Shown one piece after another: positions 1 through 64,000 of a DNA stretch of 64,000 bases; position 1 is the stretch's first letter; every line of letters starts with the position of its first letter. Source of the stretch: a virus; the IMG/VR virus record IMGVR_UViG_3300050821_008584, positions 62,001-126,000 of that record. One strand, given 5' to 3'. Under the pieces are notes generated by a model. It searched no databases. It worked only from the letters and a program-made list of their open reading frames with translations, and was not told the DNA's origin. A program made the position numbers and the translations under genes.

Positions 1-24
1 TAAATTGCTATATGGCGATCTCCA

Positions 25-70
25 TTAGAAGCGTCCATGACGCCCAGTATATGCGTCGGGACGCTTCTAA
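25..70. repeat. Long perfect-stem hairpin at the left edge
   Basis: Bases 25-36 (TTAGAAGCGTCC) are the exact reverse complement of 59-70. Inside the loop, 39-43 (GACGC) pairs with 53-57 (GCGTC), so the element is a 12-bp stem topped by a second 5-bp stem. It begins 30 bases downstream of the stop of the leftmost minus-strand gene. It could end or stabilise that transcript, but no T-run follows on the minus strand, so it is not a standard intrinsic terminator. Confidence 0.6.
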
Positions 71-100
71 TCAATGCTGTACCGTGTGTGTTCACACAAT

Positions 101-2053
101 TTAATCGAAAAGTATTGTCGCGGCCCTGACCATTCCACGACCAGCTTCCTCAATAATTCGGCGCGACATCATTCTGCTTAAGTAGGCATCTCTGCTTGAT
201 CTTTTGTAACCAGTCTGCTCGCCGAGCCATTCACGATCTACGGGTTCACCGCTATTGGAAATGATTAATTCGAATAGTGCCTTTTCGCCCTGTGGCAATT
301 TTCGTCGCCAATATTCCTGCAACTCTGAACCAGTGGGCAACCTCTCATAATCGCTGCCAAGGGCTGCGATGCCATCGTCAGTAACTATAAGCCGTCCGTT
401 TCGATCATCTATAAATCCCTTACCGCGGAGCCGCGCAACATAAGCGTCGCGTGAGGACCGCTTATATCCAGTAAGCACGGAAAGTTGATCACGTTCGGTT
501 CCTTCGTTATATTGCGCTATAGCCTTTAAGCACGCCAGTTCGCCAACTGGCAAATCTCCGTTGGACGGTGGTATCAACAACTTTGAGCGTTCTTGAAAAT
601 TGGCTCGCGTGTTGGCGTCTTGCACTGGGACCGCTGGTGCGATATGGCTGGTATCTGCAGACAGTTTGTGGACATCTACATTGACCGATATAGGCTCCTT
701 CGACATAACCCGCTCAATTGATTTTAATAACGCCGTAGCTTCTCGTTTCAAGCCCTCAAGCTCAGCCGCCTTAGCGGATAGGCTGGCTTTGGCCAATTTG
801 CGCAGTTCGTTCGTTGTTGCCTTTATTAGCCGGTCTATATCTTCAGGCCTGACGTCAGCTCCCTCAAAGCCTATGGCGTTTAATTTCACGATGATCTTCA
901 TGGACTTCTCCAGCAATATGCGCATCGGCGCATGTGCTTGCTCTACCTGCCGCACAGCCCGATCAATTGCCCGCTGCATGACCGCAGGGTCCGGCTGTAA
1001 ATTTTTATTTACGCTCTGTGAATTTTGTTTTACGGGTTGAGCCTTGGCTTGTTTCTCGAGTTCCCGAATCCGTGCGCGTAACTCTTTAGGGTCCTCGGCT
1101 TTAGCACGCTCGATGGTCTCTTTCATGCGCGCCGCGTACTTGGCTAGATCCGGCTTGGCTGCCTCACCGGTTACTTTCCGCGGCCGCTCCCCGGGTTTCG
1201 GGGTCGCGCTAGAGTCGAATGTTTCCCGCAGGCGTATTTGCACGATTTTCTCGAACTTCAGCCAGCCGGGAGAGACAACCAAACATTGTCCGACATTTAG
1301 TGACCGCAGACTTTCAATGAGCGTTTTGATTCGATCCTTGGGAACGTGATCGCCCATCCAATCCATTACAGCGGCAACCGAATTGGGCCCGACGATGCGG
1401 AATGAGAACATTGCATCGGCCAGTTCTGAAACACTCTTATTCAAGCGTGCGCTGCGCTGCGTCAAAAAAACAATGCCGATTCCAAAATTGCGACCTTCTT
1501 CAGCAATCTGCTCCCAAACACCGACGCAAGCCGCAAGCTGTTCTGCGCCGTGTGGAATGGTCTGCGGGATGTACCGCGCAGCTTCATCAAAAACTTGCAG
1601 AATTGGTTCACGTCTGCGGCCTGCAACTAGTTTCCCTTGGTATTGAAACAGCCGTCTGCCGTACTCTGTGATGAATCTGATTTTTTCGCCAGTGCCCCAA
1701 GTCTCACCGTTTGGCCGGCGCGAGATATCGATAATGGCGTTTGTCCCAATCTCATCTACAACCAAATCCGCAACCACAGAACCAGCGGTCGGTTCAATTG
1801 GAATATCACCATGAACGCCGCCAAGGATGATGCATTCGATACCCTTGCCCTTGCCATCTGCAGAGTGACGCAAACCCCAGGCAACACCCAACGGATCGAT
1901 GTAAGTCCATCGCAAGCCAACTTTGGAGCATTCTTCGACAAGAACGCTGCCATAATTTGTTTTTCCTGTGCCTTTACCACCGTACACAACGATGGTCGAT
2001 GTGACGACATCTTTGGGCAGACTGAGGCCTGGTGCGATATGAAGATTGGTCAT
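101..2053 (-). CDS. HerA/FtsK-like P-loop ATPase with two C-terminal winged-helix repeats
   Basis: This 650-residue protein is a probable DNA-translocating or DNA-remodelling ATPase. Residues 25-32 form a Walker A motif (GGKGTGKT) and 151-160 a Walker B strand with acidic end (ILQVFDEAAR). The region before residue 300 resembles the HerA/DUF87 family. A coiled-coil-like, Lys/Glu-rich middle (about 300-460) follows. The C-terminus holds two copies of a winged-helix-like unit, each with the string TGYKRSSRDAY, at about 505-570 and 585-650. It is the last gene of the early module and overlaps the upstream gene by ATGA at 2050-2053. The family is reasonably sure; the phage role (recombination, packaging or segregation) is inference. 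Confidence 0.75.
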   Translation of the reverse strand: MTNLHIAPGLSLPKDVVTSTIVVYGGKGTGKTNYGSVLVEECSKVGLRWTYIDPLGVAWGLRHSADGKGKGIECIILGGVHGDIPIEPTAGSVVADLVVDEIGTNAIIDISRRPNGETWGTGEKIRFITEYGRRLFQYQGKLVAGRRREPILQVFDEAARYIPQTIPHGAEQLAACVGVWEQIAEEGRNFGIGIVFLTQRSARLNKSVSELADAMFSFRIVGPNSVAAVMDWMGDHVPKDRIKTLIESLRSLNVGQCLVVSPGWLKFEKIVQIRLRETFDSSATPKPGERPRKVTGEAAKPDLAKYAARMKETIERAKAEDPKELRARIRELEKQAKAQPVKQNSQSVNKNLQPDPAVMQRAIDRAVRQVEQAHAPMRILLEKSMKIIVKLNAIGFEGADVRPEDIDRLIKATTNELRKLAKASLSAKAAELEGLKREATALLKSIERVMSKEPISVNVDVHKLSADTSHIAPAVPVQDANTRANFQERSKLLIPPSNGDLPVGELACLKAIAQYNEGTERDQLSVLTGYKRSSRDAYVARLRGKGFIDDRNGRLIVTDDGIAALGSDYERLPTGSELQEYWRRKLPQGEKALFELIISNSGEPVDREWLGEQTGYKRSSRDAYLSRMMSRRIIEEAGRGMVRAATILFD

Positions 2054-2391
2054 AGGATATAGCCCTTCGGTCGAACGCCGAGGATCTTCCAGGTGCGCGG
2101 CCCGATCTGTTTCACGATATCAACCAACTTCATTTCGTGGTCGAAAACGCAATTCCTATTTGCGTCGATCCGCTTCCCCTGCCTAATCCACCAATAGAGG
2201 GCGTCCCAGAATGGACTGCACTTAGTTGGTAAACTTTGGATCGGCTGCCCGCGTTTGCCAACCATCATTGGGCCCATGTACTCATGGAATTCAAAGAAGA
2301 ATTCCTTTCCGCCGGAACAGATTCGCAGTATTGGGCCTGCCATATCGACAATCGCTGAAAAATCACCGATTTGTACTTTTGTGCAGGTCAT
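2050..2391 (-). CDS. Hypothetical protein, 113 aa
   Basis: No family is recognised. The protein is compact and aromatic-rich (for example WDALYWWIRQGKR near residue 66) without signal peptide or membrane segment. It overlaps both neighbours by four bases (ATGA), so it belongs to the translationally coupled early operon between the ATPase gene and a small upstream gene. The ATG at 2391 is favoured because it overlaps the upstream stop. Confidence 0.6.
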   Translation of the reverse strand: MTCTKVQIGDFSAIVDMAGPILRICSGGKEFFFEFHEYMGPMMVGKRGQPIQSLPTKCSPFWDALYWWIRQGKRIDANRNCVFDHEMKLVDIVKQIGPRTWKILGVRPKGYIL

Positions 2392-2645
2392 CGCCGCGCC
2401 GCCACCGCCTTGCTGTGTTCCTTGATGCTGTCGTGATAAACGATATCCTCTTTCTTCAATGCTCCCGCGATATGCTCATCTAGTTTCTTGCCAGCTTCTT
2501 CCCAACTGTCGGAGATATCGGCTGGCGTCCATCCGCACATGCACCAAACCACAGGATGCGGTTTATGGTCGGGAAGGAGCGAATAGTAGCCTTTGTCAAA
2601 ACCGTGCTGGATGCGTAGGCCTTTTCGTTCCGTTTCGCTGTTCAT
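2388..2645 (-). CDS. Hypothetical protein, 85 aa
   Basis: A longer open frame runs to 2726, but the start that fits the operon is the ATG at 2645 (MNSETERKG), which overlaps the upstream stop by ATGA. The product has a central Trp/Cys-containing segment (VVWCMCGWTP) and a charged helical C-terminus. No known domain is recognised. The CMC arrangement might bind metal, but only two cysteines are visible. Confidence 0.55.
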   Translation of the reverse strand: MNSETERKGLRIQHGFDKGYYSLLPDHKPHPVVWCMCGWTPADISDSWEEAGKKLDEHIAGALKKEDIVYHDSIKEHSKAVAARR

Positions 2646-3007
2646 GGCTTCGCCTGCGTCGCGTGCCCGCGGCGTTCCGCGATCATTGCCAAATCCAGCG
2701 GCTTGTTCAGGTAGCATTCGTTGCAAATGAACAAAGTTGTCGTGGCATCAGGCTCGTCCAGAACCTCAACGGCCGCATCCGCTCCAGGCGAAAGGGCTTC
2801 GGCTACGTTCAAAGCCTGCATAGCATCACGATCCGCCAGCGTCCTACCCCATCCGTGCATGATGCCGATCGTAGCGTTCACATTTCTTGCATTGAAGATG
2901 GCATGCCGAATCTGAATATGCTGAAAAAACGGTGTGATTTGGCCTCCGCAAGCATCACACGGACGCAGTTCACTGAGTTTCAAGCCGAATGTCTTCGGTG
3001 AGTCCAC
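2642..3007 (-). CDS. Small zinc-ribbon-like protein, 121 aa
   Basis: Two CxxC pairs (CDACGG near residue 17 and CNECYL near residue 95) suggest a zinc ribbon. The start is GTG at 3007, chosen because an exact AGGAGG lies at 3014-3019, six bases upstream. The gene overlaps the end of the upstream Phd-like gene by 38 bases and the downstream gene by four. The function is unknown; early phage operons often carry such small metal-binding proteins. Confidence 0.6.
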   Translation of the reverse strand: MDSPKTFGLKLSELRPCDACGGQITPFFQHIQIRHAIFNARNVNATIGIMHGWGRTLADRDAMQALNVAEALSPGADAAVEVLDEPDATTTLFICNECYLNKPLDLAMIAERRGHATQAKP

Positions 3008-3158
3008 GGGCAGCCTCCTGCCATTCCAAGAAAAGTTTGTATGGTACCAGAACGGCCACAGGTTCTCCCTTGCAGGTAATCGCCATTGGATTCGTCATGT
3101 TTCGCAGCTCGTCCGCATTCAGATAACGGATATCGCCAATCTTGATGGTGTCCATCAT
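2970..3158 (-). CDS. Phd/YefM-like antitoxin-type protein (orphan, short)
   Basis: The 62-residue product matches the Phd/YefM N-terminal domain pattern: a short N-terminal strand, a helix, then ITCKGEPVAVLVPYKLF, the typical turn and strand of this DNA-binding fold. In toxin-antitoxin pairs this domain represses its own promoter and a C-terminal tail binds the toxin. Here the C-terminal tail is only about 20 residues and no toxin gene is adjacent. It may act as a stand-alone regulator or as an antitoxin against a host toxin (inference). A 14-bp inverted repeat sits directly upstream at 3176-3239 and could be its operator or a leader hairpin. Confidence 0.6.
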   Translation of the reverse strand: MMDTIKIGDIRYLNADELRNMTNPMAITCKGEPVAVLVPYKLFLEWQEAARGLTEDIRLETQ

Positions 3159-3175
3159 TTCTCTCGATTACAACA

Positions 3176-3239
3176 CGCAGGAAATGAACCATTACTGATA
3201 TGGTTTCCAAAATCTGGATGATTCAGTTCATTTCCTGCG
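3176..3239. repeat. 14-bp perfect inverted repeat before the Phd-like gene
   Basis: Bases 3176-3189 (CGCAGGAAATGAAC) are the exact reverse complement of 3226-3239 (GTTCATTTCCTGCG), with 36 bases between. The right arm overlaps the last codons of the upstream coiled-coil gene, and the left arm ends 18 bases before the start of the Phd-like gene. No T-run follows on the minus strand, so a terminator is not the best reading. An operator or an RNA hairpin is likelier. Confidence 0.6.
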
Positions 3240-3959
3240 CGAGCTCTCAATTTCATCTTCGTATATTTCTATCGCCCCAGGACCTACTAGTGGTCCTGCA
3301 TCAGGCCCTAGATCAGAAACTAGAGCGTCAATCTTCTTGTATTCCTTAGGATCAAACGCATTCTTGGGCATCAGGAATTCACGCTTGATCAGCGCAGGAT
3401 TTTTAATTCTGAATTTCCAAACCTTACGGATCGAATGGCCAGCCTGCTTGGGAACTATGCTAGGCACAATGACAGGTGGCGGCGGCGCAGTCACCGCGCG
3501 ATCGATCACTACTGCTGCCGCTTCATGCTCGCCTATTTCGGTTAATTGGCTGGCTTCCTCGAGTGCCTGTGCTTCTTGTTCGGCTTTGGCTCGTTTACGC
3601 GCTTCTTCTTCCGCAGCTTGGCGTTTTCGTTCCTCTTCCATACGCCAATCACGTCGACGCCTCTTGATAAGTTCTTCGGCTTGACTGTAAGGGCTTGTGA
3701 GCATGCCTCTCAGGCTGGTAAGGAATTTATGAACGCTATTGGCCTCTTTGACCGGCCTTTCGAAAAACTCTTCAACTTTCCTTTGCCGCTCGGCAACCAC
3801 ATCGAGAAACGCGCCGCTCGCTTCGTAATCTTCGGTTGTATTTATTTCAAGTTCCTGAGCCTGGAGCAAAACCTTCGGAGCCGCCTCTTGCATCTTGGCG
3901 AGCTCCTTCTGATCAAGCGGTGTTACCGTAAGATTCGGTTGCGTTGCTGGTTCGCTCAT
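3228..3959 (-). CDS. Coiled-coil phage protein of the recombination module, 243 aa
   Basis: The middle (about residues 95-150) is a strongly charged helix rich in Glu, Lys, Arg and Ala, followed by a Pro-rich linker (TAPPPPVIVPSIVP) and a small globular C-terminus containing KVWKFRIKNPALI. The same layout is seen in phage proteins encoded beside exonucleases and annealing proteins, but I cannot name a family with a known activity. It overlaps the upstream gene by ATGA. It may be a partner of the exonuclease encoded two genes upstream. Confidence 0.65.
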   Translation of the reverse strand: MSEPATQPNLTVTPLDQKELAKMQEAAPKVLLQAQELEINTTEDYEASGAFLDVVAERQRKVEEFFERPVKEANSVHKFLTSLRGMLTSPYSQAEELIKRRRRDWRMEEERKRQAAEEEARKRAKAEQEAQALEEASQLTEIGEHEAAAVVIDRAVTAPPPPVIVPSIVPKQAGHSIRKVWKFRIKNPALIKREFLMPKNAFDPKEYKKIDALVSDLGPDAGPLVGPGAIEIYEDEIESSRRK

Positions 3960-4174
3960 ATGGCCTCAACATGGGAGAGTGCAACAGCACCGACGTTCTT
4001 ACCTTGTGAATCACGGATATAGACAACGGCAGTGCCGCTCATCATTTGCGCTGGAGTCCAAGTTTTCCCTAATCGCCCCTCGCCTTCGCGTGCACCAGTC
4101 CAAAAGCGCACTTCAATGGGTTGGCTATTAGTTTTTAGGTTCCAGTTTTCGACCATCAATTCGTTTTTGGTCAT
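3956..4174 (-). CDS. Hypothetical protein, 72 aa
   Basis: A small soluble beta-rich protein (for example IEVRFWTGAREGEGRLGKTW). It overlaps both neighbours by four bases, placing it firmly in the recombination operon between the exonuclease and the coiled-coil gene. No known domain is recognised. Confidence 0.6.
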   Translation of the reverse strand: MTKNELMVENWNLKTNSQPIEVRFWTGAREGEGRLGKTWTPAQMMSGTAVVYIRDSQGKNVGAVALSHVEAI

Positions 4175-4824
4175 GCTGCTATCGCTCTCAATTTAATTCC
4201 CTGTTTAATTTTCCAATGCGTAACGTGCAGAGCCGAGATGAATACGTTTGCATCTTCCCGCTCGGTATAGTCGAACTTTTTGTACTTCCCATCGTCTCTG
4301 AGCTGCACGGCGATCCGCCGCCTGCGTACGAATAAGGCTAAAGGAGAGCTGAGAAGTCCGCTGGCCACGCCATAAAAGTCCGGAACTCCCAGGGCGTAGC
4401 CGGCGAGTTGAATGCTCCACCATGGTTGCTCTGCCACTGAAGTCTTGAGATCCACGATAGCTTCCTGCTTCAGAAACATTCCCTCTCGATCAGGCGTTAA
4501 GCCAACAGGCATGCCATTTATGCTGGCGCAGAATGATTTCTCGATACGCCTGGGAACAAAACCGGTATCTTGTCGAAACATCGCCCAAGCATCAACGTAG
4601 CCCTTAATTTTCTCGTGGACCGAATTAGGATCCAGTTGATCTTCGTCGTAGTAGTTGGTTGCTTGATGTACGAGGACTCCAATCCTGCTCTTTCGCTCTA
4701 GAATTTCTCTTCGCACCATGTCGTAGGAAACTAGCCCTGCATGATCGAGACACCGCGTACAGCTTGGTACGACGATCCCGTTCAGCGTATAGGAATGAGT
4801 TATTGCGTCGAACGCAAAGGCCAT
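4171..4824 (-). CDS. PD-(D/E)XK nuclease, phage exonuclease type
   Basis: The 217-residue protein has the RecB/Cas4-like nuclease signature: H53 in GVLVHQATNYYDE, acidic D112, the core AIVDLKTS with D125 and K127, and the QLAGY motif with Q139 and Y143. These are the expected metal-binding and catalytic residues of a dsDNA exonuclease that makes 3-prime overhangs for annealing. It lies immediately downstream of the annealing-protein candidate, as exonuclease and single-strand annealing protein genes often do in phages. All key residues are present. Confidence 0.8.
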   Translation of the reverse strand: MAFAFDAITHSYTLNGIVVPSCTRCLDHAGLVSYDMVRREILERKSRIGVLVHQATNYYDEDQLDPNSVHEKIKGYVDAWAMFRQDTGFVPRRIEKSFCASINGMPVGLTPDREGMFLKQEAIVDLKTSVAEQPWWSIQLAGYALGVPDFYGVASGLLSSPLALFVRRRRIAVQLRDDGKYKKFDYTEREDANVFISALHVTHWKIKQGIKLRAIAA

Positions 4825-4866
4825 TGATCCGCGCCATTCCAGTGGTGGTTTTTAAATTGAAAGTGG

Positions 4867-5925
4867 TTACTTTCTTGCCTCCAACAATTCTTCGAGCTTG
4901 GCCCGTTGTGATCGACGCAAATCTTTCAGATCGTCAACGCCAAACTCTTTCTTGATGAGCTGCTTTGCGTTGACCTTTGACCAGCTGCGGTTGAATGCGA
5001 ACTTCCAGATTTCGTTTTGTTCTTCGCTGGTCAGTAGAGGATCAGTTTCCTGCTGCGGCTGCGTTTTTGGTTCTGACTTTTCAGCGGGTGAGCCAGGCCC
5101 AGTCTTCTGCGTTTGGCCGTTCTCCTCTTTTGGGCCAGCCGTCTTTCGTTGTGGTGGAGTCGGTTCAGAATTGGCATCTAAATCAGATATGCTTGCTTCC
5201 CCATTTTTAATTGCGTTACCGATTCCGATCAGCGTAACCAGATGATCGGAATTCATGTCCTGAATGCCTTCGATGCCCAGATATTCGAAGATCTTTTTGC
5301 GCTTTACGTTCAACTTTTCGAAGGCAATCAGCGTAGCTTCGCGCTTAACCTCGAAAGTCTTTTCATCTCCCTTGGCCACGCGCCGTGCCTGCTCGTAAAG
5401 TGGAAGCCACAATACTTTCGGAACCACGCGGAACACAGTATTGCGGAATGCGATCGCCGACGCAGCGTTGCCGGTCACACCGATCATGTCTGAATTAAAA
5501 CGCTGTCCTCGGGAGTCGACGATTCGCCGCTTCACCTCAAACGTAATGGCTAGATTGTTTTCAAGATCGTGACAAACGCCTTGAGCCACGATGAAGTCAC
5601 CTTCTTCAGCAACGACACGAGCTCCGGAACGAAGATTGCCATAGCTGGCTGCCACGATTTCGGCCAACCTGACGCTCGGGCCCTCGACTGTCTTGCCGCC
5701 GCGGGGAATTACATAGAAACATTCCTCGGCGATTTCTTTGTTCATCATCAACATGGTCATGGCCTTCTTGTTGAAGGTCGTCAAGCTCCGCGGATAGCTA
5801 TGAGCTGTGCTGATTTGCAAATCTATTTCAGCCTTCGTGACTTGGGCCAAGGCAGTTGATTTGCCCTGGAGGTCTATGACTTCGTAAGAATTCGCATCTT
5901 CCTTAATGATTTCGTCGTTAGGCAT
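4867..5925 (-). CDS. Putative single-strand annealing or recombination protein, 352 aa
   Basis: The N-terminal 200 residues form one globular domain with conserved-looking segments KTVEGPSVRLAEIVAASYG and GNAASAIAFRNTVFRVVPK. I recognise this as a recurrent but poorly annotated phage family that sits next to PD-(D/E)XK nucleases, as here. A Pro/Gln/Lys-rich disordered linker (about 235-285) and a helical C-terminal domain follow. Annealing-protein function is inferred from neighbourhood and domain plan; no RecT or Erf signature can be proven by eye. Confidence 0.55.
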   Translation of the reverse strand: MPNDEIIKEDANSYEVIDLQGKSTALAQVTKAEIDLQISTAHSYPRSLTTFNKKAMTMLMMNKEIAEECFYVIPRGGKTVEGPSVRLAEIVAASYGNLRSGARVVAEEGDFIVAQGVCHDLENNLAITFEVKRRIVDSRGQRFNSDMIGVTGNAASAIAFRNTVFRVVPKVLWLPLYEQARRVAKGDEKTFEVKREATLIAFEKLNVKRKKIFEYLGIEGIQDMNSDHLVTLIGIGNAIKNGEASISDLDANSEPTPPQRKTAGPKEENGQTQKTGPGSPAEKSEPKTQPQQETDPLLTSEEQNEIWKFAFNRSWSKVNAKQLIKKEFGVDDLKDLRRSQRAKLEELLEARK

Positions 5926-6061
5926 TTCGTTTAAGCTCCTTCTCTATCAGGCGCAGGATAAATTGATTAACCGAGACCTTACGGCGGTTAGCGATACGTT
6001 TCAGCGGTCCGTGCTGATCTGGAGTTATTCTGACGGTTAAAACGATCTTGGCCGTTGCCAT
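5918..6061 (-). CDS. Ribbon-helix-helix protein, 47 aa
   Basis: This short gene reads ATG at 6061 to TAA at 5918. The product begins MATAKIVLTVRITPDQHGPL and continues with RIANRRKVSVNQFILRLIEK, a typical ribbon-helix-helix pattern: one strand, then two helices with S-V-N-Q-F at the second helix. Such proteins are dimeric DNA-binding repressors. It overlaps the start of the recombination gene by eight bases, so it may regulate the early operon it heads (inference). The SD sequence is weak. Confidence 0.65.
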   Translation of the reverse strand: MATAKIVLTVRITPDQHGPLKRIANRRKVSVNQFILRLIEKELKRNA

Positions 6062-6123
6062 GGATCGGCATCATCAACCAATAGCAGGTATGCTGTCAAG
6101 CAGCGGTTGTGGAAAACCGGACG

Positions 6124-6642
6124 CTAAGCGGAAATACCAGGACTATCCCAAACCGCAGTCGGGATTGTAGTCTCGGCCCACAGGGACGTAACGCCGGCCT
6201 GAAGGTAGGTTTGTTGCATCTCTTCGGTCGGCACTTCAGGAACTTCGATCAGCTCCAAATGCGGCGCATCGTGAAAACACTGGCCATCGCGTAAACCATA
6301 TTTAGGTGCCAAGGCGATAATGCGCTGCCAATCTTTGTGGCTAAGATTCCAGTCCGGCTGGCCCGTATCGATATCCATCGGCACGACGTCCGCGGCGAAT
6401 CCAAGGACATGATTACTTTGCGTGCCCTTAGCATTCGTTACAGTCACACCAATCTTGTTGCCATCGGCATCGCGCCCAATTTGCCATAGCGCATTCTGCT
6501 GCTCGACTGTAGCAATTCCGCGCGTGACGCGAATGTTGACGGGATCCGGATCGGCCGCTAGCTCATCGATCAAGCCGGTCACTCGCCGCGCGAGTTCCGG
6601 ATGCACCGGCTTTAATCTTTCTATCGAGATCGGATCTGTCAT
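6124..6642 (-). CDS. Endolysin, M15 peptidase (D,D- or L,D-carboxypeptidase type)
   Basis: The 172-residue enzyme carries the VanY/M15 zinc site: H78 and D85 in SNHVLGFAADVVP and H128 in PHLEL. Family members cut peptidoglycan stem peptides, and in phages this short single-domain form serves as endolysin. No signal peptide is present, so a holin is needed for release; holin candidates lie at 6644-6847 and 9774-10004. The last 30 residues (from about 140) are extra and of unknown role. Confidence 0.85.
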   Translation of the reverse strand: MTDPISIERLKPVHPELARRVTGLIDELAADPDPVNIRVTRGIATVEQQNALWQIGRDADGNKIGVTVTNAKGTQSNHVLGFAADVVPMDIDTGQPDWNLSHKDWQRIIALAPKYGLRDGQCFHDAPHLELIEVPEVPTEEMQQTYLQAGVTSLWAETTIPTAVWDSPGISA

Positions 6643-6643
6643 T

Positions 6644-6847
6644 TCAGTGGCCGTACTCGTGAGCCCACAAGTCAGCTATGCAGCCCAAAGCAAGACCAAC
6701 CGTGAGGGCCGCTGCGCGCGGAGCCTTAGGTGCAATAAAGATGGCGAGCACTGCTATACCGGCGAGTGCATAGAAAACATGATCCTTCCCGCTCAGTAAG
6801 AATTTCCACTCAGGATCAGGGCCGATGAGAGGCGGGTCGGTTCTCAT
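6644..6847 (-). CDS. Small membrane protein, holin-like candidate
   Basis: An open frame extends to 6937, but the ATG at 6847 overlaps the upstream stop by ATGA and gives a clean 67-residue protein. It has a polar N-terminus and two close hydrophobic segments (VFYALAGIAVLAIFIA and ALTVGLALGCIADLW). It lies directly before the endolysin gene, which supports a holin or antiholin role. A second holin candidate at 9774-10004 makes the division of labour unclear. Confidence 0.6.
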   Translation of the reverse strand: MRTDPPLIGPDPEWKFLLSGKDHVFYALAGIAVLAIFIAPKAPRAAALTVGLALGCIADLWAHEYGH

Positions 6848-7437
6848 TTTGTCGGACCAATGTGCTTCACCCAAACCGCAAGCCAATCGGTCTTTATGGC
6901 CTTCTGCGCATCTACAAGCGACATCTTGCCAGAACACACGAGCCCTCGCGGCTTTCCAAAGAGAAGATTTTCGACCGCATCTTTTTCGTGTGCGCCTGGC
7001 CTTGGATAATACGGCTGCGGCATCAGATTCTTCGGATCACGTGGATGGCCCCCGCCCTCCAGAGAAATTATGTGATCCTCTTCATAACAATGGGGATCGT
7101 TTGAATGCGCGATGCACTTAGAGACGTCTGGCGGATTTCCTAGCGGCGGGATCTGTGGAACTGTATCGCCATATGCAATCATCTGCTCGCGCTTGAGCTT
7201 GTTGGTGTAAGAGGCTGGCGGCCGAATACTTTTCGTGCTCCAGTGTGGATTGCAGGTCGTGTCGCCGATGGTCGCTTGGGTGATGTCCGGATTCTCGGCG
7301 CCGGGGCTGTAGTTCGGATCAGGTAACTGTGCAGTGAATCCAGCGATTGTTTCCGATTTGTAGTGAGCCACCTGCTTAACCGATTCTTGTGCGTTCGCGG
7401 ACAAAGCCGCGAGCACGATAATGATGAGAGTTTTCAT
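6844..7437 (-). CDS. Secreted HNH-like nuclease
   Basis: The start is set at the ATG at 7437 (MKTLIIIVLAALSANAQ), which begins a Sec signal peptide with an ANA-Q cleavage site. The mature part contains an HNH-like core, EEDHIISLEGGG followed by DPKNLMPQPY, then a conserved tail with VCSGKMSLVDAQKAIKTDW. I know this layout from small exported HNH-family proteins of soil bacteria. In a phage it might degrade extracellular or periplasmic DNA, or belong to the virion (inference). It overlaps the small membrane protein gene by four bases. Confidence 0.65.
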   Translation of the reverse strand: MKTLIIIVLAALSANAQESVKQVAHYKSETIAGFTAQLPDPNYSPGAENPDITQATIGDTTCNPHWSTKSIRPPASYTNKLKREQMIAYGDTVPQIPPLGNPPDVSKCIAHSNDPHCYEEDHIISLEGGGHPRDPKNLMPQPYYPRPGAHEKDAVENLLFGKPRGLVCSGKMSLVDAQKAIKTDWLAVWVKHIGPTK

Positions 7438-7474
7438 TCGGTCCTTCGATTGTGTGTTTGTTCTACCAAGCGCA

Positions 7475-8299
7475 TCATGCAGCCTTAGGAACCCATCTTG
7501 GGCCGAGGTGCTGTATTTTCGCATCGGCAGCTAATATCGGAGATGCGAAGGCCTCGTACGGCATAGCGAAGTCGCCGCCGCGACCCCATGAGCCCCAAGA
7601 GTTGCGGATCCAGATTGCGCCAGGAGAGTTGGTGTTCGGGCAACGCACAGTATCATCATAGGCGTAAGCAAGCACTTCGTGCCCGCCGAGCAGTTGTTCC
7701 TTGTTCGGATTCGGCATCGGCATGAGGCCGTCTGACTTGATGTCGTTCTCAAAAGAATCATAAACGTTGAAACCAATGCGAACGCGATAGCCAGAAATAA
7801 TGCAAGTCTTGATGTCCTCAACGATGAAGATCGAGTGGTAGGCGCCATTCTTCCACTTCAGAGCAGCGGCAAGCTGCGCTGCGGTTGGCGTGCGATTAAA
7901 GTTGAAAGTGTCGTAGGGATCGACCGTCTCTTCGCAAATCCCGAACTGGATCTGCGCCTTGCAGGAGGTTTCTCCTGTCGAACCGGTATCGCCCTGATCG
8001 ACGGAGCCATCTATCTGGCGTTCGAGGTAATAGAGAAAAAGCGGAGCCAGAATTGGTGAGGCGTTCTCAAACTGCCGAGCGATCGCTTCGCGATCTTCGG
8101 TGCCGGCAAATGCAGTGCAGGCCCCTAGGTTTCCTTGATCCTTGACCGGAGGCATCCACTGCGCGAGATGCTCATCGACTGGCGGCAGTGCGATCAGTTT
8201 CAGATTCGGGACCGATGCGAGTCCGAATGCACGATGGCTATGCGGCTTGCGAATGTATCCGTAACGGCGTCCACCAGGAGAAAGAATAAGTTCTGGCAT
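7475..8299 (-). CDS. Papain-like (C1 family) cysteine protease
   Basis: All active-site elements of the C1A fold are visible: Q55 (oxyanion hole) and catalytic C61 in PVKDQGNLGACTAFA, H207 in LLGGHEVLAYAYDD, and N233 in IRNSWGSWGRGG. The start is taken as ATG at 8299 because GAGG lies eight bases upstream; a GTG at 8308 overlaps that SD and is less likely. There is no signal peptide or propeptide. It is encoded within the lysis region. C1 peptidases are uncommon in phages; it may process virion proteins or attack host proteins after lysis (inference). Confidence 0.8.
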   Translation of the reverse strand: MPELILSPGGRRYGYIRKPHSHRAFGLASVPNLKLIALPPVDEHLAQWMPPVKDQGNLGACTAFAGTEDREAIARQFENASPILAPLFLYYLERQIDGSVDQGDTGSTGETSCKAQIQFGICEETVDPYDTFNFNRTPTAAQLAAALKWKNGAYHSIFIVEDIKTCIISGYRVRIGFNVYDSFENDIKSDGLMPMPNPNKEQLLGGHEVLAYAYDDTVRCPNTNSPGAIWIRNSWGSWGRGGDFAMPYEAFASPILAADAKIQHLGPRWVPKAA

Positions 8300-8384
8300 T
8301 TTAGTCACCTCATCTATAATGGCGGTCGGCGCGGCATCTCACCTTACGATTGCAACCCATTAAACGTGTACCGCGCCACTTCAC

Positions 8385-8642
8385 CTACAGCACCTCGTCA
8401 GGATTTACATGTTTCAAGATCAACGCGACTGATTCTGCGATTACGATGCGCGCCGTCTGCAGACCGAGTTCGTAGCCGAGCCGGAAATCATGGGTGAGCG
8501 GGTATGTGGATCCTATCTTTTCAAGCGTGGGCGCACCCATCGCGGACGTGAGTTCTTTCTGCTGAGATTCACGAACGAAGTTGCTGACCGACATGAGTGT
8601 GTCTACGGCAGTCTCGATCTGCGAAGCATTGGGTGAGAGCAT
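8385..8642 (-). CDS. Hypothetical protein, 85 aa
   Basis: A small helical protein with no signal peptide or recognised domain; the C-terminal half (LGLQTARIVIAESVALILK) is a likely amphipathic helix. It follows the secreted protein gene at 8644 with no real gap. The role is unknown. Confidence 0.5.
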   Translation of the reverse strand: MLSPNASQIETAVDTLMSVSNFVRESQQKELTSAMGAPTLEKIGSTYPLTHDFRLGYELGLQTARIVIAESVALILKHVNPDEVL

Positions 8643-8643
8643 T

Positions 8644-9138
8644 TTACTTAAGGACTCCCTGATTCCTTAGGTCTCTAACTTCCCCATCGTTATCCATAAT
8701 ACTCTCTATATGAAGGGCGACGGGAGTTACCAACACTAGAACAGAAGACACTGGAGATGTTCTACGAACAGCGTCCGCGGATGCCAGCAACGCGAGATCT
8801 TCGGACACCCCAACAGATACAGTCTGCACAAGAGACGGCCGCGGCGACAAAGCAAGGTTGGCTCCGTAACAAGGCAGCGTAGCGTGGCTTGCGCAGGATA
8901 AAGTGGATTTAGCATCCCAAACGGTAGATCCGACAATGACCGCGCACTCTACAGCCATCAGTTTGCTCTTGAAGCAATCGGCCACAGCGTTGGTAACCGC
9001 GTCTCCGGCTTGTCCAACTTTTCTGCTTAAGAACTTGCCGCTGGAATGTGCAGCACGTGCCAGTTTACGCGGCTTTGAATGTGCTCTCGTTGGTGTAAAA
9101 AGTGCCAACGAGAGCACGATGATGGCCAACCTTCTCAC
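8644..9138 (-). CDS. Exported protein of unknown function, 164 aa
   Basis: The N-terminus MRRLAIIVLSLALFTPTRAHS is a Sec signal peptide. The mature protein is Ser/Ala-rich and has several cysteines (DCFKSKLMAVEC and LSCASHATLPCYG) that could form disulphides in the periplasm. The start is GTG at 9138, directly after the upstream stop. Its place among lysis genes allows a spanin-like role, but no transmembrane or lipobox signature supports that. Confidence 0.55.
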   Translation of the reverse strand: MRRLAIIVLSLALFTPTRAHSKPRKLARAAHSSGKFLSRKVGQAGDAVTNAVADCFKSKLMAVECAVIVGSTVWDAKSTLSCASHATLPCYGANLALSPRPSLVQTVSVGVSEDLALLASADAVRRTSPVSSVLVLVTPVALHIESIMDNDGEVRDLRNQGVLK

Positions 9139-9741
9139 CTAGAATTTTTTGTACTGGCTGAAACCATTAGCGTCCAGGATGCCATTGAACGCGCTCTTAA
9201 ATTGAGGAACCGAACGCTTCTGCGGAGTCACTGTTAGGGTCTTCGGGAACGTCCTCAACGCTGCCGGTGCAGGTGTTGGCGGCAACAGACTCATAAAGCC
9301 GGCGAGTGTCGAGACGATCAGCCCAAGCAATCCGGCGACAGTCGAAGCAAGCTTAGTGTCGGGTATGCTGAGGTCATTCCAGAATTGCGCGATCAAGTTT
9401 TGGGCAACGACCAGTGCTGTAGAAATCTTGCCTACCAAGCTGGCCTTGCTAGCGGCTGGAGCAGCGTTGTAGTTGCTCACTGCTGTGCCGATGTCGGCTA
9501 TCGCCGCCTTTACGGCTTTGATAACGAGATCGATGGCCGATCCAGCGGTAACCATAAGAATCCCTTGGCCAACGAGCAAGTCGACCACAGCTTGAAATGC
9601 AGCGAGACCCGTATCGATCCAGGAGAGAATTGTGGCGAATGACGTGCCGCAGCCTGTCGAAAGCAGAGAGGGACCGACCGAGAGTGCGAGCAGACAGGTG
9701 CCCCAGAGCTTGCCGAAGTTCCTGCGAGTTATTGCTTTCAT
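9139..9741 (-). CDS. Predicted lipoprotein with extra hydrophobic segments, 200 aa
   Basis: The N-terminus has basic residues (MKAITRRNFGKL), a hydrophobic stretch and the lipobox-like LLSTGC at about residues 26-31, predicting a lipid-anchored protein. The body contains two long hydrophobic helices (AVVDLLVGQGILMV and VAGLLGLIVSTLAGFMSLL). It sits next to a holin candidate, so a role in outer-membrane disruption or lysis timing is possible. No known spanin signature is seen. Confidence 0.55.
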   Translation of the reverse strand: MKAITRRNFGKLWGTCLLALSVGPSLLSTGCGTSFATILSWIDTGLAAFQAVVDLLVGQGILMVTAGSAIDLVIKAVKAAIADIGTAVSNYNAAPAASKASLVGKISTALVVAQNLIAQFWNDLSIPDTKLASTVAGLLGLIVSTLAGFMSLLPPTPAPAALRTFPKTLTVTPQKRSVPQFKSAFNGILDANGFSQYKKF

Positions 9742-9773
9742 TTAGCCTCCGTTAAGTTGCTACCCAGCGGTAA

Positions 9774-10004
9774 TCAGGCTGGGGGCTTTCCCGTGAGGGT
9801 GACGAGCTTCTTGGCTGCAATGCGGCCATAAATAGAGAAAACTCCGCCGAGGACCGAGACGATCTTAGCCGCAAGCATCATCTGGTCGGTAACGCCGAAC
9901 AACGACAATAAATAAGCAACGTGCGAGGGGAACACTGCCGCATAGACGGCGACGACCGCTCCCCAAAACGTCTTAGAGGTGAGAATCGATTTATAGCCGT
10001 TCAT
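9774..10004 (-). CDS. Holin-like membrane protein, 76 aa
   Basis: Two hydrophobic segments (WGAVVAVYAAVF plus HVAYLLSLFG, and AAKIVSVLGGVFSIYGRIAA) are joined by a short turn, and the C-terminus is basic and polar. The pattern, with IYGRIAAKK after the second segment, is common in phage proteins annotated as holins. It would form the membrane lesion that releases the endolysin encoded at 6124-6642. Confidence 0.65.
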   Translation of the reverse strand: MNGYKSILTSKTFWGAVVAVYAAVFPSHVAYLLSLFGVTDQMMLAAKIVSVLGGVFSIYGRIAAKKLVTLTGKPPA

Positions 10005-10073
10005 GCTGCTCCTTTACGGGCGGATCATACCATCGCCAGTTAACCATTCCTACCTTTATTATTCGGTGAAGTG

Positions 10074-10337
10074 CTAAGAGGTGAACCGCTTGACCAAATC
10101 AGCACTTTGGCAACGGCCGGCAACTTCTTCTGCTAGCTTCCGGGCATGGGCTGCGACATCCTTGGCAAATAAATCAACAGGATGATCGGCTGGACCTTGG
10201 TGCGTCATGCGATTTTCTATGCGCGTCTTTCCGCAGCACGTTGCCTCAAAAAAAAGCACGTGCGAATAAGCAGCATTCTCGGAGACGATAATTTGAATAG
10301 TATGAGTACCAACTGTAATTGGATTCAGTTTTTTCAT
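10074..10337 (-). CDS. Hypothetical protein, 87 aa
   Basis: The ATG at 10337 is chosen over an upstream TTG at 10364 because it follows a purine-rich SD-like stretch (GAAGGGCGG) and does not overlap the tail gene. The product has a beta-rich front and a helical, charged C-terminus. No domain is recognised. Confidence 0.5.
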   Translation of the reverse strand: MKKLNPITVGTHTIQIIVSENAAYSHVLFFEATCCGKTRIENRMTHQGPADHPVDLFAKDVAAHARKLAEEVAGRCQSADLVKRFTS

Positions 10338-10347
10338 TTGCCGCCCT

Positions 10348-12678
10348 TCAAGAAGTATATTCAAACCATGTTTCGAATAGTTTAAGAGTCATCGAGCCTG
10401 TTCCACTTACTTCACCCCTGAACTGATAGTTGTTTATGTTTACATTAAGTGCAAGAGGAATAGTAATTAACACTGGTGCTGCATCGACACCTGGGTTAGT
10501 AAGTGATTCCAAAAGAACCGTTTGAGAAGAACCTGTAGGATCATAAAGCGATGCAGTCCAGGCTACTGCCCCAGAAGAAACAGTTATCTGACGCCAATAC
10601 TTGATTGCAATACTTGACGGTCTTTGAATAATAGATGGGGCATTAAGCAATTCGAGCGTCTGAGAATCATTACCCCCAGCGCAGCCAATTGTCGCGAACG
10701 TGGTCGTATCACCATCGATCGCACCATAGGGGTTAATGATCGCGAACGATCCTATAATCGTAACTGCTTGCGCGTTGATAAAGCTTACTCTATATACATT
10801 TCCGGATTGCGCCCCTGATCCACCATCGCCATTTCCAACTGTATCCTGAGCACCCGCTATAGGTGCTAGAATCGAACCCACGAAAAACCGTCCAGCACCA
10901 CTTAAGGCTGTTTCTTTGACCGTGGTAGCTAAATAAATCACAGCTCCGCCAACAAATCCTGGGTCATCAAAATAGACGTAATAGAGCGTGTTGTAGACAA
11001 GACCTGTGATCGATCCTGAATTTTCTACGATATCTGCTATTCCTGGCACGCGCATGCTAAATGAGGCTATGAAAATAGTTGCACTCGAGCCAGCATCATG
11101 GGCAGTCAAAGGATTCGAGGTCGGACGATAGGTAATGTGCGCCGGGGTCAGAAGGCCGATGCTTTGCCCAGTAATTGTAAAGGGGTAGGCAATCACGTTA
11201 GCCAAAAGTTCTTGCAATAACCCAGATTGGTTGAAGGACGTAAATTTGAAGAAAACCGTCTTCCCGATCAAAATAGGATCATAATTCCAGGCTTCAACTG
11301 AATCATCCAAAAGCATGTAAGCTGATCCAAGTGGATGTGTGCTGATCAACGAGTTATAGACTCCACGGCGAATACGCGTGTCAATCGCATATTTATTGCT
11401 CGAAGTAAGTGTGGCGGCTTGATAGGAGATGAGCTCGCCAAGATTAGTGCCAAGTGAGATCGCCGCCCAATCCGTGCCATTTGTGCCGGATTGACCGCCA
11501 ACGCCGGCGATGCCCGGTTGCCCGCCTGCAATAGCCGAGTCAATAGCAGACAGAACCGCATTACCATTGAGATATACGGTTATCGTCGACTGGACTGCGG
11601 AAATTGCCACAACGTCTTCGACGTGCACCGTCCCGGCTGGCAACGTTCCTAAGATCGTGGGAGTGCCAGCAACCATCTTCTGCAAGATCAACTGGCCATC
11701 GCCGCGAACTAGCGCGGCATAACGTGTATTTCCGCTAGCAGCTACACGCACAGCTGGACCGATGAAAGAAATGGTGTCGCCGAATAACCCATCGATTCGC
11801 AAGTTGGCTTGCTGATCGGCCGGAAAAGAGCTCACATTCCAGTACATCAGGCCAGACGTGCCAGAAGTACCTGATTCGTAAACGCCGTCGCCGAGAAGTG
11901 CCAAACTATCAACAGTCACTGTCCAATTAGAAATGATGCTTACAGCACTCCAATTATCGACGCGACTGAGTGCTGGCGAATGAGCTGCGAGTCCTTCGAT
12001 ACCAGGCTGACCAGATGTAAGGGTATTATCCGTGGCAGTCAAAATAGAGACGCCGTTAACCATACAATTCAGCTTATTACCGATTACCTGCAGTAATATA
12101 ACGTCGCCAACGTTGGCGGCATACGACCTGATAGCGAGAACTGTGATGATTGAGTCATATATGATCAGCGTGGCCGTATTGGATGATAAGAAAAAGGCAT
12201 AGTAAATTCGTGCACCTGCTGGATCCATCCGTACTGCCACACCAATAGCGTCTCCGGACCCTAGAGCTGTAATTGTGGCTTGCGATGATTGATCTGGTGG
12301 AAAAGTAGTCGGCAACCAACGAGCCGTTGAATAATCGACGATATTCCGCGGTTCGATGTCTGTGGAGTTGTTGATCACCATCGCGTTGTCGTTTGTACCC
12401 CAATTTGCACCAAGTAATGCCCGATTGAAATTATCTGAGGCTATAGTGCTGCCCGGATGGTAAAACGATGTTTGAACCTGGGTGGTCTGCAAAGCTCCAG
12501 CAGACGTGATGGATAAATTGTAGGCAATTCCACTCGGACTGACGAGATTAAGTATTGATGGAATTCCACCGATAGGAACCTTTACAGGCTCTACAAGATC
12601 GGATAGAAGTGCCTGGAGTCTGCGTCGTATCGACTCCGGGTAGATTGGCCATGGCCCTTGTGATGGATCCCAAGGCAT
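10348..12678 (-). CDS. Tail fibre or adhesin with lectin-like domains, 776 aa
   Basis: This protein is beta-rich throughout. Residues about 42-66 hold one copy of the short D/S-x-x-G-x-x-W/Y module found in several proteins here (SPSGIAYNLSITSAGALQ). Two similar stretches (around DNFNRALLGANWGT and a second near residues 240-400) resemble concanavalin-like jelly-roll domains, including the repeated phrase GQPGI-G at the end of each. The C-terminal 250 residues are of unknown fold. Being the last tail gene after the gpJ-like gene, it is the best candidate for a receptor-binding fibre. Confidence 0.65.
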   Translation of the reverse strand: MPWDPSQGPWPIYPESIRRRLQALLSDLVEPVKVPIGGIPSILNLVSPSGIAYNLSITSAGALQTTQVQTSFYHPGSTIASDNFNRALLGANWGTNDNAMVINNSTDIEPRNIVDYSTARWLPTTFPPDQSSQATITALGSGDAIGVAVRMDPAGARIYYAFFLSSNTATLIIYDSIITVLAIRSYAANVGDVILLQVIGNKLNCMVNGVSILTATDNTLTSGQPGIEGLAAHSPALSRVDNWSAVSIISNWTVTVDSLALLGDGVYESGTSGTSGLMYWNVSSFPADQQANLRIDGLFGDTISFIGPAVRVAASGNTRYAALVRGDGQLILQKMVAGTPTILGTLPAGTVHVEDVVAISAVQSTITVYLNGNAVLSAIDSAIAGGQPGIAGVGGQSGTNGTDWAAISLGTNLGELISYQAATLTSSNKYAIDTRIRRGVYNSLISTHPLGSAYMLLDDSVEAWNYDPILIGKTVFFKFTSFNQSGLLQELLANVIAYPFTITGQSIGLLTPAHITYRPTSNPLTAHDAGSSATIFIASFSMRVPGIADIVENSGSITGLVYNTLYYVYFDDPGFVGGAVIYLATTVKETALSGAGRFFVGSILAPIAGAQDTVGNGDGGSGAQSGNVYRVSFINAQAVTIIGSFAIINPYGAIDGDTTTFATIGCAGGNDSQTLELLNAPSIIQRPSSIAIKYWRQITVSSGAVAWTASLYDPTGSSQTVLLESLTNPGVDAAPVLITIPLALNVNINNYQFRGEVSGTGSMTLKLFETWFEYTS

Positions 12679-12679
12679 T

Positions 12680-15600
12680 TCAAATCCTTATCGCGGTCAG
12701 AACTCCAGACGTATCCACGCTGATCGACCACGAACCGCCGTCAGCAGCATTTAGCACAATACTTTTAGGAATAGTTCCAGTAACCGATGCAGGAATCGTT
12801 TGAAGCACACCTGCATCGGTTACTGAAAGCTGCCATATCTGTCCTGCTGGATCCTGTAGATAGAAAGCGGTAATAACAGGAGCAAACGTATCCTGCGCGT
12901 TTTCTGGCGAGCTAATAAATGAAAGCGTGGCATTTGCATCGCACTCTACTTGAGTCACGCTTGCTAACTGGCCGAACGATTCGGTAAGGTCCACGCCGAA
13001 AGAATCCACTGTGTCTGGATCGGTGTGTGATACAAGCTGCGAAGTGAGCACGCCCATCTTAGTTGGCGATACGGCTGTCGTGATATGTTGATAGGTAGAC
13101 CCACCGTCAAGCGACACCCAAATCTGGCAGCCGCCCCAATTGGAATTGGACCCAGAAAGACCGAACCAGATCGCATGGCCAATTTGATTATTGAGTCGTT
13201 CGAGTGCCTCAAAGATAATCGGTATATTGACGCTGCCAGGAGATGCATAAGGATTGGGCCCGCCAGGATTAGGAATCTGTTTCGGATAAAGCGTTGGTCC
13301 AGAGCAGCCCCACGGAAAATCTTCGGCCTCGAACGATAATGTGTTATCTGAATTTTCAGTGACAGAGATGAGGCGAACCGCTACATCTGGCGTATAGGCT
13401 GGTTTACCCTGGGTCGGTGAATATATGCTAGGAATGTGGGAGCCAGAATCTGGTTCCAGTTGAGTCCCCCACGCATCGATTTCGCCAGAAGTAAACGTAC
13501 CGCCGCCGCCTATTTGCACTGTCAGACTGGTGCCACTAGAAATTCCCGTAATGAGGAAACGCTTCCAAGCAGATGTTACGGTGACCGGTACGAGAGTCGC
13601 CCCTGTTACCGCATAGAGATAGATGTTAGTGGATTTGGTGCCGCTAGGAACCTTCAGCCAAACGGAGAATATATAAGGTGCTCCTGCTGTAATATTCCCC
13701 ACCACCTGCAAAGCATAAGAATCAGTGGCTCCAGCCGTCGCAACAAAAGCTTCTGCGGTCAAGGTTCCATCCGGAGCAACTATTCCTGGGCTTGGCGTCA
13801 CAATTTGATGGATCGTCCAAACGTTTTCGAAGTTTTGTGACCATACCAGTTGGTTTAAGCCGGTCCCGTAAATCAGGTGCGCCGGAATCGTTACGATATC
13901 CATTGGATCGAGCAGTAGATACCGCATGCTCAATTTGAATTCGTAGGTATTGCGGATATAGACCTTACGGACGAGAAGCGTTTGAGCTGCTAATGCGGCT
14001 GGTGTCTGTTGCGTAAAAAAATGCCAGTTGCGCTGGCCTTCAGGACGATAGCGATATCGTTGAATTGCTCCGAGATCCTGAGCTTCAACAACCGATGGAT
14101 TGTAATTATTGAAGACATCCACATATTCGATCTTGATCGAGTTGTAGGCATCCTGAATTGAAGGGCGGCGTACTTTGACGGGCGGTGCCTGGCCATCTCG
14201 GATGAACGCACTATCGTCGAGACCATAGATTGGCGCGGTTTGCGGTGTGAAAGTCACCCCGTTACCAACGGTGGTCGTATCTCCGCGTGGGATGAAAGTC
14301 AGCACTCCGCCGGATTCCACGATTTCAGTATTGGTGGCCTCGAGCCAGTCCTTGATATAGTCGCCGGCGGTCCGCTGCTCATCGCATACTGGAGAAATAA
14401 AGAGCCCGTTGGCCACGCAGTTGTGGCTTGCGAAGCCCTCGGCAATAAACGTATGTTCTGATGTCTGTAGCGCTACTACTTCCTGTTCGCCAATGTACTC
14501 CAAACCTATTACAGCTATCGCTTCCTTGCGTGCAAACTTGCCAAGCTTCGCCGGATCAAAGTTTTCTAGAAGTCGATGCGGACGAACAGTTCCTACGAAT
14601 CGTAAATAGTCAGTGATGCCACCTAGGATTTGTATATCTACAAGATCGTGATCCTTCCGCGGCCTTTCGCTGAACATGAAGCCAAAGTCATGCAGATATT
14701 CCTTAGTTGCATGGAGCATTGCATTAGGTTTTTGAGCGAATGACAACGAGGTTGTACCGCAGCCCTTTTTCAGGCCTTCTTCATGAGCCCAGTATCTTCG
14801 ACCTTGGCTGAATGAGCCTTCTCCGTCAAAAGCAGCAGCCAAATAGCCTGCTTGATATTCCTGACGCTCGCTCCAAGTAGCTATTGCTTTGAAGAGGCAC
14901 CATTTACGGCCCCAGGAAAAGCGATTAGTCATTAACTGATCGGTTCGGATCCAGTGATAGTGATGCTCCTCCCCTCTTGATGCCAACCATAGATGCTCCG
15001 CAGACGATATAAGCGTGGTGCCATCGCTTAGATGGATTTTGTAGCACGGCCTTTTAATGATCCGTTTTTCCTGGATCTCCGAGACTTTCCATTGGCGTCC
15101 CTTCCACGTGCCGCGTCCGCTGCGTTTTACTGTTGATTCTTCATCGAACGCTAGAACACTGCAGCCAACTTTTATCTCGCTAGCGGGAATCCACCTAAGA
15201 TCAGCGGTCAAGATCCGTGTCTTCGGATCAACGCAATAATTGGACATCTGATTCATCGAACCAATATCGTTAACAGAAAATCCCACACCCCAGATTGCAT
15301 TCGTAAGCATGTCCTGAATCCACACAGAAGGATCGCAATCCCAAACGCCGCGGCCGAAATGATCGAGGCCATAGATTTCAAAATTGAAATTCGGCAGCGT
15401 TCCTGAAACTCCAAGATCTAGCCGTGGCGTTGCTGCATAAGCAATCGTCGTGTAGCCAAGAGCTTGCGTTGGATGACGCGAGCTCATATAGCCCCAAGGA
15501 GCTTGACCTTGCGCGCCATTGAAAAATGAGAAGCCAATCGTCGTGATCGGATCCTGCGCTACGCCACCGGTCGTGATCGGCGGCGCATAGGTATAGCTGA

Positions 15601-16183
15601 TCGTAACGATCTTTCCTGCGTCGCCACCGTAGAAAGTGTATGTGCCGCCACTTTGGGAATAGTGGCCAGTTCCTGCCCCATACGACATTGGAGTCTGCTG
15701 CGTGCCAGTAAGCGTGATCGCACCATAGGGCGATGCAAAATCGTTCGACGGCACGCTAAAGAAGTCCGCGCGTTGCACACCCATGTCCTGCAAAAACGTG
15801 TTGACTTGAGTAACCACGTACTGGCCGCCACCGCTTGGAACAGTGAAAGTTTCTTGCGTAAGATTTACTGGCAGATAGCCGGAATTGGCCCAGATATTTC
15901 CAACACGTTGGATTGGGCCTTGGCAAAGGCCGAGAATGACAGCGGCTCCATAATCGTATTCAGCTTGTCCCTTCTTGCCGCTCGAGCCGCCGCTCGATGC
16001 TCCCTTTTTACCGCCAGCCACATGCTGCGCAACGAAATCGCCATACCAGAGGATATTGGGCGCAATGCGATTACGGCCGCCGACGATAGGTATTGGCATT
16101 CCAAAGAGGGACGTCTGGATGCGGATCCCACCGAGACGATTGTTCGGATAAATATAACCAGAGCCACGGAGTATACTAGTCAC
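12680..16183 (-). CDS. gpJ-like tail-tip protein interrupted by an intein
   Basis: The host protein is a tail-tip (gpJ/TipJ) type protein; it follows DUF2460, DUF2163 and NlpC/P60 genes, as in gene transfer agents and lambda-like tails. It would form the distal tail hub. Residues 317-588 are an intein (separate entry). After the splice, MSNY joins CVANGLFIS and the extein reads as one continuous domain. The extein C-terminus ends with two copies of the D-x-x-G-x-x-W module (DPAGQIWQLSVTDAGVL and AADGGSWSISVDTSGVL). The start is uncertain: GTG at 16183 is preferred over TTG at 16195; both lack a good SD. Confidence 0.8.
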   Translation of the reverse strand: MTSILRGSGYIYPNNRLGGIRIQTSLFGMPIPIVGGRNRIAPNILWYGDFVAQHVAGGKKGASSGGSSGKKGQAEYDYGAAVILGLCQGPIQRVGNIWANSGYLPVNLTQETFTVPSGGGQYVVTQVNTFLQDMGVQRADFFSVPSNDFASPYGAITLTGTQQTPMSYGAGTGHYSQSGGTYTFYGGDAGKIVTISYTYAPPITTGGVAQDPITTIGFSFFNGAQGQAPWGYMSSRHPTQALGYTTIAYAATPRLDLGVSGTLPNFNFEIYGLDHFGRGVWDCDPSVWIQDMLTNAIWGVGFSVNDIGSMNQMSNYCVDPKTRILTADLRWIPASEIKVGCSVLAFDEESTVKRSGRGTWKGRQWKVSEIQEKRIIKRPCYKIHLSDGTTLISSAEHLWLASRGEEHHYHWIRTDQLMTNRFSWGRKWCLFKAIATWSERQEYQAGYLAAAFDGEGSFSQGRRYWAHEEGLKKGCGTTSLSFAQKPNAMLHATKEYLHDFGFMFSERPRKDHDLVDIQILGGITDYLRFVGTVRPHRLLENFDPAKLGKFARKEAIAVIGLEYIGEQEVVALQTSEHTFIAEGFASHNCVANGLFISPVCDEQRTAGDYIKDWLEATNTEIVESGGVLTFIPRGDTTTVGNGVTFTPQTAPIYGLDDSAFIRDGQAPPVKVRRPSIQDAYNSIKIEYVDVFNNYNPSVVEAQDLGAIQRYRYRPEGQRNWHFFTQQTPAALAAQTLLVRKVYIRNTYEFKLSMRYLLLDPMDIVTIPAHLIYGTGLNQLVWSQNFENVWTIHQIVTPSPGIVAPDGTLTAEAFVATAGATDSYALQVVGNITAGAPYIFSVWLKVPSGTKSTNIYLYAVTGATLVPVTVTSAWKRFLITGISSGTSLTVQIGGGGTFTSGEIDAWGTQLEPDSGSHIPSIYSPTQGKPAYTPDVAVRLISVTENSDNTLSFEAEDFPWGCSGPTLYPKQIPNPGGPNPYASPGSVNIPIIFEALERLNNQIGHAIWFGLSGSNSNWGGCQIWVSLDGGSTYQHITTAVSPTKMGVLTSQLVSHTDPDTVDSFGVDLTESFGQLASVTQVECDANATLSFISSPENAQDTFAPVITAFYLQDPAGQIWQLSVTDAGVLQTIPASVTGTIPKSIVLNAADGGSWSISVDTSGVLTAIRI
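14420..15235 (-). mobile_element. Intein with LAGLIDADG-like homing endonuclease, 272 aa
   Basis: The insertion starts with Cys1 in CVDPKTRILTADLRWI (block A) and ends with His-Asn in FIAEGFASHN, followed by Cys+1 of the extein. Block B is seen as LISSAEHLWLA. The middle contains AGYLAAAFDGEGSF, a match to the LAGLIDADG helix with acidic active-site residues. The C-terminal block F is VVALQTSEHTFIAEGFAS. All residues for splicing (Cys1, His-Asn, Cys+1) are present, so the element should be active. Inteins usually sit in replication or packaging genes; a tail-tip host is less common. Confidence 0.9.
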
Positions 16184-16196
16184 ATGGCACCGCAAG

Positions 16197-16269
16197 TGTT
16201 AAAATGACGAACCGCAAGAGACTGTGAATCTCCTGCGGTTCTAACACCGATCCTAATTGGGAGGAATCG
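16197..16269 (+). promoter_or_regulatory. Extended -10 promoter, hairpin and leader of the first plus-strand HNH gene
   Basis: TG at 16197-16198 and TAAAAT at 16200-16205 form an extended -10 element. A hairpin follows: 16209-16216 pairs with 16234-16241, then after an A-C mismatch 16218-16221 pairs with 16229-16232. Next come AACACC at 16243-16248 and GGGAGGAAT before the ATG at 16270. The same order is found before the HNH genes at 23777 and 28640. Confidence 0.65.
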
Positions 16270-16767
16270 ATGCCTAGGCGCAAGCGTACCACGGAAGAAA
16301 TCTTTTGGTCCCACGTCAATAAAAACGGCCCAACCCAACCACATTGCCCTGAGCTCGGACCGTGTTGGGAATGGACCGGCGAGCTTCGAGGTTTCGGTTA
16401 TGGCTGCATCTGGATCAGCAGCACAGAACGCGAGATGGCCCACCGCGTCTCTTGGAGGTTGTTCGTTGGGCCAATACCAGAAGGGAAGCGCATCCTGCAT
16501 AAATGCGATAATCGCAAATGCGTACGACCATCCCATCTTTTTGAAGGCACTCAACTCGATAACATGCGGGATAAGTTTGCTAAAGGCCGAGCGAATATGC
16601 TTCGTGGTGAAGACCAGCCCAATAGCAAGCTTAGCGAAAAGGAAGTGTTGGAGATCCGCGCTCTCGCCGCCAATGGCATGACACAACAGGCCATCGCCGA
16701 CAAATTTGGCGTGATTCAGCAGTGCGTCCAACTGATCGTTACTCGCAAACGCTGGAAGCATATTTAA
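16270..16767 (+). CDS. HNH homing endonuclease with HTH tail (plus strand)
   Basis: The 165-residue protein is a free-standing HNH endonuclease of the zinc-loop type: CPELGPCWEWTG, AHRVSWRLF, LHKCDNRKCVRPSHLF and GTQLDNMRDKFAKGR are the canonical segments. The C-terminal 45 residues form a helix-turn-helix (MTQQAIADKFGV) that would guide DNA binding. It runs against all neighbours, fills the gap between the gpJ-like gene and the next tail gene, and has its own promoter. The SD is GGGAGG. Confidence 0.85.
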   Translation: MPRRKRTTEEIFWSHVNKNGPTQPHCPELGPCWEWTGELRGFGYGCIWISSTEREMAHRVSWRLFVGPIPEGKRILHKCDNRKCVRPSHLFEGTQLDNMRDKFAKGRANMLRGEDQPNSKLSEKEVLEIRALAANGMTQQAIADKFGVIQQCVQLIVTRKRWKHI

Positions 16768-16780
16768 ACCGCAGTGGCGG

Positions 16781-17413
16781 TCACGTACCGAGATAGATAA
16801 GCCGAAGGTGGATCGCATATTGCATCGGAGTCGCACCAACACTTCCATATCCTGTCGTGCTGTAAAATATGTTTGTGCTTGCACGCGCACTGATGACATT
16901 CGGAAATGCTGTCTCGTTAGCACCTACGGTATTAGAGGCACTACCCCCTGAAAAAAACGTTAGGTTTGCAGAGACATTAGTATCCCCTTCATTCCACGAT
17001 AGACTACAGGCAGGCATAGTGGATGAGCTAGTTGCAGCTTGTGTGAGTACCACGTAACAGGTTACGTAATATTGCCCCGTTCCGCCAACTGGCACAGCAT
17101 AAAGGAGCGTACCGATATTGCCTGTTTGAGCGGTGAGGTTAACATCCGCTACGATGTTTGGAGCTGTTAGACCAGGAACCAAAGATGATGTAGGAAGCAC
17201 GGCTAGAGTTCCGCCAGTAACGGCTGGAATTGTCTCCACATGTGTGCCGTCTGCGCTGATGCCAGCACTGAATTGTTGCAATGCAGTAAAATTCTGCGCC
17301 AGATTAAGCGCCGCAAATGTGTTCTGTGCCGCTACTCTTAACCTAGGTATTCCGACGAATAAACCAGCAAGCAATCCGACGCACACTATAATAATTGGTG
17401 CTAGTTTTTTCAT
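16781..17413 (-). CDS. Exported or virion beta-rich protein, 210 aa
   Basis: The N-terminus MKKLAPIIIVCVGLLAGLFVG is a signal peptide or anchor, with a possible VAAQ cleavage site at about residue 30. The rest is Ser/Thr/Gly-rich with many short strands, as in phage fibre or decoration proteins. It overlaps the NlpC/P60 gene by four bases, so it is co-translated with the tail tip. A signal peptide on a tail-module gene is unusual; see findings. Confidence 0.6.
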   Translation of the reverse strand: MKKLAPIIIVCVGLLAGLFVGIPRLRVAAQNTFAALNLAQNFTALQQFSAGISADGTHVETIPAVTGGTLAVLPTSSLVPGLTAPNIVADVNLTAQTGNIGTLLYAVPVGGTGQYYVTCYVVLTQAATSSSTMPACSLSWNEGDTNVSANLTFFSGGSASNTVGANETAFPNVISARASTNIFYSTTGYGSVGATPMQYAIHLRLIYLGT

Positions 17414-17943
17414 TGCGTCTCCCGGTTGAATGGCGAGAAGAATTTTGGAGGGAATCTCATACCGCCATGCAGAAATAAGGCGTCTTTGCTGGCATCGCTA
17501 ATTTGCACTACCCCTTGCATATCTGCGGCTGGCGCATGAATCACTTGATTCGGCCACTCTATGACGATGCCACTATGAGCGTATTGACGTCCGAGATGAA
17601 TCATCACGATGTCGGCTGGTTCCGGCGGCACTTGAATCTCATGCGCAAACTTCAGCATTTCGGCCATATAGCTAGGCTCGCCAGAGTGAAGATGGAATTG
17701 CGGGCTCCAATATCCAGGTTCGTATTCTGGCATAAGACCGACAGATGAATATACGGCTATCAGAAAGCGGCCACAGTCTACGCCATGGCCCTTCACGCAC
17801 GCGTTTGGATGGAACGGTGTCGAAAGCCAAGTCCTGGCTTCGGCAATGACAGCAGCACGTTTAGTGGATTCTTCGCCAGGAATAAATGGTGGATGATAAA
17901 AATCAGGTAGGCTTTGGAACTTCTCTTTTAGTTTTTCGCTCAT
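17410..17943 (-). CDS. NlpC/P60-family tail-tip peptidase
   Basis: Catalytic residues of the NlpC/P60 fold are visible: C57 in GHGVDCGRF, H123 in YAHSGIVIEW and a polar third residue at H136 in VIHAPAA. In siphoviruses and gene transfer agents this protein lies between DUF2163 and gpJ and helps local peptidoglycan cleavage during DNA entry. The gene order here agrees, apart from an inserted GIY-YIG gene upstream (overlap 17903-17943). Confidence 0.8.
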   Translation of the reverse strand: MSEKLKEKFQSLPDFYHPPFIPGEESTKRAAVIAEARTWLSTPFHPNACVKGHGVDCGRFLIAVYSSVGLMPEYEPGYWSPQFHLHSGEPSYMAEMLKFAHEIQVPPEPADIVMIHLGRQYAHSGIVIEWPNQVIHAPAADMQGVVQISDASKDALFLHGGMRFPPKFFSPFNRETQ

Positions 17944-18901
17944 GCCGCTTCCTCACAGCTTTCGCCATTCGTTTCAGCATGAGCGCACTGCGAGCGCTCG
18001 GGGTCATTGATGCCCAAAAGGCTTTGACTCCTGCACGTGCTTTTTTGTGGAAGTTTGGATCTTTTTTCAGGGCCGCTTTGTATCCAACACGTCCTATGCG
18101 CTTTTTCGTTCGTTCCGGCAAAGCGCGAAGTGCTTTGCTGATATTGCGGCCGATCTGACATCGCTTGCTCTTGCTGCGCTTCCGCCAAACTTTTAGGTTT
18201 AACTCCGTGAGCATTTGGGATCGCTTGGCTTTCGGAACCTTCTTCCAACGACGCCGCAATGCTGCTGACTGCTTGCGTGATTCTTCTGGTGTATTCTTGC
18301 GGCCTTTCTGGAACTGCGTAGCCCGCACGCGCTTCTCGCCAGCCTTGCTCCACTTTGGCTTGCCGCGAGCTTTGAGCGTTTCGCTCATGTACTGGCGGTA
18401 CTTCTTGCTGCGCGGTCGTTTGCCTGCGGCAACGATATATGGTCGCATCTTTGCTGCATAACGAGGGTTTCGCCACATCGCCTTCGACATTTTGCTGCGC
18501 CGCTTCCGATATTCCGGTGCTCGAACGGCAGCAAGAAGGGCTGCGTTTTGTTTTGCCCGATATTGCATGTCTTTCCACAGCTGCCTCGTAGCACGCCGTA
18601 ATTTGCGTAACGTTGCCGGTGACGACACAAACGCGCCGCCAGCAGTTATCATAAGGTTCTTGAGTCGAGTCTTTTTGAGGTAGCGTTTCAACCATTTCAG
18701 TTCGGCTTCCTTTGCTCCTCCGCGCATTCCTTGTTCCAAAATACGCATTTGGACCTTGATGCCGAAGCGCTTGCGATGCTGTGCCAGTCGCAGAGACGGA
18801 TGTTTCGTCCGACCAATGTAAATGACACGTTTGTTGATGGAGAGTGCGTATATGAACCAGCGTCCTTTGTATGCATACCATAAGTATAACCTAGATAGCA
18901 C
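17903..18901 (-). CDS. GIY-YIG homing endonuclease with basic repeat tail
   Basis: The N-terminus has a GIY-YIG-type domain: FIYALSINKRVIYIGRT, LAQHRKRFG and a downstream ELKWLKRYL with a glutamate. The remaining 230 residues are extremely Lys/Arg-rich with repeated short units (for example KAMWRNPRYAAKM, ETLKARGKPKWSK, AALRRRWKKVPKA) that resemble NUMOD-type DNA-binding modules. The gene is wedged between the DUF2163 and NlpC/P60 genes and overlaps both. The start is GTG at 18901. Confidence 0.75.
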   Translation of the reverse strand: MLSRLYLWYAYKGRWFIYALSINKRVIYIGRTKHPSLRLAQHRKRFGIKVQMRILEQGMRGGAKEAELKWLKRYLKKTRLKNLMITAGGAFVSSPATLRKLRRATRQLWKDMQYRAKQNAALLAAVRAPEYRKRRSKMSKAMWRNPRYAAKMRPYIVAAGKRPRSKKYRQYMSETLKARGKPKWSKAGEKRVRATQFQKGRKNTPEESRKQSAALRRRWKKVPKAKRSQMLTELNLKVWRKRSKSKRCQIGRNISKALRALPERTKKRIGRVGYKAALKKDPNFHKKARAGVKAFWASMTPSARSALMLKRMAKAVRKRHERKTKREVPKPT

Positions 18902-19850
18902 TTTCTGCGACCGGTACGAAGGGCATCGAACCCAGGTTAATTAAGTTGTTAAATTTATCGCGGCAGGTAGCCAATTGCTTATCGCACCCAGGTGCCATTT
19001 TGAACTGGTCTCCATTAGCGGGAGCCGCAGGTAGCGGCACAAAAAGAAGAGTCTGGCCGCTGGCATTCAGATATAGGCGCACGGTCCTGGTAACACCAAC
19101 ATTCGCTCCGCTGGTAAAAGTGATTAAGCCTTCATCAAAGTAGTGGTCGATATTAGTCATCGTTGTATTGAAAAGCAGATTAAGAGAGCCACTTCCGACT
19201 ATGCTGCCATTGATGTAGAAATTGTTAATGTTCAGCGTACAACCTGCTCCATAAAGATCCCAACGGCACGCCGGCTGATAGACGTGAGCCGGGAACGGTC
19301 GATTGAGCAATTCCTTCTTGCTTTTGATGTCTATTTCAGCGTGACTTCGATCAACCTCTGTGATGTCTGACACATTGCCATGGAAGAGCGTAACTGCGCC
19401 CGCTGAAGTATCGAAGTTGATCGGCCGTGCCGGTTGAGCTCCAGTGCTTCCCATCATCACGCGTTGAATCACGATGTCCGCGTTATCAAACAAGCCGGTG
19501 CCGATCGCTTGGAGGACGGCCTGGCTCTCAACGAGGTTAGTAAGAAGTGCCCAAAGCTGGAGCTTACCTTCATCTACTTCTACGCCGATCTTTTGTGTGA
19601 AGCCAGACCATAACGGGTAGGGGCCGCGGGAAGAAAAGCGCGTGCCGGAGAGTACGACATCATATTCGAAGTCTGTCCACGTGAAGATCGTGCCATCGAA
19701 GAGCGTAATCGTGAACAGATTGCCGACCCAGTAACTGTAGTCTTGAAAAAGCAAGTTCTTGAAAGCCGAGGACGCTGGTTTAATTGGCCACCCCCGACGT
19801 AAAATTGGAAGCGGCCAGAACGCGTGAACACCCCGAAGACGTGGAAACAT
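18891..19850 (-). CDS. DUF2163 (BR0599-like) tail-tip protein
   Basis: The 319-residue protein has the family C-terminal signature GCDKQLATCRDKFNN followed by NLGSMPFVPV, and the central CRWDLYGAGC. This family forms part of the tail hub in gene transfer agents and related phages. It follows DUF2460 and precedes NlpC/P60, which is the expected order. The N-terminal 20 residues, rich in Arg and Pro, vary in the family. Confidence 0.8.
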   Translation of the reverse strand: MFPRLRGVHAFWPLPILRRGWPIKPASSAFKNLLFQDYSYWVGNLFTITLFDGTIFTWTDFEYDVVLSGTRFSSRGPYPLWSGFTQKIGVEVDEGKLQLWALLTNLVESQAVLQAIGTGLFDNADIVIQRVMMGSTGAQPARPINFDTSAGAVTLFHGNVSDITEVDRSHAEIDIKSKKELLNRPFPAHVYQPACRWDLYGAGCTLNINNFYINGSIVGSGSLNLLFNTTMTNIDHYFDEGLITFTSGANVGVTRTVRLYLNASGQTLLFVPLPAAPANGDQFKMAPGCDKQLATCRDKFNNLINLGSMPFVPVAESAI

Positions 19851-19853
19851 ATT

Positions 19854-20852
19854 TTAGAGACGGCATTGTTCGATTTTGATTGACTTAGCTGCCCAGAGAT
19901 AAAGCAAATTATTGTCAAATGGAATCGAATCATCTGAAAATCGGCACGGCCAGTAATAGCCATAAGTTCCAGTTATCGCCACACCACTGCCAGGAGGGCT
20001 GGTAAAAATTAACTGGCCGATTTGATTGATTGAGTAGCCAGAAACCTGCAGGACAGCATTCAAATAAATATTGGGTGCCGGCGTCGTGAATGGAGTTTGA
20101 ATCGCCTCGGTGAATCCGCCTATCGTACGGACCAACTGAAATGTCGTCGTCGAACCATCGCCAGTACCTATCGATTGCTGAACAGGTGGATTGCCACCCA
20201 TGCCAACGATCCCGACCGAATCCCATGGACCTTGGCCTTGCGCATAACCTGGAGTCACATCATCAAAAAGGAAAACACCAAAGCGGCCTTGCATCTGATT
20301 ATAGAAACCTTCGATCACACGCATATCCGTTTCAGTCGCGCCAATCATGATGTCGCCTGGATTATCTTTAATATAGCCAGCGTCGTTAGCCCCGCCGCCG
20401 TAGCGAATCTCCCAGCTCTTCAGCGGATTTGCCCAGTAAGCAATTCTCACTTCAGCTCCAGAGCTCATCCGTTGAACCTGGTTCTCCCACATCTGTGTAC
20501 GAGTCACCGGCCAAGCTTTACCGCGAATTGTCGGATAAACGGGAAAGGCCACAGGAAACCCCACGAAAGCAACTGTAAATAAATCGCCAGCCAGCGTAAT
20601 GAACAAACCATACGTCAGGCCGGATGGAGAAATCAGAGTAATTGATTCTGGATACAAAGCATTGAAAGTTACCGAAGTCTGGGTCAACCCTCCGACTATT
20701 GTGATGCCGATCTGAAACGATGCGGAATTTGTTGGATCGTTCAAGTAGACGTTTGGCGTAGAGCCTAGAGAGCCCTTGGTTTGTGTCAAATCGCCGTTGT
20801 CGAGAACGTTTACTGACCATAGGTAGCCCGATGAATCTCTGAGATTGAACAT
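19854..20852 (-). CDS. DUF2460 tail protein with N-terminal short-module repeats
   Basis: The C-terminal 220 residues match DUF2460: the FYNQMQGRFGVFLFDD segment and the end GTYGYYWPCRFSDD followed by IKIEQCRL. In gene transfer agents this protein links tail tube and hub. The first 110 residues are an addition with two copies of the short module also found in fibre genes (DSSGYLWSVNVLDNGDL and SPSGLTYGLFITLAGDL). The fusion suggests that this module decorates the tail tip. Confidence 0.8.
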   Translation of the reverse strand: MFNLRDSSGYLWSVNVLDNGDLTQTKGSLGSTPNVYLNDPTNSASFQIGITIVGGLTQTSVTFNALYPESITLISPSGLTYGLFITLAGDLFTVAFVGFPVAFPVYPTIRGKAWPVTRTQMWENQVQRMSSGAEVRIAYWANPLKSWEIRYGGGANDAGYIKDNPGDIMIGATETDMRVIEGFYNQMQGRFGVFLFDDVTPGYAQGQGPWDSVGIVGMGGNPPVQQSIGTGDGSTTTFQLVRTIGGFTEAIQTPFTTPAPNIYLNAVLQVSGYSINQIGQLIFTSPPGSGVAITGTYGYYWPCRFSDDSIPFDNNLLYLWAAKSIKIEQCRL

Positions 20853-20873
20853 TAGTTAGTCCATCAGCGTGCA

Positions 20874-23105
20874 TTAAGGTCCAATCGTGATTGCCGATAC
20901 TTGCGTAGGAGGTGCAGGTAGAGCACCGCTATAGCAGGTGTTGGCGTTGAAAGAATGAACTGCATTTACCGCGGCGCTTCCTCCTGTGGCCGACCCTAGG
21001 CCGGAAGTCGCAGTGAACGTCAGCGTGGTTCCTGCTACCGTCGCTATCTGCCAGAGACGGTTGTAGCCAGCGACCGAAGAGCCCGTGATCCAAAACGATT
21101 GATATTGCGTGAAGCTCGCCGGCGCACTTGAACTAAGCGTAGCGGTCGCCGTGGTTCCCGCCTCACTGATTGAGGTTATGGAATCCGAAACGGAATAATT
21201 TGTATCGTAGCTTGTATTGTTGAAACACAACTGCGCGGGGATCGCATAGCCGAAGCCGCCCGGATCAGGGCCACCAGAAAGATCGGGGCCAATCGCAGGA
21301 TAGTGAAGTGCGGAGTGTCCGATTCCGTCGTTGTACCACGAGGGCTTGGACGAATAATAAAACGATGTAGGAAGCGCAGTACTGGACGGAACGGTCTGAG
21401 CATAAGAGCCCAAACCAGTCGGGACTTCCGAAGTGCTGCTACACGTCGTCGACCAGCCTGGATCGCCAGAATTCCCGCACCACCTGACTGCTGCGGTAAC
21501 GACATCGTAATTGCCCCAAAAATAAGAGAAAGGAGCGACATTGGTGTCGTTGTAAACAATGCTGTAGTTGCAAGCCTGTCCGCCCGCCCATCCTAGTGCA
21601 TAGATCGAGACATTCCCTGTAGTCGTGCAGCCAGTATTATCGACATTCGAAGAGGGGATGTCTTTGTACGTCGTATGGTAGCCGGACTCACCCATCACAT
21701 TACCAATCAGGTTGTAATAGCGTGAATAGGCTTCAATGTCCGCGACCATCGTGCTCGCGACCTTGAATGGACCGTCCCTCCCGGTCCAGCGGTTCCGAAA
21801 TGCAGTTACCATCCAACTCGTGCCGTGAATATCGTCGGAAGCAATTTTTGCTCCAACATTGCCTTCAAACAGATTGAAATAGGAACCGTCTTGGTGAGAA
21901 GGGTAGGAATCTGATTGCTCGAAATTGGGGGCCGTGCCGCCCGCAGTGTAGTAATTGTCCACCGAGAAGTTGTACGCAAAGACGTTTCCCGCTCCGCCAT
22001 TCATTATTTCAGCACCGGCAACGTGTTGAAATATATTGTTTGCGTCCAGAATGTCGTCAGACATGAAAGATACTTCGTGCCCATAACTCAGATTAGAACC
22101 GTTCGACCCGTAAGAATAGTTATTCTGGATCGTCAAATGCGACGACAAATAGCTCCAGATATTATTTCTGTCCGGCGGTGAGCCATTGTTGATCGTGCGA
22201 ACGCCTGTTACCCAGCAGTTTTTAGCCCAACCAAAAAAGATGAATGACCCCGCACTACCTGGGCTATCAGTCGTGAGAGAACCATCAAGCGTAAGGTTTT
22301 CAACGCCATCGTTCTGAACTGGCAGATGGGTATTCCAGCCTGCCGCAGGCGAGAAAGTTCCCGACCAGATCGGCGAATACAGACCAGGAGAAATGCCAAC
22401 TGCGCCTCCTGCGCCTCCTCCGGGGATAGAAGTTACAGTGACAGTTTGCGTTTGACTGTTGCCAGAAGGACCGTTTTGGCCTCCTTGCTCCGAACAATCT
22501 CCTAACGCTCCAGTATTCTGACAATTCCAAATCGTGCCCGGATCGGTTGCCTGATCTGCTTGCCAAAGCACTAAAAGAGCACCGATTTGCAAGTTTGTGG
22601 TATTGCTCAAAGTGATCGATGTTGCACCTTGGGCGTATCCAGCCGTCCAGTTCGCAGAGTTTTGAACGTTATCCCGAATGTCAAAATTATCTTGGCCTGT
22701 AATACAAACAGCACCGCCGAGCCCAAAACATCCGGTCCCCGGTCCTGCTGTAAACTTAATAATTGTCTGGTCTGCTCCGGCACCGCGCAGGACAACATTC
22801 GACTTTGAAGCAAAATCTATCTTGGCATTTAGAACGAAGGTGCCAATCCCTAGCAGCACGTATTGGTTTACGCCACAAGCTGCGATGGCGCTGTTGATCG
22901 TAGTTGGAGCACCAGGAGTGCCCACCGTCCCGTAGGCCGCGATGGTTGAACCGCATTGAGTCCAAGCTGCGTCTGGAATTCCACCGACGACGCCAGCAGA
23001 TGACCAATCTATAGCGCGGCCTGCGGAGATGACTCCAGACCAGAGTTGCGCGTGCGCCGGAATGGCTAAAAGCAAGATGGCCGCAGCTATAACGAAGAGC
23101 TTCAA
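20874..23105 (-). CDS. Exported right-handed beta-helix protein, pectate-lyase-like
   Basis: MKLFVIAAAILLLAIPAHAQ is a clear signal peptide with AHA-Q cleavage. The 720-residue mature part has the periodic Asn/Gly-rich repeats of a parallel beta-helix (for example LTIQNNYSYGSNGSN, DILDANNIFQHVAG, NVFAYNFSVDNYY). Such folds are usual for tailspike depolymerases and secreted polysaccharide lyases. The start is TTG at 23105, overlapping the upstream stop (TTGA) with GGAGGG eight bases before. Whether it is a virion spike or a secreted enzyme cannot be told. Confidence 0.7.
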   Translation of the reverse strand: MKLFVIAAAILLLAIPAHAQLWSGVISAGRAIDWSSAGVVGGIPDAAWTQCGSTIAAYGTVGTPGAPTTINSAIAACGVNQYVLLGIGTFVLNAKIDFASKSNVVLRGAGADQTIIKFTAGPGTGCFGLGGAVCITGQDNFDIRDNVQNSANWTAGYAQGATSITLSNTTNLQIGALLVLWQADQATDPGTIWNCQNTGALGDCSEQGGQNGPSGNSQTQTVTVTSIPGGGAGGAVGISPGLYSPIWSGTFSPAAGWNTHLPVQNDGVENLTLDGSLTTDSPGSAGSFIFFGWAKNCWVTGVRTINNGSPPDRNNIWSYLSSHLTIQNNYSYGSNGSNLSYGHEVSFMSDDILDANNIFQHVAGAEIMNGGAGNVFAYNFSVDNYYTAGGTAPNFEQSDSYPSHQDGSYFNLFEGNVGAKIASDDIHGTSWMVTAFRNRWTGRDGPFKVASTMVADIEAYSRYYNLIGNVMGESGYHTTYKDIPSSNVDNTGCTTTGNVSIYALGWAGGQACNYSIVYNDTNVAPFSYFWGNYDVVTAAVRWCGNSGDPGWSTTCSSTSEVPTGLGSYAQTVPSSTALPTSFYYSSKPSWYNDGIGHSALHYPAIGPDLSGGPDPGGFGYAIPAQLCFNNTSYDTNYSVSDSITSISEAGTTATATLSSSAPASFTQYQSFWITGSSVAGYNRLWQIATVAGTTLTFTATSGLGSATGGSAAVNAVHSFNANTCYSGALPAPPTQVSAITIGP

Positions 23106-23470
23106 CGTGGCACCCTCCAGTTCAAGGTTATGGGCCCCGGTGTAATTGGCAAAGTGGTGCTGTTACATACCTTGAACGAGACAGTATTCAGACCTGGATA
23201 CTTGATGATCGTTAGAATACCTCCTGATGTGGGGCTATAGCCGGTAACTCCGGTCGGATCGGTATTGAAATCAGCAATGATGTTGTCGGTACTCAGTGTG
23301 CCCGGTGCTGAGATGGTGACCACACTGGCGCACGTTCCGGAGTTAATGGCACCGGTTCCAAGAGCTGCAGTACCATTGGCGATTGTCACGGTAGTGTAAA
23401 CGGTCTGTGAATAACCTCGTCCAATGAAGAACGCGAGCACACACAGCAGGCAAAGTGCGATTCTCTTCAC
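23102..23470 (-). CDS. Small exported beta protein, 122 aa
   Basis: The start is GTG at 23470, because GGGAGG just upstream is a good SD; an ATG at 23485 lies before that SD. The signal peptide is VKRIALCLLCVLAFFIGRGYSQ (read M at position 1). The mature domain is about 100 residues with two cysteines and a single beta-sandwich-like pattern. It overlaps the beta-helix gene, suggesting that the two are produced together. Confidence 0.6.
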   Translation of the reverse strand: MKRIALCLLCVLAFFIGRGYSQTVYTTVTIANGTAALGTGAINSGTCASVVTISAPGTLSTDNIIADFNTDPTGVTGYSPTSGGILTIIKYPGLNTVSFKVCNSTTLPITPGPITLNWRVPR

Positions 23471-23508
23471 GTCAGAACCTCCCATTCCTTATCGCGCCAC
23501 GGATCATG

Positions 23509-23706
23509 TCAGTTAACAAAATCCTCTTTGACTCTTTTTGCCTGTAGGATGTGTAATGTTGTGCCATCCCACGTAAACTGATCGCCAACTTCGAATTCAA
23601 CCGCCGTATCTAAATCGAGCGACCATTTCTCACCAGCTTCGGTTTCTAATTGCAAAACGTTGCCGTCTTTTGAAACAACCGTCAGAATCTGACGTTCGAC
23701 AGCCAT
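23509..23706 (-). CDS. Small acidic protein, 65 aa
   Basis: An SH3-like or small beta-barrel pattern is suggested by alternating strands (QILTVVSKDGNVLQLETEAG, then FEVGDQFTWDGTTLHILQ). There is no signal peptide. The gene lies between the tape measure and tail-tip genes, with the plus-strand HNH unit inserted immediately upstream. The function is unknown. Confidence 0.6.
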   Translation of the reverse strand: MAVERQILTVVSKDGNVLQLETEAGEKWSLDLDTAVEFEVGDQFTWDGTTLHILQAKRVKEDFVN

Positions 23707-23776
23707 GTTAGAATGCGAAAGCGCGAGGACGCGTAAACGCCCCCGCGCTGAACACCACGCCTACTAAGGAGGCGCG
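23706..23776 (+). promoter_or_regulatory. Extended -10 promoter, hairpin and leader of the second plus-strand HNH gene
   Basis: TG at 23706-23707 and TAGAAT at 23709-23714 form the extended -10. The hairpin pairs 23720-23725 with 23744-23749, then 23727-23728 with 23741-23742 and 23730-23731 with 23738-23739, broken by A-C mismatches. AACACC at 23751-23756 and AAGGAGGCGCG before the ATG complete the leader. The layout matches those at 16197 and 28572. Confidence 0.65.
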
Positions 23777-24675
23777 ATGCTTTCTCTCGATTCTACTGCC
23801 AAACACGTCAAGAACCAGTGCCTTGATTCCACTCTTGCCGAAAGATTCTGGCAAAAGATAGATAAGAACGGCCAGGTTCCAAAGCATTGCCCAGAACTTG
23901 GCCCATGCTGGATTTGGCTTGGTTATAAAAAAGAGGATGGCCGCGGCCAAATTGGTACGAGCAAGGGGACTCAGCATGCGCACAAGGTCTCTTGGGAATT
24001 GCACAATGGGCCGGTACCTGACGGTTATTGTGTGCTCCATCATTGCGACAACATGGGCTGTCCCAATCCAGATCATCTGAGGGTGGGTACTCAAGCGGAG
24101 AATATCGCTGAAATGATCGCCAGAAATAGATCTTACCATCCAAGTGGGATAGATTATTGGATTAGACGTATCCGGACGCAAGAACGCAAACCACCTCCGA
24201 CGTTGGAAGAACGCTTTTGGGCTAAGGTTAACAAAAAGGGACCTATGCCAGAAGATTGCCCTGAATTGGGGCCATGCTGGATTTGGACTGGATACCGTCA
24301 GCGCCAAGGCTATGGGCATATGAGCATCGACGGCAGAATCAGTAGAGTTAATAGAGTGGCGTGGCTTATACAAACAGGAGAAGATCCGGAGACATTAGCG
24401 TTCTGCACAAGTGTGACAATCCGCCATGTGTACGTCTTTCGCATCTTTTCCTTGGCAACCATAAAGAGAATGCTGATGACATGATGGCAAAAGGAAGAAA
24501 TAAATCCTTCCCAGGCTCGCAAAACAAAAATTCTATACTTAATGAGGATCAAGTTAGAGAGATAAGATGGAGAGCACGAACGGAAAGACTGGCAGATATC
24601 GCGCGAAGCTTTAAGGTCCATATTGCAACAATTTGGGGTATAGTTCACAGGCGAAGTTGGAAACATGTCCTCTAG
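23777..24675 (+). pseudogene. Tandem double-HNH endonuclease gene with a frameshift
   Basis: The reading frame from 23777 encodes one complete HNH unit (CPELGPCWIWLGYK, AHKVSWELH, LHHCDNMGCPNPDHLR) and then the start of a second (CPELGPCWIWTGYR, VNRVAWLIQTGEDP). Near 24400 the frame is lost; the second unit continues in another frame as VLHKCDNPPCVRLSHLF and ends at 24675. One missing base between about 24395 and 24405 explains it, and restoring it gives a 299-residue double-HNH protein with a C-terminal helix-turn-helix. It could be a true mutation, a recoding event or a sequence error. The stop overlaps that of the tape measure gene (shared CTAG). Confidence 0.75.
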
Positions 24676-27026
24676 AATCTCCCGTTTCGGATGGCTCCGC
24701 GCGCTAAAGAGACAAAAGTGCGTTGGTTGCGATATAGAAAACTACGCATACTTTCACTGTCCATTGCGTGGATATGAACATTCGTCGGATTAGCGCCTAT
24801 CCCACCGCCGCCAGGACTTAACGCTTGCTGTAATGGTCTAGAAATCCCAGCAGGGAGCACCATTTCCCCTTCGTGCACATTGAGGGGCATGTTCCGTGGC
24901 ACGATCGCGCCTTTCTGCGCGGCAGCGAATGCGTTGAAGGCCATAACTTCAGAGAAGGCTGTGGCCGCCGCGCCTGCCGCCAAGCCCGGACCCACTACAG
25001 GAACCGCAGCTTCGGCGGCATAAGCTTCGGCGGCAGCCACGCCAGCATATTGCGTAATGGTCGCAGTGGCCGATGCCGCCTGAATTGCCTGCTTTTCCGC
25101 AGCTGTAGTAGTATCCTGAATCACCTGCTGCTGGCCCATCAGAGCATGCACAATCGTCATGGCAACATGCGTGGTAATCCATTTCATAAGCATTTGTTCT
25201 AGGGAATGAACCATGTTCATGACTAGTTCGCCGCCCAACTTAATGAAGGCGAACTTTACGGACTCAGTTCCTTTGATCACACCGTCGAAGGCAGTCTCGA
25301 ACGGCTGCATGAACCGCATCATGGTGGACGCCCAGTATTGCTGGATCTGATTAGCCGTTTGCTGATTGGAGAGCTTGATCTGGCCGTCGATCTCTTGCAT
25401 CTTTGCAGCAGCTTGTTTCTTGGCATCGACGATTTTGTTTTGTAACTCTTGCCATTTCGCTAGCAGTGCTGCGTCGGCGGCATTTTCCGGCACTGCCCGC
25501 GGTGCTGTCCCCACGCCTATACCGCTAATAGACCCCAGCTCCGCAGCATGCGAACCCATGGCGTCGCGCTGTGCCTCTAGGCTTTTGACAACAGCGTCGG
25601 CCTTTTCCTGTTCTAGCCGCTTCTGCGTTTCTAGCTCATCGGTTTGTAGCTTTCCTAGGTCTTTAGATTTGTGAGGAGCCGATTCTAGAGATACGCGAAG
25701 CTTTTCCTTCTGCATCTCAGCATGCTGCTTTGCGGCAATCTCCTGAGCTCCTATCGATATCAGTGCGGCTTGTTCTTCACCGCTCCGAAGAGCGGCCAGA
25801 TAATCGTTTTCAAACTTGACTTTTTCTACTGCGGCTTCTGATGCAGCTCGCACCTCTCTATCGCTTGATGAGGAAACAGCCAAGCCCATCTCTTCTTCCG
25901 CCTTAGTCCTATTTTTGGTGGCGGCGATCTGCAAATCGTAGGCCTTCACAGCGTCCTTGCCCGTCTGATCCCAGATCTCTCGCAATTTTTTCTCTTGCTC
26001 TGCCACCTCTTTGGCTAGATCCGCCGTTTCCTTTAGCTTGTCGGTTGGAAGCTTGACGAGCTCTAGGTTCTGTCCTTCCTTTGCATAGTCTCTTGCTTTT
26101 TCTCCGGCTTCAGCCGCACGCTTGGTAAGATCGTCCCATTCTTTGCTGCCTTCTCTGACGAGAGCTTGCTGTTCCATCCATGGGCGAATCGCAGTTTCTG
26201 GTACTCCTTGTTCCCGCATGGATTGCGCTGCGGTCTTGTCACGCTGGGCCAAAAGATCTCGTTGTACGGCAAGTTCTGCCGCGGCATCTGCGGTCTTCAA
26301 TAGTGCTGCAGCGTGAGCATCTTTTGCCGATACTGCTTCGAGCTCGGATCCTTTGAGGCCAATCTCGTTCAATTCCATCTGCTGGATCTTTAGATCGGTG
26401 GTGTACTTCATCTCCTCTGCGTTTGCCTTGAGGGCATCGGCATAAAGTCTTTGAGTTACCGCGTCCCACCCTTCATACGCAGACACAACTTCGCCTATCT
26501 TGCTAATCATCGCGCCGAGCATTTCCACGAAACCGATAGCTAGGAAGAGAGGGAAAACATCGCTGATGATCGGAATCAAACTTGGTATGCGGGAAGCGAC
26601 GCGCGCCAAGCCGTATTCAATGCCACCGATGCTTCCGGTGAGTGCGCCTAATTCTTCTCTAACCTTAGCACCGGCCATGGCACTCGCTTGCATGCTCACG
26701 CCAGCCCCGGTTGCGGCCTCGGCGACCGTTGTGAGAGCTGCGGCTTCCACGCCTGCGGCACTTGCTGCCGCCGCTGCTGCTGTAGCTGCTTCCGTTGCGC
26801 TGCTGCCAAAATGCATTAGGGCTTGAGCAGCTTGTTCTGCCGTCAATCCTTGAGCTTGAAAGCGAGCCGCTTGAGCTAAGACAGCATCTCCGGCCCTTTG
26901 GGCATCGGCAGCAACTTGTTTGAACTTGTCAGCCAGACTTTGTACGGCCGCGCCAGCAGCATTGGTACCGCTGACGATCGGGCCCACATCCATAGATGCA
27001 GAAATTCGAAGGTTATCGTCTGCCAT
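24672..27026 (-). CDS. Tail tape measure protein, 784 aa
   Basis: The protein is long, Ala-rich and mostly helical, with coiled-coil stretches (about 30-120 and 330-560), a hydrophobic region near residue 150 (RIPSLIPIISDVFPLFLAIG) and an Ala/Gly-rich C-terminus ending in a basic tail. These are the usual features of a siphovirus tape measure. It follows the two tail assembly chaperone genes and precedes the tail tip. By the common rule of about 0.15 nm per residue the tail would be near 118 nm. It ends in a TAG that interlocks with the convergent HNH stop. Confidence 0.85.
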   Translation of the reverse strand: MADDNLRISASMDVGPIVSGTNAAGAAVQSLADKFKQVAADAQRAGDAVLAQAARFQAQGLTAEQAAQALMHFGSSATEAATAAAAAASAAGVEAAALTTVAEAATGAGVSMQASAMAGAKVREELGALTGSIGGIEYGLARVASRIPSLIPIISDVFPLFLAIGFVEMLGAMISKIGEVVSAYEGWDAVTQRLYADALKANAEEMKYTTDLKIQQMELNEIGLKGSELEAVSAKDAHAAALLKTADAAAELAVQRDLLAQRDKTAAQSMREQGVPETAIRPWMEQQALVREGSKEWDDLTKRAAEAGEKARDYAKEGQNLELVKLPTDKLKETADLAKEVAEQEKKLREIWDQTGKDAVKAYDLQIAATKNRTKAEEEMGLAVSSSSDREVRAASEAAVEKVKFENDYLAALRSGEEQAALISIGAQEIAAKQHAEMQKEKLRVSLESAPHKSKDLGKLQTDELETQKRLEQEKADAVVKSLEAQRDAMGSHAAELGSISGIGVGTAPRAVPENAADAALLAKWQELQNKIVDAKKQAAAKMQEIDGQIKLSNQQTANQIQQYWASTMMRFMQPFETAFDGVIKGTESVKFAFIKLGGELVMNMVHSLEQMLMKWITTHVAMTIVHALMGQQQVIQDTTTAAEKQAIQAASATATITQYAGVAAAEAYAAEAAVPVVGPGLAAGAAATAFSEVMAFNAFAAAQKGAIVPRNMPLNVHEGEMVLPAGISRPLQQALSPGGGGIGANPTNVHIHAMDSESMRSFLYRNQRTFVSLARGAIRNGRF

Positions 27027-27358
27027 TAAGATTTAACCTCTGTCTTGAGACCGGAGATTTCGAGCACCTTAAAGTACATCGCATTGATGGCTGGCAAATC
27101 AAAATCCCTCTTCAAAACCTCTAAGGTGAAATCTCCATTTGTTGGCTGACCATCTATGGGCCTAATCGTTGTTGCCTTTTTGATCGATTCAATGACGGTG
27201 CGTTGCGTAAGACCCATCCAATCTTCCGATTTTGTTGCTTCTTTGTTAGCGAGCAGTTGCGCTGTCTCTTCCTGAAACTTCTCAGCCTCGGCCCAACTCA
27301 TTGCCGCAAGCCTTACACTAACGAATTCATCGATCTTGAAATCAACTACACGAACCAT
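27026..27358 (-). CDS. Short tail assembly chaperone, 110 aa
   Basis: The start is ATG at 27358 (MVRVVDFKIDEF); a longer frame reaches 27439 but would overlap the upstream gene. It lies directly before the tape measure gene, where the gpG or gpGT chaperones are encoded. It aligns with the first half of the 225-residue protein encoded upstream: VSVRLAAMSWAEAEKFQEET against ISVRIAPLTFDETEQYIEEN, and LKRDFDLPAINAMYFKVLEISG against IKSELDLAFFLYLHEQILNKSG. The assignment rests on position and this paralogy. Confidence 0.65.
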   Translation of the reverse strand: MVRVVDFKIDEFVSVRLAAMSWAEAEKFQEETAQLLANKEATKSEDWMGLTQRTVIESIKKATTIRPIDGQPTNGDFTLEVLKRDFDLPAINAMYFKVLEISGLKTEVKS

Positions 27359-27371
27359 CGTTTCACCTCGG

Positions 27372-28049
27372 TTACGGAACGTTAAGATGATCGCCGCGTT
27401 TAGCGCGGGCGACTGCTTCTTGAATGTGGCCTGGAGCACAATCGAGATGTCGTGCTCCTGTAAAGGAATTCATGGCCATACGGACTTCTTCAGCAGACGA
27501 TGAATGCCGTGAAGCTATAGATTTACGCTCCGGTGCATAGCTTTCATCGCCAACTTCATTAGCGCGATGCTCTCGCCAGTTTTGCTTCTTCGGGTCATAT
27601 CCAACTTGTGCGCGCAAAAGCACGTGCGCTGGCGGATAATCGAGCCAGTACTCAAGCAACTCTTGCACGAACGGGAAATCCATTGCTCCTACTTCATTTG
27701 GCGTCATGCCAAGTTCGGTAACGATGCGGCAGCGAATGAAGGCAAAATCGACATCATGGTCCTCTTCCGGTGCGACAGTAATGAGCCCACTCTTGTTCAG
27801 AATCTGTTCGTGCAAATAAAGGAAGAAGGCAAGATCCAACTCTGACTTGATTCGCTCGATCGTCCATGCCTCTCGGCCAGCCGCCTTATTTAATGCTCGG
27901 CATACCGTCTCCAAACTGCGCTCTGTCCATTCTCGGTGGGTATGTTTCGCCGACGCGCGATTTTCCTCGATGTACTGCTCGGTTTCATCGAAGGTCAGCG
28001 GCGCGATACGAACGGAGATCCCATCCATGTAGACTTCGTGTACGCGCAT
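27372..28049 (-). CDS. Long tail assembly chaperone, 225 aa
   Basis: The first 100 residues are a paralogue of the downstream 110-residue protein. The C-terminal 120 residues are an extension with EVGAMDFPFVQELLEYWLDYP and a basic, probably flexible end. In many siphoviruses a short and a long chaperone are made from one gene by a -1 frameshift; here two separate genes in tandem appear to encode the short and long forms. No slippery site is needed in this arrangement. Confidence 0.65.
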   Translation of the reverse strand: MRVHEVYMDGISVRIAPLTFDETEQYIEENRASAKHTHREWTERSLETVCRALNKAAGREAWTIERIKSELDLAFFLYLHEQILNKSGLITVAPEEDHDVDFAFIRCRIVTELGMTPNEVGAMDFPFVQELLEYWLDYPPAHVLLRAQVGYDPKKQNWREHRANEVGDESYAPERKSIASRHSSSAEEVRMAMNSFTGARHLDCAPGHIQEAVARAKRGDHLNVP

Positions 28050-28299
28050 TTACTCTTGCTCTTGGATTCAGTTTGGATTTTAACTGCTGAGCGGCTTGCG
28101 AGCGTCCTCGCTTGGGTTAGCCGCGGTATTCCTGAACAGCTTTTGCGGATTTTAGGAGTAGCTCAATATTTTCAACGAGAGCGTCTCCAGATTAAAGGGC
28201 CCAGCAAGGGCTAGGCCCCAAGGGAGAATCAAATAGTCTCGGCAGGATTGCGAGGCAGTCTGATTCTGGACCAGATGATAAAACCGTCAAGGCAATCCG
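28050..28299 (-). terminator. Non-coding gap with a GC-rich hairpin
   Basis: No convincing gene lies here. A hairpin at 28197-28218 pairs GGGCC with GGCCC and AGC with GCT around a four-base loop; on the minus strand it is followed by TTTAAT, a weak terminator-like tail. It could end the transcript of the small zinc-ribbon gene upstream. A short minus-strand reading frame (VENIELLLKSAKAVQEYRG, near 28130-28180) looks protein-like but has no clear start. Confidence 0.35.
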
Positions 28300-28512
28300 T
28301 CAAGCAGCGATTGCAACTGGTTTCTCTTTTAGTAGACGCCGCTTGATCCGAACAAAGAACCATTCAATTTTGGAAAACCGCGGAGGAAAGGCAATCCGAA
28401 TCAGCTTAACTGCGCAAGGACCGCAGATGCCCTTCTTCATGGAAGATTGACAAGCAATAAATTCAGTGATCTGATGTCCGCATTCGAGGCATTCGTAGGT
28501 TATGTCTGGCAG
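28300..28512 (-). CDS. Small zinc-ribbon protein, 70 aa, with a non-standard start
   Basis: The frame ending at the TGA at 28300 encodes LPDITYECLECGHQITEF, then SSMKKGICGPCAVKL and a basic tail, with four cysteines in two CxxC pairs plus one more Cys. No ATG, GTG or TTG precedes the first CxxC in this frame; CTG at 28512 after AGAGGG is the best start, or the start codon has been lost. The strict zinc-ribbon pattern makes chance unlikely. It lies between the HNH gene and the tail chaperones. Confidence 0.5.
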   Translation of the reverse strand: MPDITYECLECGHQITEFIACQSSMKKGICGPCAVKLIRIAFPPRFSKIEWFFVRIKRRLLKEKPVAIAA

Positions 28513-28571
28513 ATACCCTCTGAAGAGCTACATCCTGTCCCTTCATATGCGTGAAAAGCAACACTGTCAAA

Positions 28572-28639
28572 TGATAAAATAAAAGGGCCTGCGCTGGACA
28601 CGCAGACCCCGAAGAACACCGCACCTGACAGGAGGCGCG
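28572..28639 (+). promoter_or_regulatory. Extended -10 promoter, hairpin and leader of the third plus-strand HNH gene
   Basis: TG at 28572-28573 and TAAAAT at 28575-28580 form the extended -10. The hairpin pairs 28585-28587 (GGG) with 28607-28609 (CCC), then after a C-A mismatch 28589-28593 (CTGCG) with 28601-28605 (CGCAG). AACACC at 28615-28620 and AGGAGGCGCG before the ATG follow. It shares order and spacing with the leaders at 16197 and 23706. Confidence 0.65.
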
Positions 28640-29134
28640 ATGCCCTGTCCTACAGATAATACTCTCAAAGAACGATTCTGGAAGCATGTCGACAAGAATG
28701 GGCCTATCCCTGCGTCGTGCCCGGAGTTAGGGCCGTGCTGGATTTGGACCGGATCTAAAAATCAGGATGGTTATGGACAAATTGGAACGAGCAAAGGATT
28801 ACGCGTAGTCCATCGCGTATCATGGGAACTGCACGGCAATACAATACCAGAGGGCCATGAGCTGTTTCATCATTGCGACCAACCTAATTGTATTCGACCT
28901 ACTCACCTATTCACTGGAACGCGCCAGGACAACATGCAAGATATGCTTAAAAAGGGAAGGCAGCATTTTCCAGCAGGCGACGAACACTATCCTACGCGCT
29001 TAAAATTCGAGCAAGTGTGCGAAATTAGAAAGCTGTGGGAATCCGGAGTTCCGCAAACTGAACTAGCCAAGCGATTCAATAGGAAACCTAATACGATATC
29101 CAAGATCGTGAATCGGAAACGATGGCGCACGTAA
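28640..29134 (+). CDS. HNH homing endonuclease with HTH tail (plus strand)
   Basis: This 164-residue protein is a close relative of the products of 16270 and 23777. It has CPELGPCWIWTGSK, VVHRVSWELHG, FHHCDQPNCIRPTHLF, GTRQDNMQDMLKKGR and a C-terminal helix-turn-helix (VPQTELAKRFNRKPNTISKI). It is intact and has its own promoter and a strong SD (AGGAGG). It sits between the tail chaperone operon and the major tail protein gene, on the opposite strand to both. Confidence 0.85.
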   Translation: MPCPTDNTLKERFWKHVDKNGPIPASCPELGPCWIWTGSKNQDGYGQIGTSKGLRVVHRVSWELHGNTIPEGHELFHHCDQPNCIRPTHLFTGTRQDNMQDMLKKGRQHFPAGDEHYPTRLKFEQVCEIRKLWESGVPQTELAKRFNRKPNTISKIVNRKRWRT

Positions 29135-29148
29135 CTTGTTGATAACGT

Positions 29149-29919
29149 TCAATCTTCGTAAAATTCGCCGAGGAAACCAGCCGAATTTGCGAACGCTTGT
29201 CCCTCGATGTCGGAGATCAAGTAATCGGCGCGCTTGAGCGGAGCGGTGAGCTTGCCGGCCTTGCAAGCGTAGAGGTCGAGATAATTGGGAATGCCGGTCG
29301 TCAATTCCTGATAAGGTTGCGACAAAAGCATTTCGAACTGCGGGCCCCAGCCTTGGACGTGATTCTGAACGACGAGCACGCGGCCAGTGGTGATCTGATA
29401 GCGATAGCTGACCAGGATCGCTTTATTGTTGTCGGAAGCATTGAATGTATATAAGCCCGCGCTAACGTTGTATTGGCCCAGTGCAGGAGCTCCGGTAACT
29501 TTCTGGAAGAGTTGAAGGTTCGAACCGTAAATGACGCCCATGTCTTGTGTGAATGTGGCCGAGTGGGTAACTGTATAAGTAGTCGAAACGAGCGTGGTCG
29601 ATTCCTGAACTTGCGGAACGCCGCCGCCTGCTCCTATGCCACCGGAGTTGGATCCAGCACTAATCGTATCGCCGAAATAAATGTTGTTCCAGGTATCGAT
29701 CGAGAAGCGACCGTAGCCGGCTTTCCAGGTTATTTTCTTGTCCGAGATTGCCGTATCATCTGGAAATTGAAGCTGGCCGCGGAGTTCTTTGATCGTGGCG
29801 TCGATGGTGATATCGACATCTTGCAGTGTGGCAAACCAAACAGGAGAGGCGTTGAAGACGCCACCAAAAAATGGTCCTGGCAATGCGAACAATTGCCCCG
29901 AGCCGAAGGCTAATCTCGT
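29149..29919 (-). CDS. Major tail protein (tail tube)
   Basis: A beta-rich protein of about 250 residues without signal peptide that ends DYLISDIEGQAFANSAGFLGEFYED-like (read in two parts: DYLISDIEGQAFANS and AGFLGEFYED). Size, position before the chaperones and tape measure, and composition fit a tail tube protein. The start is a problem: the frame has no ATG, GTG or TTG before 29892, yet RLAFGSGQLFALPG upstream reads as protein. An ACG at 29919 lies seven bases after GAGGG and is proposed as start; TTG at 29892 is the alternative. Confidence 0.7.
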   Translation of the reverse strand, partial: TRLAFGSGQLFALPGPFFGGVFNASPVWFATLQDVDITIDATIKELRGQLQFPDDTAISDKKITWKAGYGRFSIDTWNNIYFGDTISAGSNSGGIGAGGGVPQVQESTTLVSTTYTVTHSATFTQDMGVIYGSNLQLFQKVTGAPALGQYNVSAGLYTFNASDNNKAILVSYRYQITTGRVLVVQNHVQGWGPQFEMLLSQPYQELTTGIPNYLDLYACKAGKLTAPLKRADYLISDIEGQAFANSAGFLGEFYED

Positions 29920-29944
29920 ATGGTTACCCTCTTCGCTACGGAGA

Positions 29945-29974
29945 GAGCCTAGACCAAAAAAGCAACAGCAACAA
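29945..29974 (-). promoter_or_regulatory. Repeated upstream element, copy A
   Basis: This 30-base stretch matches 61038-61067 at 29 of 30 positions, and its core AAAAGCAACAGCAACAA recurs at 46202-46218. All three copies lie a short way upstream of a minus-strand gene start; this one precedes the major tail protein gene. On the minus strand it reads TTGTTGCTGTTGCTTTTTT. It may be a phage promoter part or a leader element that aids expression (inference). Confidence 0.5.
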
Positions 29975-29982
29975 GGAAAGAA

Positions 29983-30465
29983 TCAGATTCCCAGCTCTAC
30001 GGCAATGCGCCAAAAGACCACGACGTTGGTGTCTTCAAATTCGCGACCCCATTCTGAGCCACCCTCAAGCCAGGCATTATTCACCAGGCTTCCTAGCGTT
30101 TGCCGTTCAGCAAAGCCACTGGCATTAGGAATGGCACCCTGTTGCATGGCAGCATCGATCTGGTCGGATATTTGATTGATCAAAGTCTCCGCGACAGTCT
30201 GGTGGGTTGGATCGGCCGTCACATAAAGCCAAAGGTTGTAATTGATTCTGTACTTGGTAAGGCCGATGTGTGCCTGTTGTGGCTGAACGAAATCTTCGGT
30301 GCCAGGTCCGCCCTTGAACAGAACCAGGAATGGTTTTTCGGCTTCATTCACTTCAGTCCAAATTCTAGGAACGCGTGTGATGTTTTTGCAAAGATTGACG
30401 AGAGGCTGATAGCCGCTGAGCAAATTGAAAAGTGCGACGGAAATGTCTTCGCGAGCAGACTTCAT
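29983..30465 (-). CDS. Tail terminator or tail completion protein
   Basis: The 160-residue protein is encoded directly upstream of the major tail protein gene, where tail terminator (gpU-like) genes are placed. It shows the mixed alpha/beta pattern of these proteins, with an N-terminal helix (ARFDISV-like: MKSAREDISVALFNLLSGYQ) and strands such as YRINYNLWLYVTAD and VVVFWRIAVELGI. No catalytic motif is expected. The assignment is mainly from position. Confidence 0.6.
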   Translation of the reverse strand: MKSAREDISVALFNLLSGYQPLVNLCKNITRVPRIWTEVNEAEKPFLVLFKGGPGTEDFVQPQQAHIGLTKYRINYNLWLYVTADPTHQTVAETLINQISDQIDAAMQQGAIPNASGFAERQTLGSLVNNAWLEGGSEWGREFEDTNVVVFWRIAVELGI

Positions 30466-30788
30466 TACTGCGTACGATACCGCACTGCTGCGTCCAAGGT
30501 CCAGACCGCTTGTTCGATGCCTTGTAGCGCGGTGATTTGAAGTTGATACCGGCTGCCGATCGCGGCATTGAAAGTATCGGGGACGATTCCTTGATAATTA
30601 CCGTTAGAAGCCGGGATGTAATTTAAGGGCAACCCATTGATCGTTGAATCCTTATTTCCTCTTTCATCGAACAGGGTGGCTGTCACCGTCGCCGAATCCA
30701 AATAGACTAGCGACAAGAAATCCTGCAGGCCAGTGACGGTAATGACCGTCGAATTAAGTGGATAGAAAATTTGTGGACTTATGATCAT
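30465..30788 (-). CDS. Small beta-rich virion-associated protein, 107 aa
   Basis: A single Ig-like or beta-sandwich domain is suggested by strands such as STVITVTGLQDFLSLVYLD and SATVTATLFDERGN. The ATG at 30788 is preferred over a TTG at 30803. It overlaps the tail terminator gene by one base. No enzymatic motif is seen; a tail or head-tail structural role is inferred from its neighbours. Confidence 0.55.
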   Translation of the reverse strand: MIISPQIFYPLNSTVITVTGLQDFLSLVYLDSATVTATLFDERGNKDSTINGLPLNYIPASNGNYQGIVPDTFNAAIGSRYQLQITALQGIEQAVWTLDAAVRYRTQ

Positions 30789-30846
30789 GGGACGACGGTG
30801 CAAGTATATAAGGGCTTTGTTTTTAATACTAGAAAATTGGGCTGCT

Positions 30847-33800
30847 CTAACTCGCCACTTTTATGTTAGCTGCAATTACAAGGCTATTCACTGAAGGCGT
30901 TCCCTGTACCAGCGGCGTAACCGAAATTGAAGCAAAAATGAACCCAATGTTCGGCGGCTGCAACTCAAGGAAGACAGCCCCAGAGCTCGCCGGCACGGCC
31001 ATGTTCGGAATTCGATTGATCCAATTCTGATAAGTTGGTCCGAATTTGTCGATGCTGACCGTTTCAGGTTTCAGCAGTGCGCCAGCGTCGATAATGCTTT
31101 GGCCTAATTCGGCGGTTCTCTTCGCTAAATACGTCGGCTGCGAAACCGGTTGCCACCACTTATCGAAGCTAACGATTTCCGTTAAGACAAGTGTTTCGCC
31201 GGAAGCTGCCTGTATAGCGGAATTGAATGGCCTGTTGATCCATGCCTGATAATCAGGCCCCCACTTGTCGATCCTGATCGTCTCCGGCTTCGGATCAATA
31301 ATGAACTGCTGTAGCTCCGCAGAACGCTTTGGCAGGTACGTTGGTTGTGAAGTCGGCTGCCACCACTTGTCGACCAGGATCTTCTCTGGCGGCGGTATTA
31401 CGGTCTGAGTGAGATCAGCCGAGCGGATCGGCAAATATGTCGGCTGCGAAGCTGGTTCCCACCACTTGTCGAGCGTGATGGTTTCGATGGGCGGCTGAGG
31501 CATATAAATGCCGCCCGATGCCTGCTGAACTGCGGAATTGAATGCTCCTGGTACGCGGCTCGGATAATCTGGATTGAATTTATCGATGCGAACTGCTTCT
31601 TGCAAAGTTAGCTGCTTCGCATCGATTGCCGCCATGCCAGAAGCGGCTTGGGCGGCGTAGACCTTCAGTTTGAGCGAAAGATTGGCGGCCGGGTATTCAG
31701 GCTGTTCCATCCACGCATCGACGTGGACCGCTTCTTTTTGCGTGAGGAGTTTAGAATCAATTACCGCTTGATCTAGAACTGCCGACCGCTTCGGTAGATA
31801 TGTGGGTTGCGAGGCTGGCTGCCACCATTTGTCGATGGTGACAACTTCGCCAGACTTGAGCAGAACAGTCGGATCAATGACGTTTTGATAGAGGACGATG
31901 CAACGCGCAGCTAACCGCGGTGCGATGTCTGCATAATCAGCCTGGAACTTTTCAACAAAAACAGTTTCTTGTGCGGTCGAAACAACCGTGGCAGCTCCAG
32001 AAGTTGGTTGTGGTATCGCACGCGGCAACAGATCTGGATAGACAGGTTGGAATTCAGTTAGGGATATGGCCGGCTGAACGATTTGAATTAATTCCGAAGT
32101 TCTCTTTGGTAGATAGGTTGGTTGTGAAGTTGGCTCAAACCATTTGTCGACGGTGACGATTTCGCCAGCGAAGACTGGCCCTGTCCAGTTTGAGGATACT
32201 TGTGCGGCAATTGGCGACAACCGCGTTACGCGATCAACATAGCTCGGGCCGAAACGGTCAATGCTAACCGTTTCTTGCTGCGTCAGAACCTTAGGATCAA
32301 TTAATACTTGCCTGAGATCAGCAGACCGCTTCGCTAAATATGTTGGCTGACTAGCCGGTTCGAACCACTTATCGAGCAGGACAATCTCGCCTGATTTTAG
32401 TAAGACCGTGGGGTCGATTACTTGCTGGTCAAGAACTGGAGACCGTTGCGCCAGGCGAGGAACAGCATCTGCATAATCAGCCTTAAATTTCTCAACGCTT
32501 ACAGATTCTTTTGCTGTCGAGACGACGGTGACGGCACCGGACGCCGGTTGTACGTAGGTGCGCGCTAGCCAAACCGGATAATCCGGCAACCATTTGTCGG
32601 CCAGCACGACTTCGGTCGGCACCAGAGGAACGAAAGAAGTCGCAGACACGTAAAGCTGCGCAGGGAACGGCTTCGGGAAAGCGCCCGGATAATCCGCATA
32701 CATCGGCGAATAGGCGCCGTGCAGTGTTGCGAATGCCTGCTGATGCCCGGGAACGGTGAAGAGATCGTATGGATACGGAGGCCGTACGGGATCCGGCTGC
32801 TCGTGCCACCACTTGTCGAGCGTGACGACTTCAGCGCCAGCAGCTACGACTTGGACGAATGCCGGTTCAGGTACAAGCGAGGGAATACGGCTTGGCTGGA
32901 ATAATGGCTGAGACGCAGGCGAGAACCATTTATCCAGCGTGACCGTTTCACTGATCAGGCCGACGAATGCGCTGCCAGAATTGACGCCATAGCGACGACG
33001 CCGCGCAACTTCTGGTGCCGGTTGACCCCATTTGCTTATAGAAACCGATTCTTGCTGCGTGAGCAGGCGTGAATCAGTGACGTCCTGATCCAGTACCGGC
33101 GATCTCTTCAGGTAGATTGGCTGACTTGACGGCTGCCACCACTTATCGATGGTTACAACTTCGCTAACGACAACCGGTCCCGTATAGCCCGATGCGACAT
33201 ATGTCGCTTCTGAATATGGTCGCGGCAACCAATCCGGATACGTTGCCTTGAATCTACTAATCGTGACCTGCTCTTGTTGGGTGAGCAGTTTCGTATCAGT
33301 GACCGACTGACCCTGCTCTGCGCCAGTTCTCTTCGGCAAATAGGTTGGTTGAGAAGGCGCTGCGTACCACTTATCAAGAGTGACGCTCTCGCTGATCAGG
33401 CCAACATAGGCACTTCCGGAGCTAAGGCCCCTGCGAACGCGCGCGAGCCAAGCTGGGTAATTCGGATGCCAATGATCTTCGTAGCCGTGGATATATGCGA
33501 ACGCCTGTTGATGGCCAGGAACTGTGAAGAGGTCAAAGGGATACGGTTGCTTGAGTGGCTGTGACGGCGGTTCGAACCATTTGTCGATGGTGACCGTCTC
33601 TGCCACTGGCACAGTAACGGGAGCAATAGTCTGGGTCAGATCAACTGCGCGCTTCGAATAAGTTGGCTGCGAGGGAGGCTCAAACCACTTATCCAAAAAT
33701 AGCGGTACAGGGGGAACGAACGTACTGCCGGAACACACACCGTAATTGCGACGCCGCAAATGAATCGAAGGCGGTGGCTGGCCGAACTTATCTACAAACG

Positions 33801-34137
33801 GTTCTTCCGGTTCGGTTGCCTGTTCTGGATCCGATGGAGCTTGTCCCGAAGATGCCGAGAGGGTTGCGTAGTAATTCCACTGCGAGGTCCGCGGAACGAT
33901 ATCCGTGTAAGCCGGCCGCCAATTGCCGTTACCTGGGTAATCTTTAACGTCGAAATTGCGCTGGCTACCGGACGAAGCTGCCGCAAGGACAATAGCGAAG
34001 GCCGCAGCACGTAAAGCCCAATTACGTTGCGGCGGTGTAGGAGGCTGCATCCACGCTTCAGGGTGAACTGTTTCGGCAGTATTCGGAGGGGTTACGACCG
34101 GCTGGACTTTCTCTTGATATTGCCAGCGTCTCGGCAT
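30847..34137 (-). CDS. 1096-residue protein made of about 25 Trp/Pro-rich repeats
   Basis: From residue 25 to about 1065 the protein is a string of roughly 35-45-residue units that alternate between two types. Type one reads like V-T-[ILV]-D-K-W-W-x-P-x-S-Q-P-T-Y-L-x-K-R; type two reads [IV]-D-K-F-x-P-x-Y-x-x-W-L-x-R with an A-S-G near its end. Spacers often carry LLTQQE or LLKSGE. The first unit (AWMQPPTPPQRNWALRA) is matched by the N-terminus of the protein encoded at 35567-35983. There is no signal peptide. It is encoded inside the tail module and may form an extended fibre or tail-surface filament. I know no family with this repeat. Confidence 0.7.
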   Translation of the reverse strand: MPRRWQYQEKVQPVVTPPNTAETVHPEAWMQPPTPPQRNWALRAAAFAIVLAAASSGSQRNFDVKDYPGNGNWRPAYTDIVPRTSQWNYYATLSASSGQAPSDPEQATEPEEPFVDKFGQPPPSIHLRRRNYGVCSGSTFVPPVPLFLDKWFEPPSQPTYSKRAVDLTQTIAPVTVPVAETVTIDKWFEPPSQPLKQPYPFDLFTVPGHQQAFAYIHGYEDHWHPNYPAWLARVRRGLSSGSAYVGLISESVTLDKWYAAPSQPTYLPKRTGAEQGQSVTDTKLLTQQEQVTISRFKATYPDWLPRPYSEATYVASGYTGPVVVSEVVTIDKWWQPSSQPIYLKRSPVLDQDVTDSRLLTQQESVSISKWGQPAPEVARRRRYGVNSGSAFVGLISETVTLDKWFSPASQPLFQPSRIPSLVPEPAFVQVVAAGAEVVTLDKWWHEQPDPVRPPYPYDLFTVPGHQQAFATLHGAYSPMYADYPGAFPKPFPAQLYVSATSFVPLVPTEVVLADKWLPDYPVWLARTYVQPASGAVTVVSTAKESVSVEKFKADYADAVPRLAQRSPVLDQQVIDPTVLLKSGEIVLLDKWFEPASQPTYLAKRSADLRQVLIDPKVLTQQETVSIDRFGPSYVDRVTRLSPIAAQVSSNWTGPVFAGEIVTVDKWFEPTSQPTYLPKRTSELIQIVQPAISLTEFQPVYPDLLPRAIPQPTSGAATVVSTAQETVFVEKFQADYADIAPRLAARCIVLYQNVIDPTVLLKSGEVVTIDKWWQPASQPTYLPKRSAVLDQAVIDSKLLTQKEAVHVDAWMEQPEYPAANLSLKLKVYAAQAASGMAAIDAKQLTLQEAVRIDKFNPDYPSRVPGAFNSAVQQASGGIYMPQPPIETITLDKWWEPASQPTYLPIRSADLTQTVIPPPEKILVDKWWQPTSQPTYLPKRSAELQQFIIDPKPETIRIDKWGPDYQAWINRPFNSAIQAASGETLVLTEIVSFDKWWQPVSQPTYLAKRTAELGQSIIDAGALLKPETVSIDKFGPTYQNWINRIPNMAVPASSGAVFLELQPPNIGFIFASISVTPLVQGTPSVNSLVIAANIKVAS

Positions 34138-34138
34138 G

Positions 34139-34822
34139 TCAGTAACCTACGATTTCAGGATTCCAATGAGCCAACGGAATAGGCGGCGACTCTCGGCCTG
34201 GTGCTTGGCTATCAATCACATCTACTGCCAAGCCGGTTGCTGGCGTGATGATCTGCGAAGCAGTCGTTCCAGAGCTGTCATCAACAAGGTTAGAAAATGT
34301 GCCCGTTCCGACCGTCGTGCATTCCCAAAAAAACTGAATATAAAGATATTGATTAGCCGTCAGTGTGATCTGGGATCCGGCGAATGTCGCCTGAAATCTG
34401 GTGGCTACCGTCCCCAGTGTGATGAGTCCAGAATCTGCCGTGCCGATCAGTGAAACCTTTGTGACAGTGGTAGTGCTCGCCGTGACAACGTAGACTTCGC
34501 AGATTGCGTGGCCAGTGTGGGCACCACCGGAAGCCCGAATATTCTCAAAGTCTATGGTCCACGTACCGGCCAGAAAAGTCGTCAGTGGTTGCGTGTCATA
34601 AATCCAACCCTTGCCGGTGCCTGTGATCGTGCCGCCAGGCGTGCCGATTACGTTCGCTCCTGGGCCTACGTTGTAGTTCGTGGAAGCGACCGGAACGAAA
34701 GCCGTACCATCAGCCACACCGCCTGCGGTCGCACCTTCAGTTAAGCTGAGCTGATTAACACTGGCATTACTGCTGACTACACCGGAAGCGGTTGAGCGAA
34801 GGAATAAAGTGATCGCGGCCAT
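34139..34822 (-). CDS. Beta-sandwich virion protein, 227 aa
   Basis: The sequence is Thr/Gly/Ser-rich with many predicted strands and no signal peptide; segments such as AGTWTIDFENIRASGGAHTG and YLYIQFFWECTTVG look like a jelly-roll. The stop lies one base from the start of the repeat-protein gene. A tail-fibre or capsid-decoration role is likely from composition and neighbourhood, but no named family is recognised. Confidence 0.55.
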   Translation of the reverse strand: MAAITLFLRSTASGVVSSNASVNQLSLTEGATAGGVADGTAFVPVASTNYNVGPGANVIGTPGGTITGTGKGWIYDTQPLTTFLAGTWTIDFENIRASGGAHTGHAICEVYVVTASTTTVTKVSLIGTADSGLITLGTVATRFQATFAGSQITLTANQYLYIQFFWECTTVGTGTFSNLVDDSSGTTASQIITPATGLAVDVIDSQAPGRESPPIPLAHWNPEIVGY

Positions 34823-34856
34823 TCTCGTTCAATAGACAATTGCCTCACGCATCGCG

Positions 34857-35567
34857 CTAGAAAGTGATTACGCCACCATCACTTGGCCCGACTTCTTGAA
34901 TTGCCAATGCATAAACACTGAGTAGGCCGCTCGATCCGGTCCACGTTGTCGGTGCAGTCAGTGATCCCGTGGTCAGGCCAGTAGCGAACCCATCACCGAA
35001 TCCAGTCGTGCCTTCATAGGTGAAACCCGTACCTGTGAGCCCGGAGACGACTACCGTCCCTCCAGCCAAGGCGATGATGAAATCACTGTTGCCTGAAAGG
35101 GTTAGCGGAACTCCCGCGCACGACGTGCAAGTCGTATCCTGAAGCTTGCCGCCAGCATCAAGCGCAACGACCGCGAGTCCTGATGCCGCTTCCCACACAA
35201 TCACGTCGGCTGCGCCCGTAAAAGTCGTGACTGGCTGACTAAACGAGGTAATGCCGCCGTTCGATTGCAAGCAATAATAAGCGTCGTTTACGTCTCCCGC
35301 TGGTACGTAAATAGCTGGGGCATTAGGGGCATGTACCCAAGGAATGGCACAAGCACTAGCAGGTGGCGCACCCATTACATCACTGAAAGAATTATCTTCG
35401 AATCCAACCACAAGAAGATGGTTTGCTCCGGTCGCTGCAAGAGAAACGACACAAGGGCTAACCGAGCAGCTAGCAGCAATGTGCGCCACCTGAATTTTGG
35501 TCCAGGCGTGAGCTTCTGGAATGAAGGCTAGACAAAACAGCAATGACATTGCGAGTTGTTTAATCAT
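34857..35567 (-). CDS. Exported beta-rich protein ending in VITF, 236 aa
   Basis: MIKQLAMSLLFCLAFIPEAHAW is a signal peptide with AHA-W cleavage. The mature domain is about 215 residues, Gly/Thr-rich, with two Cys pairs. Its end GPSDGGVITF resembles the end GSDDGPVITF of the 1033-residue exported protein at 38652-41753, which hints at a shared C-terminal function. It overlaps the upstream gene by one base. Confidence 0.6.
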   Translation of the reverse strand: MIKQLAMSLLFCLAFIPEAHAWTKIQVAHIAASCSVSPCVVSLAATGANHLLVVGFEDNSFSDVMGAPPASACAIPWVHAPNAPAIYVPAGDVNDAYYCLQSNGGITSFSQPVTTFTGAADVIVWEAASGLAVVALDAGGKLQDTTCTSCAGVPLTLSGNSDFIIALAGGTVVVSGLTGTGFTYEGTTGFGDGFATGLTTGSLTAPTTWTGSSGLLSVYALAIQEVGPSDGGVITF

Positions 35568-35983
35568 CAGTACACGATCGCGTCTCGCATCTGCAAAACG
35601 GGAATCCTGACCGTCTGCAGCATCCCCGAAGTCAGGACGAAAAGGTTATAGAGAAAGCCCGACGGACTTCGCAGCGTTGTCGAGAGTGGATAGCCGCCAT
35701 TGGTAGTTGGCTGATTCGTGATCCCGCCGCTTAGCGAGGATCCCAGCTGCCACGAATTGCCACTCAAATCATTCAGGATCGGGAAGATCGGACTCTTCGT
35801 GGCCGGGGTCATGGTCAGGTCACCACTGTCGTTCACTCCGAGGATATACGTTCCATGTGGATTCGGGTCGAATGCGGCTTGCCCTGAGACCGCTATGAGA
35901 ATGGCATACTGCGCGCGCAGGACCGCCCAGTTAGTCTGCGGCGGTGTTGGTGGCTGACCCCATGCGTCTACGCTGAATGCCAT
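35567..35983 (-). CDS. Bridge protein with both repeat types, 138 aa
   Basis: The N-terminus (VDAWGQPPTPPQTNWAVLRA) is one unit of the Trp/Pro repeat of the 1096-residue protein. The rest holds about three copies of the short D-x-x-G-x-x-W/Y module: HGTYILGVNDSGDLTMTP, DLSGNSWQLGSSLSGG and SPSGFLYNLFVLTSGML. Thus this small protein joins the two repeat families of the window. It has no signal peptide. A connector or adaptor role in the fibre complex is plausible. Confidence 0.6.
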   Translation of the reverse strand: MAFSVDAWGQPPTPPQTNWAVLRAQYAILIAVSGQAAFDPNPHGTYILGVNDSGDLTMTPATKSPIFPILNDLSGNSWQLGSSLSGGITNQPTTNGGYPLSTTLRSPSGFLYNLFVLTSGMLQTVRIPVLQMRDAIVY

Positions 35984-38296
35984 CTAAGGACCGCAACCAC
36001 GAGTTACGAAATACGTCGTTCCAGCAGGTGTTGGCGTTTCCTCGAATGTAAAAACTGGGGCAGTAGCCGACAACGTGGTCTGCCGAAATGCGTCTTCTGT
36101 TCCCGCGCCCACAACCGGCGTATGCGAACCGCCGTTCACGATCATCCAGCATACCGTAGTTGCCGTCGGCAGGGCATTAGTCAGCGTATCGGTAACGGTG
36201 GGATTCGCACTGGTGGTCGTGCCGGTAGTGATCGTCCACGAGCAAGTCTGGCCATTGCCTGCAGCGGCAGTAACGCTAGACGATCCAGTGACGGCCCAGC
36301 CAGCGCTCAGAGCCAGTTCGCCATTCGTACAGGCACTTCCTTGGTCGCTAATATGAAGAGACGATCTAACAGTTCCAGCATTCGGGCTTGCAACCAATGT
36401 ATTGTTAGTCGCCGGAAACTGAGGATTCCAGCCTGCAATGAAAAACCCGCTTAAGCTACCAGGAATTTGCGTGCCAGTAGTGTTGCCAGCGGTCAAAGGC
36501 AACCGCAGCATTTCCTGGCCGGTCCAACAGTTCGTGCCCTTCATCGTGCCGACCGTGCTCCCGTAGCTGACGTCCAAAATAACAAGAGCATTTTCGTTGG
36601 TACAATCAAACCAAGTCGTGACGGTGAAGATATTTATTTGGGCGTTGACTGATCCGCCGTTAAACTTCATTCCCAGAGCACTGTTTAGAATCAGCCCTTG
36701 AAAGGTGTTACCAGGATTGCGGAACTCAATTCCTATCGGGGCGGATAGTGAAGATCCAGACATAACAAACTGAGAGGCTGTAGGTTCGGTGAGTATGCCC
36801 CATCCCACGGCAGAAGCATCCTGCCTATTCGTTAACTGCACATCGGCAGCAAAATCATGTATTCCGCCCGAACCATTTAGGTACGAAGTTCCTCCCTTGC
36901 CCCACAAGGTCTGGAAGGCTTCTATTCCCCAATGGCCGTGATTGAAATCATCTACATTTACGAAATTTGAACTCTGCGGTCCCCAAAACACCCATCCATC
37001 GCAGCCGGAGTTCATATCTTGAATGTCGGTATAGGTGGAAATTAGCTGCGTTGTATCGTCGCCGAAGGCTGGCGGGTTTACACCTTCATCCCATCGCCCG
37101 TCGCACGTGTTGTTAGCGACAACCGTATCGCGGAAGATTGAACGCCGACCGTAAATCTTGATCCCGCCCGCGCCGCCATAACCAATCGCGGTTATTACAG
37201 GAGTAGCCGTGCCTGTGCCGGATGCCCCTAAGCCGCTCGTCAGTGGAACGTAAGTAAACGAGGTGCCACTCGCGCTTACCAGTAAAAACGTGCCATTGTA
37301 ACCGGCTGGCGTAAGCCCGGACATGGTGACGTTTTGCTGGGGCACGAATCCATGCGCCGATCCCGTGTTGCACGTCGCCGTGAAACCGGATGCAGTACAT
37401 CCGGTAATCGCTATCGCCACGGGCTGAGTCGTGAGCGCGGTCGTATGACACGAGGTTTGAACGATGCACTGATTATCGTTGAAAGTAATCTGCGTCGCGG
37501 TAGCGCTCTGAACAATAAAATGTCCATTGAAGGTAAAGCCGTCAGTAGCCACGCCTGCTACGTCCACGGCGTAGCCAGCCAGGAATGCTGGGCTCGGAGT
37601 ATTCGAGCAGTTGATCGTGGCAAGACCGCCACTGGAGCGCGTCACGTTTAAGGGAATGCAAGTGCCTGTCGTTACCAGTGCAGCCTCATTCGTCTTATTC
37701 CCATCGAGCGTGCAGCCCTGAGTCGTGAATTTGAAGGTGCCGAATTGGTTCGACGTTCCGGTCAGCGAGAAGAAGTTCTGATCCGCGATGATGTCGCGGT
37801 TGGCTCCTGCCGCAAGCTGAATCTTCGCATGGTCAGGACAAAATATAGCTGAATCCGCTGTTACGTCCGTCGAGGAGTCAGGAACAGTAATCGCTGGCGT
37901 GGTCGTGTAAGCCGCACTCGCGGTCCCCACCACATAGGTTCCCTGGCCAGCCAGATAAAGTCGGTTGTGCTTGTTCAGCGTAATGAGCGCATCAGTCAAA
38001 GTTATGGTCGATAGATTGGTAGAAACCCATGTCTCTTGCCCGTTTGCGGAAGCGGTAAGGGCTGAATTTATGCCAGCCGCCGTGCACGGATACTTCGTAC
38101 CTCCCGAACACCCATCAACGTAAATTATATTGTTGACGGATGACATCGCGTTATTCCCCGTCCACGTGCAATTCTGGCTCAAGGCGCAGAAGGTCAATGC
38201 TTGCGCAAACGTAACTTTCCGGTGCGAACCAAAATACACAACCGCAGTCGTCGCAATATAGGAAATCACGAGTGCGTAGCAGAGTTTCTTGATCAT
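35984..38296 (-). CDS. Exported or anchored beta-helix protein, 770 aa
   Basis: ATG at 38296 (MIKKLCYALVISYIATTAVV) gives a signal peptide or N-terminal anchor ending near TFAQ. The mature part has beta-helix features: repeated Asn/Gly turns and an order of strands around IKIYGRRSIFRDTVVANNTC, IQDMNSGCDGWVFWG and IEFRNPGNTFQGLILNSALG. Many cysteines suggest folding outside the cytoplasm. It resembles pectate-lyase-like spikes. A TTG start at 38311 is less likely. Confidence 0.6.
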   Translation of the reverse strand: MIKKLCYALVISYIATTAVVYFGSHRKVTFAQALTFCALSQNCTWTGNNAMSSVNNIIYVDGCSGGTKYPCTAAGINSALTASANGQETWVSTNLSTITLTDALITLNKHNRLYLAGQGTYVVGTASAAYTTTPAITVPDSSTDVTADSAIFCPDHAKIQLAAGANRDIIADQNFFSLTGTSNQFGTFKFTTQGCTLDGNKTNEAALVTTGTCIPLNVTRSSGGLATINCSNTPSPAFLAGYAVDVAGVATDGFTFNGHFIVQSATATQITFNDNQCIVQTSCHTTALTTQPVAIAITGCTASGFTATCNTGSAHGFVPQQNVTMSGLTPAGYNGTFLLVSASGTSFTYVPLTSGLGASGTGTATPVITAIGYGGAGGIKIYGRRSIFRDTVVANNTCDGRWDEGVNPPAFGDDTTQLISTYTDIQDMNSGCDGWVFWGPQSSNFVNVDDFNHGHWGIEAFQTLWGKGGTSYLNGSGGIHDFAADVQLTNRQDASAVGWGILTEPTASQFVMSGSSLSAPIGIEFRNPGNTFQGLILNSALGMKFNGGSVNAQINIFTVTTWFDCTNENALVILDVSYGSTVGTMKGTNCWTGQEMLRLPLTAGNTTGTQIPGSLSGFFIAGWNPQFPATNNTLVASPNAGTVRSSLHISDQGSACTNGELALSAGWAVTGSSSVTAAAGNGQTCSWTITTGTTTSANPTVTDTLTNALPTATTVCWMIVNGGSHTPVVGAGTEDAFRQTTLSATAPVFTFEETPTPAGTTYFVTRGCGP

Positions 38297-38301
38297 CGGG
38301 G

Positions 38302-38652
38302 TCAGTACCAAACTACACAGTCCATCGACTGCGTCGGCACAAGCTGGCTTGGCACGAGCACGGTGCCCAAGTTGCCAACGTTATTCTGATCCAAGAAAAT
38401 CTTCAGGTTGAACTGGAAGCCGCCAGAGCTTTGCATCGGCTTCGAGATCGGATAAGTAAAAGCACTGCCCGCAACCGAGACCGCTTCAAGATAGCCTTGC
38501 GTCGTAACCTGCACACCCCAGGCATTGCCGTTCACGTCACTCAGATTCACGACAACCGGTGTTCCAGAACTCGCGGTCGCTTTCAACAAACCTTGATCTG
38601 TAACGTCCACGAGCCAGATAGCAGCGCCGGAGTCTTGGAGAAGGAAACTCAT
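38302..38652 (-). CDS. Short-module protein, 116 aa
   Basis: Two copies of the short module make up the first 55 residues: QDSGAAIWLVDVTDQGLLKA and SDVNGNAWGVQVTTQGYLEA. The C-terminal half is an unrelated beta-rich stretch with a conserved-looking end MDCVVWY. The gene overlaps the 1033-residue protein gene by one base. It is probably an accessory fibre protein; no known domain name applies. Confidence 0.6.
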   Translation of the reverse strand: MSFLLQDSGAAIWLVDVTDQGLLKATASSGTPVVVNLSDVNGNAWGVQVTTQGYLEAVSVAGSAFTYPISKPMQSSGGFQFNLKIFLDQNNVGNLGTVLVPSQLVPTQSMDCVVWY

Positions 38653-41600
38653 TAGAAGGTGATTACCGGACCGTCATCAGAACCGGGAAGTACGCTGGCC
38701 TGAGTCATCCAATCAAAAGCATCTTGCCTGGCTGGATCTCCGAACATCCAGAGACCCATCTGTCCTATCGTTTTTGGTCCCGGCGCCACCGCACTGTCAA
38801 TCGCCTGAATAGAGTAGACCGTGCCGTACCGGAACATATCGTTGAAGGCCGCGCAATAACTGACCGATGTCGTGGGGATAAGTGCCGCTCCAGTTTTATT
38901 GCATAACCATGCAAAAGCAGGCCAGATTAGAGCCTGCTCACTCCAAACATTCTGTACGGGAGTCCCTGAAACATTTATAGGAAGAGAGCCGCCCAATACC
39001 GTGCACAAGCCCATGTGTGGAGATTCAAATTCGTAAGCCCATTCGTGAAATAAGTAGGCACCACAGGCCGGATTAACGTAACTGTAGCCGTTAACGTAGA
39101 GATAATCGGCATAAGTCTTTATCCAGTACGGCCCTCGCGGATCAGTGGCAGAGTAAACCAAAGGATCGTTGAGTATCCTTTGAACCGAGTACATCTGCAC
39201 GCCGCTTAGAAACGTATCGTTATTAGTTCCATTGCCTCCGATGATGACTGCCGAAGGATTGGAATTGCCGGAATTGTTTACAAGCCAGTCGATCTGCGAG
39301 AACTCCGCATCGACCAACATTGCCATTTGAACGGGATCTGTACAGACTGAGGAAGGCAACTGAGCAGCTAACGTCCCCGCCGCGGTATTGCGAATATCCA
39401 AAATAATTTGGCAGCTACGAATCTCTATAGCCAGTTCTCGCTGATTCTCATAAAGCGCCGGAATACCTCCGGGGTTGTCCGTGACCGACATGAGATTGAT
39501 CATGTCGAGAGAAATGTAGTCACCTTGGCTGTTCCACACATCCTGAAGCTGGATTGGCCAGTTATAAATGGCTGCACCGCCACCTGGTCCTATCCAAGTG
39601 CGGATTTGAAAAACGGAACTGCTGGCTAATCCGGTGATCGAACTCGATAGCGTAACCGTGTGAGTGCTGACGTTTACGCTGCTTACTTTTGCCCCCGGCG
39701 AAGTAGCTATGCCATCCCACTCGTTCGACACGCCGCTTACGATATAGGCCGTTTGCGGTGCCAGACTTATGTCCACTTGTAAGCCGCTGCCTGAACCTCC
39801 TGTCGTCGTGGCCAAACCGGAACCAATGACGTATGCCTGTGCCGCGTTCGGGACGAGAGAAACAACCGCACCACTGTTGACGACATACACTGTCGCGGTA
39901 TCGCCTTGCGCCGTGATCGTCACCACATCGCCTACGGCGTAGCTTGTGCCGGCGTGTCCCGAAGTAGGACTGATAGTAAACATCCCCGCAAAATCACAAG
40001 TCGAACACACAAGCGAAGTTCCGGTTGTGCCGGCTGTCGCCGTCAGGTTGCTCAACAGGCGCACGATAGTCCACGTATCGGTAGTTCCAGGCGTGCTGCC
40101 GAGAACACATTCGGTTGTGAAGCTCGTTCCACTCACGGCGCTCAACACCTGGCAATCCGCACCGCAATGCTGGGGGCAGGCAGAGCTGTTAAAATTGGTA
40201 TCAACAGCAAGGTATTGATACCCAGACGCCAAACCTGACACTAGACCAGAGAGAGTAGCTGCAGTCGGCACGGTATACGTCGCACAAACCTGAGTGCCGG
40301 TACTATTTGTCAAAATTGTGGCGCACGAATCGACGGCATTTTGGGTAGGAGCACCGTTCCCGGTCACCGTAAAGGAATTTGTCGAGGTGACAGTCTCTAG
40401 CGTGGGCGGATATTGCTGAATGTCTCGCATCGTATGTAAGCAATATTGCGAGACGTTGTTCCATTGAGCGTTCTGGCCCGTGTAGGCCGCCAACAGATGA
40501 TCTACATGACAGGCTTCGTAAAACCAGTTGGGATTTCCGCTGACAGCAAAGTGGTAGGTGGATAAACCCCAAATTTCGGCCCAAGTGTTGTCTTTCTGCG
40601 CCGGATTGTTGTGGATGAGACTCTCGTAAGAATAGTAACAAGTACTCGACATTATGTCTGGGCACAGAGCAGCCGTTGTACAGTTCGTATCACCTGAGGA
40701 GATCAGGCACTGACAATTATCAGTAAACATCGTGGCCCGTGTTCGACAAGGGATGTCGGCCTCTCCCGCCCAGCCCGGACCAACGGGAAGCGCCGGCGTG
40801 CTATTCGCGATTACGTAGCCGCTGGCGGTTGCGGTGTTGCAAGTAAGAGTCGAACCTCCGTTATAAATGCAATTCGTGTCGCCCGAAGTTTCTGTGATGA
40901 CCAAAGTGTAAGCGCAGCGACCTCCGCCTAAATCTATTCCGCCATTATTGGTACAGTTCGCTCCGCCTGTCGGCGTGGTGGGAGACAAAACAAAATCGAC
41001 GTTGCCACACGCAACTATCACACTTACGGTGTTGCACTGCCCCCCTAGCTTGAGGGCATTTAGGGCGCTGGTTGGTAAACTTCCGCCATCAAAGATGGCT
41101 CCACCAGACGACCAGCCTCTCATGCTTGTGATGTAGTTGAAGGCCGTCCCCGAAAAAACATAATTCATGGTCGTCCCAGTACCATCACTGAACACGTAGC
41201 CACTACTGGGAAGGGTTGTGCCAAACGAATTAAATTGAACTACGAAGCCTTGCCCAGGCGTTACCTGATAACCTGGGTGCACACCGTCATAAACGGGAAA
41301 CACCGGCCGCAAAGGACTACCAAGCGCCGTAACGAGCTGCCCTGCTGTAATGGTTGGCCCACCAGAGGACAGAGCAAATGTGTGAGCCGCTGACTGCGCG
41401 ATCAAAGCCCAACTGGGAGTGCCTGCAACGATACACCGCGAAGTCACCCAATATTGGATAGTACTTTGGCCAGTAGTCAATAACGCGTTATGAAATACAA
41501 TACTGTGACTAGTAACCCCTACAGATTGGTCTTGCGCAATCCACACGCTACCCGAATCGTTTGTATAACCAAGATCACCGTAACTCCCTTCGGAAGTTGA

Positions 41601-41753
41601 CAGCGAATCCGTATTCCAACTTATCGTTGCGTCTAGTCCAGAAATTGACGCCGAAGGACCAGATGTGATCGCAGGAGCACTGCCAGGACACATTGCAAAA
41701 CTGAACGGCACGGTAGCCAAAAAGACAACAATAAGTCCCAAAAACTTTTTCAT
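38652..41753 (-). CDS. Very large exported protein with N-terminal Fn3-like domain, 1033 aa
   Basis: ATG at 41753 (MKKFLGLIVVFLATVPFSFA) starts a signal peptide; it overlaps the upstream stop by ATGA. Residues about 25-130 look like a fibronectin III-type domain (ISGLDATISWNTDSLSTSEG and SHSIVFHNALLTTGQ). A long beta-rich middle with many Cys follows, and the last 350 residues are helical and Trp/Tyr-rich (ISLDMINLMSVTDNPGG, YLFHEWAYEFESPHMG), as in alpha/alpha-barrel glycan-binding enzymes. It ends in VITF. An adhesin or glycan-degrading enzyme is possible; no catalytic site can be assigned. Confidence 0.55.
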   Translation of the reverse strand: MKKFLGLIVVFLATVPFSFAMCPGSAPAITSGPSASISGLDATISWNTDSLSTSEGSYGDLGYTNDSGSVWIAQDQSVGVTSHSIVFHNALLTTGQSTIQYWVTSRCIVAGTPSWALIAQSAAHTFALSSGGPTITAGQLVTALGSPLRPVFPVYDGVHPGYQVTPGQGFVVQFNSFGTTLPSSGYVFSDGTGTTMNYVFSGTAFNYITSMRGWSSGGAIFDGGSLPTSALNALKLGGQCNTVSVIVACGNVDFVLSPTTPTGGANCTNNGGIDLGGGRCAYTLVITETSGDTNCIYNGGSTLTCNTATASGYVIANSTPALPVGPGWAGEADIPCRTRATMFTDNCQCLISSGDTNCTTAALCPDIMSSTCYYSYESLIHNNPAQKDNTWAEIWGLSTYHFAVSGNPNWFYEACHVDHLLAAYTGQNAQWNNVSQYCLHTMRDIQQYPPTLETVTSTNSFTVTGNGAPTQNAVDSCATILTNSTGTQVCATYTVPTAATLSGLVSGLASGYQYLAVDTNFNSSACPQHCGADCQVLSAVSGTSFTTECVLGSTPGTTDTWTIVRLLSNLTATAGTTGTSLVCSTCDFAGMFTISPTSGHAGTSYAVGDVVTITAQGDTATVYVVNSGAVVSLVPNAAQAYVIGSGLATTTGGSGSGLQVDISLAPQTAYIVSGVSNEWDGIATSPGAKVSSVNVSTHTVTLSSSITGLASSSVFQIRTWIGPGGGAAIYNWPIQLQDVWNSQGDYISLDMINLMSVTDNPGGIPALYENQRELAIEIRSCQIILDIRNTAAGTLAAQLPSSVCTDPVQMAMLVDAEFSQIDWLVNNSGNSNPSAVIIGGNGTNNDTFLSGVQMYSVQRILNDPLVYSATDPRGPYWIKTYADYLYVNGYSYVNPACGAYLFHEWAYEFESPHMGLCTVLGGSLPINVSGTPVQNVWSEQALIWPAFAWLCNKTGAALIPTTSVSYCAAFNDMFRYGTVYSIQAIDSAVAPGPKTIGQMGLWMFGDPARQDAFDWMTQASVLPGSDDGPVITF

Positions 41754-42937
41754 TGCGTGATCTCTTTGCTCCAGCCTGCGCCGCCTGCACCGCCAGGACC
41801 GCAAGTTGTGAATGAGAGACAACTTCCCGCTGCTCCTCCTGCAACACTAAAAGTTGCCCCACTATCAGTGAGGTTTGGCGAGCGAATAATAATCACGCCA
41901 CCACCTCCACCACCTCCCGCGCCTTGAGTATTCGCTCCAGAATTGCTTCCAGGGGAACCATTCGATGTAAACGAAGCCCCTGATGCCAAAGTAATCTTTG
42001 GCGCAACGAAAATCATTACACCACCACCATTTCCACCCGCACCACCGCTGCTACCTCCTGTACCACCTATTGCACCCCCGCCCATAACGTAATCAGTAGT
42101 AGCAATACCACCTTCTAAAAGAGATCGAATAACGTTGGTAGACGGAGCAGCTCCAACGCCTCCGGTTCCACCACTCGATCCCCCACCAGAACCCCCTAAC
42201 ACAATCGTAACTTGACTTCCCGCCGATAAACCCTTGTTTGAAGATCCATTTCCTCCTGCAGCAGTGCCGCCACCTCCACCACCGCCAGCGCCTCCAGAAT
42301 CACTTGCTCCATTAGCTTCTCCGGTCGCCACGAATGAACAAGCCGCACCGATAGTGATAGATACGGTAGCGCGAATGATTAACGAGGAGTTCAACAAATT
42401 ACTCGTTACTGTCGTAGTACCCGAGCAGGTATAGGTCGTGGCGTAAAAAATGCCTGAGCGATTTCCGCTAGAACTATCGGTTAAGGCTCCGTCTGAGCCG
42501 TCACCGTAATATGAAAGCCACCCAGGAGCAGAACTACCCGGAACATTCCCGATCGTTGATAACTCCCAATACGTACCATCGTTCACGATCCACATCGGCG
42601 TGTTGGCTGGCAGATCTCCAGCTGCCAAAACTGATGCGCCAAGCCATTTGCGAACGTGCTGCGCAGACCCACCATTGACGGCAATGGTCACATCGCCAGT
42701 ATTGGCCGTCGTCGTTTCGTAAAGAATCGCGGAATTGTCGCCGGCTGTGAAACTCGGCGTTGTCGAACAGCTTTGCACCGTTCCTGAGCCAGACGAATCG
42801 ATGCACAGCACGTTTGCGAAGTTCTGTGGAATCGTGACGTTGGTCTGCGCGGACATTCGCCGCGGCGAAGGTATCAAAAGCGAGAGCACAATAGCCGCCA
42901 GGACCAACGCACCGCTTGTGAGCAGAAATCGTTTCAC
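41750..42937 (-). CDS. Exported glycine-rich adhesin-like protein, 395 aa
   Basis: Start GTG at 42937 with GAGG seven bases upstream. MKRFLLTSGALVLAAIVLSLL and a following MSAQ are a signal peptide. The C-terminal 200 residues carry long polyglycine runs (such as GGAGGGGGGG) separated by short hydrophobic strands, the pattern of polyglycine-II sandwich adhesins known from T-even type fibre tips. The N-terminal half includes GGSAQHVRKWLGASVLAAGD, a motif often seen in phage tail proteins. Receptor binding is a reasonable inference. Confidence 0.65.
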   Translation of the reverse strand: MKRFLLTSGALVLAAIVLSLLIPSPRRMSAQTNVTIPQNFANVLCIDSSGSGTVQSCSTTPSFTAGDNSAILYETTTANTGDVTIAVNGGSAQHVRKWLGASVLAAGDLPANTPMWIVNDGTYWELSTIGNVPGSSAPGWLSYYGDGSDGALTDSSSGNRSGIFYATTYTCSGTTTVTSNLLNSSLIIRATVSITIGAACSFVATGEANGASDSGGAGGGGGGGTAAGGNGSSNKGLSAGSQVTIVLGGSGGGSSGGTGGVGAAPSTNVIRSLLEGGIATTDYVMGGGAIGGTGGSSGGAGGNGGGVMIFVAPKITLASGASFTSNGSPGSNSGANTQGAGGGGGGGVIIIRSPNLTDSGATFSVAGGAAGSCLSFTTCGPGGAGGAGWSKEITQ

Positions 42938-42938
42938 G

Positions 42939-43238
42939 TTAGACCTCGATTCCGTAAGACCTCAGCGCGTAGTTCCTCTCAAGCATGCGATCAATTTGCT
43001 GACGCCAAGTCACACACGGCGCGCCGAGCGTGCGAGCGCCCCAACAGCCAAGACATAGATAGCCCATGCAACCCTTGCACTGGTTCGGCATGTTCTTCGG
43101 CGTCCATCCAGGCGGGATGATCACAATTTTATTGCAATGGCTACATGTGCATGTCTCGTGTTCGATGGGAATCTTGTACGTGCGACCAGTTGGATCGCCG
43201 GGATCAGTGATGATTCCGTAGCCTTGAGGTTTAAGCAT
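42939..43238 (-). CDS. Small zinc-binding protein, 99 aa
   Basis: The sequence has three CxxC-type clusters: CTCSHC, CKGCMGYLCLGCWG and one further Cys, typical of a zinc-ribbon or treble-clef protein. The N-terminus contains GYGIITDPGDPTGRTYKIP. This set is common in phage genomes but its function is not known to me. It overlaps the 42-residue zinc protein gene by eight bases. Confidence 0.6.
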   Translation of the reverse strand: MLKPQGYGIITDPGDPTGRTYKIPIEHETCTCSHCNKIVIIPPGWTPKNMPNQCKGCMGYLCLGCWGARTLGAPCVTWRQQIDRMLERNYALRSYGIEV

Positions 43239-43359
43239 GTGTGGCTTTCTTCTTGCGCATCACTCGCGCTCTTCGTCGGCAACGACTGCATTGAAAAAAT
43301 GGTTCATCTCCTGCAGTCCTGGGACGCCCACACCTAGTGCACGGATCCAGCTTGGTCAC
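43231..43359 (-). CDS. Minimal zinc-ribbon protein, 42 aa
   Basis: The GTG at 43359 overlaps the stop of the upstream methyltransferase-like gene (GTGA), with GGAGAAGG just before it. The product reads VTKLDPCTRCGRP, then FFQCSRCRRRAR and a basic end: two CxxC pairs spaced 14 residues apart, which is enough for a zinc knuckle. The stop at 43231 lies inside the start of the next gene. The overlap on both sides and the intact zinc pattern support it as a real gene. Confidence 0.6.
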   Translation of the reverse strand: MTKLDPCTRCGRPRTAGDEPFFQCSRCRRRARVMRKKKATHA

Positions 43360-43997
43360 GCCTTCTCCAATTCGGCGTTCGCCCGATCGAGTTCTTCGCG
43401 CAACACCGGCGGCAAATACAGCCTGACGTCAGCCATCACGTCTGCACGCGGCCGCATCGGTGCTGGCTGTGCCGGAGTTGGTAGCACGTAACCGAATACA
43501 TCCCCGCCCGGGAGATCCGTGAATCGCTGATGCTTCACGCCCATCAACTCATCTAGTGAGGCTAGAGTCGGCCAACCGAAATCTGTCAACCGGAAGGTGC
43601 TCCAGTCATCGATGAGGATTACAGGTTTTGTCGCCCACTCGAGATCCTTGATGATCTGCAACTCCTCGACCAGCGGACAGAGCCCGTGTTCTTTCGGTGC
43701 AGTGCCATTCTTCCAGTCGGCGTCGCCTTTGACGAAATGCGCGTCGAGCCAAAAGACCGTAGAGATCTTCGGGTCGACTACCTTGCGCAAGATGTCTGGG
43801 CTATTGCCGTAATATATGCTGACGTTGGAGAAACCATTGAAGCGTTCAACAGCGGCCTTGTGACGAACTGGATGAAGTTCTATGGAAATGCACTCTGCAT
43901 AAACCTGCGCGGCCGCAGCAAGTGTCTTACCTTCGCCGACGCCGGTTTCAATGAAGCGCTGGGCGGGCCAACGGGAAAACTCTTCAAGATGCCCCAT
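43356..43997 (-). CDS. Class I SAM-dependent methyltransferase-like protein
   Basis: Residues 12-30 carry the motif-I-like RFIETGVGEGKTLAAAA, followed by ISIELHPVRH as the acidic end of the second strand, and FWLDAHFVKGD and VILIDDW as later strands. This is the usual order of a Rossmann-fold methyltransferase; the substrate is unknown. It might modify a sugar or a protein, in line with the methyltransferases in the sugar island. The last 40 residues are a helical Arg/Glu-rich tail. Confidence 0.6.
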   Translation of the reverse strand: MGHLEEFSRWPAQRFIETGVGEGKTLAAAAQVYAECISIELHPVRHKAAVERFNGFSNVSIYYGNSPDILRKVVDPKISTVFWLDAHFVKGDADWKNGTAPKEHGLCPLVEELQIIKDLEWATKPVILIDDWSTFRLTDFGWPTLASLDELMGVKHQRFTDLPGGDVFGYVLPTPAQPAPMRPRADVMADVRLYLPPVLREELDRANAELEKA

Positions 43998-44038
43998 GCA
44001 CCGAGGGTATCAGAATAACGCAACAGCTAGAACCAAAA

Positions 44039-44566
44039 TTAGGCAGAGGCCGCTTGCGCTCGCCGAGCTTGGTGGGGACAGATGCCGTGATTCAATTCCT
44101 TGCCTAGGTTGCAATTCCAACAATTCAACTCGAAATTATCCTTCGGGAAACCTTGCGCTTTGAGCCAGCGATAAAAACGATTGCCAGCCGCGGTGCGGCT
44201 GCCAAATAGAGATTTTCTATGTGCAGCGCCTTCACCATCAATGTGATGAATAGTCAAAAGCTGCCAATTATCTTCACCACAACAGGTACACTTGCCACCA
44301 TACGCAGCGACAACTTCTTTTTTGAGTTCGCGGGTACGTTCGTGGGCCTGCTCATGAATATATTCTTTGCCCATCTTTTCAGCCCAACGCCTGGCGCGAT
44401 TATTAGCTGCCTGACGATATTCCGGAGAATCTCGACGGCGGTTGGCTGAGCGGACACGTTCGTATTCGGAGAGTTGTGCCCGATGAGCAGCGCGGTACTC
44501 GCGCATATACCGCTTCGTCGCTTCTTCGGGAGTTTCACCTTCGCGGCACTTATATCCATGTGGCAT
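44039..44566 (-). CDS. HNH endonuclease (minus strand)
   Basis: The 175-residue protein has a basic helical N-terminal half (about 1-90) and a C-terminal HNH domain: CTCCGE, LLTIHHIDGEG and ELNCWNCNLGKELNHG, with the two CxxC pairs of the zinc site and the HH pair of the active site. It differs from the plus-strand HNH genes and lacks their leader. It sits between the connector-like genes and the methyltransferase-like gene as a likely homing insertion. Confidence 0.75.
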   Translation of the reverse strand: MPHGYKCREGETPEEATKRYMREYRAAHRAQLSEYERVRSANRRRDSPEYRQAANNRARRWAEKMGKEYIHEQAHERTRELKKEVVAAYGGKCTCCGEDNWQLLTIHHIDGEGAAHRKSLFGSRTAAGNRFYRWLKAQGFPKDNFELNCWNCNLGKELNHGICPHQARRAQAASA

Positions 44567-44637
44567 GCCGGAAAGCTTAGCACAGACCGGAGTATTTTGG
44601 TAATATTGTTATATAGTGTTGATAATAAATAACTTAT

Positions 44638-45054
44638 TCATTCCCAGAAATGACAGTGGGCGTCCGACACGCCCGTGTACGCGCTCGACTGCGATCTGAG
44701 GTTGATCGTATTCGCCGCAGTCGGAGGCGTGACCAACTCGCCGCCAGGTGCCGCGACCCACCGATAAGTGGCGCGCATGTTCAAGTCCATCGGCCCGAAT
44801 ATGATCACACCTGGCGTGCCCTGCTCGGCCGTATAGTTCGTTGCACCGATCGAGGTTGACGCGCCGTCGTTCGCTTCAAGCGGGTTCGGCACCGAGGCTG
44901 TGGAAGTGCCAACTGTGCCCGACATACGGATCGCTTCCCACTGTGTCGAGTTATCAGCCGGCGTGCCCGAGGTGCCAACGGTAAAGTCATAGATCGTCGG
45001 CGTTACAGCCGCAGTTGCAGCAATGGAGAGAGCTGACTTGTACGAGCTAGCCAT
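44638..45054 (-). CDS. Virion protein near the head-tail connector, 138 aa
   Basis: The ATG at 45054 (MASSYKSALSIAATAAVTPT) is used because upstream starts overlap the glycosyltransferase gene. The product is beta-rich, has no signal peptide and ends in DAHCHFWE. It is of the kind encoded near head-tail joining proteins. An AT-rich stretch of 70 bases follows. The exact role is unknown. Confidence 0.5.
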   Translation of the reverse strand: MASSYKSALSIAATAAVTPTIYDFTVGTSGTPADNSTQWEAIRMSGTVGTSTASVPNPLEANDGASTSIGATNYTAEQGTPGVIIFGPMDLNMRATYRWVAAPGGELVTPPTAANTINLRSQSSAYTGVSDAHCHFWE

Positions 45055-45091
45055 CACTGCAATCGTTCCAGTCAAATTGAATCTACGCAAG

Positions 45092-46174
45092 TTAGTTCTC
45101 CTTTTGGTGCAACAGCCAAACACGCAAAGCCGCTGTCACCTGATCAAGAGTATGTTCGTAGCCTTTGCCTTCACCACGGAAAATTTGCATCGAGGGATAC
45201 CACGGTGTCGAGGATCCTGCTTTCCCCCACTTGGCATCGTTAAAGTCGCCAAGTATCGCCCATGCCGGTTTCCCCATTGCACCAGCTAGGTGCAACACTG
45301 CGGTATCGACACTCAAAACCAAATCGCAAGCAGAGATGAGCGCAATCGTGTCACGCCAGTCTTGGATTAGTCCGCTACCTAACGTAAGCGGAATGACTTC
45401 ATCGTTGTCGTCGCCGTAATTGTAAATTGTCTCCATGAATCGATCGCCGAGCGAGGTAGGGACAGAACGGAATTTGAAAACGTCGCCTTTCTCACCTGCG
45501 CCGAGTTTGGCACCTATGCGAAGACCGCGCGTACGCGGAACGCTGATAGGCTCAATATACGGGCCATTCCACAAAACCGTTTCTGGCGTCATCTGAAAGA
45601 GCTGCATGAACTCGAACAAATGAATCCAGATATCCCACTTGCGGTGGTCCTTCATGTTCACGGTGGCGAGTGAAGGTTGGCGCAAGAACACGGGAACCAA
45701 GTCAGACGTCGGCGCGAAACTCACGTTGCAGTTGAACCGGCGCGCGACTTCAGGAATGTAGCGTGCGAGCATGAATATATCGCCAAATCCGCCGGCTGGA
45801 ACTACGAGCACTTCTTTGCCGGTAAGGTCCTGGCCACGCCACTTTTCGCCGCCACCTTCAAAAGGATTCTCAACCAGCGGAGACCAGTACTTCCAGGCCT
45901 CGAGCCACTGGCCATCACGGAAAAGCGCTTCACCGTATGCGCCACGGTACTTTTCTGGTCGACCTTTATAAGCAATGCTCAGCCAATGCAGCCCTTCGTC
46001 AAATCCGCCGCTATGGCTAAGTGCAATGCCTATGTCGTAGGCGCGTTCTGGCGTGGGATCGAGTTCGTAGGCGTCTCGATAAAGCACGGCAGCTGTGGCA
46101 GGATCACCTGAAAAATATGCGCCATGCGCCTCTACGGCTTTATTCTGGGCAGACTTGTTGATGGAAAAAACCAT
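45092..46174 (-). CDS. TPR-containing glycosyltransferase (GT9/GT41-like), 360 aa
   Basis: The ATG at 46174 begins two or three TPR-like helix pairs (ERAYDIGIALSHSGGFDEG and neighbours), followed by a GT-B-type domain with VLVVPAGGFGDIFMLARYIPEV and the donor-site part CDLVLSVDTAVLHLAGAMGKPAWAI (read in pieces). The last phrase is typical of heptosyltransferase and O-GlcNAc-transferase-like families. It may modify a virion or host glycan. It splits the connector genes and carries an upstream copy of the repeated element. Confidence 0.75.
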   Translation of the reverse strand: MVFSINKSAQNKAVEAHGAYFSGDPATAAVLYRDAYELDPTPERAYDIGIALSHSGGFDEGLHWLSIAYKGRPEKYRGAYGEALFRDGQWLEAWKYWSPLVENPFEGGGEKWRGQDLTGKEVLVVPAGGFGDIFMLARYIPEVARRFNCNVSFAPTSDLVPVFLRQPSLATVNMKDHRKWDIWIHLFEFMQLFQMTPETVLWNGPYIEPISVPRTRGLRIGAKLGAGEKGDVFKFRSVPTSLGDRFMETIYNYGDDNDEVIPLTLGSGLIQDWRDTIALISACDLVLSVDTAVLHLAGAMGKPAWAILGDFNDAKWGKAGSSTPWYPSMQIFRGEGKGYEHTLDQVTAALRVWLLHQKEN

Positions 46175-46200
46175 TCGAGAACCAACAGGGACGCTACTAT

Positions 46201-46229
46201 ACAAAAGCAACAGCAACAACAAGAATTAT
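46201..46229 (-). promoter_or_regulatory. Repeated upstream element, copy C
   Basis: CAAAAGCAACAGCAACAACA and the following AGAATTATT match 61048-61078 except for two missing A residues. The element lies 27 bases upstream of the TPR-glycosyltransferase start and touches the stop of the gp10-like gene. It may be a promoter or leader part, as for copies at 29945 and 61038. Confidence 0.5.
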
Positions 46230-46717
46230 TCGTTGAGGCTATCCAGGATGGATTGCTGGAGTTCGGATTTGATTTTAGCGGAATTCTCTTCGAGAGACGA
46301 GCGCATGTACGATCTAGCGGGTAGAGGTGGATGCATGACGCGCTTTGCAAAAACCTGCTTGCCATCCATTAAAAATGCCAAGGCCCGAGCTTTCACAGCG
46401 AATACCGGATAGGCGTGAGTGCCACCGTATTCTTGCACACTTGCATACATGGCTGCGCCGCCTCCAGCCGTTACCCCGCCAACAATATTGGTTCCTTCGA
46501 GCGCGGCCGGGATCGCGCGCACACTTCCAGAGAGTATGCCACTGCGGCGTTGCAATACTTGGCCCGACAGTTTTTCGCTCTTGATCTTACCTTCCAAAAG
46601 AAACATGAGTGCATTCATTTTGTTCGTAATGACTTGAATAATCCGCGGCCCTGCCGCACGCAACTTGGCGATCAGAGTTGCATCATTCTGCATGGTGATC
46701 TTAAGAGTATCAGGCAT
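46226..46717 (-). CDS. HK97 gp10-like head-tail joining protein
   Basis: The 163-residue protein shows the family pattern: an N-terminal long helix (LIAKLRAAGPRIIQVITNKM), the segment YASVQEYGGTHAYPVFAVKA and the closing HPPLPARSYMRSSLEE. Such proteins join the capsid connector to the tail. It lies downstream of the gp6-like connector gene in the order known from HK97-like phages. Confidence 0.8.
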   Translation of the reverse strand: MPDTLKITMQNDATLIAKLRAAGPRIIQVITNKMNALMFLLEGKIKSEKLSGQVLQRRSGILSGSVRAIPAALEGTNIVGGVTAGGGAAMYASVQEYGGTHAYPVFAVKARALAFLMDGKQVFAKRVMHPPLPARSYMRSSLEENSAKIKSELQQSILDSLNE

Positions 46718-46727
46718 GCGTTAGTCA

Positions 46728-47423
46728 CTACAAAGTACGCGTGTAGCGGTCCACGACCCACTGTGCGGCGATTGGTATATCCCAATCGCGATAACGAATC
46801 GTTCCACCGCCACCAGCCAAAGAGCGCGATGCTTCATCTGTATACGGCCGACGTTTGTAGTTTTGATGGACGACAATCTTGGCAGCTTGTGCTATGTCTG
46901 CCGGAACAGTGGCGTAGCCGGCCGTGTATTGGACTTCTATGTTTTGGATCCCTTTCCAAAAGCGCAAGCCTCCGCCTAAGGCGTAGAAGGGTCCAGCCTG
47001 CCACTGCGCAAAGATAGGGCTGGGCCCACCGGTTCCTGGAACTCCGCTTCTCAATGCAATACTTTTAGCATTTCCATCAATCACGTATCCCTGCACAGCA
47101 ACACCTGTGGATGGAGCCACACTCATTCCGTTGATATTCAAGAGTGTCACGGTTCTAATTGGCCTATTCTTCAAAAACAATCTGGTCGTTCCTGAACCGT
47201 CATGGAATTCATCGAAGTTACAAATTGCAGTGAATGGAGATTGCGCGAAATCAGTGTTTTGATCGCCAAGGCCAGTGCGGCTCAGAAACTCAAAGCCCCA
47301 GGCTGTGATGCATGCCTGGAGAAGCACATCATCATCGGTCGTGGATTGCTTGAGCCCAGGGATCCAGTCGTGCATGTCCTGAACCGAGATCAAGTCAAGT
47401 ACCGATGTGGTTGCGCCAGCCAT
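46728..47423 (-). CDS. Head-tail connector, HK97 gp6-like adaptor
   Basis: The 231-residue protein starts with helices (VLDLISVQDMHDWIPGLKQS and DDVLLQACITAWGFEFLSRT) typical of gp6-like adaptors, which bind the portal ring. A beta insert (RTVTLLNINGMSVAPS and around) and a C-terminal helix with AKIVVHQNYKRRP follow. The insert makes it longer than the family's usual 100-200 residues. It is encoded directly before the gp10-like protein. Confidence 0.75.
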   Translation of the reverse strand: MAGATTSVLDLISVQDMHDWIPGLKQSTTDDDVLLQACITAWGFEFLSRTGLGDQNTDFAQSPFTAICNFDEFHDGSGTTRLFLKNRPIRTVTLLNINGMSVAPSTGVAVQGYVIDGNAKSIALRSGVPGTGGPSPIFAQWQAGPFYALGGGLRFWKGIQNIEVQYTAGYATVPADIAQAAKIVVHQNYKRRPYTDEASRSLAGGGGTIRYRDWDIPIAAQWVVDRYTRTL

Positions 47424-47425
47424 GT

Positions 47426-47665
47426 CTATTGCAATGTCTTAATTGGAGTCCAATTGCCGAGCGGGAAGGGAGGATTCGGCACTGGCGTCGTCGGATAATT
47501 GGGTTGCGTATAAACAGCGATTGGCCAAGTGCCAACGAATTCATCGGCACCAACGGGAGAGGACGCAACCGCAGAGTTCACGGCCGGTACACGGTAATCG
47601 GATTGAACAAAGTTGCCGGCCCAGGTCGGCCCGGTTATCCCCATCGGATTAAGTTGGAATGCCAT
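47426..47665 (-). CDS. Small Pro/Gly-rich protein, 79 aa
   Basis: There is no signal peptide or helix; the sequence is rich in Pro, Asn, Gly, Val. The phrase GITGPTWAGNFVQSD recalls the ends GVIGPAWPGNYHQPS and TVAGPAWPGNYHQPS of the two small proteins encoded among the tRNA genes. A minor capsid or adaptor role is possible because it is encoded just before the connector gene. Confidence 0.55.
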   Translation of the reverse strand: MAFQLNPMGITGPTWAGNFVQSDYRVPAVNSAVASSPVGADEFVGTWPIAVYTQPNYPTTPVPNPPFPLGNWTPIKTLQ

Positions 47666-47674
47666 GATTGCTCC

Positions 47675-48535
47675 TCAAATCTCTCCGGCGTAGGCAAGCG
47701 CTGCCGGCATGTCTCCAACAAAAGTATAGGTGCCCATATGCGTGGTGCGCACATGGGGAAGCATCCAGATCTTGTAACCGAGATCGGAACAATTTTTACA
47801 AAACCAGAAATCTTCGGAATCGTAGAGGCGCGTTTCCGGATTTACGCCCACCCTGAAGAAATCGTGTATCTGGCCAGGAAGCGTACCTGATTCGCCGTGC
47901 GGTGCCTCATACCAGCGGTCGGGATAAGCCTTCTTGAATTTCAAAAAGACTTCCCTCTTGATCATCAGCAAGCCTGTACCCATTTGTTTCATTATCTCTG
48001 GCTTGTCGACTTGGATTACCTTTTCTTCGAAAGGCAGGAAGCGCATAACGAAATCGCCTGCAATTCTGGGAAACTCTGCTGGATCGATCTCCATGCCGTC
48101 GCGCTGGAATTGTTGCGCTAGGCTATTGACGTCTGAGCCATTTTGACAAATCGCTTCATTCTCCTTTACCCACTGAAACACACGCTTAGTGATGGCGTGC
48201 TGGACGCGATCCCAGCGAATGGACTTTTTGGAGCAGGGAACGCCGACGATATCGACATCCATTTCCAGCATGGCGAGAATATCGAGCGCATCGAATCCAA
48301 TGTCGGCGTCGATAAACACAGCATGTGTCCTCGAGCTATCTTTCAGATAGCTGTCTGCCAATGTATTGCGAGCGCGGGAGATCAGCGATTCATTGATGAC
48401 GTTGCTCCAGCCGAAGTCGATCCCTCTCTCGCGGCACAAAAGCGCGAGTTGCAAGAAGGAAGAATGATAATTCATGGAAAGCTGGCCACCGTACATAGGG
48501 GTAAGGATCGAGAGGGACTTACCGCGTAGGCTCAC
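47675..48535 (-). CDS. GT-A-type glycosyltransferase, 286 aa
   Basis: The GTG at 48535 starts a protein with the features of family-2-like transferases: ISRARNTLADSYLKD, the metal-binding HAVFIDADIGF (DxD near residue 76) and a later WYEAPHGESG with DSEDFWFCKNC. The sugar donor is unknown. It is the last gene of the sugar island and probably adds sugars to phage DNA, virion or host surface molecules; which one cannot be told. Confidence 0.75.
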   Translation of the reverse strand: MSLRGKSLSILTPMYGGQLSMNYHSSFLQLALLCRERGIDFGWSNVINESLISRARNTLADSYLKDSSRTHAVFIDADIGFDALDILAMLEMDVDIVGVPCSKKSIRWDRVQHAITKRVFQWVKENEAICQNGSDVNSLAQQFQRDGMEIDPAEFPRIAGDFVMRFLPFEEKVIQVDKPEIMKQMGTGLLMIKREVFLKFKKAYPDRWYEAPHGESGTLPGQIHDFFRVGVNPETRLYDSEDFWFCKNCSDLGYKIWMLPHVRTTHMGTYTFVGDMPAALAYAGEI

Positions 48536-48555
48536 GGAAGAATACTACCATGCTT

Positions 48556-49371
48556 CTAGACTACTTCGGCGGTTTTCAATTTACCAATGCCCTCTGATTC
48601 ATTGATTTGATCTGCAGCTGCGGAAAGGCAGGCATCTACACCAACCGTCTTAGCTACGTATTGAAACATACGGTTATCGCGGGGTAGGCAGGGCCCTCCA
48701 TAGGGAGATCCAGGCTTCAAATAGGCGTTCCCTATGCGCGGATCGCTGCCAACGGCATCCATGATAATCGAAGAATCCGCGCCGAGTTCCTTGGCGACAA
48801 GATGCAATTGATTAGCCAGCGAAATCTTCATCGTCAAGGCACAATTCAAAGTGATCTTTGCTAGTTCCGCTTCGATCATACTCATACGCTTTACCGGCGC
48901 GGATGTCACGCGTTTATAGATTTCTTCGCATTGGTCGCCGGCCCCTTTGTGATTTGAGCCGATCAACACGATTGCAGGATTCAATAGATCGCGGCGCACG
49001 TCGGCGAGCCGGATAAACTCAGGCTTATAACAGATGTTTGGGCCAACCATTTCAAGGAATTTGTTGCAACTACCTGGCGTCGTCGTGCTGCCGATGATGT
49101 AGAGATAATCATGTTTCTTCTGGACGGCTGCGTGACGAGAGAACCGTTCTAAGGCTTCAAATAAATGCGCATTGGAAAATGAGCCATCCGGATTAGACGG
49201 CGTTTGAACGATGAAGATGGCCGCATCAGAGCGGTCGACAGCCTCTGCTCCATTGCATTCTGTTTTCGCTGGATCCAGGTCATAGCCAATCGCTTGGAAG
49301 CCGATGTAGCGCAGCATCTCTAGTAGTGGGAGTCCTACGCGTCCTAATCCACACACACATATTCTCTCCAT
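48556..49371 (-). CDS. Short UDP-glucose/GDP-mannose dehydrogenase-like protein, 271 aa
   Basis: The Rossmann N-terminus has GLGRVG at 8-13 and the family core AELAKITLNCALTMKISLAN; catalytic C228 lies in SPYGGPCLPRDN. The enzyme family oxidises UDP-glucose or GDP-mannose to the uronic acid. Full-length members have about 400-450 residues; here the C-terminal sugar-binding domain is missing, so activity is uncertain. It might act with a partner or as a different oxidoreductase. The start at 49371 overlaps the GIY-YIG stop by one base. Confidence 0.75.
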   Translation of the reverse strand: MERICVCGLGRVGLPLLEMLRYIGFQAIGYDLDPAKTECNGAEAVDRSDAAIFIVQTPSNPDGSFSNAHLFEALERFSRHAAVQKKHDYLYIIGSTTTPGSCNKFLEMVGPNICYKPEFIRLADVRRDLLNPAIVLIGSNHKGAGDQCEEIYKRVTSAPVKRMSMIEAELAKITLNCALTMKISLANQLHLVAKELGADSSIIMDAVGSDPRIGNAYLKPGSPYGGPCLPRDNRMFQYVAKTVGVDACLSAAADQINESEGIGKLKTAEVV

Positions 49372-50216
49372 CACGATATCTCCAAACAAAATGCACATGC
49401 CGGATTATTTATGCCACGCTTAACGTGCCATCGGTTATGGCTAGCTTTAATGCGACCCCTTTTGCGACTTTCGGAATCTCCAGGAACACCAATACTCTTG
49501 CGACCGCCTCTACTCCTGCTTTCAGCAGTTCCAGGACTTCCATATAACTCGGCGTAGCGACGACCTCCACCAGGAATAGGATATTTGTGTAGTTCCCAAC
49601 GACGCTTACCTCCAGTAGAGGCAGCACGTTTGATGGCTTCAGGAAAATTATGAACCGTCAATCCGGCATTTCGAAATGCTCTAGTAATTGTCTCGCGCGA
49701 AAATCCAAGCTCCTTCGAGAGAGCATTGATCGAAACGCCTTCTGAATGTCTCTGATAAAGAGAGGCAATGTCACCATCGAATAATCTATCCGGTGGCATA
49801 CCGCGTGCCCTGCGACGCGCCATAACGCGTGCATTCCGTTGTGTGACATAGCACTCTTTGCAATATTTGGCTACGCGCCAAGAGCAATAAGTAACCGACG
49901 CGCCACAGACAGTGCAAGGCGTTGTACGAGTTGGCGGTGCTGAGCCGCCAACAGCAACGTTGTAGCCGAATGTTTTGTGAGTAGACTGAAGGAGTATGAT
50001 CCAGACTCGTTCCAAGTTGTCGAGTGAGCTTTTAATTGCGCTAGTAGAGAGTATGGATATCTCAAAGTTCCGTTGGCCATATTTGCTAACGGCAGCGCAG
50101 ATTCGGCTCCCTCGGCACTCTTGCCGATGTTGTGCCCACCTTTTCGCTAGCGGTTTTACCGTCTGGCCTACGTAGACCTTATCGTTGATACAGTTCTGAA
50201 TGCAGTAAATTATCAT
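49371..50216 (-). CDS. GIY-YIG homing endonuclease with zinc finger and HTH
   Basis: The N-terminal domain has MIIYCIQNCINDKVYVGQT (GIY and YIG strands), KRWAQHRQEC with the Arg, and NLERVWIILLQ with the catalytic Glu. A zinc finger (CTVCGASVTYC and CKECY) and a helix-turn-helix (VSINALSKELGFSRETITRA) follow, then a basic NUMOD-like region (YAELYGSPGTAES). The gene overlaps neighbours on both sides by one to four bases within the sugar island and is a mobile insertion there. Confidence 0.85.
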   Translation of the reverse strand: MIIYCIQNCINDKVYVGQTVKPLAKRWAQHRQECRGSRICAAVSKYGQRNFEISILSTSAIKSSLDNLERVWIILLQSTHKTFGYNVAVGGSAPPTRTTPCTVCGASVTYCSWRVAKYCKECYVTQRNARVMARRRARGMPPDRLFDGDIASLYQRHSEGVSINALSKELGFSRETITRAFRNAGLTVHNFPEAIKRAASTGGKRRWELHKYPIPGGGRRYAELYGSPGTAESRSRGGRKSIGVPGDSESRKRGRIKASHNRWHVKRGINNPACAFCLEIS

Positions 50217-50407
50217 CCTTCGGCTCGCCTTCCACAGCTTGGGCAGAACTTTGGCAGCTCAATGTAATCGCCGTCATAATCTTCAACGATCCACATGAAT
50301 TCGCAATTACCGGCGGAACATACCACGGTCACATATTCACACAAATCTGCCGGCAGCGGCTCTGAAGCCGTCAAAGTAGTTTCTTGAGTCAATCGATTGC
50401 CAGCCAT
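50213..50407 (-). CDS. Small zinc-ribbon protein, 64 aa
   Basis: It has VVCSAGNCEFMWIVED, then KFCPSCGRRAEG, a pair of metal-binding sites typical for a zinc ribbon. It overlaps the GIY-YIG gene by ATGA and follows a glycosyltransferase that itself ends in a zinc ribbon. Small zinc proteins recur next to the transferases of this island. The role is unknown. Confidence 0.6.
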   Translation of the reverse strand: MAGNRLTQETTLTASEPLPADLCEYVTVVCSAGNCEFMWIVEDYDGDYIELPKFCPSCGRRAEG

Positions 50408-50416
50408 GCTCAGACC

Positions 50417-51202
50417 TCACGGTTCCCAGCGATGCCCGCAACTATTACAATGCCTCATACCACCCGCCATTGAAACTGCCGTACTTCCGCATTCTGTGCA
50501 TTTGGCTTGCTGTAAAGGCACCGTTGAGTGCCCAGGACCAGGACCTGACGCAGCAGGTCCTGAATACGCCGCTTTATTACTTCTAAAATAGTAAAGGTAC
50601 ATGATTTCGGAAATGTAGTGTTCGGTCTTGACGACTCCCTTATTGCGGAGCTCGGCTGCCCATCGCGCATCTTCGCCCGGGCCGCCGCGCATCGGCACCT
50701 GTAATGCTAGCTCGCGGCGCATCGGATTCACGTGAGAAATATCTCTATACCAACCTTTGGAATCTCCTGACCATTCCTTGTAGCGCAAGGAATGGAATGT
50801 TGGAACCTGTTTATCGCCGTCCATATACATTTGGAGTTGGAATCCGATGTAATCTATTCCATCGAGCAGCGGATAAATCGTGGACACATAATTGTCAGCC
50901 ACTAGATCGTCGTCGTCGATCTGACTCACATATTCGCCCTTGGCTGCTTCGATCATTGCTTGACGATTTGAGCCGAGATCCAAACCTTTATCGAATGGGC
51001 GCACAATGATTTCGACGTCATCCTTGCCTTGGACTTGTGGGCGCAGCGCAGCCATAAGACGTTCGAGCAATGCCGAACGACCGGGCTCGTGCAGGATCAA
51101 AATAGACCACTTGATTCCATGTGGCTTTGGCTTCACTTCTGGCATTTTTTCTTCCGCTTTTACTTCTGGCTTTACCTTTGGTTTTGCTGTTTGTTCAGCC
51201 AT
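50417..51202 (-). CDS. GT-A glycosyltransferase with C-terminal zinc ribbon, 261 aa
   Basis: After a Lys/Pro/Glu-rich start (about 1-30), a family-2-like transferase domain has IKWSILILHEPGRSALLERL, LDLGSNRQAMIEAAKGEYV and the metal site SQIDDDDLVADNY. The last 40 residues form a zinc ribbon (CTECGSTAVSMAGGMRHCNS followed by CGHRWEP). The fusion of transferase and zinc ribbon explains why separate small zinc proteins stand next to other transferases in this island. Confidence 0.75.
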   Translation of the reverse strand: MAEQTAKPKVKPEVKAEEKMPEVKPKPHGIKWSILILHEPGRSALLERLMAALRPQVQGKDDVEIIVRPFDKGLDLGSNRQAMIEAAKGEYVSQIDDDDLVADNYVSTIYPLLDGIDYIGFQLQMYMDGDKQVPTFHSLRYKEWSGDSKGWYRDISHVNPMRRELALQVPMRGGPGEDARWAAELRNKGVVKTEHYISEIMYLYYFRSNKAAYSGPAASGPGPGHSTVPLQQAKCTECGSTAVSMAGGMRHCNSCGHRWEP

Positions 51203-51881
51203 TCATTGCCCTCCTGAGTTTTTGAACGTCTTCTATGCGTTGCGGAAGAGACTCTCGCCATAATTGGCTGACGTTGTCACGATCATGACGGGCCAGTCGA
51301 TCTCTTGTAGTTTGATCTTCGCTGGCCTTGCCAAGCCAGAAATGCATGTGCTCGATTATAAAGGGAAGGTATCTTCTGCGTCCCAGTTGATCTGCACAAA
51401 AATTAACATAGGCGTCGCCGTAATCAGATGAATAAATTCCCGGCATGAAATAGCCAAGCGTTTCGATCCAACGCCGATGCACAAATGGGTGAACGCCAAA
51501 GCTGCCATTGCTGCTTGGAAGGCCCGAATCACTGCCATCGTTGCCATGCACCATGAGGATTTTATCCGGACAGGCCGCGAAAGCTTCTTCTACGAGCTTA
51601 TCCCATCCTGGCGAACGTGCGATTATATCGTCGTTCCACTGTGCGAGGATATCTCCAGTTGCGTGTTTAGCTAGTTCATTCCATGTCTGGGACAAGATAA
51701 TCCGCGGTCCAATTTTGATATAAGAGACGCACAGCTCGACACCACATTTCGCGCTAGCGAGATCATCGCTATCTACATATAGAAGTATCTCTATAGGATT
51801 AGCGACTGTCGCTAGGACGGAGTGAACCATCCTCTCAAGCTGAAAAGGCCGGCCTCTTGTCGGGCAAAGCAGGCTGATCAT
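51195..51881 (-). CDS. GT-A glycosyltransferase, 228 aa
   Basis: It begins MISLLCPTRGRPFQLERM, the usual nucleotide-sugar strand, and has EILLYVDSDDLASAK and LAQWNDDIIARSPGWD, both with acidic metal or donor motifs. It is a paralogue of the protein encoded at 52686-53360, which begins MISILFPTRGRPKQL and has the parallel segment ASADDVVCCTPGWD. It overlaps a small zinc-protein gene by ATGA. Substrate is unknown. Confidence 0.75.
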   Translation of the reverse strand: MISLLCPTRGRPFQLERMVHSVLATVANPIEILLYVDSDDLASAKCGVELCVSYIKIGPRIILSQTWNELAKHATGDILAQWNDDIIARSPGWDKLVEEAFAACPDKILMVHGNDGSDSGLPSSNGSFGVHPFVHRRWIETLGYFMPGIYSSDYGDAYVNFCADQLGRRRYLPFIIEHMHFWLGKASEDQTTRDRLARHDRDNVSQLWRESLPQRIEDVQKLRRAMNG

Positions 51882-52054
51882 AGATTGTCGCCGCTTTCTC
51901 TGGGCTTGCTGGAGCGAGGCAAACCGGCGGGATCATCTGAGAAGCCAGGACAGTCACAGTCAAGATGCACGCCGCGGCATTTCTTGGCTCCAAACATCGA
52001 ATGCTGAAGGCGTGAGTGCCCGCATATCACGCACGGTCTATCAACTAAACTCAT
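51878..52054 (-). CDS. Small Cys-rich protein, 58 aa
   Basis: The ATG at 52054 overlaps the FkbM stop (ATGA) and the stop at 51878 overlaps the next start (ATGA), which supports translation. The product reads MSLVDRPCVICGHSRLQHSM, then KKCRGVHLDCDCPGF and a polar end. Five Cys and two His in this spacing suggest one zinc site. It is encoded between an FkbM methyltransferase and a glycosyltransferase, as is another zinc protein at 53357. Confidence 0.65.
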   Translation of the reverse strand: MSLVDRPCVICGHSRLQHSMFGAKKCRGVHLDCDCPGFSDDPAGLPRSSKPRESGDNL

Positions 52055-52689
52055 TCCATGTACCGATCGTTGCGCAACAACAGGTTATAATCGAAGACAT
52101 CGGTGACCGTCCATCCCGGCAACATCTCCAGCAGCTCCGGACGTAGAGCCTGGCCATCATAGAGTTCACGTTCTTCCGATTCAATGAACAAATAGCGCGT
52201 GCGTTTTAATGCCGCCTGACCGCCCTTGATCATGTCGCGCTCGGCACCCTGGATGTCGACCCACAAAACGTCGATGTGATCCAAACCGACAGTGGCAAAA
52301 ATAGTGTCTAAGTCGTAACAAGGTATCTGTTCACTGAGCAACCGGAAATCGTACCAAGGCTTCTCTCGAAGATGACCGCTTGGTCGACGTATCGATCCTG
52401 AGCCGCGGCCTTCAGTGGTGTAGCACGCCCAAAAGTCGCACGTACCAGTGTGGTCGTGGATGGCTCCGAAGATTGCCGTGAACCCAGTGACGTGGGCAGC
52501 AATGTTTGCGATGGTTGCAAAGTTTTCTTTGTCGGCTTCGACCATGATGATCTTCGGCTGGCGATCACGGACATAGCTAGCCATCCAGAGAGTGTCCTCG
52601 CCTTGATGGGAGCCAAGGTCGACGATCACAGGGTTTCTGCATTCCCTTAAAATTGCGCCGACCGCCATCATTTCACTTTCAGAACTCAC
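52051..52689 (-). CDS. FkbM-family methyltransferase, copy 2
   Basis: The GTG at 52689 overlaps the upstream stop (GTGA). The SAM-binding part is NPVIVDLGSHQGEDTLWMAS and IIMVEADKENF; the family core is HIDVLWVDIQGAERDMIKGG, followed by RTRYLFIESEE. FkbM enzymes methylate hydroxyl groups on sugars and polyketides. The protein is a clear paralogue of the one at 54072-54719 (DLLYVDIHGAERDMIEHG). Its partner in this island is probably a transferred sugar. Confidence 0.8.
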   Translation of the reverse strand: MSSESEMMAVGAILRECRNPVIVDLGSHQGEDTLWMASYVRDRQPKIIMVEADKENFATIANIAAHVTGFTAIFGAIHDHTGTCDFWACYTTEGRGSGSIRRPSGHLREKPWYDFRLLSEQIPCYDLDTIFATVGLDHIDVLWVDIQGAERDMIKGGQAALKRTRYLFIESEERELYDGQALRPELLEMLPGWTVTDVFDYNLLLRNDRYME

Positions 52690-53360
52690 GGCACCTTCCA
52701 ATTCGGATCCATTACGGCTCGCAATTTATTGCTTTCGCTTTCGCGCTCGCGGGCTGTCAATTCATATGCTTTCCAAGGTTGCTGCTCTTGACGCCTTTGG
52801 TCGCCTCTACGGTAAGTATCGTCAAGCGGTGCCTTATTCCAAAGAGGGTGAATATGCTCGACAAGAAAAGGAACGTATTGAATACGTTTAATTCTTCTAG
52901 CAACATCCCATAGCCAGCTATCGATATAATCGGCGCAAAAATAGGGTGGGATCCATCGCCCCACAGTTTCAACCCAGCGGCGATGAATGATTGGAGATGT
53001 CGGATATTTTTTACCATCTGGCCCTCCGTCATCGCCAAAAACCATGAGGATCTTATCCGGACACTGTGCAAAGGCGGCTTCCACTAAGCCATCCCATCCA
53101 GGCGTGCAGCATACTACATCATCCGCAGAAGCCATGAGCAGATCGCCGGTAGCGTAAGGCAGCAACTTATCCCAGTAGCCAGAGAGCACGGTTTGTGGAC
53201 CGCGAATGATATTTACACATCCTACGTCATCATAGGAGCGATCATCATCGTCCACGTAGCAGATTATCTCTGGCGAAACCGTGCTGTGAACCTGGAAGGA
53301 ATCATAAAGACGGCGAAGTTGTTTCGGGCGACCGCGCGTCGGAAATAGGATGGAGATCAT
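52686..53360 (-). CDS. GT-A glycosyltransferase, 224 aa
   Basis: It starts MISILFPTRGRPKQLRRLYD and has EIICYVDDDDRSYDD and LLMASADDVVCCTPGWD as donor-site segments. It shares the order and wording of the 51195 product, so the two arose by duplication. The end (ERESESNKLRAVMDPNWKVP) is helical. Overlaps by ATGA or GTGA on both sides show a coupled operon. Confidence 0.75.
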   Translation of the reverse strand: MISILFPTRGRPKQLRRLYDSFQVHSTVSPEIICYVDDDDRSYDDVGCVNIIRGPQTVLSGYWDKLLPYATGDLLMASADDVVCCTPGWDGLVEAAFAQCPDKILMVFGDDGGPDGKKYPTSPIIHRRWVETVGRWIPPYFCADYIDSWLWDVARRIKRIQYVPFLVEHIHPLWNKAPLDDTYRRGDQRRQEQQPWKAYELTARERESESNKLRAVMDPNWKVP

Positions 53361-53560
53361 GCCCTGGGCAAAGCTGGCCTGCCCATTTTTGGGATGCCTT
53401 TATAGCCGAACAGCCTTCGATTAGAAGCTCGGTGATTCTCCAGACATTCGGAGCAATAGCTTTTTGACCCAGCCGCGAGAGGCTGTTTATGGCAATGACC
53501 GCACAGCCCTCGATCAATATAAAACCAGTACGTCAATTTTTGTTCATGATTTTTGTTCAT
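53357..53560 (-). CDS. Small zinc-finger protein, 67 aa
   Basis: CGHCHKQPLAAGSKSYCSEC provides two Cys pairs for one zinc, followed by a basic helix (ENHRASNRRLFGYKG). It resembles the zinc part of small HNH-associated proteins, but no nuclease motif is present. It overlaps the glycosyltransferase gene by ATGA. The first ten codons carry a near-repeat (ATGAACAAAAATC then ATGAACAAAAATT), giving two possible starts 15 bases apart in different frames. Confidence 0.6.
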   Translation of the reverse strand: MNKNHEQKLTYWFYIDRGLCGHCHKQPLAAGSKSYCSECLENHRASNRRLFGYKGIPKMGRPALPRA

Positions 53561-53569
53561 GATTACTGA

Positions 53570-54124
53570 TTATTCAGGCCGCGCAAACACAGCCAAGCCT
53601 ACCACACTAGGTATCAGCAGATGCGGCCAATTTCTAGCGTTCGCAAATGATTCGTACATCGAGTCAAATCCAACGATAGCGTCGTGCCAGCACACAATTC
53701 CACCGGGCGAGATATTGCGTTCATCCAGGCTCATGACTTCGTTGATACGGCACTCTAAATCTCCGGAATCAATGTGAACAAAATCCATCATTTCAAAACT
53801 GCCCAACGTCTCTATTCCTGGCTTCTGAATGATCGAAACAGGTAAGCCCTGAAGACGTTTACTGGCTGGCTCAATCCTAGCTGGATCGATATCGCAAGTC
53901 GTCAAATGGCCAAAGCCGTTATCGCGCAGAGCTCGCCCAATCCACTCGGCAGAATCGCCGACTAGCGTTCCTGTTTCTACGCACACATTCGGTTTAAGCA
54001 CGCGGACTAACCCATATAGCAATGCTCCGACTTCTTGTTCTACGCCGCGGCCGATCACCATATCGTATAATTTACGCTCGCGAGGCGAAGGCATTCGTGC
54101 GTACAGTTTCACTGTATGCCCCAT
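53570..54124 (-). CDS. Class I SAM-dependent methyltransferase, 184 aa
   Basis: The pattern NVCVETGTLVGDSAEWIGRA, LTTCDIDPARIEP, FVHIDSGDLECR and SPGGIVCWHDAI matches O-methyltransferases of the Methyltransf_24 type, with the usual motif order. It overlaps the FkbM gene upstream by 53 bases if ATG at 54124 is used; ATG at 54094 reduces this to 23. It probably methylates a sugar added by the neighbouring transferases. Confidence 0.75.
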   Translation of the reverse strand: MGHTVKLYARMPSPRERKLYDMVIGRGVEQEVGALLYGLVRVLKPNVCVETGTLVGDSAEWIGRALRDNGFGHLTTCDIDPARIEPASKRLQGLPVSIIQKPGIETLGSFEMMDFVHIDSGDLECRINEVMSLDERNISPGGIVCWHDAIVGFDSMYESFANARNWPHLLIPSVVGLAVFARPE

Positions 54125-54719
54125 TCTTCAAAAGCACGTTCCAGGGGAACTCTTGCATTAACGTCCAACCAGGCAGCATGGCCAACAACTGATCTCTTGT
54201 CGCCATGTTTTGATAGGCAGAATAATTGAATACTTCCATGAAGAGATAGCGCGTTCGGCCGATAGCGGCGCGGCCATGCTCGATCATGTCACGCTCGGCT
54301 CCATGTATATCGACATAGAGAAGATCGATTTGGCCGATCGCGTGATTGTTGCAAAAATCGTCGAACGTATAGCAAGGAACAGGGCCGATTCCAGTGAATT
54401 CATCGGCTGGTACGCTCAGGCCATTCATCGGCCTATAAATAGAACCATAGCCTCCGCCGCTTGAGCGCGAACCCCAGAAATCACAAATTCCACTGTGGCC
54501 TGCAATAGCTCCGTAAACAGCAAGGATCGGGAGCATTTTTGATATGAGGGAGTGAAAATTGATCAGATCTGCCTCGATGGCGAAGATATTAGGATGTTTA
54601 GAAGCCGCAAGCATCCATTCGGTGTCACTGCCATCATGGGCTCCAAGCTCGACAACACAAGGGCTATCGCGCTCCCATAGTATTTTGCAAATGGCTGCGT
54701 GCTCTTCAGGAAAGGTCAT
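54072..54719 (-). CDS. FkbM-family methyltransferase, copy 1
   Basis: The SAM site is CVVELGAHDGSDTEWMLAAS and IFAIEADLINF; the FkbM core is QIDLLYVDIHGAERDMIEHG and RTRYLFMEVFNYS. It is the paralogue of the 52051 product. The overlap by ATGA with the GT-B gene at 54716 shows operon translation. The C-terminus is a few residues longer than copy 2. Confidence 0.8.
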   Translation of the reverse strand: MTFPEEHAAICKILWERDSPCVVELGAHDGSDTEWMLAASKHPNIFAIEADLINFHSLISKMLPILAVYGAIAGHSGICDFWGSRSSGGGYGSIYRPMNGLSVPADEFTGIGPVPCYTFDDFCNNHAIGQIDLLYVDIHGAERDMIEHGRAAIGRTRYLFMEVFNYSAYQNMATRDQLLAMLPGWTLMQEFPWNVLLKNGAYSETVRTNAFASRA

Positions 54720-55714
54720 GCCTTCGCGGCTTCGTTCTTTACTTTTACACTTTCAAGCATTCTCTCAAGCATTCCCTCAAGCGTATATTTTTTGTGGACC
54801 AGCTCGCAGCCGGCCTTCGCGATCTTCGCGCGTTCCTCATCGTTCTGCAGGTAATGAACGATCTGCTTTGCATTGTCGGCGAAATAGCCAAAGCTGTAAT
54901 AGACCAGATGCTTGCGATCCTCGAACACTTGTAGGTTCTCTTCTGATTCGCCGAAGAGTCGCGGATATAAAACAAACGTCCCACAGGCCATCACGTCAAA
55001 GACTTTTTCCACGATCAGACGCGAGATGGGCGGCAGACAAAAAAACATCTTTAGGGAACGATAGTTATCAGCGAGCAGCTCTGTGCTCTCGCGCTCGCGG
55101 ATCCCGGAGAGATCCTGCACGATTACCGGACCGTATCTGAACGTCAGGTTGGGCGGCATGTGCTGGATCAGCTTATCGAGATACCTCTTGCGGTCCGGAT
55201 ACATCGTGCCAATAAAGCCGAGTTCCCAAACTTTGACGTTATAAACCTTGCCGTGCTCATCCTCGAGATGCGGCTTGAAGATTGTCGTGTCGGCACCAAA
55301 TGGCAGCCATTGTCCACCGTATTTCTTTGCATCTTGCGCGGCCGGAAACGAATAGTGGCTCGCCCACTTCAACAGTTCCGGCACTCTCGCCGGCAGCCCA
55401 AGATCGTTGCGATCCATCGATTCATCAAAGCGCGCTATGATCGGCACTTTGATCTTGGACCAGTTCTCCCATCCGTAGACGGCAGCAAGCCACGGCTGCG
55501 TGTATTCGTGGTACATAGAGCAGACCATATCGCACTTATTCAGGCCTTCGACGCTGGGCATGTGCAGACGCACATAATCCACGTTCTGCACAGCATTGCC
55601 CGGGAAAGGACAATTCAAAACGTCATAGCCCATCCTGGTGAGCGTTTCATGATAGCCGCCGATCGCATACCAGCAGGCCATAATGTTCCGCGGATAAAAC
55701 AGTGCGATGCGCAT
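54716..55714 (-). CDS. GT-B glycosyltransferase, CgeB-like
   Basis: The 332-residue protein has a GT-B layout: N-terminal Rossmann half with MRIALFYPRNIMACWYAIGG, and a C-terminal half containing ELGFIGTMYPDRKRYLDKL, the segment SRLIVEKVFDVMACGTFVLY and a terminal GMLERMLESV helix. The phrase KVFDVMACGTF is typical of CgeB/GT4-like enzymes. It is the first transferase of the island and would act in the cytoplasm. Confidence 0.75.
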   Translation of the reverse strand: MRIALFYPRNIMACWYAIGGYHETLTRMGYDVLNCPFPGNAVQNVDYVRLHMPSVEGLNKCDMVCSMYHEYTQPWLAAVYGWENWSKIKVPIIARFDESMDRNDLGLPARVPELLKWASHYSFPAAQDAKKYGGQWLPFGADTTIFKPHLEDEHGKVYNVKVWELGFIGTMYPDRKRYLDKLIQHMPPNLTFRYGPVIVQDLSGIRERESTELLADNYRSLKMFFCLPPISRLIVEKVFDVMACGTFVLYPRLFGESEENLQVFEDRKHLVYYSFGYFADNAKQIVHYLQNDEERAKIAKAGCELVHKKYTLEGMLERMLESVKVKNEAAKA

Positions 55715-55727
55715 TATTCGAAGCCGC

Positions 55728-56165
55728 TTACTTCAGACCTTTTAATCGTTGATATGCGCATATTTTGCACAAAACTTCCCCAGGTAGGTAAGGCGACAGT
55801 TTTCTAATGCCTTTCCATACTTGCTTGCCGCATTGCCAACAAATCACCCCAATGAAATCATCGGGATTGAGAAGTAAATCTGTGGCCGATTTTTGTGGCG
55901 ACCGATCAGAAAAGTAATTCGGATGGCGCGGAGTTCCGTAAACGTGATTCAGCACCTCTCGCGTGGCCGTCTCGGCTGAAGTTATCAACCGATAGTCGCA
56001 CCATATTTTAATGTCCTGATCGTTTAACTGAGGATAGCGTAAACGAAGTTTGGCCACCTCATAATCAAGCCGCTCGCGAATAGGATCTCTTGAGTCAAGG
56101 AAACTCTTTCGCTGCTCTTGGTCGGTTGAAACTACATCCGCATCATTGAAAACTATTCTGCGCAC
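55728..56165 (-). CDS. Hypothetical protein with zinc ribbon, 145 aa
   Basis: The N-terminal half is helical and charged; the C-terminus has IGVICWQCGKQVW and VLCKICAYQRL, a zinc-ribbon pair. It is the first gene of the sugar island. The predicted promoter at 56173-56201 would place the transcription start at or a few bases before the GTG at 56165, so the mRNA may be leaderless or the true start lies further in. Confidence 0.55.
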   Translation of the reverse strand: MRRIVFNDADVVSTDQEQRKSFLDSRDPIRERLDYEVAKLRLRYPQLNDQDIKIWCDYRLITSAETATREVLNHVYGTPRHPNYFSDRSPQKSATDLLLNPDDFIGVICWQCGKQVWKGIRKLSPYLPGEVLCKICAYQRLKGLK

Positions 56166-56172
56166 ACCGAGG

Positions 56173-56201
56173 ATTGTAGAGGAAGAGATCAGGATTGTAA
56201 A
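56173..56201 (-). promoter_or_regulatory. Sigma70-like promoter of the sugar island
   Basis: On the minus strand TTTACA (56201-56196) and TACAAT (56178-56173) are separated by exactly 17 bases. This fits a vegetative host promoter with one or two mismatches per box. It lies between the last capsid-module gene and the first sugar-island gene and would let the island be expressed independently of the structural genes. Confidence 0.6.
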
Positions 56202-56213
56202 CGCTTACTTATA

Positions 56214-56705
56214 CTAGAAGGTTGCCTGCACCCAACCAGCTGAAGTGCTACCACCGGTCTCCTTTACCCAGAGGCATCCAACGCCACCGCTGATATTCAG
56301 ATAAATGCTTCCCAAGGGAGCCGCGACAACATTTTGCGGCGATCCAACACCACTCAGCGGGATGAGTGCAGTAACAGCCGTTTGCGTCTGGCCGGATCCA
56401 ACGAGGGTTGCGGTTACGGTAACGGTGACGTTATTACCGCCTGTCCACTGCGGGAGTACCACGAAATAATCGTATGTATCGGAGATGCTGATATTCCTAG
56501 TCGTGCCCGCCACGCCAATATAGGTGTCGATCACAACAGGCGAGCTGGCATTCTTGCAGCCTTGAACCGCAATCGAAAGCGTCGCCGGCGCACCGGAGAT
56601 CGTGTAAGTGATAATTAGCGTGCCGCCCGAGGCTATGCCAACTGTATTCTGGAGTGAGAAGGGATACCCAGATTGGACTAGGCTAAACTGAGAGATGGAC
56701 TGCAT
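56214..56705 (-). CDS. Beta-rich capsid-associated protein, 163 aa
   Basis: The product is rich in Thr, Ser, Val and Gly with strands such as GTLIITYTISGAPATLSIAV and NVTVTVTATLVGSGQTQ, an Ig-like or jelly-roll pattern. It has no signal peptide and follows the capsid gene, so a decoration or head fibre role is reasonable. No named family is recognised. Confidence 0.55.
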   Translation of the reverse strand: MQSISQFSLVQSGYPFSLQNTVGIASGGTLIITYTISGAPATLSIAVQGCKNASSPVVIDTYIGVAGTTRNISISDTYDYFVVLPQWTGGNNVTVTVTATLVGSGQTQTAVTALIPLSGVGSPQNVVAAPLGSIYLNISGGVGCLWVKETGGSTSAGWVQATF

Positions 56706-56709
56706 GCCG

Positions 56710-56934
56710 TTACGTTACGCTATTGCTGCCTTCATCGTATATCCCGGGTTTATTTCCGCCGTAGATGTACGCTTCGTAATTCTTTAGATTTTGCTGGGCT
56801 ACAAGGACGGCATTTTGTGCCGTCACATGCGCGGCTGTGTTCGTGCTCAGCGTCGAAAGCGCCGAATTCAAAGTGGTTTGCAAAACAGCAAGCGCAGCAA
56901 GCTGCGCTTTAGTCGGTGTATTTGGTCCTGCCAT
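56710..56934 (-). CDS. Small helical protein, 74 aa
   Basis: A long amphipathic helix (about residues 7-52, Ala/Leu/Thr/Gln-rich) is followed by a short polar end. ATG at 56934 is preceded in frame by GTG at 56940; either could start. It is encoded directly after the major capsid protein gene, where small head-completion or decoration proteins are common. Confidence 0.55.
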   Translation of the reverse strand: MAGPNTPTKAQLAALAVLQTTLNSALSTLSTNTAAHVTAQNAVLVAQQNLKNYEAYIYGGNKPGIYDEGSNSVT

Positions 56935-56993
56935 TTTCACGGTTTACTTGAGGCGGTCGAGTTGAACAACCGCCTACAAGCCTCCTGGTGAAT

Positions 56994-58919
56994 CTATGCC
57001 TTGACGGTTCCGTACTTTGCTTCGGCTTTCGCCAATGCACGATCAAACAATTTGCGGAACATGCCCTTGAGCAGCCCACTCTTCTCGACGTGCTTGGCGA
57101 CACGTTCGCCATACGTACTGTAGAGAGCCATGATCAGCTTCGCGAATGGTCCGGTCTTCTGCCAATCGTTGACCAGCCACTTGCGGACCAAGTTGACGCG
57201 CGGTCCGGTGAAGAAGTCTTCGCCGAAGACTACGGCCGCGATATAGCAAGGAACGAACGGTCCGATTCCGGTACGGATGGCCGAGATCCATGGCATATAG
57301 TGCGCGAGGACTTCCTGCACGTAGGTGCCGAATGTCCACTGTCTCGTCACAATCGGCCATTCGATCGCGTAGTAATCTCTCTGGGTGAGGAATGCAGCCA
57401 CGGCTGGAATGCGCGAGTGCGGGTACGGATTGGTCTTGATATTGTAGAACAACGTGCCTTGCGGGAACATCGGGTGCAACCGCACAGGAATGGCTGCGCC
57501 ACCTTCAGGATTGATGCTGTACTTCGACTTGTAGGCATTGATGATGAAGCCGCCCAGCATTCCGCCATCCTGCTCAGAACGAGGAACGGGGAAGATGTAG
57601 CTGTTCGTGCCGGTCGAAGAATAGACAACCGCCGATTCCAGCGCGGCCCGGACGTCGGCCGATACCCAAATCTCATCCGGCTGAGCCTGATAGTTGGTCC
57701 AGAGATTCTGCAGGTCGGTTTCAATTTCCTTGACCTGTCCGTTTCCTGCAGCGGTGAACGAGCCACCGTTCATGTCTGTCCAGAAACCATTCTGGAAAGC
57801 GTAGGTGCCGAGCCCGTCAAAGTCTGTCGGCTGGAATGAGTTGTCTACGTTCAAGCCAGCAGCGTTACCCAACTGAACGCCGGTGGCCGGCGCGGTAATC
57901 GTATAGCTCGGCCAAGCTGTGATCGAGCCGAGTTTGACGTTGCCGGTAGATGCAGCGACGTTCACGCCCCAAAACCAAGCGTATCCGACCGCACCTTTTA
58001 CGGCGGGAATCGAAACCGCAACTTGCTGGAACGTCGAGTTCGTGGTCACGATCGCGGCCACGTTCGAAATTTGGCTCAAGCCACAGCTTACGTTCGTCGT
58101 CGTGCCGTCAGCATTCGTGCGCAGATAATTGGTCGTGAGGCCATTGGCCACCGAAGGAGGGGCAGCATAGCCAGCCTGACCGCCAGGGTTCATGCCGAAT
58201 GGCGTGATGGCAACGACAGCTGCAACCACGTTGGCAGAAGTTCCGAGCGTGCCGGTGCCGACAGCAAGTGCCGACGTAACGTTTGTCGGCTGACCTAATG
58301 CATAACCGAGGTTTCCGGAAGCGGTCCCGGAATTACCCCACAACGTCATCATCTCTTCTTGGAGGCGCAAGCGAGCCAGGTTACGGAAATGTTCGTCCGC
58401 CAGGTTATCGGTATAGCCTTCTCCAGCAAACTGCGCCGTGAAGGTCTCCCCTGCGTCCATGCCCAACTCTTTGTATGTGGCCAGATAGTCGATTTCGTTT
58501 GGCGTTGCGATCGCATTCCGCTGCCCCTCAAGCAAGCCTGCGTAAACGAACGTGGAGTTCGGATTGCGCGTGGCCTTCCAGTGCGCAGCCGTGCCGACGC
58601 CGGCATTCACGCGCCCCATGCGCGGAATAGATTGAATGAATGGCGTCAGCAAAGGGAACAGGAAATAGGCGGGACCGCGAAGATCGAAAAAGTTAAAGCC
58701 TGTCGCGGTCGTCAGTCCAGCCTTGATGAGCGCACGACCGACGGCCTTGACCAAAGGATGATCGAGGCTCCAATCCTTCGGGGCTATTTCGCCGCCGAGG
58801 GTTTTTGGCAAGGCTCGCTTCATCAGATTGGCCAATGGAGAGCCAGGAGCCATTTGCTTCGCCAACTTGGAACGAGCATCCGTTACATTGGCTTTGTACA
58901 GATCTTGATCGATTCTCAT
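56994..58919 (-). CDS. Major capsid protein, HK97-fold type, 641 aa
   Basis: The section GLLEGQRNAIATPNEIDYLA, then ELGMDAGETFTAQFAGEGYT and LADEHFRNLARLRLQEEMM, LWGNSGTASGN is the conserved core of a phage coat family I recognise from large siphovirus genomes. The C-terminal part has FIINAYKSKYSINPEGGAAI and the closing domain ends with helices. At 641 residues it is much longer than HK97 gp5; an insert of about 100 residues around VSIPAVKGAVGYAWFWGVNV looks like an Ig-type decoration domain. The gene has a clear SD (AGGAGAG). It follows the scaffold-like gene. Confidence 0.8.
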   Translation of the reverse strand: MRIDQDLYKANVTDARSKLAKQMAPGSPLANLMKRALPKTLGGEIAPKDWSLDHPLVKAVGRALIKAGLTTATGFNFFDLRGPAYFLFPLLTPFIQSIPRMGRVNAGVGTAAHWKATRNPNSTFVYAGLLEGQRNAIATPNEIDYLATYKELGMDAGETFTAQFAGEGYTDNLADEHFRNLARLRLQEEMMTLWGNSGTASGNLGYALGQPTNVTSALAVGTGTLGTSANVVAAVVAITPFGMNPGGQAGYAAPPSVANGLTTNYLRTNADGTTTNVSCGLSQISNVAAIVTTNSTFQQVAVSIPAVKGAVGYAWFWGVNVAASTGNVKLGSITAWPSYTITAPATGVQLGNAAGLNVDNSFQPTDFDGLGTYAFQNGFWTDMNGGSFTAAGNGQVKEIETDLQNLWTNYQAQPDEIWVSADVRAALESAVVYSSTGTNSYIFPVPRSEQDGGMLGGFIINAYKSKYSINPEGGAAIPVRLHPMFPQGTLFYNIKTNPYPHSRIPAVAAFLTQRDYYAIEWPIVTRQWTFGTYVQEVLAHYMPWISAIRTGIGPFVPCYIAAVVFGEDFFTGPRVNLVRKWLVNDWQKTGPFAKLIMALYSTYGERVAKHVEKSGLLKGMFRKLFDRALAKAEAKYGTVKA

Positions 58920-58985
58920 TTTTCTCTCCTAAGCTCTTTGTGCGCCCTGCATGAACCTTTAAAACCGTAACTTTGAACCAGAAAG

Positions 58986-59738
58986 CTATTCGACCTTTAC
59001 TAAGTGTTCAAACTCCAGCGGCACTTCCACTTTCTCGGTATTCATCGCCGGCTGGCCGGTACGTGGAACTGCGGTTAAGGCAGAACCATAGGCCTCTGAC
59101 GGCGGGATGATCGATCGCACCTGATCGGGAATCAATTTGTCGCTGATCTTGCTGCCCAAAAGCTTGTTGACGTGGTCGAGTGCAAAATTTTCCATCATTT
59201 CGTGGATTTTCGGACTCTGGGCAATTGATTCGAGTGCTTTGGCAACCAGGGCTTCCGTGACACTCTGGAACTTTTCTTCCATCCCGCCAGCCGGCACAAC
59301 GATTGCAGTTCCATTGGCTGCCTTTGTCACTTGCGTCGCAACCGTAGCACCCCATTCGGCGGCGAATGCCTTCTTATTGTCGACGTCGGCCTTCACAGAA
59401 TCTGCCGCGGCCTTCATGGTGTCGGCATGAGCAGCATGCAATTTCGCAAGACCATCGTGATGGGTAGACATGGTCTGGTGATGGATCGCGAGCGCTGCGT
59501 GCGCGGTCTTGTGCATATCGCCATCGTCCAATCCATCGTGCGCAGCCTTATGAGTAGCCGCTGCGTCCGCATGGGCTTTAGCGAGCCCTTCGTGATGGGC
59601 TGCCGCAGCCTTATGGAACGTATAATTTTTTTCCAGATTCTCGCGGCTCTTCTCAAGGTCGGCGACCTGCGAAGCGATGAAGTTGGCGATCGAGCGGCCG
59701 GCCTTTTCGAGGTCCGCAGTCTCTGTCAGCTTAAACAT
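58986..59738 (-). CDS. His-rich scaffold-like protein, 250 aa
   Basis: Residues about 40-115 form a long helix with repeated His in an a-x-x-H pattern (HHEGLAKAHADAAATHKAAH, MHKTAHAALAIHHQTMSTHH, LAKLHAAHADTMKAA). The C-terminal half contains a Gly/Pro turn and further helices. Its place between protease and major capsid protein, size and helix content fit a capsid scaffolding protein. The histidine array is unusual and might bind metal or sense pH. Confidence 0.6.
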   Translation of the reverse strand: MFKLTETADLEKAGRSIANFIASQVADLEKSRENLEKNYTFHKAAAAHHEGLAKAHADAAATHKAAHDGLDDGDMHKTAHAALAIHHQTMSTHHDGLAKLHAAHADTMKAAADSVKADVDNKKAFAAEWGATVATQVTKAANGTAIVVPAGGMEEKFQSVTEALVAKALESIAQSPKIHEMMENFALDHVNKLLGSKISDKLIPDQVRSIIPPSEAYGSALTAVPRTGQPAMNTEKVEVPLEFEHLVKVE

Positions 59739-59773
59739 GTCTTCCTCCTGCCATCCTATGGACGGCGAAACTT

Positions 59774-60988
59774 TTAGGCGACGTGCATACGCGCTTCTTC
59801 AATCATTTCGCGCGTCTCTTCATCCACCATTTCAACCAGAGTACCGGCCAGATCGATTAAATTCTGCGCAAGCATTTCCGGAAGCTCCGACGAATCGTCG
59901 CCTTCCCATTCCTGCTCGCAACACACGCAGTAAAGAAGCCGGCTCAAACAATCGAGATGGCCTGCCAGGCTCTCTACTTCGTACATGCCCTTCGCTAATT
60001 TGCCGAGCTCGCTATCGAGCTTCAACAGCCGCGGGCTCACAACTTTGCTGTAATTCCGGTTCACGTAAATGCGCACGCCCTTGCGCAGCGCATCCGCAAT
60101 TGCAGCGATCTTTTCATTTTCGCTGGCCACATCGATTCCGAATTTCTTCGCGGCGGCTACGATCTTGGACTTTACTTTCGCTTTGGCGGACGGAGGAATA
60201 CCTTGAGTCTGATTGAATCGGGCAAGCGCATTTTGCGCGTGCGCCTTATCGTGGATGGGCAGCTTCCAGGTCTCGGTCTTCTCTGGATCTCCCACAAAGG
60301 CGAAAGCCGAAGCCTGCAAATCTTTGCCGCCAACACGCTTGGTTTTCTTGATTAGCTCTGCCGGAGGAGTAACTTGCTTCTGCGTTGTCTGCTGTGAAGC
60401 TCCGCCAGCCTTTAACAGGCTGACATCCTTTTCCAACGCGGCAATACGAGCCTCTGGCGATTCAACAGTCTTGAGGAATTTCCGCATTTCCACTTGGCCG
60501 TCCGCCTTGACGTAGGCAAAATGGGCGCTTGCGAGGCAAGGATTGTCTACCAGAGAAATTTCGCTTGGATTCGCTACGTACCGCATGCACCCTTTGTGCA
60601 CGGGATCCGGAACTTGATCGCCTACTTTGCGGCCACCCTGGCTGAAACCAGTGAGCACACGCTCGTCGACTTTCTTCCAAGCTTCTTCATCTACCACCTT
60701 AAATGTCATTTCTATTTCTTTGTCGGAATCGTTGAAGTTGAAACCGATGCACTTGCCGACTGCATCCAGCTGATGCATATATCGAAGCGGAAAAAAATTC
60801 TTGCCATCAGTGGCCTTGCCGATCTCTTGAATCACGGCTTTGTAATAAGGCTTTGATTTTTCGTAATCGCAAACCTCGAGATCCTTGTCGGGCTGTTCGG
60901 CGGTGACGATTCCGGAAACTTCTCTCTTCACCACATCCACTTTTGAGAATGGGATGAAAATGCTTTTGTCGCTAGTCAGCTCGCTCAT
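59774..60988 (-). CDS. Prohead protease with DUF6582-like domain, 404 aa
   Basis: The N-terminal domain has GIVTAEQPDKDLEVCDYEKS, then PLRYMHQLDAVGKCIGFNF with a candidate catalytic His, and VLTGFSQGGRKVG with a candidate Ser, plus NPSEISLVDNPCL, as in phage prohead proteases of the XkdF type. The middle segment AFAFVGDPEKTETWKLPIHD with ALARFNQTQGIPPSAKAK matches the DUF6582 domain often fused to these enzymes. The C-terminus is a helical domain. It would mature the capsid. Confidence 0.75.
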   Translation of the reverse strand: MSELTSDKSIFIPFSKVDVVKREVSGIVTAEQPDKDLEVCDYEKSKPYYKAVIQEIGKATDGKNFFPLRYMHQLDAVGKCIGFNFNDSDKEIEMTFKVVDEEAWKKVDERVLTGFSQGGRKVGDQVPDPVHKGCMRYVANPSEISLVDNPCLASAHFAYVKADGQVEMRKFLKTVESPEARIAALEKDVSLLKAGGASQQTTQKQVTPPAELIKKTKRVGGKDLQASAFAFVGDPEKTETWKLPIHDKAHAQNALARFNQTQGIPPSAKAKVKSKIVAAAKKFGIDVASENEKIAAIADALRKGVRIYVNRNYSKVVSPRLLKLDSELGKLAKGMYEVESLAGHLDCLSRLLYCVCCEQEWEGDDSSELPEMLAQNLIDLAGTLVEMVDEETREMIEEARMHVA

Positions 60989-60999
60989 CTCGCCACTGT

Positions 61000-61017
61000 C
61001 AAAACATCAATGTTTTG
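61000..61017. promoter_or_regulatory. 18-bp palindrome upstream of the prohead protease gene
   Basis: CAAAACAT at 61000-61007 and ATGTTTTG at 61010-61017 form a perfect inverted repeat around CA. It lies 12 bases upstream of the ATG at 60988 on the minus strand. It could be an operator or a small hairpin near the ribosome-binding site. Only one copy is seen. Confidence 0.4.
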
Positions 61018-61037
61018 GGAATCAACCATCGAGACAG

Positions 61038-61078
61038 GAGCCTAGATCAAAAAAGCAACAGCAACAACAAGAATTATT
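61038..61078 (-). promoter_or_regulatory. Repeated upstream element, copy B
   Basis: 61038-61067 equals 29945-29974 with one mismatch, and 61048-61078 equals 46201-46229 apart from two extra A residues. This copy is the longest and lies 50-90 bases upstream of the prohead protease gene. The minus strand reads AATAATTCTTGTTGTTGCTG and then TTGCTTTTTTGATCTAGG. A transcription start or leader element for the capsid module is the simplest idea. Confidence 0.55.
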
Positions 61079-61135
61079 TTGAGGGTATTTCAGCTGAGGA
61101 TTCTGAGGTGTGCGGGAGGCGGTAATTTTTAGGCT

Positions 61136-61217
61136 TGGTGCCCGGCGAGAGATTTGAACTCTCACCCCAAGGGACACGGGTTTAGACCGTGCGCGTCTGC
61201 CGTTCCGCCAGCCGGGC
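61136..61217 (-). tRNA. tRNA-Leu (anticodon UAA)
   Basis: The acceptor stem GCCCGGC pairs with GCCGGGC and CCA is encoded. The anticodon arm is CACGG, loop TCTAAAC, CCGTG, giving anticodon TAA; position 33 is C rather than T. A variable arm (TCCCTTGGGG) supports a class II leucine tRNA. It is the tRNA gene nearest to the capsid module. Confidence 0.85.
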
Positions 61218-61238
61218 ATCCTTTTCATCCATCCCGCA

Positions 61239-61256
61239 TGTCAAATAAACTTGACA
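61239..61256. promoter_or_regulatory. Palindrome between tRNA genes
   Basis: TGTCAA at 61239-61244 and TTGACA at 61251-61256 form a perfect 6-bp inverted repeat with six bases between, so each strand carries a -35-like TTGACA. A further TGTCA lies at 61263-61267. It may be an operator or part of a tRNA promoter, but no clear -10 box is visible at a proper distance on the minus strand. Confidence 0.4.
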
Positions 61257-61282
61257 ATTTCATGTCAGGAAAACTTTACATT

Positions 61283-61367
61283 TGGTGCGCCCTGCAGGAG
61301 TCGAACCTGCATACCCGAAGGCGTCTGATTTTGAATCAGGTGCGTCTGCCAATTCCGCCAAGGGCGC
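61283..61367 (-). tRNA. tRNA-Leu (anticodon CAA)
   Basis: Acceptor GCGCCCT pairs with AGGGCGC and CCA is encoded. The anticodon loop TTCAAAA between CTGA and TCAG gives CAA. A long variable arm (ACGCCTTCGGGT) and the D-arm GGCGGAATTGGCAGACGC are typical of leucine tRNA. Confidence 0.85.
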
Positions 61368-61371
61368 AATC

Positions 61372-61449
61372 TGGTGCGGGTGAGAGGAATCGAACCTCCA
61401 AGATCCTGGGCCTGAACCAGGCGCATTTGCCAGTTTCTGCTACACCCGC
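61372..61449 (-). tRNA. tRNA-Leu (anticodon CAG), short variable loop
   Basis: Acceptor GCGGGTG pairs with CACCCGC, CCA is encoded, and the arm CCTGG-TTCAGGC-CCAGG gives anticodon CAG. The variable region is only about five bases (ATCTT), unlike normal leucine tRNAs, and the D-stem is three pairs. The identity is read from the anticodon only. Confidence 0.75.
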
Positions 61450-61453
61450 AATC

Positions 61454-61541
61454 TGGTGGGACGTGCACGACTCGAACGTGCGAAGACCCGAAGGGCCGCT
61501 CGGTCTACAGCCGAGTGCATTAGCCGCTCTGCCAACGTCCC
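61454..61541 (-). tRNA. tRNA-Tyr (anticodon GUA)
   Basis: Acceptor GGGACGT pairs with ACGTCCC, CCA is encoded, and CTCGG-CTGTAGA-CCGAG gives GTA. The long variable arm (GGCCCTTCGGGTC) is expected for bacterial tyrosine tRNA. Confidence 0.9.
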
Positions 61542-61549
61542 AAAAATCG

Positions 61550-61960
61550 TTACGCAAAAATCTGAGACCAATCGGGCACATGGCTCTCGCTGTAAAATTG
61601 CGCCGTTCCGCTAAGAGCCGCGAACACTGTCCGAAATTCTTCTACGCTCATATCGCGTTTCAGGTTGTTGCACCATCGGCACGCATGAACCATGTTTCGT
61701 TCTTCTGGAGTCGCCCTCTTGTTTGCAATCCACTTAAAATTTCCGCCCTTCGATCGCGCCACCAAATGATCGCGCGTCATAAAATTGTGCATGGATGCAC
61801 GGCCATCTCGCGTCATTGGTACGCCGCAGTAATAACAACGCCGCCTCGCTTTGTATCTCAGCGTTAATCGCGTTCCCGCATACGCTCGCCATGATTTAGA
61901 CCACTGCGCTTGACGCAGCACTTCTGCCGGAGTGTCCAGTGGCAGCGTGCCAAAGTTCAT
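61550..61960 (-). CDS. HNH endonuclease inside the tRNA cluster, 136 aa
   Basis: The HNH core is CYYCGVPMTRDG, then NFMTRDHLVARSKGG and VHACRWCNNLKRDMSVEEF, with two CxxC pairs and the D-H pair of the active site. Its sequence is unlike the plus-strand HNH family here and it has the orientation of the tRNAs. It separates four tRNA genes from the rest of the cluster. Confidence 0.8.
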   Translation of the reverse strand: MNFGTLPLDTPAEVLRQAQWSKSWRAYAGTRLTLRYKARRRCYYCGVPMTRDGRASMHNFMTRDHLVARSKGGNFKWIANKRATPEERNMVHACRWCNNLKRDMSVEEFRTVFAALSGTAQFYSESHVPDWSQIFA

Positions 61961-61965
61961 AAATT

Positions 61966-62050
61966 TGGTGCTCGGTACAGGACTCGAACCTGTACGGTGT
62001 TACCCACAAGGCTCTCGACCTTGCGCGTCTGCCAATTCCGCCAACCGAGC
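61966..62050 (-). tRNA. tRNA-Leu (anticodon GAG)
   Basis: Acceptor GCTCGGT pairs with ACCGAGC, CCA is encoded, and CAAGG-TCGAGAG-CCTTG gives anticodon GAG, with C at position 33. The variable arm (TGGGTAACACC) is of leucine type. Confidence 0.85.
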
Positions 62051-62058
62051 CCAAAACT

Positions 62059-62135
62059 TGGGGTGGACGACGAGATTCGAACTCGCGAAAACCGGAGCCA
62101 CAATCCGGTGCCATAACCACTCGGCCACGTCCACC
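62059..62135 (-). tRNA. tRNA-His (anticodon GUG)
   Basis: Acceptor GTGGACG pairs with CGTCCAC; an extra G at -1 faces C73, as required for histidine tRNA; CCA is encoded. CCGGA-TTGTGGC-TCCGG gives anticodon GTG. Confidence 0.9.
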
Positions 62136-62143
62136 GAAGAGAT

Positions 62144-62218
62144 GGCGGGGACGACGAGAATCGAACTCGCTCGACGGCATAGACAGTGCCGCATCATACC
62201 GGTAGATCACGTCCCCGC
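62144..62218 (-). tRNA. tRNA-Asp (anticodon GUC)
   Basis: Acceptor GCGGGGA pairs with TCCCCGC; CGGCA-CTGTCTA-TGCCG gives anticodon GTC. The discriminator reads C and CCA does not follow, unlike its neighbours, so the CCA end would need to be added by the host. Confidence 0.8.
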
Positions 62219-62227
62219 AGAAAATGT

Positions 62228-62290
62228 TTAGCTATGTAAAAGGGCGAGGAGCGTATCGCCGCGATAAAGGTAATCTCGTAGGTGAGCCAT
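62228..62290 (-). CDS. Mini-ORF of 20 codons with strong SD
   Basis: ATG at 62290 is preceded by AAGGAGCGATAAC and encodes MAHLRDYLYRGDTLLALLHS, then TAA. It lies in the gap between tRNA-Asp and tRNA-Ala, downstream of a perfect hairpin. Good SD spacing is the only support; it may be a real micropeptide gene or a leader peptide. Confidence 0.35.
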   Translation of the reverse strand: MAHLRDYLYRGDTLLALLHS

Positions 62291-62310
62291 GTTATCGCTC
62301 CTTGAAGAAT

Positions 62311-62341
62311 CAGGTGGACGCCGCCAAACGACGTCCACCTG
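62311..62341. repeat. Perfect 10-bp hairpin in the tRNA cluster
   Basis: CAGGTGGACG at 62311-62320 is the exact reverse complement of 62332-62341, with an 11-base loop. On the minus strand it is followed by ATTCTTCAAGGAG and the 20-codon ORF, with no T-run, so it is not a plain terminator. It may be a processing or stabilising site in the tRNA transcript. Confidence 0.55.
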
Positions 62342-62369
62342 ATGATGCTACTATCGTACTGCTCTAGAA

Positions 62370-62405
62370 GCTCGAAACGCTCGAAACGCTCGAAACGCTC
62401 GAAAC
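62370..62405. repeat. Four exact tandem copies of a 9-base unit
   Basis: GCTCGAAAC is repeated four times without error from 62370 to 62405. On the minus strand the unit is GTTTCGAGC. It lies 30 bases to the right of the hairpin at 62311 in a gap without a supported gene. It may be a protein-binding array or a slippage-prone site. Confidence 0.7.
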
Positions 62406-62476
62406 CGGGTGGCCCAAACCGCCCTGCGACTTGGAACACAGTACCTAAACGCTTACTCAAATGCAACAAAAAAAAA

Positions 62477-62550
62477 TGGTGGAGGCCAGGAGAATTGAAC
62501 TCCCTCTTGCTGGGTGCAGACCAGCCGTCATGCCGGTAGACTAGGCCCCC
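62477..62550 (-). tRNA. tRNA-Ala (anticodon UGC)
   Basis: Acceptor GGGGGCC pairs with GGCCTCC, including a G3-T70 wobble pair, the alanine identity element; CCA is encoded. GCTGG-TCTGCAC-CCAGC gives anticodon TGC with C at position 33. Confidence 0.85.
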
Positions 62551-62554
62551 AAAT

Positions 62555-62629
62555 TGGTCGAGGCGGGGTGAATCGAACACCCGATCTCGCGTACCCGAAA
62601 CGCGCGCCTTTCCACTCGGCTACGCCTCG
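62555..62629 (-). tRNA. tRNA-Pro (anticodon CGG)
   Basis: Acceptor CGAGGCG pairs with CGCCTCG, CCA is encoded, and CGCGT-TTCGGGT-ACGCG gives anticodon CGG. The variable loop is short, as expected for proline. Confidence 0.85.
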
Positions 62630-62639
62630 AAATTCTTCT

Positions 62640-62795
62640 TTAACTCGGCTGATGGTAATTCCCAGGCCATGCAGGCCCAGCCACAGTCGGCGAAACGGTA
62701 GGATTATTCGAAACACCAGATGCGTCACTCGATATCAACAGCTGATTCGGCTGCTGAGCATTTCCTGGAAAGTTTGGTCCTGGAACGCAGAACAT
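62640..62795 (-). CDS. Small Pro/Asn-rich protein, 51 aa (paralogue 1)
   Basis: ATG at 62795 has a strong SD (GAGGAGG) nine bases upstream. The product starts MFCVPGPNFPGNAQQPNQLL and ends VAGPAWPGNYHQPS. It is a paralogue of the 52-residue protein encoded next at 62826-62984; start, central QQPN, LISS and the last 12 residues agree. No known family is recognised. It might be a small virion protein, since the GPxWxGN phrase recurs in the 79-residue protein by the connector genes. Confidence 0.7.
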   Translation of the reverse strand: MFCVPGPNFPGNAQQPNQLLISSDASGVSNNPTVSPTVAGPAWPGNYHQPS

Positions 62796-62825
62796 GAGTT
62801 GCCTCCTCGTTACAACTGCATTCTA

Positions 62826-62984
62826 TCATGACGGCTGGTGATAATTTCCTGGCCATGCTGGCCCAATCACTCCCGCCGATGCTGTGCCGCTCTCCGTATG
62901 AACACTCGCATTGCTGCTGCTGATAAGCGCAGCGTTCGGTTGCTGGTAATTCGCCAAAGGTGCAGGACCTGGATTGCAGTACAT
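62826..62984 (-). CDS. Small Pro/Asn-rich protein, 52 aa (paralogue 2)
   Basis: ATG at 62984 follows AGAGG at a spacing of eight. The product begins MYCNPGPAPLANYQQPNAAL and ends VIGPAWPGNYHQPS. It aligns over its whole length with the 51-residue neighbour. The conserved end with different middle parts at both protein and DNA level shows selection on the protein. Located between tRNA-Pro genes. Confidence 0.7.
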   Translation of the reverse strand: MYCNPGPAPLANYQQPNAALISSSNASVHTESGTASAGVIGPAWPGNYHQPS

Positions 62985-63014
62985 GTTTGTACCTCTATTC
63001 AGATCTTAACAGAA

Positions 63015-63093
63015 TGGTCGGGACGGCGAGATTTGAACTCGCGCTCTCGTGCGCCCAAGGCACGCGGATTAAACCAGACTTTCCTACGTCCCG
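63015..63093 (-). tRNA. tRNA-Pro (anticodon UGG)
   Basis: Acceptor CGGGACG pairs with CGTCCCG, CCA is encoded, and CGTGC-CTTGGGC-GCACG gives anticodon TGG. Together with the CGG tRNA it covers most proline codons used by the phage. Confidence 0.85.
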
Positions 63094-63131
63094 AAATGGG
63101 TTACAGCCTAATCCTGCCCCGCGCCAAACTT

Positions 63132-63208
63132 TGGAGGACCGGGCTGGATTCGAACCAGCGCTTAGCGGTTTTGCAGACCGCCGCCTTTGGCCGCTTGGCT
63201 ACCGATCC
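63132..63208 (-). tRNA. tRNA-Cys (anticodon GCA)
   Basis: Acceptor GGATCGG pairs with CCGGTCC (one G-T), the discriminator is T as required for cysteine, and CCA is encoded. GCGGT-CTGCAAA-ACCGC gives anticodon GCA. Confidence 0.9.
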
Positions 63209-63251
63209 CTGATCCTTGGCTTTTCCGTATGCGTTCTTCTCCCGGCCTCAG

Positions 63252-63605
63252 CTACCTAGCTCCGGTGTGTTCGCGCCGCAAACATTGTGCAACCGGCGAA
63301 CTAAGATCCATCGGCCAAGCTTCGATATTGGCAGCTTCAGCGGGATTCGAACCCGCGTCGCCCGCCTGAGAAGCGGGAATGCTAGCCTCTGCACCATGAA
63401 GCCATTTATCAAACTCGTCCGCATCGAACACATAGACGCGCATCGGTTGGCAGTAATGATCCTCTGGATCGGTCAGGCACGGCTTGCTAGCCAATAGATC
63501 TTCTTGGTCGGCATAAACCTTCTCGCCGCCGATCGCAACACCCAGTTCGTTTTCAAACGTCGTGCTGTCCATCCACCCTTCGCGCTTGCGTGGCTCAGTA
63601 GCCAT
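63252..63605 (-). CDS. Small protein gene overlapping tRNA-Glu, 117 aa
   Basis: ATG at 63605 follows GGAGGTAGAGA, a strong SD. The first 70 residues look like a real protein (STTFENELGVAIGGEKVYAD and MRVYVFDADEFDKWLHGAE). From about residue 68 on, the frame reads through the complete tRNA-Glu gene on the same strand and ends at 63252. The original C-terminus may have been replaced when the tRNA gene was inserted, or the overlap is tolerated. Confidence 0.55.
   Translation of the reverse strand: MATEPRKREGWMDSTTFENELGVAIGGEKVYADQEDLLASKPCLTDPEDHYCQPMRVYVFDADEFDKWLHGAEASIPASQAGDAGSNPAEAANIEAWPMDLSSPVAQCLRREHTGAR
63329..63403 (-). tRNA. tRNA-Glu (anticodon CUC)
   Basis: Acceptor GGCTTCA pairs with TGAAGCT (one G-T), discriminator G and encoded CCA. 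CCCGC-TTCTCAG-GCGGG gives anticodon CTC. The gene lies inside the reading frame of the 117-residue protein. Confidence 0.85.
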
Positions 63606-63837
63606 TCTCTACCTCCAACTCTTTGGCAATCGCTTCAAACATTTTTTGCCTCTGCGTGTGACCGCCAGCTCCACATTGCGCGCCAACCTTGCGCAGCTTC
63701 TCAATCGGCCGACGCAGTGCTTCGCGAATCTCCGCTGCGATTGCCTGCACGTTGAAATCGGAGTGCTCAACTTTGCCGAACATCGCATTCAATACTCGTT
63801 CGGCGCGCTGCTCCGGAGTCGGATGCTCGTCTTTCAC
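63595..63837 (-). CDS. Small helical protein, 80 aa
   Basis: An open frame reaches 63948 but its first 35 codons cover tRNA-Trp. GTG at 63837 (KDEHPTPEQRAERVLNAMFG) avoids that and gives a helical, charged protein with EIREALRRPIEKLRKVGAQC. The SD is weak; ATG at the internal MFGKVEH is an alternative. It overlaps the next gene by 11 bases. Function unknown. Confidence 0.5.
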   Translation of the reverse strand: MKDEHPTPEQRAERVLNAMFGKVEHSDFNVQAIAAEIREALRRPIEKLRKVGAQCGAGGHTQRQKMFEAIAKELEVENGY

Positions 63838-63863
63838 GAACGCCCAACTCAAATCAGAAAGTT

Positions 63864-63938
63864 TGGCAGGGGAGGAGGGACTCGAACCCCCGTGAAACGC
63901 TTTGGAGGCGTTCAGACTGGCCGCTATCTTACTCCCCT
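63864..63938 (-). tRNA. tRNA-Trp (anticodon CCA)
   Basis: Acceptor AGGGGAG pairs with CTCCCCT, discriminator G as in bacterial tryptophan tRNA, CCA encoded. AACGC-CTCCAAA-GCGTT gives anticodon CCA. It is the rightmost tRNA seen in the window. Confidence 0.9.
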
Positions 63939-64000
63939 GTTCACTCATAAATTTGGAGCCCTTGTCAGTTAATTCTGACCGTGCCTAGAACACGCGTCCC

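Follow-up and report, generated by a model that had tools for sequence, protein, structure and literature searches.

The leaders of three plus-strand HNH genes in the 64,000-nucleotide stretch of viral DNA analyzed here (the window) probably each form a compact antisense-RNA control unit at the head of a free-standing homing-endonuclease gene. The preliminary description viewed these leaders as self-contained expression cassettes, an idea that is right in outline; self-contained expression, predicted from the extended -10 element of each cassette, is well supported, and the hairpin of the leader, judged by its sequence, is most likely part of a minus-strand antisense RNA. The three genes are as follows.

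16270..16767, plus strand: HNH_3 homing-endonuclease-like protein 1, 165 aa (Pfam HNH_3, 8e-16; phrog_59; weak C-terminal helix-turn-helix match)
23777..24484, plus strand: HNH_3 protein 2 (second HNH domain frameshifted, remainder in frame at 24361-24675)
28640..29134, plus strand: HNH_3 homing-endonuclease-like protein 3, 164 aa (Pfam HNH_3, 5e-11; HTH_38, 6e-7)

All three proteins scored above the Pfam HNH_3 cut-off and matched phage HNH endonucleases. Only protein 3 had a DNA-binding domain above the cut-off (HTH_38), the helix-turn-helix of protein 1 was weak, and Pfam yielded no helix-turn-helix match to protein 2. The window genes are putative free-standing HNH homing endonucleases, for which site-specific DNA cleavage and homing are predicted. 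An extended -10, a hairpin, AACACC, GGAGG, and ATG precede each gene exactly as first described, and within the 164,879-bp record this order is found ahead of these three HNH_3 genes only. On direct reading, the sense-strand elements are located as listed.

16197..16205, plus strand: sense extended -10 of cassette 1, TGTTAAAAT, which fits the TGNTATAAT element
23706..23714, plus strand: sense extended -10 of cassette 2, TGTTAGAAT
28572..28580, plus strand: sense extended -10 of cassette 3, TGATAAAAT
16209-16241, 23721-23748, and 28585-28609: imperfect hairpins of cassettes 1, 2, and 3, respectively
16243, 23751, and 28615, plus strand: starts of AACACC in cassettes 1, 2, and 3
16270, 23777, and 28640, plus strand: ATG following GGAGG in cassettes 1, 2, and 3

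AACACC and ATG are separated by 21, 20, and 19 bases in cassettes 1, 2, and 3, respectively. The pattern AACACC-N8-16-GGAGG was found 3 times in the 64-kb window compared to 0.22 expected, and none of 100 shuffles reached 3; the entire 164,879-bp record contained these 3 copies and no others, and the backward control contained none. Comparison of the window leaders to Rfam (4227 models) gave no match at the gathering score, and relaxed searches gave sub-threshold, chance-level matches only.

The preliminary description had proposed a covariance search for the same leader before other HNH genes; a leader of this kind was present in viral contigs ahead of other HNH genes, and the absence named as a refuting outcome did not occur. 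Approximately 50 comparable leaders were identified, mostly ahead of HNH genes and sometimes ahead of other endonucleases, with protein-guided scans yielding one at ∼20 of the first 80 HNH genes. Such a leader comprises an extended -10, a hairpin that often has one bulged C, the linker RRCAC, a ribosome-site hairpin, and ATG; the TGNTATAAT element is present upstream of many of them. A covariance model built from ten leaders detected further copies ending at the start codons of HNH genes outside the training set, and a second model located more leaders in 30 viral records (several copies in some), the partners including an HNH-family protein, an endonuclease VII protein, RadC, and an antirepressor (Bro-N). 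A protein-blind DNA pattern matched nine contigs, seven of which contain a true palindrome (two are identical in sequence), and a homing endonuclease lies downstream in 7 of these 7: six are HNH proteins and one is LAGLIDADG-like, with a Pfam LAGLIDADG_3 score of 21.1 bits, just under the 22.5 cut-off, and two visible LAGLIDADG-like motifs. The model is not fully specific, because some matches lie ahead of RadC, Bro-N antirepressor, or small-protein genes and 8 others, in 6 of 96 Myxococcota genomes, lie ahead of unrelated genes; the Myxococcota matches inspected showed no clear endonuclease and no clear antisense -10. Covariance models R1 and R2 did not detect the window leaders, so the tie of these leaders to the CCCCG-type (R1/R2) family is by architecture and not by score; on sequence, we regard them as similar in architecture to that family rather than as proven members. 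The order of elements, the linker RRCAC, a mid-stem defect, and the antisense -10 are common to both. The pattern AACACC-N10-14-GGAGG-ATG was encountered in at least 120 stretches of viral contigs, and among the matches listed none preceded an HNH gene outside the window. No model match was obtained in six named-phage HNH regions, where the annotated HNH genes are mostly in co-directional operons; one leader used as a DNA query against named phages gave chance-level matches only; and no leader was found in 249 genomes of one phylum, which is uninformative because few candidates were scored.

The mismatches in the plus-strand stems of the three cassettes are all A-C or C-A (two in cassette 2), confirming the earlier observation, and to this we add that they correspond to G-U wobbles on the minus strand, such that the minus-strand hairpin is fully paired. 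A second minus-strand hairpin is built from the start codon, the ribosome site, and AACACC; this last motif would be kept in the window group because it is the complement of the 3' arm of the second stem. On the minus strand, each cassette folds into two paired hairpins, with a variable tail rich in U.

16203..16276, minus strand: predicted antisense RNA of cassette 1, two hairpins and weak U tail (CGTCATTTT); fold -34.8 kcal/mol, z -6.4 (16203-16273)
16241-16209, minus strand: scored terminator-like site of cassette 1
23713..23783, minus strand: predicted antisense RNA of cassette 2, two paired hairpins and tail TTTCGCATTCT; fold -41.5 kcal/mol, z -5.5
28576..28649, minus strand: predicted antisense RNA of cassette 3, two hairpins and U-rich tail TTTTATTTTAT; fold -43.1 kcal/mol, z -6.6
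28610-28584, minus strand: scored terminator-like site of cassette 3

On the basis of mononucleotide shuffling, the minus folds of the three cassette regions range from -35 to -43 kcal/mol with z values of -5.5 to -6.6. A plain free-energy comparison of the strands is confounded by the A-rich plus strand, so the comparison was redone with dinucleotide shuffles; the fold z was -3.88 for the minus strand versus -2.24 for the plus strand, and the minus value was lower in 45 of 51 leaders (p 5e-9; this and the other p-values overstate independence because many leaders are interrelated). Leaderless HNH genes exhibited no strand difference in fold z. In 45 aligned leaders, the cells of the plus-strand hairpin included 423 Watson-Crick pairs, 2 G-U, 18 A-C, and 4 others; the aligning model tolerates G-U and not A-C, and the 18:2 ratio of A-C to G-U runs counter to that preference. 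A strand-specific mutation bias could lie behind the excess of A-C over G-U, but it would create no promoter. Counts of this type provide a way to identify the RNA strand of a palindrome. For the same 45 leaders, 95.1% of the cells were paired compared to 70% after shuffling, double changes were seen at all ten pairs (98 cells versus 25), and pairing fell to 32-51% when the partner was slid by one to three columns. These covariation counts use the corrected structure, which pairs column 13 with 33, whereas models R1 and R2 carry 13 with 32.

The earlier proposal of selection on RNA structure is borne out by the covarying hairpin, but not with a sense-mRNA hairpin as the target, for the minus strand folds better and possesses both a promoter and a terminator-like end. 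We consider it unlikely that the selected structure resides in the sense mRNA, with a 5' hairpin stabilizing the message and a second hairpin holding the ribosome site: the 18:2 excess of plus-strand A-C over G-U and the better minus-strand folding after composition control argue against it, and it leaves unexplained a minus-strand -10 at a fixed coding position. In its favor, the window leaders have a plus-strand CCT that pairs with AGG of the GGAGG, a stem overlaps the ribosome site in many other leaders, and T4-type homing endonucleases use ribosome-site hairpins (PMC2988022). Plus-strand stems over the ribosome site are possible, although mostly weaker than the minus-strand stems, and such a structure would be compatible with antisense control, a combination reported for IS200 (PMC12594629).

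The minus-strand -10 score showed a single peak at plus +11 to +16 in the 51 leader-bearing genes, and the best score was 2.67 for these genes (n = 51) compared to 1.12 for leaderless HNH genes (n = 77; p 9e-16). The column consensus of the antisense -10 is TGnTA(T/G)A(A/C)T, with TGn preceding the best element in 16 of 51 leader-bearing genes versus 8 of 77 controls (p 0.005). A G is present at +4, seven bases beyond the antisense -10, in 74% of cases and is likely the antisense transcription start. The antisense -10 also recurs where the leader heads a gene of another type (ten leaders, p 5e-7) and within the window group (p 2e-4, from five sequences of which three are one lineage). No antisense -35 element was found in the leader family, so the antisense promoter rests on the extended -10. 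The corresponding elements of the window are given below.

16283..16288, minus strand: candidate antisense -10 of cassette 1, TACGCT with TGG ahead (weak, 3/6)
23790..23795, minus strand: antisense -10 of cassette 2, TAGAAT
28656..28661, minus strand: antisense -10 of cassette 3, TATTAT (shared with L012/L249; L201 has TAGAAT at this position)

Past the hairpin, the minus strand of the family has 37-71% T at eight positions, and the terminator-like hairpin lies ∼60 nt downstream of the antisense promoter; within the window the U tail is good in cassette 3 and poor in cassettes 1 and 2. The sense promoter of the family is TANNAT, located 11-18 bases upstream of the hairpin in most leaders and preceded by TGN in 18 of 45. 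The structure, the strand that carries it, both promoter motifs, and the conservation are shown by sequence.

These features are best explained by the following antisense control. Transcription from the sense extended -10 promoter would provide an mRNA with its ribosome site in the leader, whereas the convergent extended -10 promoter at about codons 4-7 would give rise to an antisense RNA of 65-75 nt. This RNA would begin close to the start codon, form two hairpins, and terminate at the second of these and a U-rich tail adjoining the sense promoter. Because GGAGG and AUG would lie within the stretch of leader to which this RNA is complementary, translation should be blocked by denying access to ribosomes, and the sense/antisense duplex may be exposed to RNase III. 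We infer that the RNA is produced, that it represses, and that repression depends on copy number; endonuclease output would be limited as copy number rises, and by analogy, synthesis of the enzyme might take place shortly after entry, while few copies are present, and cease with multiplication of the genome. Self-limitation of cutting by free-standing homing endonucleases in replicating phage is known mainly from the T4-like phages. The mechanism is directly testable, and the covariance model offers a handle for finding such leaders.

The window HNH genes run antisense to their neighbors, with the hairpins directly before the next minus-strand gene. This orientation agrees with the suggested escape from the minus-strand phage program, but the suggestion covers only part of the family, in which leaders also lie beside co-directional neighbors of recognizable function encoding RNase H (L177), RusA (L234), and a glycosyltransferase (L193). 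The same orientation would suit a minus promoter and hairpin that serve the neighboring phage gene as an embedded promoter or insulating terminator, and T4 endonuclease genes do embed promoters of downstream genes (PMC2988022). We judge such a role improbable, given those co-directional neighbors and a terminator-like hairpin situated so soon after the promoter in the family. A minus-strand terminator-plus-promoter junction for the neighbors was considered and rejected: a TTGACA promoter adjoining cassette 3 made it appealing there, but cassettes 1 and 2 and the co-directional cases do not fit.

It is very improbable that the palindrome is a DNA operator for the endonuclease's own helix-turn-helix. 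Autorepression of this kind is described for I-TevI, which binds an operator over its own promoter (PMC2988022), and helix-turn-helix matches lie at the C termini of proteins 1 and 3; however, the sequence of the stem changes freely with its pairing intact, a preference for A-C over G-T on one strand is not expected of duplex DNA, and the leader is common to unrelated protein families. That the small structured RNA adjoining an HNH nuclease gene serves the nuclease as a guide or partner, as in IscB/OMEGA, is scarcely credible for a leader that also heads LAGLIDADG-like, endonuclease VII-type, Bro-N, and RadC genes and has no Rfam match.

Antisense control of this kind is known from IS10 and IS200, and its proposed homing-endonuclease version is apparently widespread. 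In IS10, the 69-nt RNA-OUT gives multicopy inhibition of Tn10 transposase (PMC5006887), and RNA-IN/RNA-OUT resembles the proposed unit in its convergent promoters, an antisense RNA directed at the translation start region, and a mobile-element enzyme as target (PMC5006887); here, in contrast, the predicted RNA spans the leader in full, contains two hairpins, and is found at the head of several unrelated phage homing-endonuclease families. The antisense RNA art200 of IS200 supplements a ribosome-site hairpin, and together they curb the mobile-element gene tnpA (PMC12594629), a transposase gene in place of the HNH and other homing endonucleases considered here. The phage homing endonucleases I-TevI, I-TevII, I-TevIII, segB, and Aeh1 mobE likewise have ribosome-site hairpins, and seg43(25) has a hairpin ahead of its ribosome site, but in the T4-type and Aeh1 cases the structures act in the sense mRNA together with promoter choice, and the available portion of the source describes no antisense RNA (PMC2988022). 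Type I toxin-antitoxin systems also control a small gene, often one located on mobile DNA, by an antisense RNA encoded in cis, whereas the proteins targeted here are endonucleases of 150-330 aa rather than small toxic proteins. Phage morons are genes with their own promoter inserted between phage genes; the cassettes share both properties and differ by their predicted antisense-RNA control unit. In the open-access literature searched, no paper describing control of homing endonucleases by antisense RNA was found. If the proposal is true, homing endonucleases join IS10 and IS200 among the mobile elements that restrain themselves through RNA.

Tentatively, and with somewhat less than even confidence, we suggest that the antisense-RNA head is portable, independent of the protein, and exchanged among unrelated mobile phage genes, with the antisense promoter lying in the first codons of each partner. 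The partners suggested for such a head are HNH_3, other HNH, LAGLIDADG-like, and endonuclease VII-type proteins, and perhaps the antirepressor and RadC.

The claim that the cassettes move as units is supported indirectly by a site that is HNH-less in several relatives, by similarity to contig G001 that starts at the -10, and by the presence of the leader before unrelated endonuclease families. No HNH gene was found near the site-3 neighbor in ten related loci (L153-L161 and L163), some of them near-identical and one of which ends 141 bases past the gene. For sites 1 and 2, G001 has no counterpart HNH gene, and divergence is too great to define exact borders. The site-3 HNH gene is present in the window, G001, and L162. 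Contig G001 (123.7 kb; L012/G001) has a 68% identical HNH gene, which shares both its leader and its neighboring gene with the window copy; its DNA similarity to the window begins at 28575, in the sense -10, and extends into the neighbor, and its cassette has an identical stem, a different loop, and AGCACC replacing AACACC. At the same site, L162 carries a decayed two-domain HNH gene preceded by the -10 TACAAT, a hairpin of other sequence, and a ribosome site.

The site of the third leader-bearing HNH_3 gene of the window (cassette 3, ATG at 28640) is followed by a TTGACA-type promoter on the minus strand (28520-28570), and such a promoter was also seen in L152, L162, L160, and L153. It is present at this site even when the HNH gene is absent, and in L160, a related contig of that kind, it lies immediately after a strong hairpin and T run. 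The cassette 3 site of the related contig L162 is occupied by a decayed HNH gene (near 10780-11470) with two domains, which resembles the plus-strand gene of the second window cassette (23777-24675), a tandem fusion of two HNH_3 domains of which the second is broken by a frameshift.

Five copies of the leader were found in a single 27-kb viral contig (L172, G035), each preceding a paralogous HNH gene, and the N-terminus MQL.F is conserved among these paralogs. Other structures also were observed upstream of HNH genes. In L250 (about 1780-1883), from a Dehalococcoidia metagenome-assembled genome (MAG), this position is taken by two long inverted arms that match almost perfectly (AAAAGTGCCCTCCTTTACG ... 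CGTAAAGGAGGGCACTTTT) and do not resemble the leader of the cassettes, and in L015/L016 a large hairpin follows TAGAAT ahead of an HNH gene belonging to a different group.

The related phage contig L249/G001 was deposited also within an Acidobacteria MAG, which hints at Acidobacteria as a possible host of that phage. DNA comparison of the window with G001 gave multiple off-diagonal matches, by which repeated segments (31100-33660) were recognized inside the gene at 30847-34137, which encodes 1096 residues. A cluster of 13 tRNA genes, including several for Leu, two for Pro, and others, is located on the minus strand at 61136-63938.
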